Source: Bacteroidales bacterium
GTDB taxonomy: Bacteria > Bacteroidota > Bacteroidia > Bacteroidales > ML635J-15
Direction: 5' to 3'
DNA length: 36,466 bases
NCBI GenBank assembly: GCA_027858835.1
Contig: JAQIBY010000113.1
Location: 1-36,466 of the forward strand
This document shows positions 1 through 36,466 of this stretch, in pieces (the first letter of the stretch is position 1; each line of letters starts with the position of its first letter). The position numbers and the translations under genes are program-made. Below the pieces are notes generated by a model. That model made no database searches. It saw only the letters and a program-made list of their open reading frames with translations, and was not told the origin of the DNA.

Positions 1-2
1 GT

Positions 3-182
3 TGGGGTCGCACTGTTTTCGAATGGACCGATTATGAAAACATGGAAGCAGGTTGGCATGGCAAACTTGCAGGTGGTGGCGATGCTGCTCCAGGTGTGTA
101 TTATTACATCATCAAAGCAATTGGTATGGACGGCGTTGAATACGATCTAACAGGACCATTCCATCTGGTAATAGAGAAATAA
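3..182 (+). CDS. C-terminal end of a gliding-motility-associated CHU_C (T9SS type B) protein, partial
   Basis: Only the last 59 codons and the TAA stop are in the window; the gene begins upstream. The reading frame starts at base 3 and contains WGRTVFEW, a WHGKLAG segment, APGVYYYIIKA and a final FHLVIEK. That order (aromatic strand, W-x-G-K, P-G-x-YYY, closing strand) is the second half of the CHU_C / gliding motility-associated C-terminal domain, which targets proteins for T9SS export and surface display. The two complete copies of this domain in the window (ends of the genes at 20659 and 34047) show the same W-D-G-K and P-x-G-x-Y-x-Y pattern. Nothing can be said about the passenger portion. 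A strong terminator follows 20-30 bases later. Confidence 0.8.
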   Translation, partial: WGRTVFEWTDYENMEAGWHGKLAGGGDAAPGVYYYIIKAIGMDGVEYDLTGPFHLVIEK

Positions 183-204
183 ACAAAACAAAATATTCTT
201 AAAA

Positions 205-243
205 TTAAAAAAGCCATTCGCCGGTCAGCGAATGGCTTTTTTA
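205..243 (+). terminator. Rho-independent terminator after the CHU_C gene
   Basis: A 9-bp perfect stem (GCCATTCGC at 213-221 with GCGAATGGC at 228-236) encloses a 6-base loop. It is flanked by an A-run on the left and a T-run on the right that lengthen the stem. The T-run gives a classical intrinsic terminator on the plus strand, just after the stop at 182. Confidence 0.9.
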
Positions 244-340
244 ATTTAATATTGCGTAAAACGCCTAAAATATTTAAAAATAATCGATATGTAAATGATA
301 ATTTATTATATTTACTTTTCAAATTAATAGAGGGATAGTC

Positions 341-3300
341 ATGCGTTTTTATTATTTACTAATTTGCCTTGCAATTGCAGTGTCTAATGCATTTGTAGGC
401 ATGGCTCAAACACATTTCAAACCGGAGCCAAATGCAATTACAGATGAAACCAATCGTCAGCCCGATCGTGCAAGACGTTATGTATGGGGTTTTAATAATG
501 ATCAAAATACCCAAACAATCCAAGGAAATACTCAGCATGAGTTCTCCTGTTTTGGTATCGGCGTTTTACCATCGGAAGCAATAAATTATTCGGATATTCA
601 TATCCAATACCGAATCGATAATGGTATTTGGGTTAAAATCAATCCTGACTTTTCACCGGCAGAAATTACTCGTGATAATTTATACTGGACTGATTTACTT
701 TTCACCCCCGATGCAAATTCGGCTACCCTCATTGAAATAAAAGCAGAACTTCCGCAAGGCGTCACGTTAGATAGCTTAAAATTGCACATTATTGATGTCG
801 ATTTTAATTCAAAATCCAAGCATGGAAACCCGAAAAGTTATGCAAAATCAGGCACATGCCCGGCATATCCTTTAGTCATTCCACGCTCAGAATGGCTTGA
901 CCCCTACTACACCCAACCCGCTTACACTCCCACAATTATAAATCCACATCACATAGTTATCCACCACGGAGCAAGTCCCGACACATACACAGATGGAGCA
1001 GCAGTTGTCAGATCGTACTGGAATTATCATGTAAACTCAAATGGTTGGTCTGATATTGCATACAATTATTTATCAGATAAAGACGGGAATTTATATATCG
1101 GAAGGATGAATTCCGATCCGGAAAATCAGGATGTCAGAGGTGCACATGCAGGAGCATCTAATAATGAATCCATCGGCGTGAATTTTCTCGGAAATTCAGA
1201 CGTTACAAATCCAACTGTCGCCCAATTGAATGCTGTTTATCAATTACTCGGTTGGTGGTTCAACGATCGTAGTTTTGATCCACTGTCATCTGCAAATATT
1301 ACTTTGCAAAGTGGCGGAACAGCTTCTATCCCCAGGATTTCAGGACACAAGGATGTAAATATTGGCGGAACAGCTTGTCCAGGCGATGCACTTTACGCCT
1401 TACTTGGTAATATCAGAAACGGAACACAAGCTGTCATTGATGCATGCAATTCACTCTATGTTTATGGTACAAGTTACGGCGATTTTATTGATGGTGTGCA
1501 ACTTGATGGAAATGACACAAATGATATTTCCAACTTAAATACCGGTGCAACCGACGGACCATCTTACACAGATTATTCTGCAACGCATAGCGCAGAATTA
1601 ACAGAAGGGCAAACATATAGCCTAACAGTAACAAATGGAGATTACAGTGATGAAACCATTGCAGCCTGGATTGATTACAATCAAGATGGTCAATTTCAAT
1701 CCGATGAAAAACTTGGAGAAATTACTGCCGTGGCTGCTGCTGCAACTGCAGAAATTACTTTCACGATTCCGGAAACAGCCTTAAGTGGAGGGTCAAAAAT
1801 ACGTGTTCGCGCAGTTTGGTCTGACATAAATATAGATGCCGAATCTGAATATTCATTCGGAGAAGCTGAAGATTATGGCATTACGATAGTCCCTGCATGT
1901 GAAACACCCGGAACACCTATAAATCTCAGCACAACTAATGTTGACAGCGAAAGTGCAGATTTTTCATGGAGTGCAGGAACACCCACAGGTTCACCTACAG
2001 TTTCATATTATTGGGCTGTTGGATATGCCGGTGACAATGTAAGTTACAATGCAAATTATCTTGAACGTGGAGTAACAAGCAGCACAAATGCAGAAACCAC
2101 AGTGGGTTTAAATCCGGATACCGATTACGAATGGACTGTCATGGCGCAAACATCCTGCGACGGCTCTCAATCAAATTATGCTACCGCTGAACTTTTTACA
2201 ACCGGATGCATTACCCCCGGAATTCCACAAAGTCTCACAGAAAGCAATATTGCAAACACGACAGTTAATTTACAATGGTCGTCAAATGCAGTATCCGGCT
2301 CACCTGACATCACATATTATTGGGCATTAAATACAAATTCAACAGTTGATTATGAAAGCAACTACTTACAACGAGGAAATACTGGAGATTTAAACGTCAA
2401 CTTATATGGCTTAACTCCGGGTACGACCTATTATTGGACAGTACGCGCTGAAACCTCTTGTGGTGTCGGCAGCACATCCGCTTATGCAACAGTTGCGAGT
2501 TTTGTTACAACAGCAGTTCCGCAAGATATCATTTGGACTGGAACCACTAGCAATGAATGGAATGTTGCAAGCAATTGGTCTCCAAATCAAATTCCAACAA
2601 TAAATGATGATGTCATCATTCCTGATGTAAGTGCAGCATCCAACCGATATCCAATCACTAAATATGATTTAGGAATTAATCATTCAGTTCCAACAAGAAA
2701 ATGCAAATCGTTAAACATTGAAGCAAATGCTTCTGTCACACTGACAGGTGGCGACTCTAATGTTTATGTTGATGGTAATCTTGATGTTTTTGGCACACTA
2801 AATCATGAGTGCGGCCCAACTTCAAATCTTTTTAAAATAAATACGGGGGGAAAAGTTGAAGTACATGAAAATGGAGTGTTGAACATAGGAAGCAGCTCAT
2901 TTACAACAGTCCCAACAGGAAATATTAATGAGTTTAATGATATTTACATTGATGGTGGAACACTAAAAATCAATCCAAATGCCAAGGTTTTTGTCATGGA
3001 CAATTTGGTGGTACTGAATAACGGCAGCTTATTGATGGAAGGCGGAGAATTATGGATAAAATACTATGGCGACGGTTCTGCAAACTCTTTGGGATTTGAC
3101 GTATATGCTGCTGCAACAATCAATATTTCAGAAGCTTATGTTTACCTCTGCGGACAAGACGATGGTGCTACAGCACAAATGCTCGACTGGAATTCATCAG
3201 CTACAATTTCAATTACTAATGCTGATTTTGTAATACTTGATGAGCAATCAACAGGAACAAATAATTTTCTTGGGAAACTTGATTTTGGCGGTCATGACAT

Positions 3301-6300
3301 TTACAATCTCACTATTGACAGACCTTCTGCAAACACATCCTTATTGAGTAATTGTCAAATTAACAATAAACTCACCTTAGAGTCTGGAACATTTGATCCT
3401 GCACAAAAAGACATTAAACTATATGGGGACATAATAAACAATGGAGGAAATTTTATCCCTCAGGAATTAAGCCAAATCACCTTTTATGGGACTAATAATC
3501 TTATAGGAGGAACAACAAGTTCTCAAATGGATTTTTGCACAATTATGTTCGAATCAGGCTCATCTTATCTTTTCAATCCGCTGAATGTAACTAATTTCGA
3601 CTTTATGGGGTCATTTAGCATGTCTAATAATTCCCGTTTAGAAATTGCTGCCGGTAAATTTTTAGACATTTATTCCGACGATAGTGATGGAGAATCAGCA
3701 TATTTTTACGGTGAACTATATTCATCAACAAATTATGATAATGTAAAAGAAGTTGACTTAAACAACTCATGCAACTTTGGTGGAAATAATATTCATGCAG
3801 ATATACGATTATTTGACGATATCATTACGCTTGTAACTGACATGACAATTTATGGCGATCTAGAAATTAATAATGGAGGCACTGCGGAAACACAGGGAGT
3901 ATTAACAATCGATTCAAACGAGATACTTACCCTGCATGGAGATTTCACGAACAATTATCAGTTTACGGCTTCATCCGGCTGCCTGCAAATGGCAGGTAAT
4001 GGAACAGTCTATACTGGAAGCAGCGACGACCCCTTAAATGATTTTAAAATTTTAAGCAATGCATCTGTTAACATAAACCCCTCCAATACAAACGGAGATA
4101 TTGACATTAACGGACTATTTGAAGTTCAATCCGATGCCACTTTACACATTAATTCGGGAAAATATCTGGACATTTACAGCGAAACAGCTGAAAGCGAATC
4201 CCTTATTATCAATGGCAGCATTACTTCGGATGACGCATTTGATGGAACACAAGAGGTCGATATTAATCAAACGGTAAGTTTATCCGGAAACGGCAGCTTG
4301 AACGCCGATTTGCGAATTTTTGACAACCAAACCAGTCTTACCTCTGATTTCATAATAGATGGTGATTTAATCACTTTCAAAGGTGCAATTAGTATGGGTA
4401 CTTTTAGCATAGGGGCAAATACGCTTACAGTAAACGGCGATTTTTTAAATAATTATCGTTTTGATCGTGGAACCGGAACCGTGATTTTTGCAGGAAACAC
4501 AACTCAAAATATTGACTCCGGCTGCAGTAACTCCGATTGCAATGCAGATGCTGAAGATGTAAATTACAGACGTTTCAATCACGTGATTGTGGAATGTGAC
4601 CCCACTGCCGAAGTGAAAATCGTGAATACACACATGCGAGCAGATGGCGATTTCAAACTCAAAAGTGGAAAATTTTCAACCGGGGATGCGACATATGGAA
4701 AAAAAATGAACATTTTTGGAAGCACAACAATTGAAGAAGGAGCAGTTTTCAATGTCGGGAAATCCGTATTAAATAGTGGCGATGTTGCTGATTTTCACAG
4801 CGATTTAATTGTCAGAGGACAAATTATTACTGACAGAGCAATTATTGACGGATACTCAGAAGTGCGATCTTATGCTTCAAGACTTTATGCTCAAGGCGAT
4901 GTAGATGAAATTAATTGCGACATGCAGGTTTATTTACCGGAAGCTACCGAACAATTAAGTGATTTGTACATTTCAGGGGACTTAATTGTGCAATCACAAA
5001 ATGAATTTTCATGCACAAATCCAAATTACACCCTTACTATTGGAGGTCATCTGTACATTTATCATGATTTCACACACTACGGGACAGTAAATCTGTACGG
5101 AGATTTCCGTGAAAACACACCACTCGGTGAAGAAGCTGATATTTGTAACATTGCCTCATCCACTTTCAACATGTACGGAAATCATCGAATTAATTTCAAC
5201 ACATCTTCCGGTTTTGGAGATTTGAATATCATATCAGGGACTCGTTCAATCAATGAGTTAGGCGGACAAACACCATACTCATCATTTGATATTAAAGGAA
5301 ATCTGACAATTTCAGATGCTGCCAGTCTTGATTTTGGGACAGGAGGCAAAGATATAAACATTGAAGGAAACTGGTCAAGTCAAGGAAGTGGCGGATTTGT
5401 GCAAGGAACACAAAAAGTAAGTTTTACAGGTAGCGATAATGATCAGTATCTGTATTTTGAAACTCCGTCAAATAATATTTTTTATCGCGTGGATGTAAAT
5501 AAATCATCCGAAAAGCTTGTATTGCAAACGGATTGCGAAGTTGACACAAGAATTGATCTTATCAACGGGGGTGTTGAATTAAATCAACACATTTTATATC
5601 TCAGCGGAAGCACCAATCTGATTAATTCATTCATGGACGGTGATCCGTATTACGGATATCTTATTAGTGAAACAGATGATAATCAAAGTATTTTTAAACG
5701 AAATTTCGGCACATCTGCCTTAAAATATTATCCTTTTGCCACGACATCCGGCGAAAGCCTAGCCATGATAATTACCAACAACAATAGCGGTGTGGATAAT
5801 CTTGGAGATGTTCAAATAGCAACTTACCCAACCGAATCAGGCAACACACCTCTCCCACCTACGGTTAGTTTTTTAAATGAGCCAGGAATCACTTCAGATG
5901 TGCATGGACAACTTGTTGATCGCTATTGGCAAATTGATGCAGATGGCACTGTAAATGATGTCAATGTTCAATTTACTTACACTGATAATGCTTGGGATAG
6001 CTTTGTACTTACAGCTCAACGCTGGAATGGCTCTGCATGGGATGAATCCCCGACTAACAGCGCACACAACAGCACAAACAACACAGTTACTGTCAGTAAT
6101 ATCAGCAGCTTCTCTCCATGGGTATTGGTTAAAGATGATTGGGAACTCCCTATTGAATTGCTGTCTTTTACAGCGAAGGCAAATGCATCTGTCGTGGATA
6201 TTGTTTGGATAACTACCAATGAATTCAATAATGAATATTTTGAAATTGAACGCACAATAAACTTTGAAACAATTGAAACCATCCACAGAGAAGCCGGAGC

Positions 6301-6736
6301 CGGATTTTCAAATCGGGAAATTTCATACAAACATACTGATGAGCAAGCTTACACTGGCATATCCTATTATCGTCTAAAACAAGTGGATTTCGATGGGGCA
6401 ATGAGTTATTCTGATTGGCAAGCAGTAAACATAGACCAACAGGAAACCCCCGATTTAGACGCAACTCAGGATAATTCAAATATGAAAATTCTTGGAGTGT
6501 ATCCAAATCCGACAAATGCCCCTCTGCATATTTTAATTGAATCAGATTGTGTGAAACCAATTCAATACCGGATTTTCAATCAAACCGGAACTCTCATGCT
6601 AAATGGTGAGTTTAATTTGCAAAATGGAAAAAATGAATACACGCTTGACCTGTCTTCCTTTGCGGATGGCATGTATGTATTAATACTTAATGATAAGGCA
6701 GAAACATTGCAACACAAAATTATTATTGCACACTAA
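341..6736 (+). CDS. Giant secreted N-acetylmuramoyl-L-alanine amidase (PGRP/amidase_2) with GEVED, FN3 and T9SS type A sorting domain
   Basis: The protein has 2131 residues. Residues 1-23 are a signal peptide ending in GMAQ. Residues about 175-370 form an amidase_2/PGRP-type domain: VIHHG (H208), GAHAG (H269) and SGHKDVNxGGTACPG (H336, C346). H208, H336 and C346 fit the zinc ligands of this family, which cleaves the bond between muramic acid and the peptide stem. Residues about 373-519 resemble a GEVED domain (WIDYNQDG, then FGEAEDYG). Two fibronectin type III domains follow (about 520-725). About 1200 residues of beta-strand-rich sequence come next, with many GD-L and N-G-G turns, suggestive of a beta-helix or stalk, and an internal duplication near residues 1097-1432. 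Residues about 1934-2030 are the PIELLSFTA module that commonly precedes the tail, and 2048-2131 is a type A T9SS sorting domain (VYPNP ... LSSFADGMYVLIL). It is therefore expected to cross the outer membrane by T9SS. The target, self or prey peptidoglycan, is not shown by sequence. ATG 341 is the only start placing the signal peptide correctly. Confidence 0.93.
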   Translation: MRFYYLLICLAIAVSNAFVGMAQTHFKPEPNAITDETNRQPDRARRYVWGFNNDQNTQTIQGNTQHEFSCFGIGVLPSEAINYSDIHIQYRIDNGIWVKINPDFSPAEITRDNLYWTDLLFTPDANSATLIEIKAELPQGVTLDSLKLHIIDVDFNSKSKHGNPKSYAKSGTCPAYPLVIPRSEWLDPYYTQPAYTPTIINPHHIVIHHGASPDTYTDGAAVVRSYWNYHVNSNGWSDIAYNYLSDKDGNLYIGRMNSDPENQDVRGAHAGASNNESIGVNFLGNSDVTNPTVAQLNAVYQLLGWWFNDRSFDPLSSANITLQSGGTASIPRISGHKDVNIGGTACPGDALYALLGNIRNGTQAVIDACNSLYVYGTSYGDFIDGVQLDGNDTNDISNLNTGATDGPSYTDYSATHSAELTEGQTYSLTVTNGDYSDETIAAWIDYNQDGQFQSDEKLGEITAVAAAATAEITFTIPETALSGGSKIRVRAVWSDINIDAESEYSFGEAEDYGITIVPACETPGTPINLSTTNVDSESADFSWSAGTPTGSPTVSYYWAVGYAGDNVSYNANYLERGVTSSTNAETTVGLNPDTDYEWTVMAQTSCDGSQSNYATAELFTTGCITPGIPQSLTESNIANTTVNLQWSSNAVSGSPDITYYWALNTNSTVDYESNYLQRGNTGDLNVNLYGLTPGTTYYWTVRAETSCGVGSTSAYATVASFVTTAVPQDIIWTGTTSNEWNVASNWSPNQIPTINDDVIIPDVSAASNRYPITKYDLGINHSVPTRKCKSLNIEANASVTLTGGDSNVYVDGNLDVFGTLNHECGPTSNLFKINTGGKVEVHENGVLNIGSSSFTTVPTGNINEFNDIYIDGGTLKINPNAKVFVMDNLVVLNNGSLLMEGGELWIKYYGDGSANSLGFDVYAAATINISEAYVYLCGQDDGATAQMLDWNSSATISITNADFVILDEQSTGTNNFLGKLDFGGHDIYNLTIDRPSANTSLLSNCQINNKLTLESGTFDPAQKDIKLYGDIINNGGNFIPQELSQITFYGTNNLIGGTTSSQMDFCTIMFESGSSYLFNPLNVTNFDFMGSFSMSNNSRLEIAAGKFLDIYSDDSDGESAYFYGELYSSTNYDNVKEVDLNNSCNFGGNNIHADIRLFDDIITLVTDMTIYGDLEINNGGTAETQGVLTIDSNEILTLHGDFTNNYQFTASSGCLQMAGNGTVYTGSSDDPLNDFKILSNASVNINPSNTNGDIDINGLFEVQSDATLHINSGKYLDIYSETAESESLIINGSITSDDAFDGTQEVDINQTVSLSGNGSLNADLRIFDNQTSLTSDFIIDGDLITFKGAISMGTFSIGANTLTVNGDFLNNYRFDRGTGTVIFAGNTTQNIDSGCSNSDCNADAEDVNYRRFNHVIVECDPTAEVKIVNTHMRADGDFKLKSGKFSTGDATYGKKMNIFGSTTIEEGAVFNVGKSVLNSGDVADFHSDLIVRGQIITDRAIIDGYSEVRSYASRLYAQGDVDEINCDMQVYLPEATEQLSDLYISGDLIVQSQNEFSCTNPNYTLTIGGHLYIYHDFTHYGTVNLYGDFRENTPLGEEADICNIASSTFNMYGNHRINFNTSSGFGDLNIISGTRSINELGGQTPYSSFDIKGNLTISDAASLDFGTGGKDINIEGNWSSQGSGGFVQGTQKVSFTGSDNDQYLYFETPSNNIFYRVDVNKSSEKLVLQTDCEVDTRIDLINGGVELNQHILYLSGSTNLINSFMDGDPYYGYLISETDDNQSIFKRNFGTSALKYYPFATTSGESLAMIITNNNSGVDNLGDVQIATYPTESGNTPLPPTVSFLNEPGITSDVHGQLVDRYWQIDADGTVNDVNVQFTYTDNAWDSFVLTAQRWNGSAWDESPTNSAHNSTNNTVTVSNISSFSPWVLVKDDWELPIELLSFTAKANASVVDIVWITTNEFNNEYFEIERTINFETIETIHREAGAGFSNREISYKHTDEQAYTGISYYRLKQVDFDGAMSYSDWQAVNIDQQETPDLDATQDNSNMKILGVYPNPTNAPLHILIESDCVKPIQYRIFNQTGTLMLNGEFNLQNGKNEYTLDLSSFADGMYVLILNDKAETLQHKIIIAH

Positions 6737-6773
6737 ATATGGATTTTTCAAGGATTTTTTTCATTTTTACTGA

Positions 6774-7608
6774 GTGAAACAACATAAATCCATAAGCCTT
6801 AGTTTACTATTTGTATTCGTTTTCGAATTCACAAATGCGCTGCTCAGGATATCAAACTCATGAGTTTCAATATCCGTTACGATAATCATCATGATGGAGA
6901 ATTTGCATGGAAACATCGCAAAACTGAAATGACTGATTTTTTATCGTATTATGCACCACACATTCTGGCAACACAGGAAGCATTGCATAGTCAAGTGATA
7001 TATCTGGATAGAAACCTAACGCAATATAAAAATGTAGGCGTTGGTAGAAATGATGGAAAAACAAAGGGGGAATTTTGTGCGATTTTTTATGATACAACAG
7101 AAATATCATTAATAAAACAACAAACTTTTTGGTTATCCAAAACACCGGAGAAAGTTTCTATTGGATTGGATGCTGCAATGGAGAGAATATTCACTTTTGC
7201 CAAGTTCAAACACAAAAGCAGCATCAAACAGTTTTGGATTTTCAATACACATTAGGATCATTTGGGAAAACGTGCCCGCAAAAAGTCAGCGAAACTCACT
7301 CTGAAGATTATAACACAAACAATACTGAAAACCTTCCCGTTGTGTTAATTGGAGATTTGAATTCGCATCCCGACAGCAAAGCAATCAAAGTTTTAATGCG
7401 TTATTTTGGAGACCCGCTTAATCAAACTCAGCGCATCGGAGATGAATCAACTTTTAATGATTTTGGGCGAAGGGACACCACTGAACGCATTGATTACATC
7501 ATTTTTAAAGGATGGATGCTAAAATCATATCATCACCTGTCAAACGAATGGAAAGACAGCTCTTTCCTATCGGATCAAAAAGCAGTTTTTGCTGAAGTCA
7601 GCTTTTAA
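6774..7608 (+). pseudogene. Decayed endonuclease/exonuclease/phosphatase family protein
   Basis: The family is recognised from a split reading. A signal peptide runs in one frame from GTG 6774 (KQHKSISLSLLFVFVFEF). The mature N-terminus QDIKLMSFNIRYDN with AWKHRK and ATQEAL is in a second frame from about 6842. After WIFNTH an in-frame TAG (7253-7255) interrupts the expected NTH-x-DHxGxxAR motif, and the frame reads on as DHLGKRARKKSAKL. Between about 7310 and 7340 the frame shifts again to give VVLIGDLNSHPDS, STFNDFG and RIDYIIFKG, ending at TAA 7606-7608. The family's catalytic SDH near the C-terminus reads SDQ here. Two frameshifts, one stop and loss of the catalytic His argue for real decay rather than one sequencing error. 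Intact relatives are secreted metal-dependent phosphodiesterases or phosphatases of varied substrate. It lies only 37 bases after the amidase gene, so it may once have been cotranscribed with it. Confidence 0.85.
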
Positions 7609-7681
7609 TATTTTAGTAGAACAAGCTTCAAAAAAGTATAATTTTTTCTTAAACAAAGCTAAATACTCAACATTCCAGTCC

Positions 7682-7689
7682 TATCTTTG
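7682..7689 (+). promoter_or_regulatory. Candidate Bacteroidota -7 element for the acyl-CoA ligase gene
   Basis: TATCTTTG matches the TAnnTTTG consensus exactly, 82 bases before the ATG at 7772. No TTG is found at the expected -33 spacing, so this is a partial match. The rest of the 163-base gap (7609-7771) shows nothing else I can name. Confidence 0.4.
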
Positions 7690-7771
7690 TTTAGAATGAA
7701 TAAATACAAGGAACAGTAAGTTTGGTGGTTGACTAAATTTTAACGTTCTTTGTACCAAGTTTGGATATATT

Positions 7772-9406
7772 ATGAAGAACAGACAAAATTTAAGTGCGAT
7801 GCATTTCCCAGCACTGCTGGAGAACAATCGACAAAAATTTGGTGACCGTTCGGCTCTTGGTTTCGACCAAGAAACTTACTTAAGCTATGCAGAAGTGCAT
7901 AAAGCAATACAGGCTAATCAGGTCAGATTAAAAACCCTTGGCATTCAACCCGGAGACAAAGTTGCAGTTTTTTCTGCTAACAGTCCGCAATGGGGCATTG
8001 CCTATTTTGCGATTGTCAGCATGGGTGCAATCGTTGTTCCGATGATTGCTGAATTGGAACAACATGAAATTGATACAATTTTGGAACACTCCGAGGCGAA
8101 AGCAATTTTTGCTTCTAAACGATTGATGGAGAAAATCCATAAAACAAGTACCAATTTGCTTAAAGATCGTATTATATTGGATGATATAATGTCAGACGTT
8201 CAGCTTTCAGAAGAAGCCGAAGCCTATGACATGTCGATCGTCAATGAAGAAGATTTGGCTGCAATTTTATACACATCCGGTGCAACCGGAACCCCGAAAG
8301 CCGTGATGCTAAGTCATGGTAATCTGATTTCGAATACTATTCAGGGAGACATTGTTCAACCTGTTAATGAAAACGACCGCTTTTTATCAGTATTACCACT
8401 TGCACATACCTATGAAAACACATTAGGCTTGTTGCTCCCGATGTTAAATGGTGCGAGCGTAACTTATTTAAGAAAGCCACCAACTGCAGCAGTTTTACTT
8501 CCGGCAATGAAGCGTGTCCAACCGACACTGATGTTAACTGTTCCAATGATTATTGAGAAAGTAACACGGAAAAAAGTCTTTGCGAAATTTGAAAAGGGCG
8601 GTATTATTACTGCTTTATATAAAATTAGACCGATACAATTTCTCTTACACCGTATTGCGGGGAAGAAAATTTACGAAGCCTTTGGCGGACATTTAAAATT
8701 TTTCGGTGTTGGTGGTGCGAAATTAGACAAAAAAGTAGAAAAATTCCTTCGTGATGCGAAATTTCCTTATGCGATTGGTTACGGACTAACTGAAACGGCT
8801 CCACTATCAGCCGGATGTCATCCTAATCTTACAAAACTACAATCAACTGGTCCATCAGTAGAAGGTGTGGACATTAAATTATCTAACGGACAGTGCGGAG
8901 GCACTCCCGGGGAAATTCTGATTAAAGGCTCCAATGTTATGAAAGGATATTACAAGAATCCTGAATTAACAGCCGAGGTGTTCACAACCGATGGTTATTT
9001 CCGTTCCGGCGATTTGGGCGAATTTGATGCAAAGGGTAATTTGTATCTTAAAGGACGCTCTAAAAATATGATTCTCGGTTCAAACGGAGAAAATATTTAT
9101 CCTGAAGACATAGAATCCTTGATTAATAATTTTTCTTTTGTTACCGAATCTGTTGTGGTTGAGCGCAAGGGAAAGCTTGTTGCATTAGTGCATTTTAACA
9201 TAGATGAAATCGAAGGAAAATTTCAAGACTTCAAAGATGACGTTCATGCAATTGTTGAGAAAAAACTGGATGAGTTGAGTGAAGAATTGCAGCAACTCGT
9301 AAATTCTAGAGTGAATAAATATTCTCGATTGCAAGCAATTGTTGTGCATGCAACAGAGTTTGAGAAAACCGCAACCCGGAAAATCAAACGATTTAAATAC
9401 GCATAA
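7772..9406 (+). CDS. Long-chain fatty-acid--CoA ligase / AMP-binding (ANL superfamily) protein
   Basis: The protein has 544 residues, close to the usual bacterial acyl-CoA synthetase length. Its ANL superfamily motifs are in order: P-loop YTSGATGTPKAVML from residue 167, GYGLTETAP at 336-344, RSGDLGEFD from 411, GRSKNMILGSNGENIYPEDIE in the hinge and C-terminal domain, and RKIKRFKY near the end, which carries the conserved lysine region. The enzyme activates a carboxylic acid with ATP to an acyl-adenylate and transfers it to CoA. The NGENIYPEDIE hinge and the long N-terminal domain resemble long-chain acyl-CoA synthetases (FadD/FAA type), but chain length cannot be settled here. The protein is soluble or peripheral, with no signal peptide. 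It stands alone, followed by a shared terminator with the convergent tryptophanase gene. Confidence 0.9.
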   Translation: MKNRQNLSAMHFPALLENNRQKFGDRSALGFDQETYLSYAEVHKAIQANQVRLKTLGIQPGDKVAVFSANSPQWGIAYFAIVSMGAIVVPMIAELEQHEIDTILEHSEAKAIFASKRLMEKIHKTSTNLLKDRIILDDIMSDVQLSEEAEAYDMSIVNEEDLAAILYTSGATGTPKAVMLSHGNLISNTIQGDIVQPVNENDRFLSVLPLAHTYENTLGLLLPMLNGASVTYLRKPPTAAVLLPAMKRVQPTLMLTVPMIIEKVTRKKVFAKFEKGGIITALYKIRPIQFLLHRIAGKKIYEAFGGHLKFFGVGGAKLDKKVEKFLRDAKFPYAIGYGLTETAPLSAGCHPNLTKLQSTGPSVEGVDIKLSNGQCGGTPGEILIKGSNVMKGYYKNPELTAEVFTTDGYFRSGDLGEFDAKGNLYLKGRSKNMILGSNGENIYPEDIESLINNFSFVTESVVVERKGKLVALVHFNIDEIEGKFQDFKDDVHAIVEKKLDELSEELQQLVNSRVNKYSRLQAIVVHATEFEKTATRKIKRFKYA

Positions 9407-9429
9407 AAATTAATGAAATATAAGCCAAT

Positions 9430-9462
9430 AAAAAGGGCTGTCTAATTTAGACAGCCCTTTTT
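9430..9462. terminator. Bidirectional terminator between the acyl-CoA ligase and tryptophanase genes
   Basis: A perfect 15-bp stem (9430-9444 with 9448-9462, core GGGCTGTCTA) closes a 3-base loop. It is A-rich on the left and T-rich on the right, so it works as an intrinsic terminator on either strand. It sits between two convergent genes. Confidence 0.93.
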
Positions 9463-9481
9463 GATTTTTGAGATTTATATG

Positions 9482-10858
9482 TTATGCTTTTTCTAACTCA
9501 ACAGTAAAGTGACGCATAATTGGTGCTTCCCAAGTGATGTTATATCCGCTTGTAATTTTATCACGACGGTCAAACACATTTTTAAGCGCTGCTGCAATCA
9601 CATCCATGTGGTTATTTGTGTATGCACGGCGAGGAATTGCCAAACGAAGTAACTCCAAATCGGGGTAGCGGTTTTCTCGGGTTTCCGGATCACGGTCAGC
9701 CAATAAGGTCCCGATCTCCACACCACGAATTCCGGCTTCGAGATATAATTCGATGCCGAGTGTTTGCGCTTGATACTCTTTTTTCGGAACATTGCAAAGC
9801 ACTTTGTTCGCATCAATAAACACGGCATGCCCACCAATTGGATGCTGTACGGGTACTCCGTATTCAATCAATTTATTTCCGAGGTACTCAACCTGTTTAA
9901 TGCGGGTTTCGAGATAATCAAATTCAGTACTTTCATCCAGTCCGACAGCAAGTGCACTCATATCACGACCTGCCATTCCACCGTAAGTTACGTATCCTTC
10001 AAACATGATATTGAAGGTACTGCATTGGCGGTGTAATTCTTTGTCGTTCATCCCAATAAATCCGCCGATGTTTACAAGTCCGTCTTTTTTAGAACTCATT
10101 GTCATCATATCGGCATATTGATACATGTCTTTAACAATGGCTTTAATCGACTTGTTTTCATATCCTTTTTCACGCAATTTGATGAAATACGCATTTTCAG
10201 CAAACCGTGCAGAATCAAACATGGTTGGGACATCATATTTACGGCTCAACTCATAAACTGCCTTCAAATTTTCAATACTTACAGGCTGTCCGCCACTAGA
10301 ATTACAAGTAACGGTAACACAAATAAACGGAATTTTCTCTTTTGGATTCTCTTTCAGTACTTTTTCCAGTTTATTCAGGTTGATATTTCCTTTAAACGGA
10401 TGTTCAACTTCTGTGTCGAAAGCCTCATCAATCGTGCAATCTACAGCTTTTGCTTTCCGAAATTCGATATGTCCTTTTGTAGTATCAAAATGTGAGTTTC
10501 CGGGAACCACATCGCCGGCTTTGACTAAAGCAGAAAACAACACGTTTTCGGCAGCTCTTCCTTGGTGAGTCGGCAAAAAATACGGAAAACCAAGAATTTT
10601 TTCTATGCTTTCTTTCAACTCATAATACGAACGAGCACCGGCATAACTTTCGTCACCCATCATAAGTGCAGACCACTGTCTGTCACTCATAGCTCCTGTT
10701 CCGCTATCGGTCAATAAATCGATAAAGACTTGTTCACTTCGCAGATTAAAAAGATTATATTTTGCCTCTTTTATCCACTGTTCACGTTGTTCGCGTGTGG
10801 TTTTGCGCAATGGCTCAACCATTTTAATTTTATAAGATTCTGAGAATGGAATTTCCAT
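9482..10858 (-). CDS. tnaA: Tryptophanase (tryptophan indole-lyase)
   Basis: The protein has 458 residues and is a PLP-dependent beta-eliminating lyase converting L-tryptophan to indole, pyruvate and ammonia. Family motifs visible are NSSGGQPVS (near 187-194), FDSARFAENA and MSSKKDGLVNIGG; the second lysine of SSKKD (K258) aligns with the PLP-binding lysine. The main alternative is tyrosine phenol-lyase, which carries an M-x-R pair (AMERG) where tryptophanase has V-x-I (AVEIG). This protein reads GVEIG at 379-383. It also has RHFT (H450) near the C-terminus as in tryptophanase, where tyrosine phenol-lyase has RFFT. Both points favour tryptophanase. These comparisons are from memory of the E. 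coli and C. freundii sequences. No tryptophan permease gene is adjacent. The gene is preceded by a long leader (see 10859-11242). Confidence 0.9.
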   Translation of the reverse strand: MEIPFSESYKIKMVEPLRKTTREQREQWIKEAKYNLFNLRSEQVFIDLLTDSGTGAMSDRQWSALMMGDESYAGARSYYELKESIEKILGFPYFLPTHQGRAAENVLFSALVKAGDVVPGNSHFDTTKGHIEFRKAKAVDCTIDEAFDTEVEHPFKGNINLNKLEKVLKENPKEKIPFICVTVTCNSSGGQPVSIENLKAVYELSRKYDVPTMFDSARFAENAYFIKLREKGYENKSIKAIVKDMYQYADMMTMSSKKDGLVNIGGFIGMNDKELHRQCSTFNIMFEGYVTYGGMAGRDMSALAVGLDESTEFDYLETRIKQVEYLGNKLIEYGVPVQHPIGGHAVFIDANKVLCNVPKKEYQAQTLGIELYLEAGIRGVEIGTLLADRDPETRENRYPDLELLRLAIPRRAYTNNHMDVIAAALKNVFDRRDKITSGYNITWEAPIMRHFTVELEKA

Positions 10859-10864
10859 AATATC

Positions 10865-10880
10865 TAAATTTTTAAATTTA
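10865..10880 (-). repeat. AT-only inverted repeat just upstream of the tryptophanase start
   Basis: TAAATTT and AAATTTA arms separated by 2 bases lie within 7 bases of the tnaA ATG. They could form a weak hairpin over the ribosome entry region of the tnaA mRNA; such AT-only palindromes also arise by chance. Confidence 0.3.
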
Positions 10881-11034
10881 ACGAATGATTACTTTTCACA
10901 AATTATACCAATTGTGTTTCAAAATGATTGATAAAGAAATTTTGAAACTACAATGGTTAATGCCGATATTACAGCAAAACAAGCAGACAGAATCGAGATC
11001 TGAATGTATGCGCCATTTTGATGTTTAATCGGTA

Positions 11035-11121
11035 TTATTGGCAGGAATCGTGATAAAACTCATCACGATTTTTAATGTTGCGATAAACATCTTTGGCTCG
11101 TATGGTGATTACTTTAACCAT
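11035..11121 (-). CDS. Possible 28-residue small ORF in the tryptophanase leader (or fragment of a decayed small gene)
   Basis: The ORF runs from the ATG at 11121-11119 to the TAA at 11037-11035 and reads MVKVITIRAKDVYRNIKN, then RDEFYHDSCQ. The ATG lies 20 bases after an exact -7 element with a TTG at the right spacing, so a transcript through it is likely. It has no tryptophan codon, so it is not an obvious TnaC-like leader peptide. One base of frame slip near its end would join it to a hydrophobic segment reaching 10919, giving a small single-span membrane protein of roughly 65-70 residues. I cannot decide between a leader ORF, a degraded gene and chance. Confidence 0.3.
   Translation of the reverse strand: MVKVITIRAKDVYRNIKNRDEFYHDSCQ
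11046..11073 (+). terminator. Hairpin with T-run, possible terminator
   Basis: A 9-bp perfect stem (AATCGTGAT at 11046-11054 with ATCACGATT at 11062-11070) has a 7-base loop and a short T-run on the plus strand. No clear plus-strand gene ends before it. It also lies inside the small minus-strand ORF, so it may instead be an RNA structure in the tryptophanase leader. Confidence 0.4.
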
Positions 11122-11141
11122 TATAATTTCATTCGTCTTAA

Positions 11142-11171
11142 CAAAAATACAAAAGTGAAATGAAAAATCAA
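11142..11171 (-). promoter_or_regulatory. Bacteroidota-type promoter reading toward tryptophanase
   Basis: On the minus strand TTG (11171-11169) is followed after 19 bases by TATTTTTG (11149-11142), an exact TAnnTTTG match with ideal spacing. Transcription would start near 11135 and run through the short ORF toward tnaA. Confidence 0.6.
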
Positions 11172-11188
11172 AGCTTTTTGTGCTCACA

Positions 11189-11219
11189 TTGCAATTATTA
11201 ACCAATAAAACTAAATTTG
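11189..11219 (+). promoter_or_regulatory. Bacteroidota-type promoter for the DUF3078 gene
   Basis: TTG at 11189-11191 is followed after 20 bases by TAAATTTG at 11212-11219, an exact -7 match with proper spacing. The start would fall near 11226, only a few bases before ATG 11231 and about 17 before ATG 11243, so the leader is very short. Confidence 0.7.
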
Positions 11220-11242
11220 CAATTGATTTAATGACAACACAT

Positions 11243-12169
11243 ATGAAGGTGAGATTTTTTGTTTTAAGCATTTTATTATTGGCAATTTCGATCAATTCTT
11301 TTGCTGAATCTGACAATACCCCCGTTGAAGATAGCCTGAAGCTCGGTGAATGGGCGCATAGTGGAGAAGGAACACTCAATGTGAATCAGGGATATTTATC
11401 GAATTGGGTTGAAGGTGGAGAAAGCTCGATTAGTGCAACCTGGGTTTTGAATCTGAGTGCAAAGTATAAAAGTGATAATACCTCTTGGGATAATTATGCA
11501 CGATGGAAATACGGCGTGTTAAAATCCGGTTATGAATCACTTAGAAAAAATGAAGATAAATTTGAATTTGAATCTAAATTCGGATTTAATGCCTCTGAAA
11601 GCTGGTATTATTCCGGCTTGGTAAATGTAAAATCTCAATTATTTAACGGATATAGTTATCCCAACGATTCAATTCCGGTTTCGGCTTTTTTATCTCCGGG
11701 AAACATTGTTTCATCACTCGGTATGGATTACAAACCCAATAAAAATTTCACACTCATGCTTTCTCCGTTTTCCGTCAAAACGACCGTAGTTTGGGACACA
11801 GTGAATATAGACCAAACCCGCTATGGACTTGAGGCAGACGAACGTTTTAAAGGTGAGTTGGGGGGTTATGTGACTGCAAAATGGGCAGCAAATTTACATG
11901 AGAATATTGTGATGAATAATAAGATTGAATTGTTCTCATCTTATCTGAATAATCCTGAGAACATTGATATTGATTGGGAATTTGCACTTATTTTGAAAGC
12001 AACTAAATATTTGTCAACTAGCATCACAACCCATCTCATTTACGACCATGATATAGACATTCCCGTATATACTTTTGAAAATGGAGAACGGGTAAGAGAT
12101 GGTGATAAAATGACAAAAGCCATCCAATTTAAAGAAATGCTCAGTATTGGATTTTCTTATAAATTCTGA
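11243..12169 (+). CDS. DUF3078 domain outer-membrane beta-barrel protein
   Basis: The protein has 308 residues from ATG 11243. That start gives a clean signal peptide (MKVRFFVLSILLLAISINSF, cleavage after SFA). ATG 11231 is an in-frame alternative; longer versions would start before the predicted transcript start. The mature part begins GEWAHSGEGTLNVNQGYLSNWVEGGESS. It continues as alternating amphipathic strands (WDNYARWKYG, FEFESKFGF, WYYSGLVNVKSQL, WEFALILKA) and ends in an aromatic strand, SIGFSYKF, typical of an outer-membrane barrel. This is the DUF3078 pattern common in Bacteroidota; its role is unknown. No operon partner is evident, although guaA follows 81 bases later with its own -7 element. 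Confidence 0.85.
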   Translation: MKVRFFVLSILLLAISINSFAESDNTPVEDSLKLGEWAHSGEGTLNVNQGYLSNWVEGGESSISATWVLNLSAKYKSDNTSWDNYARWKYGVLKSGYESLRKNEDKFEFESKFGFNASESWYYSGLVNVKSQLFNGYSYPNDSIPVSAFLSPGNIVSSLGMDYKPNKNFTLMLSPFSVKTTVVWDTVNIDQTRYGLEADERFKGELGGYVTAKWAANLHENIVMNNKIELFSSYLNNPENIDIDWEFALILKATKYLSTSITTHLIYDHDIDIPVYTFENGERVRDGDKMTKAIQFKEMLSIGFSYKF

Positions 12170-12226
12170 TTTCAGTAACGGGCTTAAATTCTGACGCATT
12201 TCAAAGGGATATTCTTTGAAAAAATT

Positions 12227-12234
12227 TATCTTTG
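12227..12234 (+). promoter_or_regulatory. Candidate -7 element for guaA
   Basis: TATCTTTG, an exact TAnnTTTG match, lies 16 bases before the guaA ATG. No TTG is present at the -33 distance. The short leader resembles others in this window. Confidence 0.5.
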
Positions 12235-12250
12235 CCAAAACTTTTACGGC

Positions 12251-13783
12251 ATGCACGAAAAAATTATAATTCTCGACTTTGGCTCACAATATACTCAACT
12301 GATAGCCAGAAAAGTACGCGAGCTGAATGTTTATTGCGAAATTCATCCTTTTGCGTATGAAATCCCGGAAAACGATGATGAAATTAAAGCGGTTATATTA
12401 AGCGGTTCACCATTTTCCGTATTGGACGAAGGCGCTCCTGTCCCTAATCTTGAAGGGATTAAAGGGAAATATCCATTGTTGGGAGTTTGTTACGGTGCAC
12501 AATATTTATCGCATCATTACGGTGGAGATGTTCGTTTTTCAAATTCACGCGAATACGGCAGAGCGCATCTTGTAAAAATGGATGAATCGCATTCTTTACT
12601 TAAAGGAATGACACTCGGAAATCAAGTTTGGATGTCGCATGGAGATACAATTAATAGTATTCCCGAAAATTTCCGAATTATTGCCTCCACTGAAGATGTG
12701 AATGTGGCTGCCTTTGAAATTGAAAATGAGAAAACTTACGGAATTCAATTTCACCCGGAGGTATATCACTCTGTGGAAGGAAAGCAACTTTTAGAGAATT
12801 TTGTCATTCACATTGCCGGATGTACCCGTGATTGGACTCCTGAATCTTATGTCGATGAAACCATTGCCAAACTGCAGAAACAACTGGGGAATGACAAAGT
12901 TGTTCTCGGACTATCCGGTGGAGTGGACTCCAGTGTGGCTGCGATTTTGCTGCATAAAGCCATCGGCAAAAATCAAACTTGTATTTTTGTTGATAACGGC
13001 TTATTACGAAAAAATGAATTTGAGTCGGTGCTCGATTCTTATAAAAATCTCGGACTAAACGTAATCGGCATTGATGCCCGTCAACGCTTTTGGGATGCAT
13101 TGAAAGGCATAAAAGACCCAGAACAGAAACGCAAAATTATCGGCGGAAAATTCATTGACATTTTCGATGAAGAAGCAACTAAAATTAAAGATGTTAAATG
13201 GTTAGCACAGGGAACAATTTATCCTGACGTGATTGAATCCATTTCGGTTAACGGCCCTTCCGTGACTATAAAATCTCATCATAATGTAGGCGGGCTGCCT
13301 GACAAAATGAAGTTAAAAGTGGTTGAACCATTGCGCTCATTGTTTAAAGATGAAGTGCGACGTGTCGGCAAAACAATTGATGTTCCCGAGAATATTTTGA
13401 AACGTCATCCATTCCCAGGTCCCGGATTAGGAATTCGCATTTTGGGAGATATTACACCGGATAAAGTTCGCATTCTTCAAGAGGTAGATCATATTTTTAT
13501 CCAGGGATTAAAGGATGACGGATTGTACGATGATGTCTGGCAAGCCGGAGCGATGCTATTACCTGTACAATCGGTCGGTGTTATGGGCGATGAACGTACC
13601 TATGAGCAGGTTGTCGCATTGCGTGCAGTTCAATCAACAGACGGAATGACAGCAGATTGGGTGCATTTGCCTTATGAATTTTTGGCAAAAGTATCAAACC
13701 GAATTATCAATCGGGTTCGCGGTGTAAACCGTGTGGTATATGATATCAGCTCAAAACCGCCGGCAACGATTGAGTGGGAATAG
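12251..13783 (+). CDS. guaA: GMP synthase (glutamine-hydrolysing)
   Basis: The protein has 510 residues, normal for the bacterial enzyme, which aminates XMP to GMP using glutamine and ATP. The N-terminal class I glutamine amidotransferase domain shows [18 protein letters not shown], the nucleophile elbow GVCYGAQ (C80) and FHPEV (H168, E170). The ATP pyrophosphatase domain has the PP-loop [11 protein letters not shown] (S222-S227). The C-terminal dimerisation domain has [12 protein letters not shown] and ends with KPPATIEWE. All catalytic residues are intact. The ATG at 12251 places the conserved [10 protein letters not shown] at its usual distance from the start. The 200-base gap that follows (13784-13983) holds only a weak A/T hairpin. 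Confidence 0.97.
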
Positions 13784-13983
13784 GTTTAGATGTTTTCGAG
13801 ATAATTTCGATGAAAAATCGAAATCCCTAAATTACCTGCTGTGTATTACCTCTAAATTAGGTGACTAAGAATGTAAGGTAGCTTAGCATTGTGCTGAGAT
13901 ACTTGAAACAGGATTTCAATTTTTAAGCAAAGACATCATCATTTTCAAAAAAATCCGCTATTTTTATCAAAAACAAATCAGAT

Positions 13984-15798
13984 TTGTCTGAGAAAACAGA
14001 AAATAGCAAAATTAAAACACTGGTTAGTGCATTGCCTGAAAAACCCGGTGTGTATCGCTTTTATGATAAAGACGATAAACTGCTTTATGTCGGCAAAGCA
14101 AAAAATCTAAAAAAGCGCGTCTCATCCTATTTCACTAAACATCACGACAGTGGAAAAACTCGTGTGCTTGTCAGGAAAATTGTTGACATCAAGCCAATTG
14201 TCGTTGAAAATGAATCGGATGCACTCCTTTTGGAGAACAATCTGATTAAAACGCATCAGCCCCGCTATAATGTCATGCTGAAAGATGACAAAACCTATCC
14301 CTGGATTGTCATCCGTAATGAGGAGTTTCCCCGGGTTCATCTCACCCGCAATGTCATTAAAGACGGATCGGAGTATTTCGGACCCTATACATCCGTAAAG
14401 GTGGTTCGCACTTTATTGGATATGATTCGGCAACTCTATCCCATCCGAAACTGCAAATACAAACTTACACAAGAAAATATTAAGAGTGGTAAATTCAAAG
14501 CCTGTTTAGAATATCATTTGGGCAATTGTTTGGCTCCTTGTGAAGGGAAACAAAGTGAGGCTGAATACTTGAGCAATATTGAGCAAATCCGCAATATTGT
14601 TAAAGGAGATTTGAACAGTGTGCTTTCTTATTTAAAGAAATTAATGCAGGAATACGCAGGAAACTATAAATTTGAGGATGCTGAAAACATGCGTCAGAAA
14701 ATTGGCTTGATAGAAAATTACAAGGCGAAATCCACTATCGTGAATCCAAAAATCCATAATCTGGATATATTTGGGATGGTTGAAGACAAGCAAACAGTTT
14801 TTGTTAATTTTCTAAAAATAGCCAATGGGGCAATCATTCAAGCACATACTATAGAAATGAAGAAACGGATTGAAGAAGATCCGGCAGAATTACTTTCGAC
14901 AGCCATTCATGAAATTCGTGCGAAACTCAATTCAACATCGAAAATATGCCTTGTTCCAATTAAACCGGCATTTAAAATAGACGGCCTTGATTTTCTCATC
15001 CCTCAACGAGGAGACAAAAAACACTTGATGGATTTATCCATGCGAAATGCCAAATATTACATGCTGGATAAGCATAAACAAATTGAGCATACAAATCCTG
15101 AGCGACATACCAAACGCATTCTGGAGACATTGAAATCCGACCTTCATCTTACGGAAGAGCCTGTGCATATTGAATGTTTTGACAATTCCAATATTCAGGG
15201 TCATTATCCGGTTGCTGCCTGTGTGGTTTTTAAAAACGTCAAACCGAGCAAAAAAGATTACCGACATTATCATATTAAAACGGTTGTAGGCCCTGATGAT
15301 TTTGCATCGATGAAAGAGATTATTATGCGACGCTATACCCGGCTAAAAGCAGAAAATCAATCCTTACCACAACTAATTATTATCGACGGAGGAAAAGGGC
15401 AACTTCGGGCAGCAGTCGAAGGGTTAGAAGCAATTAATTTGAGAGGTAAAATTGCGATAATCGGGATTGCCAAACGTTTGGAGGAAATTTTCTTTCCGAA
15501 CGATTCCGTTCCACTTTATCTTGACAAAAACAGTGAGTCCTTGAAAGTCATACAACATGCTCGTGATGAGGCACATCGTTTTGGAATTACGTTTCACCGG
15601 AATCAACGCTCTAAGGATTTTATTCAGTCTGAGTTAGATAAAATCCCTGGTATTGGAACAAAAACGGCGGAAACTCTGCTCAAAGCATTTGGCTCAATTA
15701 AAAAAATTAAAGAAGCAAAGCTTGAAGAGATTGCCAAACATGTTGGAAAATCAAAAGCGAATGAAATTGTTAAATTTTTTCAGGAAAATAGAAAATGA
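13984..15798 (+). CDS. uvrC: Excinuclease ABC subunit C
   Basis: The protein has 604 residues and acts with UvrA and UvrB in nucleotide excision repair, making the two incisions around the lesion. The GIY-YIG nuclease domain covers about 18-95 (GVY at 22-24, YVG at 35-37, then KNLKKRV). A cysteine cluster follows (RNCKYKL, KFKACLEYHLGNCLAPC), as in UvrC proteins thought to bind an Fe-S cluster. A UVR motif lies near 212-246 (YKFEDAENMRQKI). The RNase H-like second nuclease domain begins at HIECFDNSNIQG (D399 in the expected acidic position). A helix-hairpin-helix domain closes the protein (IPGIGTKTAETLLKAFGS). The start is TTG at 13984: no in-frame ATG exists nearby and it places LPEKPGVYRF at residue 18, as in homologues. 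The stop overlaps nothing; a convergent lipoprotein gene ends 30 bases later. Confidence 0.95.
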   Translation: MSEKTENSKIKTLVSALPEKPGVYRFYDKDDKLLYVGKAKNLKKRVSSYFTKHHDSGKTRVLVRKIVDIKPIVVENESDALLLENNLIKTHQPRYNVMLKDDKTYPWIVIRNEEFPRVHLTRNVIKDGSEYFGPYTSVKVVRTLLDMIRQLYPIRNCKYKLTQENIKSGKFKACLEYHLGNCLAPCEGKQSEAEYLSNIEQIRNIVKGDLNSVLSYLKKLMQEYAGNYKFEDAENMRQKIGLIENYKAKSTIVNPKIHNLDIFGMVEDKQTVFVNFLKIANGAIIQAHTIEMKKRIEEDPAELLSTAIHEIRAKLNSTSKICLVPIKPAFKIDGLDFLIPQRGDKKHLMDLSMRNAKYYMLDKHKQIEHTNPERHTKRILETLKSDLHLTEEPVHIECFDNSNIQGHYPVAACVVFKNVKPSKKDYRHYHIKTVVGPDDFASMKEIIMRRYTRLKAENQSLPQLIIIDGGKGQLRAAVEGLEAINLRGKIAIIGIAKRLEEIFFPNDSVPLYLDKNSESLKVIQHARDEAHRFGITFHRNQRSKDFIQSELDKIPGIGTKTAETLLKAFGSIKKIKEAKLEEIAKHVGKSKANEIVKFFQENRK

Positions 15799-15827
15799 CA
15801 ATATCACATTTGAGATGAGAGTGACAT

Positions 15828-16256
15828 TTAACCATTTTGCCGTGTTACTTTCCACATATGCTCAGCTTTGATTGTAAAATGATAACTTTCCTGAACATTT
15901 CCTGAAAATCTGGACTTTTTCTCTGTATGATGTGTCCACATGTTGCAGTTGGTAAGATCAGTATTGAGATACACATCTTTCGGTGTAATATATTCCACAG
16001 AATCGATATTACCTAAAGGATGACTCGGTAAAACCTCCTGACTTTCGTAACTGCGGGAGGAAATGGTAACCGTTTCGCCTGCTGGGATGTAAATAGTATC
16101 CTGTTTCACCGCGTAAGAATCATGATGCAACAGAATAGTAATATCATATTCAGTTTGATTTTCGATGCTTTTCAGGACAACATATTCCTTCTCACAAGAA
16201 AGCAAACTCGAGAAGAGCAGCAGTGTAAGAAGATATGGAATCCAGCGTTTCATCAT
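15828..16256 (-). CDS. Small predicted lipoprotein of unknown function
   Basis: The protein has 142 residues. It has a lipoprotein signal peptide, MMKRWIPYLLTLLLFSSLLS followed by C21, so it is probably lipidated and anchored in the envelope. The mature part is short and beta-rich (IENQTEYDITILLHHDSY, DTIYIPAGETVTISSRSY) and shows no domain I recognise. ATG 16253 is an equivalent start one codon later. The gene has its own -7 element at 16312-16319, and a 26-bp near-perfect palindrome lies about 40 bases further upstream. Its 3' end faces uvrC with a 29-base gap. Confidence 0.75.
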   Translation of the reverse strand: MMKRWIPYLLTLLLFSSLLSCEKEYVVLKSIENQTEYDITILLHHDSYAVKQDTIYIPAGETVTISSRSYESQEVLPSHPLGNIDSVEYITPKDVYLNTDLTNCNMWTHHTEKKSRFSGNVQESYHFTIKAEHMWKVTRQNG

Positions 16257-16311
16257 TTTTATTATTAGTTTCTATTAATAAGACGCTCATATATGCCTTA
16301 GCGTTGCGTGA

Positions 16312-16319
16312 CAAAGATA
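16312..16319 (-). promoter_or_regulatory. Candidate -7 element for the lipoprotein gene
   Basis: On the minus strand this reads TATCTTTG, an exact TAnnTTTG match about 55 bases before the ATG. No clear TTG occurs at -33, which could fit a promoter dependent on an activator. Confidence 0.45.
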
Positions 16320-16346
16320 AAAGTTTTGTTAAAAGTATTTATTTGG

Positions 16347-16372
16347 TTGAGACAGACGGCCGTTTGTCTCAA
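16347..16372. promoter_or_regulatory. 26-bp near-perfect palindrome, probable operator
   Basis: The half-sites TTGAGACA and TGTCTCAA flank a G/C core containing ACGGCCGT; 12 of the 13 base pairs match, the only exception being a G opposite T. It lies about 43 bp from the lipoprotein -7 element (centre to centre) and outside the terminator of the biotin-carrier gene. It lacks a T-run, so it is not a terminator. The size and symmetry suit a dimeric helix-turn-helix regulator; which one is unknown, and no regulator gene is adjacent. Confidence 0.55.
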
Positions 16373-16390
16373 ATAAAAAAATTACACAAA

Positions 16391-16422
16391 AAAAACGCTG
16401 AATCGTTTGACACAGCGTTTTT
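16391..16422 (-). terminator. Terminator after the biotin-carrier gene
   Basis: Arms AAAAACGCTG (16391-16400) and CAGCGTTTTT (16413-16422) form a 10-bp stem with a 12-base loop. On the minus strand it is followed by a run of T, as expected for an intrinsic terminator. It lies about 20 bases after the stop of the 70-residue biotin carrier. Confidence 0.85.
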
Positions 16423-16443
16423 AAAAAATTCAAAAGAAAATCT

Positions 16444-16656
16444 TTATTCAATTTCCATCATAACAAAATTCTTAGGCACTTTGTCGCCAACTTTCACATA
16501 GATTTTTCCCACTTTTCCTACGTATTCAGCCTGAATTCTGTTATTCATTTTCATAGCTTCAAGAATTAACACAGGTTGTTCGTGTGTTACCTTATCGCCT
16601 TTTTTTACCAGAATTTCGAGAATTGTTCCGGGAATTATTGCTTTTACTTCTTTCAT
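16444..16656 (-). CDS. Biotin carboxyl carrier domain protein (70 residues)
   Basis: The protein is a single biotinyl/lipoyl domain. EAMKM at 33-37 gives K36 as the biotinylated lysine, preceded by VKAIIPGTILEILVKKGDKV and followed by VGKVGKIYVKVGDKV, the two symmetrical halves of the fold. It would carry CO2 on biotin to the carboxyltransferase encoded immediately upstream (57-base gap, same strand). At 70 residues it lacks the N-terminal extension found in most carrier subunits of such systems. The upstream start is bounded by the preceding gene, so this length is real unless the start is internal. No biotin carboxylase or membrane decarboxylase subunit lies beside it. Confidence 0.9.
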   Translation of the reverse strand: MKEVKAIIPGTILEILVKKGDKVTHEQPVLILEAMKMNNRIQAEYVGKVGKIYVKVGDKVPKNFVMMEIE

Positions 16657-16713
16657 AATTGTCTGAATTAAATTGCTACTAACAAATTGTAGATTTCACT
16701 GTATCGCATACTG

Positions 16714-18258
16714 CTAAAATGGCGGGATTCCATGTTTTTTCTCCGGTCCGATTGCGACTTTATTTTCAGAAATATCTAATGCTCTCAGTAAGTGATCCCG
16801 TGTTTCTGCAGGCTCGATAACCGCATCAACATATCCTTTTGCTGCAGCGACATACGGATTTGCAAATTTTTGTTTATAAAGCTCCACCTTTTCAGCACGC
16901 ACTTTATCCGGATCATCGGCTTCCATAATTTCTTTACGGAAAATAATATTTGCAGCGCCTTCAGGACCCATTACAGCAATTTCTGCATTCGGCCAAGCGA
17001 AGACGAAATCGGCATTCAGATGTCGGCTATTCATTGCAATATATCCACCGCCGTAAGCTTTTCTAAAAATCACGGTAATTTTGGGGACGGTTGCTTCTGA
17101 ATAAGCGTAAAGAATTTTTGCACCATGTCTGATAACACCGGCATGTTCCTGATCAGCACCGGGTAAATACCCTGGCAAGTCAACCAATGTAATCACGGGA
17201 ATATTGAATGCATCACAATACCTGATAAAACGGGCAGCTTTATCTGAGGAATCCACATCCAGTACACCTGCGAGGTAATTTGGCTGATTGGCAACAAAGC
17301 CAACAGTTTCACCATCAATACGACCGAATCCAATTATGATATTTTTAGCCCATAGCTCTTGTACTTCGAGAAAATCAGAATCATCCACCAATGATTTCAA
17401 GATATCTTTCATATCGTATGGTTCGCGTGGATCGAGTGGTACAATTTTCTCAATATTGTATTTCTTCTTTGGCGGTTTTGCCGGGAAAATTTTAGCCTTT
17501 TGTGTGTTATTCCAAGGAATAAATGTGCAAAGCTTTTTAATTTGCTCAAAACATTCTGTTTCACTATTGGCGAAAAAGTGTGCGTTTCCGGTAATTTCGG
17601 AATGCACACGGGCACCACCAAGTTCTTCCATGCTAATTTCCTCACCCAAAACGGTTTTTATAACGCTAGGGCCGGTAATAAACATTTTAGAAATATTATC
17701 CACAACAAAGACAAAATCAGTAAGTGCGGGGCTATACACCGCTCCACCGGCACATGGACCTAAAATCACAGAAATTTGAGGAATAACACCACTGGCCTGA
17801 GTATTTCTAAAGAAAATCTCACCATATCCGGCAAGGGAATTTACACCTTCCTGAATACGGGCACCACCGGAATCATTAATACCGATTAACGGAACTCTCA
17901 TTTTGAGTGCATGATCCATGATTTTCGTAATTTTCCGAGCATGCATTAATCCCAAAGATCCACCTGCAACGGTAAAATCCTGAGCAAAAATACAAACCGG
18001 GCTACCATACATTGTTCCTGTACCAATAACAACTCCGTCACCTGCAAGAATTTTACGATCCATTCCAAATTCACGCGCATCGTGCTCAACAAAGAGGTCA
18101 TACTCGTGAAAAGATTCATTGTCCAACAGAGACGTGATTCGTTCCCTAGCTGTCAATTTACCCATAGCGACCTGTTTTTTAATCGCCTGATCTCCACCAC
18201 CCTTTTGGGCGTCAAGTCTTCTTTTTATGAGTTCCAGGGTTTTGTCATTTTCTCCCAT
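16714..18258 (-). CDS. Acyl-CoA carboxylase beta subunit (carboxyltransferase; propionyl-CoA carboxylase or methylmalonyl-CoA decarboxylase type)
   Basis: The protein has 514 residues, the normal length. It has the two crotonase-like carboxyltransferase halves: GKLTARERI near the N-terminus, INDSGGARIQEGVNSLAGYGEIF, GPCAGGAVYSPALTDF and FITGPSVIK in the first, and LVDLPGYLPGADQEHAGVIRHGAKILYAY and RKAYGGGYIAMNSR in the second. The C-terminus, KKHGIPPF, resembles the usual KKHGNIPL. It moves a carboxyl group between biotin and an acyl-CoA, most likely propionyl/methylmalonyl-CoA. Carboxylase (PccB) and sodium-pump decarboxylase (MmdA) forms are close relatives and cannot be separated here. The cognate 70-residue biotin carrier follows at 57 bases. 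The permease gene lies 71 bases upstream on the same strand, so cotranscription with tgt and lptG is possible. Confidence 0.9.
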   Translation of the reverse strand: MGENDKTLELIKRRLDAQKGGGDQAIKKQVAMGKLTARERITSLLDNESFHEYDLFVEHDAREFGMDRKILAGDGVVIGTGTMYGSPVCIFAQDFTVAGGSLGLMHARKITKIMDHALKMRVPLIGINDSGGARIQEGVNSLAGYGEIFFRNTQASGVIPQISVILGPCAGGAVYSPALTDFVFVVDNISKMFITGPSVIKTVLGEEISMEELGGARVHSEITGNAHFFANSETECFEQIKKLCTFIPWNNTQKAKIFPAKPPKKKYNIEKIVPLDPREPYDMKDILKSLVDDSDFLEVQELWAKNIIIGFGRIDGETVGFVANQPNYLAGVLDVDSSDKAARFIRYCDAFNIPVITLVDLPGYLPGADQEHAGVIRHGAKILYAYSEATVPKITVIFRKAYGGGYIAMNSRHLNADFVFAWPNAEIAVMGPEGAANIIFRKEIMEADDPDKVRAEKVELYKQKFANPYVAAAKGYVDAVIEPAETRDHLLRALDISENKVAIGPEKKHGIPPF

Positions 18259-18329
18259 GGTTTATACATTTTGATTTAGGTAGCTAAATTAAAAAATATA
18301 ATCTGTTTTGAGCAAGTAATTTTAATAAA

Positions 18330-19406
18330 CTATTTAGGAGCGAATCGCAAAAGGATGATTCCGATGAATCCATAAATCATATTTGGTATCCATACCGCAA
18401 TTCCCGGAGGGATTGATCCACTGAGTGCAAAAGAGTCGGCGAACTGCATAAACAAAATGTAGGTAAAGCTCAATAAAATGCCCAAGCCGATTTGCAAGCC
18501 AATGCCTCCTCGCACTTTTTTAGCGGAGAGTACCACCGCAAGCAGCGTAAGGATAAAGGTTGAAAACGGATAAGCGACACGCCTGTGTTTCTCTAAAAGC
18601 GAACTGGTAATATCCGAAGTTCCTCGAATTCGCTGCATTTCTATATAATCATCTAACTCATTATGTGTCATGGCGGTAACCAGCTCTAACTCCTGCGTAA
18701 AATCATCCGGACTAATGTTTATTGCGGTATCTAAATGCATTCCGCTACTTATCTCATGTACTTTGTCACCGAATTTTCGGATTTTATATTCTTCCAAAGT
18801 CCATTTGTTATCGGTGGTATCCCAAATAATACGATTTGCGCTCAAACGAGATATAAGCTTGTCATCTTCAATACTTTCCATGGTGAAACTATAGCCGGTT
18901 TGCCGATTTAGGTTAAAGCTTTCAAGGTAAACATACAAACCCGGTTCAATTTGTTTGTGGACATTTGACTCACTGGATTTATGCACTCCTTTTAAATAAA
19001 CTGACTGGAAGTCAAGCCTGCCCTTATTTGCCTCAGGGATAATATAATATCCCAAAACAAAATTAAAACCCGTAATAATCATTGCTCCAATAAAAAACGG
19101 GAAAAGTATTCGCCGAAAGCTAATTCCGGAACTAAGCATGGCAATGATTTCAGAAGCGTATGCCATTTTTGAGGTAAAGAAAATCACCGCAATAAAAACA
19201 AAAAGGCTACTGAAAAGATTCGCAAAATAAGGAATGAAATTCATGTAATAATCAAAAAGAATAACCTTTAGCGATGCATTATTCTCAATAAAATCATCAA
19301 TTTTTTCAGATGCATCAAAGATTACTGCAATCGCAAGGATAAGACCAATTGCGAAAAAGTAGGTGCTCAGAAATTTTTTGATAATATATTTATCGATCTT
19401 TTTCAC
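18330..19406 (-). CDS. LptF/LptG (YjgP/YjgQ) family permease
   Basis: The protein has 358 residues. It has three N-terminal membrane segments (about 13-33, 52-76, 99-121), a large periplasmic domain rich in beta strands (about 122-260), and three C-terminal segments ending at 355. This is the layout of the LptF/LptG subunits of the ABC exporter that extracts lipopolysaccharide from the inner membrane. IDKYIIKKFLSTYFFAI at the N-terminus and HRRVAYPFSTFILTLLAVVLSAKKVRGG in the second half are typical. It starts with GTG directly abutting the TAA of tgt (no intergenic base), so translation is probably coupled. Which of the two LPS subunits it represents cannot be fixed from one member. Confidence 0.88.
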   Translation of the reverse strand: MKKIDKYIIKKFLSTYFFAIGLILAIAVIFDASEKIDDFIENNASLKVILFDYYMNFIPYFANLFSSLFVFIAVIFFTSKMAYASEIIAMLSSGISFRRILFPFFIGAMIITGFNFVLGYYIIPEANKGRLDFQSVYLKGVHKSSESNVHKQIEPGLYVYLESFNLNRQTGYSFTMESIEDDKLISRLSANRIIWDTTDNKWTLEEYKIRKFGDKVHEISSGMHLDTAINISPDDFTQELELVTAMTHNELDDYIEMQRIRGTSDITSSLLEKHRRVAYPFSTFILTLLAVVLSAKKVRGGIGLQIGLGILLSFTYILFMQFADSFALSGSIPPGIAVWIPNMIYGFIGIILLRFAPK

Positions 19407-20537
19407 TTATAAGCGGTGTTTTAATTTTGGTAAGATAGCATATTTCCATTGATTAAAATCGCCATCAATAATTTTTTGTCTAGCTTGTCGAACAAGTTCA
19501 AGATAAAATGCCAGATTATGTATGCTTGCAATTTGTGGACCAAGATATTCATTTGCATGAATTAAGTGCCTAAGATAGGCTTTTGAATATTTGTGATCAA
19601 CATATGAGGTGCCGTTCGGATCAATTGGAGAAAAATCGGCTTCCCATTTTTTATTTTTAATATTTATGATTCCTTCACTGGTAAAAAGCATGCCATTTCT
19701 ACCGTTACGTGTTGGCATAACGCAATCGAACATATCCACGCCGCGAGCTATTGCTTCGATAATATTTTCAGGTGTTCCAACACCCATCAGGTAACGAGGT
19801 TTTTCCTTTGGCAGGATATCATTGACAACATCAATCATATCATACATCATATGATGCGGCTCTCCAACTGACAGTCCACCGATTGCGTATCCGGCAGCAT
19901 CATAAGATGAGATTACTTTAGCAGATTCTTTTCTCAGATTTTCATAAACCGAACCTTGAACAATGGGAAAATAATGTTGATGAAATCCGTATTTTGGCTG
20001 GGTGTTTTTATAATGAGTAAAGCCTCTATCCAGCCAGCGATGTGTCATTTCCATGGATTTTTTTGCATAATCGTACTCACAGGGATACGGTGTACATTCA
20101 TCCAAAGCCATCATGATATCAGCACCAATGCTGCGTTGAATTTCAACCACATTTTCTGGAGTAAATAAATGCTTTGAACCATCAATATGCGATTTAAACA
20201 TGGCACCTTCTTCTGTCAGCTTACGATTTTCAGACAATGAAAACACCTGATAACCACCGCTATCGGTAAGGATCGGCCCATCCCATGTATTGAATTTATG
20301 TAATCCTCCGGCTTTTTCAATAATATCAATTCCCGGTCGTAAATAAAGGTGATATGTGTTTCCGAGGATGATTTTCGCTTTGATATCATCTTTAAGGAAA
20401 GTGAAATCAACTGCTTTTACACTACCGACAGTTCCAACCGGCATAAAAATCGGAGTTTGCACGGGTCCGTGTCCTGTTTCTAATACTCCTGCACGTGCGT
20501 TTGTATGCTGATCTACTTTTTCAAGCTTAAAACTCAT
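19407..20537 (-). CDS. tgt: Queuine tRNA-ribosyltransferase (tRNA-guanine transglycosylase)
   Basis: The protein has 376 residues, the normal length for this enzyme, which exchanges guanine 34 of GUN-anticodon tRNAs for the queuosine precursor. TPIFMPVGTVGSVK, LTDSGGYQVFSL (D92), GGLSVGE and the nucleophile motif FDCVMPTRNGRNG (D271) are intact. The C-terminal zinc site is altered: where the family has C-x-C-x2-C, this protein has G309, S311 and D314, although the fourth ligand H340 (IASIHNL) is present. From memory, other Bacteroidota Tgt proteins also lack these cysteines, so this looks lineage-typical rather than a lesion. The next gene (lptG-like) starts at the very next base. A candidate -7 element lies just upstream at 20554-20561. 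Confidence 0.95.
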   Translation of the reverse strand: MSFKLEKVDQHTNARAGVLETGHGPVQTPIFMPVGTVGSVKAVDFTFLKDDIKAKIILGNTYHLYLRPGIDIIEKAGGLHKFNTWDGPILTDSGGYQVFSLSENRKLTEEGAMFKSHIDGSKHLFTPENVVEIQRSIGADIMMALDECTPYPCEYDYAKKSMEMTHRWLDRGFTHYKNTQPKYGFHQHYFPIVQGSVYENLRKESAKVISSYDAAGYAIGGLSVGEPHHMMYDMIDVVNDILPKEKPRYLMGVGTPENIIEAIARGVDMFDCVMPTRNGRNGMLFTSEGIINIKNKKWEADFSPIDPNGTSYVDHKYSKAYLRHLIHANEYLGPQIASIHNLAFYLELVRQARQKIIDGDFNQWKYAILPKLKHRL

Positions 20538-20553
20538 GATTCAATCTTTGCGA

Positions 20554-20561
20554 CAAAAGTA
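20554..20561 (-). promoter_or_regulatory. Candidate -7 element for tgt
   Basis: The minus strand reads TACTTTTG, an exact TAnnTTTG match, 16 bases before the tgt ATG. No TTG is present at the expected -33 distance. Confidence 0.45.
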
Positions 20562-20579
20562 ATAAAAAGAAAGGAGTCG

Positions 20580-20595
20580 TAAGCGCTTTTGCTTA
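20580..20595 (-). terminator. Weak hairpin with T-rich tail after the CHU_C adhesin gene
   Basis: TAAGC and GCTTA arms separated by 6 bases are followed on the minus strand by a T-rich stretch. The 5-bp stem is short, so this is only a possible terminator for the surface-protein operon. Confidence 0.3.
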
Positions 20596-20658
20596 TGATA
20601 GGATAAAATATCAGATTACTACATATTAGCAAATGACCTATAAAACAGCTAATGACAA

Positions 20659-23600
20659 CTAATACACAACAGTTACTATTCCTGCTTTTGGTTCAGAGCC
20701 ATTAAAAAGATTGACAATATAAACGTAGCTTCCGGTTGGCACGGATTTTCCTTCAGTTGTTTTACCATCCCAAGGATCAGCTCCCGGATAACCGATATAG
20801 AGTACCTGTCCCCAGCGATTAAAAACCTGAACTTGATAATTATTGAACAAATCCAGATTTTCAATAATCCAACTGTCATTCACGTCATCCCCATTTGGTG
20901 AAAATGCATTAGGAATACGGATACATTCTTCAGGATTATCGACAAGCACAATATTTCCGACATCGTAGGTACATGCATTTGCATCACTTATCCTGACATT
21001 GTATGCCCCTTCCATTAATCCGTCTAAATATGGCAAATTGCCCGTAAACTCATCCCAATAAAAGGTATATGGTTCAACACCTCCTACTACATTCATATCA
21101 ATATATCCATCTGTGTTCCCAATACAACTTGGTCCTTGGAATTCAAAACCAACAATAATTGGTGCTGGTTGAGATATCATGAACAAGGAGTCAATTTGAC
21201 AATTGTTTGCATCTGTAACATGAAGTTCGTAAAACCCTTCATCCAAATTTTGAACTTGAGATGAATTACCAATAACTGAGCCTTGATTCAGCCATTGATA
21301 TTCGTATGGTTGAGTACCACCGGAAAGATTGGCTGTAATTGAACCATCAGCAATTGAGTAGCATGAAACATTCTCTAGATTGGAAGATATCGTAACTGGA
21401 CTTGAAGGTTGAGTAATATATATGCTATCATAATATGTACAGGAAAATGCATCTATCACATCAAAAACATACCAGCCGCTTGACAGATTAGCGATAGATA
21501 TCCCAGATGAACCGTCCTGCCAATTCACCTCATAAGGTTCCGTCCCTCCTGAAACTGTCAAATGAATAGAACCGTCATTATATGAATAACATGATACATC
21601 GTTTATCACAGAAGAAACATTAAGTCCATTGCTTTCAGTTACAAAAACTTCATCGCTTGCAGTACAACCATTGGCATTACCTGTCACTAAGATTTGATAA
21701 TCTCCTTCGGAATTCACCTCAGGATTCAGGCTATTTACTCCGGAAACGAAACTGCCATTCGTTGTTAACCAAGCATACGTAAATTCTGAACCAATGGAGG
21801 AAAGTGATCCGTCGAGGGTAATTGTAGCATTGCCGCAAGGTATCTCAGAATCACTTCCTGCGTTAGCAATTGGTGGAACAATATTTTCTGTGATAATGAC
21901 TTCATCACTATTCTCACAGCCATTAAGTGAATTTATAATTGTGCAAATGTAAGTTCCCGGCTCGTTGACAAGCGGTGTTGCTGTATTTAGTCCGCTCACA
22001 ATATTTCCGTCCGATGTTGTCCATAAAATATTGAACTCACTACCAGAATCTGAGCCTGTGCCATCCAGATTCAAACTGGTAATAGCACAGGTCAGCTCCT
22101 GATCCTCACCGGCTGAGACATTAGGGAGGGTGGTGAATTCAAGAACTGTAACTTCATCTGTTGAAGTACAAGCCGATAGATTGTTAAATACCGTCAAGGT
22201 GTAAGTACCTGAGGCATTAGTGGTGGGATAGATAGATGTCTCACCGGTTAGTATGTTTCCATTTGTTGTTGTCCATAAATACGAATAGTCAGAACCTGTT
22301 GATGAAGATGCGCCATCCAAAGTCACTGTCGGATCAGCACATGTTATTTCCATATCAACACCGGCATCAGCTATTGGAGGTGTTGTATTTTCAGTTACAA
22401 CTACCTGATCAAAATGCTCGCAACCATTGACAGTGTTTATAATTGTCAACTCATAGTTGCCTGCCTGATCCACTGTTGGCACTAAAGTATTCTGACCAGA
22501 AAGTATATTTCCATCTGTTGTCGTCCAACTAAGATTATAATCAGGACCAGAGTCTGAGCCTGTGCCGTCTAAATCAACTGTCAAATTAGCACAGGTCAGA
22601 ACCTGGTCAGCTCCAGCAAGCACATTGGGCTGAGAAAATGAGCCAAAAATTTCAACATCATCAACTGTGAAACAAGCATTCGAGAGATCTGTAACAGTTA
22701 ATGTATATGTGCCTGCTTCGGCAATAGTAGGAGATAAACCATTTCCGCCAGAAAAAATTCCACCGGCAGGACCATCCCATTGATACTCAAATTGAGCGCC
22801 TGAACTAGAGCCCGTAGCATCTAAGGAAATGGTCGGATTAAAACAATTTATTGTAGCGTCAATCCCGGCATCAGCAATCGGATTATCAAAGCTTTCGGTT
22901 ACCAAAGCTGCATCTGAAGCAGTACATCCATTGTTCGTATCTGTCACAACAATTGTGTATGTTCCTCCGGCATCAACTAGGGGATTGTCTGTATTTATTC
23001 CACCAACAATATTTCCGTTAGTAGTATTCCAAGCATAAGAAATGGTTGTACCTGAAGTTGAACCTGATCCATCCAAATTAATATCCGGGTTGGAACAAGT
23101 CAACTCCTGATCAGCACCTGCAGAAGCAATTGGTGCAATTAAATCTTCTGTAACACTAAGCTGATCAATTGAAGTACAACCATTATTTGTATTCGTAACG
23201 AGTAGGGTGTAAGTACCTACTGCATCAACATTGGGGATAGGGGTATTTGCTCCACTAATAATATTTCCTGACACGCTTGACCAGCTATAAGTAAATTCAG
23301 TACCTGATGAGGATGCATTCCCATCCAAATTTACCGTAGAAACAGCACAGGTTAAGGTTTGATCTGCCCCTGCATCTGCAGTTGGAGCTGTCATATCCTC
23401 AGAAATCATAATGTTATCTGTTGAAGTACAGCCATTAGCAGAAGTTACAGTGATTGTATATGTTCCAGCTGCGGTAAAACTGTTGGCTGCTGTAGTAACT
23501 CCACCACCCCAATCATATGTTCCTCCGCCGGTTGCAGTAACATCAATTTGTGCTGTGTTACAATCAATAACGGTGGTTCCTGTATTGTTGGTAATACCTG

Positions 23601-26600
23601 CGGTTGGAGCTGTTAAATCATCGGTAATGACAATATTATCAGTGGAAGTACAGCCATTTGAACCGGTAACTGTTACGGTGTATGTTCCGGCTGCGGTAAA
23701 ACTGTTGGCTGCTGTAGTAACTCCGCCACCCCAATCGTAAGTTCCACCACCGGTTGCAGTAACATCAATTTGTGCTGTGTTACAATCAATAACGGCGGTT
23801 CCTGTATTGTTGGTAATACCTGAGGTTGGAGCTGTTAAATCATCAGAAATAAGAATATTATCAGTGGAAGTACAGCCATTCGAACCAGTAACTGTTACGG
23901 TGTATGTTCCTGCTGCGGTAAAACTGTTAGACGCTGTAGTAACTCCTCCACCCCAATCATAAGTACCACCACCTGTTGCTGTCACATCAATTTGTGCTGT
24001 GTTACAATCAATAACTGTGGTTCCTGTATTGTTGGTAATACCTGCGGTTGGTGGAGCAATGTCTTCGGTGACAGTTATCTGATCTTCAGCAGTACATCCA
24101 TTATCGGTATCAGTGACCGTAATTGAATAGGTTCCGGCAGCATCAATTTGCGGTGTAGATGTTGTATTTCCATTTACAATATTCCCGCCTACCGTAGTCC
24201 AGTTGTAATTAATCGACGCTCCAGATGAAGAACTTGTTCCATCCAAGTTTAATGATGTAGTATTGCAATCAAGTATTTGATCGGTACCTGCATCTGCGGT
24301 GGGCAAGTTAGCATCCTGATCAATTACAACATCATCAGTATCGGTACAAGCTTGCGGCGAAGTAATTGTCAGTGTATAAGTTCCCGCTGCATTCACTTCA
24401 GGTGTTGCAGTATTTGCGCCAGAAACAATTCCTGGACCTGACCAGCTGTAAGTAATTCCTGTTCCGGTTGAAGCAGACCCATCTAGGAATATAGAAGGGC
24501 TCCCACAAGTTAGGGTTTGATCTGTCCCTGCATTTGCAATAATTTCAGGATAGAATGTAAATTCAATTACATCACCAATGTCCCAACACCCATCACCATC
24601 GACATCGTATCCTTGAGCAATATCACATGGGAAAGCATTGCAAATATCATCGAAAGTTAAGGCTGCTAAATAAAAAGTTCCTGTTGAGAACCCAGACCCA
24701 TCATTCACATCACCAGTGTCTGGATTATAATCAAAACCTAAATAACCGGCATTCGTTTCAGGAGCAGTTAAGTCTGTTGGAGATGATGTCCACAATACGT
24801 AGCCAAGACCATTTGGATCTGAGCTTGCTGGATCAGGAAGTATGTAATCATTATTTGTATTAAATTCTATTTGGTCACCCCAACACACATCATATTGATT
24901 GGAAGGATCAGTAACATCCACTCCGTTAATAAGTACGGAAGTTGTACCAACACTTGCCGGGCAAGTTACGGGAGGATAATAATATGATTCACAATGATCA
25001 TCTAATTGGCATTCGGATGGAACAATAAAGCTTATTTCAAGAATATATGTTGTGTTTGGAGCTAATCCTGTCCACTCAGGATTGTAAAATGTCACACCAG
25101 CATTAGGATTAATAGCATCTGGAGCAACAGCTGTTGCAGGACCACAAGGATCAGCAGGATACAATAAGGCGTTACGTGTTATATCACAGGTCACACCAAC
25201 AAGCTGAGTAGTACCAACAGATACGATTAAACCAAGCGTACCATCAGCACCTGTTGTTACTGAGTGATAACTCACATAAGTAGAATCGTTTGCAGGATCA
25301 GTTAGCGTATTCATTGAAGAGCAATGATTTCCTAAATCATTTGCCTCTGTAACATCAGCATAAGGTCCAGCTATATTACAATCGGGGGTACTACAAGTAC
25401 CACAAGGTTCAGGTCCACAACCAGCAGGATCAACAGTAATAGTAATGACAGAGTCACATGATGTGACTCCATCACTAATCGTTGCTCTATAACTCGTAGT
25501 TGTTACAGGAGCAACATCGACACTTAAAGGGGATGATGTGGATGTAGCGATAATTGTACTGGTCGATAAATTCTCAATTTCTAAAGTAATACCAGGGTTG
25601 GTTGTTGAGATGACAATATTATCAAGGCCCCAGTTATCAGTACCTGAGCTTGTTACCTTTGATTGCATCCAACGAAATTTTGTGTTTGCTGTTTGAGCTG
25701 CTGCAGGAATTGGATAAAGCATTTGTGTCCAATTTTTGACATAATCTCCGCAACCTGTTAATCCACCTTCTGATCCAAAGCTACCTTCTGTTCCGTTGGG
25801 GTAAATGTATTTGAAAGTTGTCCAATTAGCGCCTCCATCGGCTGAGTATTGTAGGTAAACACCCTCAAAAGTTCCACCTCCCTGATCAGGGGATTCACAA
25901 GGTGAACCGCTACCATTATTTCTAGCTTGACGATATTCAAAGCTGATGGTTCCACCAGCAGAAACATCCATCGCATTGGTTTCTAAAATACGAGGTCCGG
26001 GAGCATTTTGCATCCATAAATACATGGATCCATCTAAGGATGGGACGCATGCAGAATTTGTTATGCTTGCCGAAGCAGTAGCATCCCAACCAGTACCAAT
26101 TGTACCATCATTAAAATCGTTATTTAATGGAGCACTAACTACACTACCAGTTGCTTCAAGGCTAACAGTTTCGCCAGGACATATGGTTGCTTCTGGAGAA
26201 AAGTCGATATTACACCCAGGTTCACCAGGAACAGGAAATGTAATTATATTTGCCTCCCAGCCGAGGTTCGTTTCGGTTTCATTATTTTCGAAAACAAGTG
26301 TGAGACATCCGGAAGCATTTGTTGCTGCAAAAAGTGTTGGTGTTCCAATTAAGGGTTCACCCCCAAATGCTTCCACACCCATACCGTATGGCGTTACACC
26401 TGTATTATATTTTACGGTATAATCCCCCATTAATTTCCCAATATCATTTCCTGTAGCTGTAGGCCCATCGTATATATATAATGGATCTTCCTCATCCCAC
26501 ATCCAGTCCCAGGTAGTTTTAAAATAAATAAAATCAACAGCAACCTTGTAATCTGGATCAGATGGACACAAAGTAATTGTGTAGGAAGTATTGCCATCAT

Positions 26601-26757
26601 CACCGGAAGGTCCTCCCGCATCATAAAAGGTTTGTCCTGTTGAAACATTGACAGTTCCCCCGTCACTTATCAGAACATCCTGAGCGAAAGTGCGAGAAAC
26701 AAAAATTGAAAATGTTAATAATACAATACTGAATATGACCGACAATAACCCTTTCAT
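20659..26757 (-). CDS. 2032-residue surface adhesin with Ig/PKD-like repeats, SprB repeats and CHU_C (T9SS type B) domain
   Basis: Residues 1-26 are a signal peptide ending in FAQ. Residues about 27-180 look CUB-like (YDAGGPSGDDGNTSYTITLCP ... IYDGPTATGN ... LVFENNE). About 206-384 resemble a Reelin-type subrepeat (NDFNDGTIGTGWD ... YLQYSADGGANW ... DNWGLDNIVIS). From about 737 to 1706 there are 13 tandem modules: ten with an A-G-x-D-Q start and a closing T-D-x-V-x-V-T-E-like strand, and three of exactly 74 residues that are almost identical to one another. Residues about 1710-1940 are three SprB repeats (SCYSYNDGSI, SCYSIADGSI, SCIGNTDGYI, each followed by GG-x-x-PY). Residues 1945-2032 are a CHU_C domain (IPNAFSPNGDDVNDSW ... 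FNRWGQ ... WDGKTTEGKSVPTGSYVY). By analogy with SprB it should be exported by T9SS and act in adhesion or gliding. Its ATG lies 4 bases after the preceding gene's stop, so the two are one operon. Confidence 0.9.
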   Translation of the reverse strand: MKGLLSVIFSIVLLTFSIFVSRTFAQDVLISDGGTVNVSTGQTFYDAGGPSGDDGNTSYTITLCPSDPDYKVAVDFIYFKTTWDWMWDEEDPLYIYDGPTATGNDIGKLMGDYTVKYNTGVTPYGMGVEAFGGEPLIGTPTLFAATNASGCLTLVFENNETETNLGWEANIITFPVPGEPGCNIDFSPEATICPGETVSLEATGSVVSAPLNNDFNDGTIGTGWDATASASITNSACVPSLDGSMYLWMQNAPGPRILETNAMDVSAGGTISFEYRQARNNGSGSPCESPDQGGGTFEGVYLQYSADGGANWTTFKYIYPNGTEGSFGSEGGLTGCGDYVKNWTQMLYPIPAAAQTANTKFRWMQSKVTSSGTDNWGLDNIVISTTNPGITLEIENLSTSTIIATSTSSPLSVDVAPVTTTSYRATISDGVTSCDSVITITVDPAGCGPEPCGTCSTPDCNIAGPYADVTEANDLGNHCSSMNTLTDPANDSTYVSYHSVTTGADGTLGLIVSVGTTQLVGVTCDITRNALLYPADPCGPATAVAPDAINPNAGVTFYNPEWTGLAPNTTYILEISFIVPSECQLDDHCESYYYPPVTCPASVGTTSVLINGVDVTDPSNQYDVCWGDQIEFNTNNDYILPDPASSDPNGLGYVLWTSSPTDLTAPETNAGYLGFDYNPDTGDVNDGSGFSTGTFYLAALTFDDICNAFPCDIAQGYDVDGDGCWDIGDVIEFTFYPEIIANAGTDQTLTCGSPSIFLDGSASTGTGITYSWSGPGIVSGANTATPEVNAAGTYTLTITSPQACTDTDDVVIDQDANLPTADAGTDQILDCNTTSLNLDGTSSSSGASINYNWTTVGGNIVNGNTTSTPQIDAAGTYSITVTDTDNGCTAEDQITVTEDIAPPTAGITNNTGTTVIDCNTAQIDVTATGGGTYDWGGGVTTASNSFTAAGTYTVTVTGSNGCTSTDNILISDDLTAPTSGITNNTGTAVIDCNTAQIDVTATGGGTYDWGGGVTTAANSFTAAGTYTVTVTGSNGCTSTDNIVITDDLTAPTAGITNNTGTTVIDCNTAQIDVTATGGGTYDWGGGVTTAANSFTAAGTYTITVTSANGCTSTDNIMISEDMTAPTADAGADQTLTCAVSTVNLDGNASSSGTEFTYSWSSVSGNIISGANTPIPNVDAVGTYTLLVTNTNNGCTSIDQLSVTEDLIAPIASAGADQELTCSNPDINLDGSGSTSGTTISYAWNTTNGNIVGGINTDNPLVDAGGTYTIVVTDTNNGCTASDAALVTESFDNPIADAGIDATINCFNPTISLDATGSSSGAQFEYQWDGPAGGIFSGGNGLSPTIAEAGTYTLTVTDLSNACFTVDDVEIFGSFSQPNVLAGADQVLTCANLTVDLDGTGSDSGPDYNLSWTTTDGNILSGQNTLVPTVDQAGNYELTIINTVNGCEHFDQVVVTENTTPPIADAGVDMEITCADPTVTLDGASSSTGSDYSYLWTTTNGNILTGETSIYPTTNASGTYTLTVFNNLSACTSTDEVTVLEFTTLPNVSAGEDQELTCAITSLNLDGTGSDSGSEFNILWTTSDGNIVSGLNTATPLVNEPGTYICTIINSLNGCENSDEVIITENIVPPIANAGSDSEIPCGNATITLDGSLSSIGSEFTYAWLTTNGSFVSGVNSLNPEVNSEGDYQILVTGNANGCTASDEVFVTESNGLNVSSVINDVSCYSYNDGSIHLTVSGGTEPYEVNWQDGSSGISIANLSSGWYVFDVIDAFSCTYYDSIYITQPSSPVTISSNLENVSCYSIADGSITANLSGGTQPYEYQWLNQGSVIGNSSQVQNLDEGFYELHVTDANNCQIDSLFMISQPAPIIVGFEFQGPSCIGNTDGYIDMNVVGGVEPYTFYWDEFTGNLPYLDGLMEGAYNVRISDANACTYDVGNIVLVDNPEECIRIPNAFSPNGDDVNDSWIIENLDLFNNYQVQVFNRWGQVLYIGYPGADPWDGKTTEGKSVPTGSYVYIVNLFNGSEPKAGIVTVVY
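23389..24054 (-). repeat. Three tandem 222-bp repeats inside the adhesin gene
   Basis: The unit is exactly 222 bp (74 codons). A shared marker, CATCAATTTGTGCTGTGTTA on the plus strand, recurs at 23541, 23763 and 23985. The encoded copies differ at only a few residues. The flanking modules are clearly more diverged, so this is a recent expansion or is kept uniform by recombination. Confidence 0.92.
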
Positions 26758-26761
26758 ACGA

Positions 26762-29329
26762 CTAATTCTTTAAGATAATTTTCTGAGTTGATAATTCGCC
26801 ATTCATCATGACAGATACAAAAATCAAATCTCCTGAAGCAGGATATTTTGACATATCAAATTCCACATGAGAAATGCCGGGATAAATGTTTTCCTTAATC
26901 ATTGTACGACCTGTCATATCGACAACACGAACAGATGCACCATCCACATTATTGATGAAAGAAACATTGAGAAACTGTGTGCTCATCCATAAATCAAAGC
27001 TTGGTTTTGAAAGCTCATCAACTTCAACTTCAACAGAAACAGGGTATGTTAAACTCAGCGTTCCGTCAAAATCAACTTGTTTAAGTCGGTAATAACTGAT
27101 TCCTTGCAATGGTTTTTCATCAGTGTATTGATACTGAATGGTTTCATATGAATCTCCATGTCCTTTGATTTCTGCAATATTTTCAAAATCAACGCCGTTG
27201 GAAGATCGTTGTAAAATAAATTTCTCGTTATTTTTTTCAGATGCAGTAACCCAATTTAAAATAACTTTGTTTTGAAGCGTAAAGGCTGAAAAATCGACAA
27301 GTTCAACTGGTAGAGGATATTCAGAAGAGACGCCATCGGTGACATGAATATAGTAGTTAGCAGTCGCAGATGAATTTCCGTCAATGATTATGTAATAAGT
27401 ATTTCCAATTACCGCATTATCCATCGACAGATCAAAATTTTCCACGGAACCGTTACCAGTATGACTACGACCATCCAATGTATTTGGCGTACTTTCAGAT
27501 GAAGATTCTGGACATGTCATCACAATCCAATTATCATGCCCGGAACAAGGTGTTGGATTTCCCTCAACAACGATGACTTGAATATCACCAGATGAAGCTT
27601 GAATACCACTAACAGACATGTTAAAATATGTCGATGTCGCAATAAATTTCAGATACTGTGCTTCGTTATAACTGGCGTTCCAGCATCCACAGCCAGTAAT
27701 TCCATCTCCACAACTTACATGTTTTGTGGGCTGATTCCCATCATCAGAATCGGCATTTAAATTAGAACTTACATATGTCCCTAAAACAAGTTCGTAAGCA
27801 TTATCACAGTTTGCTCCAAAATTAGAGATATCAGTTTCAGAAAATGATGGTCCAAACTCAAGCTCAATATAATCAAGCTCAATATCATCGAGTGTAGAAG
27901 ATGCCGTTTCGCTAAATGTTACTGTCCAAGTACCATTTGCATTTGCTAATCCATCAAAATTACTTGAAAAATCACCAGCAGTTGAAATTCGATACAACCC
28001 AATATCGTAAGGTTTTATGGCAGAAGAAGTCGGTAGATTTAATCTGGAACTTTCTCTTAGTGTGACTTGAACATCGTCCGTATTTGAATCAAATGTACCT
28101 GTTGAAAAAAGTTCTATACTGCCTTTTGCTCCAGGAGATGTCAGATTACATTCATATTGAGATAAATCTTCACCATTTCCATTTTTCAAAAATATTTTCA
28201 CTTGTCTTAATCCATTTTCATTTACATCAAGAGGTGCTGTCAAACCAGACACCTCAATGTCAAAACTCAATGTCCCATCATTGCTTATTTCTGTTCCGGC
28301 AAAAGACCCACAAGTTCTAAATTGAGCAGGAATACTAAACGCAGGATCAAATGAACTAGGACAAGATAATATTTGGGAACCTGTAAGAGCTGTTGTATTA
28401 AAACAAGTACCATCGGCAGTATAAATATCAAAAGAGTAAGACAATCCACTAGTTAAACCAGTAATAGAGGCACTTGCACCTGTGTCATAATATACGACAA
28501 AATTACCACTATTTCCACTGCCAATTTCTTGTCCTAAACCAAAAATTGGATTTGCTGTATAACTAATATCTGAAACAGGTGGGACATCTAAATCTATTGT
28601 TTTTCGAGCAACAACCAATACACTATCACCGGAATTATTTGTCCAAGACAAGTCAACTGAATAGCTTGAATAATCGTCAATAGACAACCCTGATGGTGGT
28701 GTGGATGGTGGTGTACAAGAAGAAAGTGTCCCTTCGATTACAATATTATCAATTCTTTCATAAGCACTTGAAGCATCTCCAGTCCAACCTTCAACTTTAA
28801 GCTCAATACTTGAAGCACAAGACAAACCACTAAGGGATGCCGTTCCAGAGTCGTAAGTTGACTGATTTATACGAGTAAAAAAGTTCACCCAACTTCCCCC
28901 ATCAATACGATAATAAAAATAGAAATTTGCATTTGGAGCAGAAGAGGCCCCATTCATTTCCCAATCAATGCTAATTGAAACATCGGAAGCTGACACATTA
29001 ATTACTTTTGAATACCAGTCTAACCTATCGGATGAACTGCCATTAATATCTTTCCACTCAAGGTGTTTTCCTGAAACAACTCCACAATAATCTGAACTAT
29101 TTACTAATCCAGGGCTCCCAACCTCTACAATACTCCAATTATTATCAGTAGGATCATTGGATGTACTTCCAAATATTCCTGATGTCCCAATGACATCATT
29201 TGCATCTTCAAAATATTCTGAATAAATAATGTTTTGTGCATATAGAGGTTGGGACATAATTAAGACAAGTATCGTAAGTGTTACAATACTTATCACATAT
29301 GTTAAATATGAAAATTTAAAATTGCTCAT
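26762..29329 (-). CDS. Secreted multidomain protein with T9SS type A sorting domain
   Basis: The protein has 855 residues from ATG 29329; a TTG eight codons further upstream is possible but would only lengthen the signal peptide. A signal peptide ends at PLYAQ (about 31). A jelly-roll-like module follows (SEYFEDAND ... WYSKVINVSASDVSISIDWEMNG ... RIDNIVIEG), then a fibronectin type III domain (PSGLSIDDYSSYSVDLSW). A region resembling a proprotein-convertase P domain comes next (CNLTSPGAKGSIELF ... ANGTWTVTFSETA), then a module like bacterial pre-peptidase C-terminal domains. The C-terminus has LPVELVDFSAFTLQNKVILNW, YYRLKQVDFDG and a type A T9SS tail. No catalytic domain is visible, so the function is unknown. 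It is probably secreted or surface-held, and shares an operon with the CHU_C adhesin 4 bases downstream. The gap to the regulator gene at 29477 is 147 bases and holds only a weak -7-like site at 29362-29369. Confidence 0.85.
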   Translation of the reverse strand: MSNFKFSYLTYVISIVTLTILVLIMSQPLYAQNIIYSEYFEDANDVIGTSGIFGSTSNDPTDNNWSIVEVGSPGLVNSSDYCGVVSGKHLEWKDINGSSSDRLDWYSKVINVSASDVSISIDWEMNGASSAPNANFYFYYRIDGGSWVNFFTRINQSTYDSGTASLSGLSCASSIELKVEGWTGDASSAYERIDNIVIEGTLSSCTPPSTPPSGLSIDDYSSYSVDLSWTNNSGDSVLVVARKTIDLDVPPVSDISYTANPIFGLGQEIGSGNSGNFVVYYDTGASASITGLTSGLSYSFDIYTADGTCFNTTALTGSQILSCPSSFDPAFSIPAQFRTCGSFAGTEISNDGTLSFDIEVSGLTAPLDVNENGLRQVKIFLKNGNGEDLSQYECNLTSPGAKGSIELFSTGTFDSNTDDVQVTLRESSRLNLPTSSAIKPYDIGLYRISTAGDFSSNFDGLANANGTWTVTFSETASSTLDDIELDYIELEFGPSFSETDISNFGANCDNAYELVLGTYVSSNLNADSDDGNQPTKHVSCGDGITGCGCWNASYNEAQYLKFIATSTYFNMSVSGIQASSGDIQVIVVEGNPTPCSGHDNWIVMTCPESSSESTPNTLDGRSHTGNGSVENFDLSMDNAVIGNTYYIIIDGNSSATANYYIHVTDGVSSEYPLPVELVDFSAFTLQNKVILNWVTASEKNNEKFILQRSSNGVDFENIAEIKGHGDSYETIQYQYTDEKPLQGISYYRLKQVDFDGTLSLTYPVSVEVEVDELSKPSFDLWMSTQFLNVSFINNVDGASVRVVDMTGRTMIKENIYPGISHVEFDMSKYPASGDLIFVSVMMNGELSTQKIILKN

Positions 29330-29476
29330 AACAGTTGATTTATTTTTACGCAATTATGATGTAAATGTAAAGCTCTAGTTAATAAAAGCTTAATCAATGG
29401 TATGTACAGAAGTAAATTAGGGCTAAAATGCGCTCTAAGGGATTAATGGTTAGAGTTTGGGGTGTATGGTAAGCTA

Positions 29477-31228
29477 TTATGCAATTTTATCTAAAATAGA
29501 TTTTGGGAACTTTCTTGATACGGGGATTTCGGTATCAATTTCTGGAATATGCAACTTATAACCTTGAGCATTTCCACTTACTTTACTGATTTTAGAGACA
29601 TTTACGATGAAAGATTTATGACAACGGACAACCAATTCACAGGATTTAAGCTGATCTTCCATCCGTTTAAGACTGCCTCTTAACAATTGTTTTTTTACCT
29701 CTCCATGTTTTTTGAAATATACAGAAGAATAATTATCGCTGGCTTCAATATAAAGCAGTTCATTTATATAAATTTCCACTTTATCTTTTTCGTTTTCAGC
29801 AATCAGAGTTAACAATCTACAATCATCTTTTTTATCGGCAGTTTGCAATTTCTCAGACACATTTTGAGCGAGTTTTACATGTTTAGTCAACATGATACGC
29901 TCTGCAATAAGAATGAATAAGAAAATGGGCAAAACTGCAAACGAAAACACAGTAAGTAGGGCAGAAAAGAAAGCTTCAACACCCAGTTGATAATCTGGTG
30001 ACTGAAATAGTGCAAGGAAGAAAGCAAGTGTTATAACCACAAGAAAAACCGTACCTGAAATCATCAATAATGAGGAAAGATTTTTTGTGACACGATTAAG
30101 ATTACTTAATGCAAATACCATGGTGATTATCAAAGCAATCAATAAGAAATAGCGATGGTTTTTTTCAGAATTTGCTTGTTTTTGTAACAGTTTCTCTTTT
30201 TCAATAAGAAATTCAATCTCTTTTTCTTTTTCCGCAATTTGATATCTCGATTCAATTTCTGCAATTTTTGTATTGATCTCAACACTACTCAAAGAGTCAT
30301 TTAAAGCAATGAAGCGACGTTGAAATTCAAAAGCAGATTTAAAATTATTTTGCTTTGCATAAATATCTGACAACTGAAAATATGCTTCCCGAATTTCATT
30401 TTTAAAATCAACCATAGAAGCATATCGAATACTTTCTTTAATATCATCAACAGCTAAACTTAGGCGATTTTGTGCTTTATACAATTTACCTCTCTCAATT
30501 AGGCAGATGGCAATTCCTGCATCATCTTGCAATTCTTTTGCAATATCCAAAGCTTTATTCAAATGCTCTTCAGCCAGAGAATACTTATTTCTTTTAATAT
30601 CGACACCAGATAATCCGTATAAGGCAAAATAAATTCCCTCTTTATTGTTTAAGGTTTGTTCGTGTAGCAAAGAATTGTAATAATAGGTATATGCCAAATC
30701 CAAGCTATCCTTCAATTCATATACAGTCCCAAGGTTATAATAACGCAATGAAATTTCGGCTTTATTACCGATTTTTTCCTCAATTTCAAGCGACATTTTA
30801 TAATATTCCAATGCATTATCCAGACTTCCCTGAGTTTGATAAACACTCCCGATATTATTGTAACAGACCGACTTTTTGCTATCATCGTTTTGGTTTTTTG
30901 CAATATCGAGGGCTAACAAATAATCTGAAACTGCTTTTTCATATTCACCTAAATTCTTAAACAAAATTCCCTGTAGGATAAGTGCATCAAATTCTCTGTT
31001 TTTATCCTGTATTGCTTTACTTCTTTCGAGTGCAAGTTTTGCATATTCGACAGCCTTCACGGAATTTTTTCTGGATAATTTCCTGGACAAGGTCAGGCAT
31101 GAATCAATCGCCACAGTATCGTGAACAGGCTCGTCAACGATATTTACCCAACTATCAACCGGCTGTGCAGTGGTAGTTGAAAACACAAAGCTAAGTGCAA
31201 TAAAAAGAAAAACGACTAAACTTGGCAT
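29477..31228 (-). CDS. Membrane-bound TPR protein with C-terminal LytTR DNA-binding domain
   Basis: The protein has 583 residues. A signal peptide (MPSLVVFLFIALSFVFSTTTAQ) is followed by six to seven tetratricopeptide repeats (for example YEKAVSDYLLALDIAKNQ, LDNALEYYKMSLEIEEKIGN, ALDIAKELQDDAGIAICLIE). A charged coiled coil lies at about 313-356 (QIAEKEKEIEFLIEKEKLL), then three membrane segments between about 357 and 445. The last 100 residues form a LytTR domain (IYINELLYIEASDNYSSVYF, LRGSLKRMEDQL, VVRCHKSFIVNVSKISKV). The TPRs should lie outside the inner membrane and the DNA-binding domain in the cytoplasm, so the protein resembles a one-component transmembrane transcription regulator, with no kinase or receiver domain. 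Such TPR-TM-LytTR proteins occur in Bacteroidota, but targets are rarely known. It sits between two surface-protein gene sets and has its own promoter, so it may regulate them (inference). Confidence 0.88.
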   Translation of the reverse strand: MPSLVVFLFIALSFVFSTTTAQPVDSWVNIVDEPVHDTVAIDSCLTLSRKLSRKNSVKAVEYAKLALERSKAIQDKNREFDALILQGILFKNLGEYEKAVSDYLLALDIAKNQNDDSKKSVCYNNIGSVYQTQGSLDNALEYYKMSLEIEEKIGNKAEISLRYYNLGTVYELKDSLDLAYTYYYNSLLHEQTLNNKEGIYFALYGLSGVDIKRNKYSLAEEHLNKALDIAKELQDDAGIAICLIERGKLYKAQNRLSLAVDDIKESIRYASMVDFKNEIREAYFQLSDIYAKQNNFKSAFEFQRRFIALNDSLSSVEINTKIAEIESRYQIAEKEKEIEFLIEKEKLLQKQANSEKNHRYFLLIALIITMVFALSNLNRVTKNLSSLLMISGTVFLVVITLAFFLALFQSPDYQLGVEAFFSALLTVFSFAVLPIFLFILIAERIMLTKHVKLAQNVSEKLQTADKKDDCRLLTLIAENEKDKVEIYINELLYIEASDNYSSVYFKKHGEVKKQLLRGSLKRMEDQLKSCELVVRCHKSFIVNVSKISKVSGNAQGYKLHIPEIDTEIPVSRKFPKSILDKIA

Positions 31229-31265
31229 TAAAAAATAATTTATACCACAAAGTTAGTCGTTTTTT
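31209..31265. repeat. 12-bp inverted repeat spanning the start of the LytTR gene
   Basis: AAAAACGACTAA (31209-31220, inside codons 3-7) and TTAGTCGTTTTT (31254-31265) are perfect inverted copies 33 bases apart. The second arm overlaps the -7 element of the gene's promoter. The pair is too far apart for a terminator, and its upstream arm is largely outside the transcript, so it would act as DNA, perhaps an autoregulatory site. Confidence 0.45.
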
Positions 31266-31279
31266 TTCGTTTTCAACAA
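31249..31279 (-). promoter_or_regulatory. Bacteroidota-type promoter for the TPR-LytTR gene
   Basis: On the minus strand TAACTTTG (31256-31249) matches TAnnTTTG exactly. Two overlapping TTG options lie upstream, 17 (31276-31274) or 20 (31279-31277) bases away. The start codon follows 20 bases after the -7 element. This separates the regulator from the preceding OmpA gene. Confidence 0.65.
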
Positions 31280-31300
31280 ATAAACATAACAGTGCGTGAT

Positions 31301-33124
31301 TTATTCGTTGACTTTTACAATGGTGAATTCGGTTCTGCGGTTTGCAGCATGCTCATCTTCAGTACAATTTGAACATTGATTACATGGGAAAATTGGTTTG
31401 GATTCTCCATAACCTTTACCATATATTTGGTCAGAATTTTCAACTCCAGCGTGGATATAATCTGCTGCAGATTTTGCACGCTTATCGGACAATCTCATAT
31501 TAGATTGATATGAACCACGGCAATCAGTGTGGGAACTAAGCTCAATTGAGATGTCAGGATTATTATTCAAAAATTCAATCACCTTATCCAATTCAGTTGC
31601 TGCATCCTCACGGATATTCCATTTTGCAAAATCGTAATAAATAGGTGCTAAATCAATGAGTTTTGAGATTTCCAGTTTTTCTTGTGCTTTAATCATGACA
31701 AGTTGTTCTCGCGGAATTACCACTTCCCCGCCATCTTCAATAACCATAGCAAATTCCACTTTTTTGTTCAAATAGGATTTTTTTCTAAAATCAATGAGTA
31801 AGTGGATACTGTCCCCACGACGGTATGTATGCGGAAATTCCCATTCAATACCATCCGGCTCAGACAAATCAGAAAAGATAGAATCGCCCTCACAGAAAAT
31901 GGTAATATCCATATCGACAATTGGTGTTCCTTCTTCATTAATTGGTCGAATACTGAAAATCGGATAATCTTCAAGCACAATATCAAATTGAATGAACTCC
32001 TGTAAAGGATCAACATCTGTCAACAAAGAAAATTCATCGTTGAAATAATCTGTATGGTCTGCCTCAATGCGGTATTCGATATCTCGCACAGCTTTAATTT
32101 CATATTTTCCTTCCGGATTTGTTTTTAAACTTGTCTTTACTCCTGTGTCATCCGTAAAGTCAATGCTTGCATTTTGCACTATATTTCCTTTTGTATCGGA
32201 TACAATTCCACGTATTTTTAGTGGTTTCACAAGATTTTCCCAGGAATAAATATCGTCATTTCCCTTCCCTCCTTCTCGGTTTGAACTAAGATATCCTTTT
32301 TGTATCCCATTTTTATTTTCGGCAACGAAAAAAGCGAAGTCATCACGTTTTGAATTAATTGGAGCCGGAAGTGCTTGCGCTTTCTCAGTAGTATTCAAAT
32401 CAGCACAAAATACATCCAAACCTGACGTATCAACAAATCTTGAGAAATACAAGTTTTCATCCTTATCAATAAATGGAAAAAGTTCATCCTTATCAGTATT
32501 CACATGATTAGACAAGACAACAGATTTCCCCCAGATTCCATTTGTGTATTGGATCTTATAAATATCAGTTCCACCAAATCCTCCGGGTTTATCCGATACA
32601 AAATATAAAAGATTTCCATCCTCTGAAAAGCTAGGATGTCCGTTGGAGTATTCGGTTGAATTTACCGGAACTTCTTTTATTTCCGACCAATGATCGTCCA
32701 ACCATGTACAATAATACAATTGCAGTTTCAGTTCATGCTCCTCATTAAATCGCTTTGTTTTTCCAAAATATGCACTGCGTGTAAATACGAGCGTATTATT
32801 TGCCAAGGAATAGACCAAGGGGCCTTCATGAAATTTTGTATTGATAAAATCCATCATCTTCATAAGCTTTTCGCTTTCTGAATTTGTTTTTACATCGCAA
32901 AAATGCCGATTTGTATTTTTGTCTTTTTTTGACAAGATATTATCCGGAGCATCAGATATAAAAACCAGATCACCAAATAACTCAGAGGCTGAAAACTCTG
33001 AATATTCAGTATTAACCGGAAGATTTTCAATGGCATAAACTGCGGGTGTCTGTTGAGCGAATATCTCGACATGTATCAAAACGAGAATAAAAATGAAAAT
33101 ATGTTTCATAGTCAAAAATTTCAT
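31301..33124 (-). CDS. OmpA-family protein with WD40-like (PD40) repeats and carboxypeptidase-regulatory-like domain
   Basis: The protein has 607 residues from ATG 33124, one base after the stop of the PorP/SprF gene; ATG 33109 is also possible, and both give a signal peptide ending in IFAQ. PD40/WD40-like propeller motifs are seen (HPSFSEDGNLLYFVSDKPGGFGGTDIYK near 158-185, DELFPFIDKDENLYFSR). A carboxypeptidase-regulatory-like domain covers about 298-361 (IRGIVSDTKGNIVQNASI). A C-terminal OmpA domain covers about 494-607 (YYDFAKWNIREDA, IELSSHTDCRGSYQSNMRLSDKRA, CTEDEHAANRRTEF), which should bind peptidoglycan. No lipobox cysteine is present. The PD40, regulatory-like and OmpA order recalls the T9SS accessory protein PorE and the OmpA partners found beside PorP/SprF genes. 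It probably anchors the neighbouring outer-membrane and adhesin components to the cell wall. Confidence 0.87.
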   Translation of the reverse strand: MKFLTMKHIFIFILVLIHVEIFAQQTPAVYAIENLPVNTEYSEFSASELFGDLVFISDAPDNILSKKDKNTNRHFCDVKTNSESEKLMKMMDFINTKFHEGPLVYSLANNTLVFTRSAYFGKTKRFNEEHELKLQLYYCTWLDDHWSEIKEVPVNSTEYSNGHPSFSEDGNLLYFVSDKPGGFGGTDIYKIQYTNGIWGKSVVLSNHVNTDKDELFPFIDKDENLYFSRFVDTSGLDVFCADLNTTEKAQALPAPINSKRDDFAFFVAENKNGIQKGYLSSNREGGKGNDDIYSWENLVKPLKIRGIVSDTKGNIVQNASIDFTDDTGVKTSLKTNPEGKYEIKAVRDIEYRIEADHTDYFNDEFSLLTDVDPLQEFIQFDIVLEDYPIFSIRPINEEGTPIVDMDITIFCEGDSIFSDLSEPDGIEWEFPHTYRRGDSIHLLIDFRKKSYLNKKVEFAMVIEDGGEVVIPREQLVMIKAQEKLEISKLIDLAPIYYDFAKWNIREDAATELDKVIEFLNNNPDISIELSSHTDCRGSYQSNMRLSDKRAKSAADYIHAGVENSDQIYGKGYGESKPIFPCNQCSNCTEDEHAANRRTEFTIVKVNE

Positions 33125-33125
33125 A

Positions 33126-34043
33126 TTAAAAATATCTGGGAGACACATAAGATTTATCAATCGGACGGATATCGTATGTTAATGTTATCTCATGCGAACC
33201 GCTTTGAAAAGCGCTTAATTGAGTGATGCTATAATCATAAGAATAGGTCACTCTGAAATCATCATACACCTGAATTGAAAACAGCGGTCCTACAGCATCC
33301 ATATGACGATATAATAATCCGAACCAAAAACGATCTCTCATAATTACCGACAGTGTTGCCTCAACCGAAAGCGGCGCATTTTTCACATAGCGAGTCATTG
33401 CCATAGTACGAAGTTTAAAATCGGGATCAATATCAAAAACATAGCCTCCCATCAAGTATGCATGACGCTGATATGTCAAATTTCCTGTTTCTACAGAGTA
33501 TTTTTGGTTCAATAATGACGGAACACTAAACCCGACAAAACCATTTGTAAATTTTGCATACAGTCCAGCGCCAAAAACCGGTTTAAAACGATTGATATTT
33601 TGATAAAACGCAGGATCATCGATCTGAACACCTTCAACAGAGGAAAGTGCAGCATTTACATTATTCATTCCGGCAGATAAACCAGCATACAATTTGATGT
33701 TTTGGTTAAGCAACATATGGTATGACGCACTAATTTTGAAGCCGGTATTAGACAAGGGTCCGGCGACATCGCGTTGTAATGTTAATCCGAAACCCAGCTG
33801 GTGTTTATAAGGTGTATGCACACTAAATGCATAAGTTTGCGGGGCACCTTCAAGCCCTACCCATTGAATTCTACTGGTAAAATCAAGTGAAATCAATTCT
33901 GATGAGCCGGCGTATGACGGATTCACCATGAGTTGATTCAACATATAATGTGCTTTCAGTGGATCTTGTTGAGCAAAACCAGGCTTTGCCAAAACAAACA
34001 GAAGCACTATTGGTAATATTAAAAATATACGTTTCATAATCAT
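33126..34043 (-). CDS. PorP/SprF family type IX secretion membrane protein
   Basis: The protein has 305 residues, typical of the family. A signal peptide (KRIFLILPIVLLFVLAKPGFAQ) is followed by QDPLKAHYMLNQLMVNPSYAGSSE, the family signature (a near-N-terminal M-x-N-x-x-x-x-NPAYAG type motif). Repeated amphipathic strands follow (VGLEGAPQTYAFSVHTPY, LGFGLTLQRDVAGPLSN, ASYHMLLNQNIKLYAGLSAG) and it ends in a strand-rich barrel (FSIQVYDDFRVTYSYDYSI, HEITLTYDIRP). SprF is needed in Flavobacterium for surface delivery of SprB, a CHU_C-type protein, and this gene follows a CHU_C gene by 3 bases. Its likely job is therefore export or outer-membrane anchoring of that protein. ATG 34037 (M3) is an alternative start. 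Confidence 0.92.
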   Translation of the reverse strand: MIMKRIFLILPIVLLFVLAKPGFAQQDPLKAHYMLNQLMVNPSYAGSSELISLDFTSRIQWVGLEGAPQTYAFSVHTPYKHQLGFGLTLQRDVAGPLSNTGFKISASYHMLLNQNIKLYAGLSAGMNNVNAALSSVEGVQIDDPAFYQNINRFKPVFGAGLYAKFTNGFVGFSVPSLLNQKYSVETGNLTYQRHAYLMGGYVFDIDPDFKLRTMAMTRYVKNAPLSVEATLSVIMRDRFWFGLLYRHMDAVGPLFSIQVYDDFRVTYSYDYSITQLSAFQSGSHEITLTYDIRPIDKSYVSPRYF

Positions 34044-34046
34044 TTA

Positions 34047-36466
34047 TTAATAAGCGATATAAATATAACCTGAGAATGTTTCTTCATTTTTATCGTGTAA
34101 TTTCAGCACATAATAATACGTACCAGCCGGTAATTGCCCCCCATTCATATTTCTTCCGTCCCATGTATTATTATATGGTTTTGCTTGATAAACCATATTT
34201 CCCCAACGATTGAATACAGTAATTTCATTATCGGGGAATGGAATTAAACCATCGATTATCCAAGTATCCCCAATATTATCATTGTTTGGAGAGAAACCAC
34301 TTGGAATATGAATCGGAACATCCGCTAAAACTGTAATAAAAACACTATCAGTTGTTTGACACCCATTTTCATCAGCAGTTAGCATAAAAGAATAAGTTTC
34401 ATTACTTGCCTGATTTTCATCTGCATAAAAAACTGGATTCAAACAGTCATTACATGACAACATATCCGAAGGAGTCCAAATAAGCTGATCGACCCCAGTT
34501 ACTTCAATGCTTACTGTATTATCTGAATAAATCACACTGTCAGAAATCCATACATCGAATTCAGGATAAGGATTAATGACAACTGATTGTGAATAATTCT
34601 CAATACATGCATCTTCATCAGCCGGAGTAAATTGATAATTTTGGCTTCCTGCAATCTCTGATGTAATTACAAATGGTGTCCATGATCCAGTAATACCATT
34701 GTTTGACTCTGTAGGTAAAAGATCAACACTTTCACCGACACAATAAGGACCAAAATTCTGAAATTCCGGAGTCAGCATTTCATCCACAGTCACTGTAATG
34801 CTTACATTATTAGCACATTCTCCAGAGCTTGGTATAAACACATAATCCGCTTGTCCAACAAGGTTCGTATTGATTTCAGAAGGCGACCATACCCCATTGA
34901 CATCATTTTCAGATGTAGAATTCAATTGATCTGCTTGTTCCCCCTCACAGTAATTGTCAATTATTGTGAATGTAGGTTCAACAGACACTTGCACATCCAC
35001 ATTTATCATATCTGAAGCAGTACATGAGTTATTATCTGTAATCGTCACAGCATAATTACCACTGGCATTCACTTCTTGATTTTCTTGCGTATTTCCTGTT
35101 GACCAAATATAATCTGACATTCCGACACCTGCATTTATGGCAAAAGGCAATTCACTGTCGCACAATGAAATATCGGCTCCCAAATCAAGTGAAGGAGCTA
35201 AATTCACATCAACAATTACAGTTGATGTGGCAGTACACCCCTCAAGATTTGTTACTGTAACAGTGTATGAATCAGAACCTGATACATTAATCGCTTGAGA
35301 ATTCTCACCTGTGCTCCAATTGTAAACATCAAATGCAGCTCCAGCATCTATGGATAGAGGTGCATCGTAAGAACAAAGTGCTTGATCGGATCCTAGATCA
35401 ACTGTAGGAGTTGGATTCACTGTTAATACCATGGATGAACTTGCGGTACAAGCATTCCCATCTGTCACTGTTACTGCATAGGTGTCACTTGCTGAAGCAG
35501 CCAAAGTTTGCGTATCAGAACCTTCTGACCAATTGTAATCAGACATTGAAGCTCCGGCATCCAATGTAATTGGAACATCATATGCACATAATGTTTGATC
35601 GGTTCCTAAATCGACTGTTGGTGCAGGATTTACTGTGACATCAACTTGATCTGTTGCAGAGCAAGAACCGGCAGAAACAGTCACTTCATAAGTTCCAGAG
35701 GAGACAACATCAATTGTTGGAGAAGATGACCCTTCACTCCAACTGTAATTGTAAACAGCACTTGTTCCTGGATTGAGGGTAACAGGTGCATCATAACTAC
35801 AGACAACCGTATCACTGCCTAAATCGGGGACAGGGGAAGTCTCTAAACTGAGATGCATCGCATCTGTTGCAGTACAGCCATTACTCGCCGTAACTGTAAC
35901 AAAATAATCATCTTCAGCATCAACCGTTAGAGTTTGAGTGTCATCACCAGTTGACCAAGCATAATCAGACATTCCAGCACCCGCATCAAGCATGAGATTA
36001 TCGTAATCACATATCACTTGGTCTCCACCTAAATCGACTATTGGAGTAGTATTTACTGTTAAAGCCATGGAAGAGTTTGCCGTACATCCATTGCCATCTG
36101 TCACTGTCACTGCGTAAGTATCGCTTGTTGAAACATCCAAAGTTTGTGTATCAGAACCATCTGACCAATTATAATCAGACATTGCAGCTCCTGCATCCAA
36201 AGTAATTGGCACATCATATGAACAGAGTGATTGATCCGTTCCCAAATCGACTGATGGTGCAGTGTTTGCTGTTAAAGTCATGGAAGAGTTTGCCGTACAT
36301 CCATTGCCATCTGTCACTGTCACTGCGTAAGTATCGCTTGTTGAAACATCCGAAGTTTGTGTATCAGAACCATCTGACCAATTATAATCGGACATTGCAG
36401 CCCCTGCATCTAATGTAATTGGAACATCATATGAACAGAGTGTTTGATCCGTTCCCAAATCGACTG
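34047..36466 (-). CDS. Repeat-rich adhesin with CHU_C (T9SS type B) domain, N-terminus outside the window
   Basis: The open frame continues past the window edge; the TTG at 36458 is inside a repeat (VDLGTDQTLC) and is not a real start. In the 806 residues seen there are seven tandem modules of about 71 residues beginning DLG-x-D-x-x-C and containing SDYNWS-like and YAVTVTDGNGC-like strands, an Ig/PKD-type fold. Two further, different modules begin YCEGEQAD and YCVGESVD. The last 85-90 residues are a CHU_C domain (IPSGFSPNNDNIGDTW, FNRWGNMVYQA, WDGRNMNGGQLPAGTYYY). It should be exported by T9SS and displayed at the surface, with the PorP/SprF and OmpA proteins encoded directly downstream (3- and 1-base gaps) as partners. 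Total size and ligand are unknown. Confidence 0.9.
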   Translation of the reverse strand, partial: VDLGTDQTLCSYDVPITLDAGAAMSDYNWSDGSDTQTSDVSTSDTYAVTVTDGNGCTANSSMTLTANTAPSVDLGTDQSLCSYDVPITLDAGAAMSDYNWSDGSDTQTLDVSTSDTYAVTVTDGNGCTANSSMALTVNTTPIVDLGGDQVICDYDNLMLDAGAGMSDYAWSTGDDTQTLTVDAEDDYFVTVTASNGCTATDAMHLSLETSPVPDLGSDTVVCSYDAPVTLNPGTSAVYNYSWSEGSSSPTIDVVSSGTYEVTVSAGSCSATDQVDVTVNPAPTVDLGTDQTLCAYDVPITLDAGASMSDYNWSEGSDTQTLAASASDTYAVTVTDGNACTASSSMVLTVNPTPTVDLGSDQALCSYDAPLSIDAGAAFDVYNWSTGENSQAINVSGSDSYTVTVTNLEGCTATSTVIVDVNLAPSLDLGADISLCDSELPFAINAGVGMSDYIWSTGNTQENQEVNASGNYAVTITDNNSCTASDMINVDVQVSVEPTFTIIDNYCEGEQADQLNSTSENDVNGVWSPSEINTNLVGQADYVFIPSSGECANNVSITVTVDEMLTPEFQNFGPYCVGESVDLLPTESNNGITGSWTPFVITSEIAGSQNYQFTPADEDACIENYSQSVVINPYPEFDVWISDSVIYSDNTVSIEVTGVDQLIWTPSDMLSCNDCLNPVFYADENQASNETYSFMLTADENGCQTTDSVFITVLADVPIHIPSGFSPNNDNIGDTWIIDGLIPFPDNEITVFNRWGNMVYQAKPYNNTWDGRNMNGGQLPAGTYYYVLKLHDKNEETFSGYIYIAY
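36039..36464 (-). repeat. 213-bp tandem repeats in the adhesin gene, two near-identical copies
   Basis: The unit is 213 bp (71 codons). ACATCATATGAACAGAGTG on the plus strand recurs at 36211 and 36424. The copies at 36252-36464 and 36039-36251 are almost identical; five more diverged copies follow toward 34950. The array continues beyond the window edge. Confidence 0.88.

Follow-up and report, generated by a model that had tools for sequence, protein, structure and literature searches.

What might a membrane-bound regulator control when its gene lies between two sets of genes for T9SS surface proteins? How a cell with 33-62 CHU_C matches picks the surface proteins that it expresses is a question to which a locus in a Bacteroidales draft genome may supply an answer, in the form of a candidate system made up of one sensor protein, a defined operator in the DNA and a set of named targets. 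The locus lies in a stretch of 36,466 nucleotides (the window), which is the whole of contig C105 in draft genome G000 (3.6 Mb, 184 contigs). Judged from sequence, the protein is likely to be a transmembrane one-component regulator that acts directly on T9SS adhesin promoters, probably as an activator, and it would probably switch the cell's surface coat.

Gene content of the locus

All six genes lie on the minus strand and are given in transcription order in Table 1. Profile matches in Pfam and NCBIfam, together with ORF coordinates, confirm the gene order and domain content described in an earlier note made from the letters of the window. The C terminus of the upstream adhesin, matching CHU_C and TIGR04131, adjoins the PorP gene in the manner of a T9SS type B cargo with its PorP/SprF set, and the PorP/SprF protein is likely the anchor of this adhesin. 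The best NCBIfam matches of the OmpA protein P0002 are CHU_0125_OmpA and PorE, each under its cut-off. Downstream of the regulator gene, P0005 and P0006 are separated by a gap of 4 bp. The earlier note had called P0005 a type A secreted protein; 'type A' has no support from NCBIfam, in which P0005 matches no family at E 0.1. Its type A-like label comes from an in-house CTD profile and from C-terminal homology. The seed of that profile, the C terminus of the window gene at 341-6736, was picked by eye; the profile is generous (124 ORFs matched) and agrees with TIGR04183 on the three proteins tested with both. A CTDA seed made from P0005 alone matched nothing but P0005.

The upstream adhesin is cut by the end of the contig. 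As the window end overlaps the start of another contig of the same genome, C149, by an exact 119 bp, the adhesin very probably continues into C149, which would hold its 5′ part with an N-terminal choice_anch_L domain. The choice_anch_L protein on C149 is 51% identical to the array-bearing adhesin of an orthologous locus, L052 (see below).

Table 1 Features of the regulator locus, in transcription order (positions in the window)
Feature	Position	Strand	Evidence or remark
CHU_C (type B) T9SS adhesin, C-terminal part	36464-34047	-	PF13585 E 9.5e-29, TIGR04131 E 1.9e-18; 5′ end beyond contig
PorP/SprF-family outer-membrane protein	34043-33126	-	PF11751 E 1.9e-68, TIGR03519 E 4.4e-70
OmpA protein with PD40 and CarboxypepD_reg, PorE-like (P0002)	33160-31301	-	Profile matches; internal ATG 33109 likely start
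TAACTTTG, presumed -7 element of the regulator's own promoter	31248-31255	-	Pattern TAnnTTTG
TPR-TM-LytTR regulator (P0001), 583 aa	31228-29477	-	TPR_12 E 2.6e-28, LytTR E 8.6e-15
Operator-like array, four boxes, ~21-bp pitch	29396-29473	-	Before P0005-P0006 pair; model R1 41.8 bits
Array boxes	29457-29469, 29436-29448, 29417-29431, 29395-29408	-	Fourth weak
TACATTTA, -7-like element at fixed distance from array	29362-29369	-	Pattern TAnnTTTG
Secreted protein P0005, 855 aa, type A-like CTD	29353-26762; likely start ATG 29329	-	First gene 3′ of array
CHU_C (type B) adhesin P0006, 2032 aa	26757-20659	-	Second gene 3′ of array

Domains and predicted topology of the regulator

The LytTR domain of P0001 passes the curated cut-off of PF04397 (55.2 bits against 22.6). 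Hydropathy predicts a signal peptide at residues 3-21 and TM segments at 360-378, 387-405 and 423-441, and the loop charges on this prediction (+2 / -2 / +2) put the TPR part on the outer side of the inner membrane and the LytTR part in the cytoplasm, the arrangement that the earlier note had proposed. P0001 is thus predicted to carry TM segments and a DNA-binding domain on a single chain, as in the TTRs discussed below. An AlphaFold2 model (mean pLDDT 80, pTM 0.49) has a TPR solenoid at 37-309, a long helix at 316-380, two more TM helices and a beta-rich domain at 472-582. The best NCBIfam match is the sensor part of FimS (residues 6-380 of P0001, E 2.1e-33), with a score of 115.5 bits against a family cut-off of 600. 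Pfam searches of P0001 returned no histidine kinase or ATPase family and no MHYT sensor domain. PDB structure and sequence searches returned, among the matches listed, generic TPR proteins (LGN, designed TPRs, kinesin light chain), and so gave no functional hint. The 72-bp gap 5′ of the regulator gene contains TAACTTTG (31255-31248, minus strand), which we take to be a -7 element on the Bacteroidota promoter consensus TAnnTTTG and which supports the view that the regulator is separately promoted.

Conservation of the neighbourhood

Full-length orthologues were found in nine named draft genomes (loci L047-L054 and L057), with 40-50% identity in the best segment. All ten genomes carrying the gene are drafts, the nine named ones being titled MAG; with L048 and L051 as near-duplicates, the number of independent lineages is about nine. 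In the set of 61 relatives the full-length gene occurs in four genomes (G000, G026, G029 and G057), the copies in the last three matching L050, L053 and L052, respectively, by coordinates; the copy in G056 has lost its LytTR part. When 395 genomes sampled evenly across the class were searched at E 1e-60, the window's own genome was the only carrier, so the TPR-LytTR family is rare in that sample. By their LytTR domains the 10 orthologues cluster in a single clade (support 0.90) inside a larger LytTR group that shares the TM linker.

As a control for the gene neighbourhood, we applied the same ORF and profile procedure to 80 loci, each surrounding another LytTR gene from the ten orthologue-bearing genomes. 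We picked these loci from 112 non-orthologous LytTR genes, omitting most contig-start genes, a number of genes towards the end of the list and the second TPR-LytTR type; L127 and L132 were dropped because a callable gene was missing at the expected place, which left 78 usable loci, some with overlapping stretches (for example, L192 and L194). A CHU_C match lay no more than two genes away from 7 of the 10 orthologues and from 1 of the 78 other LytTR genes (Fisher p 1.5e-7). The earlier note had named a conserved neighbourhood as a check on its proposal, which these counts leave standing. For any T9SS CTD within the same distance the counts were 8/10 and 22/78 (p 0.002), a weaker comparison because the in-house CTD profile is generous, and for PorP or OmpA/PD40 nearby they were 4/10 and 6/78 (p 0.013).

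The neighbours themselves are related across these loci. L047 and L050, the orthologue loci without a CTD call, both have a homologue of P0005 directly downstream, L050 additionally carrying a choice_anch_L adhesin truncated at the contig end; a further P0005 homologue occurs at L057, and P0005 and its positional counterpart in L050 are 63% identical over 603 aa. Over residues 9-444, P0006 has 65% identity to the adhesin neighbouring the L053 orthologue, and the N terminus of this L053 adhesin matches those in L048, L049 and L051 at 42-44%. The choice_anch_L profile picks out adhesins at L050, L052 and L054, homology adds one at L049, and L048 and L051 have related adhesins. The orientation of the regulator gene relative to its neighbours varies, being co-directional, divergent or convergent.

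A tandem array of boxes precedes cargo genes

The gaps 5′ of cargo genes contain a tandem array of about four boxes, each approximately CATTTACCCCAAA, at 21-bp pitch. The boxes were first seen by eye, and an EM search to which the motif was not supplied, run on 14 of the 17 upstream regions (the three of L051 were left out), returned caTTtacCCCaAA. Using a motif refined from a typed consensus, with spacing no part of the motif, we found that 41 of 48 box pairs lying at most 70 bp apart fall at 18-22, 38-43 or 59-62 bp. The array occupies a gap directly flanking the regulator gene at 10/10 loci. In L050, L052, L053 and L054 this gap is divergent and common to the regulator and a cargo gene, so autoregulation is possible there; within the window, model R1 (described next) found no array before the regulator gene. 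The divergent type A cargo gene beside the regulator in L048 and L051 has an upstream region without an array.

Model R1 is a sequence-only model of 14 arrays aligned over about 80 bases. Their mean column identity is 61%, which makes a mobile or repeat-derived array unlikely. Over the window and 92 loci (1.5 Mb), R1 gave the 14 training arrays 37.8-49.6 bits, an untrained fifteenth array (L049) 22.2 bits and everything else at most 12.8 bits. In leave-one-lineage-out runs, which kept the alignment columns built from all 14 arrays, 15/15 held-out arrays were the top site of their own locus (11.5-31.8 bits), and each outscored, in every run, all 80 control loci, whose best site reached 8.7-11.1 bits. 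With the window excluded from training, its array was still the best site of the window at 19.7 bits, against 10.6 for the best control locus.

Scanning the ten whole genomes with R1 yielded four untrained matches above 20 bits. The three above 25 bits each lie directly 5′ of T9SS-type surface-protein genes: one at 39.9 bits (G069:C61) precedes a gene for a type B CTD protein, with PorP next in line, one at 31.8 bits (G061:C13) a choice_anch_L gene truncated at the contig end, and one at 29.2 bits (G068:C16) a gene with a type A CTD. The L049 array precedes a gene for a 620-aa protein without a family match that is homologous to the type A-like cargo of L048 and L051. Next comes a match at 18.4 bits (G067:C26) before a secreted-looking ORF and then an ORF with a type A-like CTD; all remaining matches score at most 17.7 bits.

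On the other side of the regulator, a pair of boxes 21 bp apart stands before the C149 adhesin (14.6 bits, E 0.10). It is the second-best match of the whole of G000, the next scoring 14.5 bits. Counting the array in the window, boxes thus stand before the gene sets on both sides of the regulator, strong ones on one side and weak ones on the other. The link between regulator and adhesin expression that the earlier note had put forward thus gains sequence support from operator-like arrays 5′ of cargo operons, more weakly for the upstream set. Neither these arrays nor the likeness to FimS figures in that note.

Promoter geometry

In 18 of 19 arrays a TAnnTTTG-like -7 element, which is no part of the array model, begins 103-107 positions from the array start, with at least 5/6 positions matched and 6/6 in six arrays. 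The mean best -7 score at this offset is 5.26/6, compared with 3.39 for the average over all offsets and 3.79 for the best window clear of the offset. Because the -7-like element is downstream of the array, a leader-RNA element is unlikely. Transcription in Bacteroidota starts about seven bases past the -7 element; if the same distance applies to the -7-like element, the boxes would lie near -104, -83, -63 and -43. TTG is missing at the -33 position in 13 of the 19 promoters, as expected for activator-dependent promoters. The array geometry suggests that activation of the adhesin promoters is the most likely effect.

A wider class of membrane LytTR genes

In a tree of 163 LytTR sequences, one split (support 0.88) parts the TM-linker group, which was defined by an in-house TM-linker profile and includes both TPR and TPR-less members, from all others, 156 sequences being placed correctly. 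The other group as a rule lacks TM segments (94/109), and 15/109 are membrane proteins of other types with two or more predicted. At a cut-off of 6, box pairs spaced 20-22 bp occur just downstream of 14/42 TM-linker LytTR genes compared with 1/108 other LytTR genes (p 3.6e-8), a difference that holds for the downstream side only because five membrane proteins of the other group (L096, L099, L104, L108 and L114) have an opposite-strand array upstream of the LytTR gene. Just downstream of other genes such pairs number 14/1715 (p 5.9e-17 against the TM-linker group), two of them being known arrays. Pairs spaced 14-16 bp (3/42 in the TM-linker group, 14/1715 for other genes) or 26-28 bp (6/42 and 7/1715) indicate that part of the box signal is independent of spacing. 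The genes downstream of the box pairs beside TM-linker LytTR genes include those for DUF2306 membrane proteins and an acyltransferase.

We also inspected 16 weaker array matches in genomes without a full-length TPR gene, namely the 13 best of the relatives' scan and 3 from the class-wide scan. Six adjoin or lie near another LytTR gene (L256, L257, L260, L263, L271 and L270, the last with one gene in between), and five are one recurrent site within one genus. An R1 match at L272 falls in a minisatellite of TTGCCCCATAAT-like units and was taken as false. The class-wide scan scored 11 candidates per genome, so the absence of an array there is weak evidence.

A broader reading, which we put forward tentatively and hold to be doubtful as a whole, is that membrane-anchored LytTR regulators of Bacteroidota, and perhaps of Ignavibacteria/Kapabacteria-type bacteria, share an operator code of tandem ~TTCRCCCCAAA boxes at 21-bp pitch beside their own genes, with the TPR member serving as an export-coupled feedback sensor. 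The shared code draws direct support from the sequences. For the feedback, the periplasmic TPR solenoid would bind T9SS adhesin chains or the PorP/OmpA anchors in transit and so match adhesin transcription to export. The array may serve as a handle for finding the targets of other membrane LytTR proteins.

Alternative explanations

Could the gene order be meaningless, CHU_C, PorP and LytTR genes all being frequent? Each genome has 33-62 CHU_C, 11-22 PorP and 7-28 LytTR matches, and a T9SS CTD of some kind is common within two genes of the control genes too (22/78); the contrast for CHU_C (7/10 vs 1/78), the recurrence of homologous cargo families next to the gene across lineages and the arrays themselves nevertheless make a chance neighbourhood extremely unlikely. 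Alternatively, the arrays could be real LytTR operators read by another, TPR-less membrane LytTR protein, the TPR-LytTR gene being an island passenger. G000 does encode a second membrane LytTR protein that shares the TM linker (L045, at 10718-11635; 305 aa with four predicted TM segments), similar arrays, weaker by R1, adjoin TPR-less LytTR genes in genomes without the TPR protein, and with 7-28 LytTR genes per genome another membrane LytTR could bind. Against this reading, the arrays adjoin the TPR-LytTR gene at every one of the 10 loci, and every match above 25 bits in the 61 relatives comes from one of the four genomes with a full-length TPR-LytTR gene, sites of which were in training; we regard it as quite improbable.

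The opposite sign of regulation is also conceivable: the array would repress the adhesin operons, and a ligand on the TPR part would relieve the repression. The membrane LytTR protein CoxC is described as repressing through three direct repeats that overlap the -35 box (PMC11347149), and repression from near -35 means that the sign could be the same here, the most proximal array box (at about -43) being near the -33 position. On the other hand, three of the four boxes lie well upstream, most of the promoters lack TTG at -33, and LytTR repeats just 5′ of -35 in LRS and AgrA promoters are reported to accompany activation (PMC6193735, PMC4227749). Repression therefore seems unlikely to us.

Proposed mechanism

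Direct activation of the adhesin promoters by P0001, the reading that we prefer, could proceed as follows. The TPR solenoid would sense a protein, peptide or other ligand in the periplasm, and the three predicted TM helices would pass the change to the cytoplasmic LytTR domain. Binding of LytTR domains, probably dimeric on the two-turn direct repeats, would fill the array's four or so boxes along one face of the DNA and, to judge from the position of the boxes just upstream of the promoters of T9SS surface-protein operons, would most likely activate transcription. At this locus the P0005-P0006 pair is a likely target, and so, with weaker support, is the choice_anch_L/CHU_C adhesin-PorP-OmpA operon on the far side of the regulator gene. 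It is possible that the TPR part reports on the export or assembly of the surface layer, as the earlier note suggested. Such a protein would amount to FimS/FimR compressed into one chain.

Comparison with known systems

Among the matches listed in a search of open-licence PMC titles and abstract starts, we found no TPR-LytTR regulator and no operator array of this kind at T9SS cargo genes; a paper that mentions LytTR together with the T9SS counts LytTR response regulators. The related systems are described here as they appear in the available text of the cited papers.

By family, the CHU_C, PorP and OmpA/PD40 set resembles the PG1035-PorP-PorE complex (PMC9143113). The likeness to type B CTD-PorP-PorE complexes and to SprB-SprF is one of the target set and not of the regulator, and P0002 scores under the PorE cut-off. 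PorX/PorY-SigP of Porphyromonas gingivalis likewise ties envelope-to-gene signalling to the T9SS, with the CTD protein PorA feeding in (PMC7712824), but it joins a two-component system to an ECF sigma factor and acts on secretion-machine genes, whereas here a one-component LytTR protein would act on adhesins.

Transmembrane organization on one polypeptide, with a TM region and a DNA-binding domain, is shared with the TTRs, which are enriched in Bacteroidota (PMC10269533). The main text of that paper contains neither 'tetratricopeptide' nor 'TPR', and its available text describes no T9SS regulon among the TTRs. The LRS has LytTR direct repeats about two helical turns apart just 5′ of promoters, like the array here, and in its Bacteroides 'LRS-like' members TM segments precede the LytTR domain, as in P0001 (PMC6193735). 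The repeats of these members are 11 bp long, 11 bp apart and upstream of TGTA-19-TATCTTTG; they (TCCGGTATTCA...) differ from the array here and are given as one pair (PMC6193735). The LRS also has a separate membrane-protein gene in its operon, whereas here the LytTR protein itself is predicted to be membrane-bound and has OmpA and a secreted protein as neighbours, and LRS repeats precede the regulator's own promoter, which those of the window do not.

CoxC, an MHYT-LytTR protein of Afipia carboxidovorans, is likewise a membrane-anchored one-component LytTR protein, and its operator has three direct repeats spaced 18-21 bp (PMC11347149). It senses CO through seven TM helices and represses the cox genes, in contrast to the periplasmic TPR part, the T9SS adhesins and the four-box array proposed here.

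The likeness to FimS/FimR of P. gingivalis lies in sensor and target: FimS is described as an inner-membrane protein with a periplasmic multi-TPR sensor, as P0001 is predicted to be, and it regulates a surface adhesin, the FimA fimbriae (PMC11053733). Its sensor has eight predicted TPR motifs and its signal is unknown (PMC11053733). For P0001 the periplasmic TPR sensor is indicated by a profile match under the family cut-off and a predicted location. The two differ in output: FimS acts as a histidine kinase and FimR is its separate regulator, whereas in P0001 no kinase domain was found and the LytTR output is on the same chain. The comparison suggests that the FimS TPR sensor recurs with another output, and a ligand for one may inform the search for that of the other.

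Tandem boxes beside TPR-less LytTR genes

LytTR genes that share the regulator's membrane linker and lack its TPR part were found at loci L061, L062, L066, L071, L074, L077, L078, L083, L092, L094 and L097 and at others, in genomes titled as Bacteroidota lineages, Ignavibacteria and Kapabacterium. Tandem boxes similar to those in the window lie directly 3' of these genes (L061, L062, L066 and so on), and the target gene that follows the boxes varies between loci. Box arrays also stand in front of genes for DUF2306 membrane proteins near membrane LytTR genes (L270, L271 and L083).

At five loci from one genus of the family (L255, L258, L259, L261 and L262), a gene of around 540 amino acids, which by eye looks like an acyl-CoA synthetase, has a four-box array in front of it and a giant secreted ORF divergent to it. 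The stretch examined at each of these loci contained no called LytTR gene.

Other TPR proteins

A second TPR-TM-LytTR type, more distant from the regulator, adjoins T9SS cargo or a GH92 glycosidase (L055, L056 and L058). Genome G056 carries a regulator copy that has kept its TPR part and lost its LytTR part (L044, 9533-10669) and, elsewhere, a unit of TPR-less LytTR gene, array and secreted protein (L260).

Remainder of the window

The 2,131-residue secreted protein appears by eye amidase/PGRP-like in its N-terminal part and type A-like at its C-terminus, which seeded our in-house CTD profile. At the other end, positions 36348-36466 match the start of C149, another contig of the same draft genome, in an exact 119-bp overlap, and the contig break falls inside adhesin repeats.

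Coordinates of features in the window and at other loci
Feature	Location	Strand	Remark
Second-type TPR-TM-LytTR protein	L055 9977-12127		
Second-type TPR-TM-LytTR protein	L056 9764-11941		
Second-type TPR-TM-LytTR protein	L058 8609-10702		
Box array before DUF2306 gene	L270 7808-7877	-	
Box array before DUF2306 gene	L271 7531-7607	-	DUF2306 match under Pfam's cut-off
Box array before DUF2306 gene	L083 10769-10846	+	
Secreted protein, 2131 aa	window 341-6736	+
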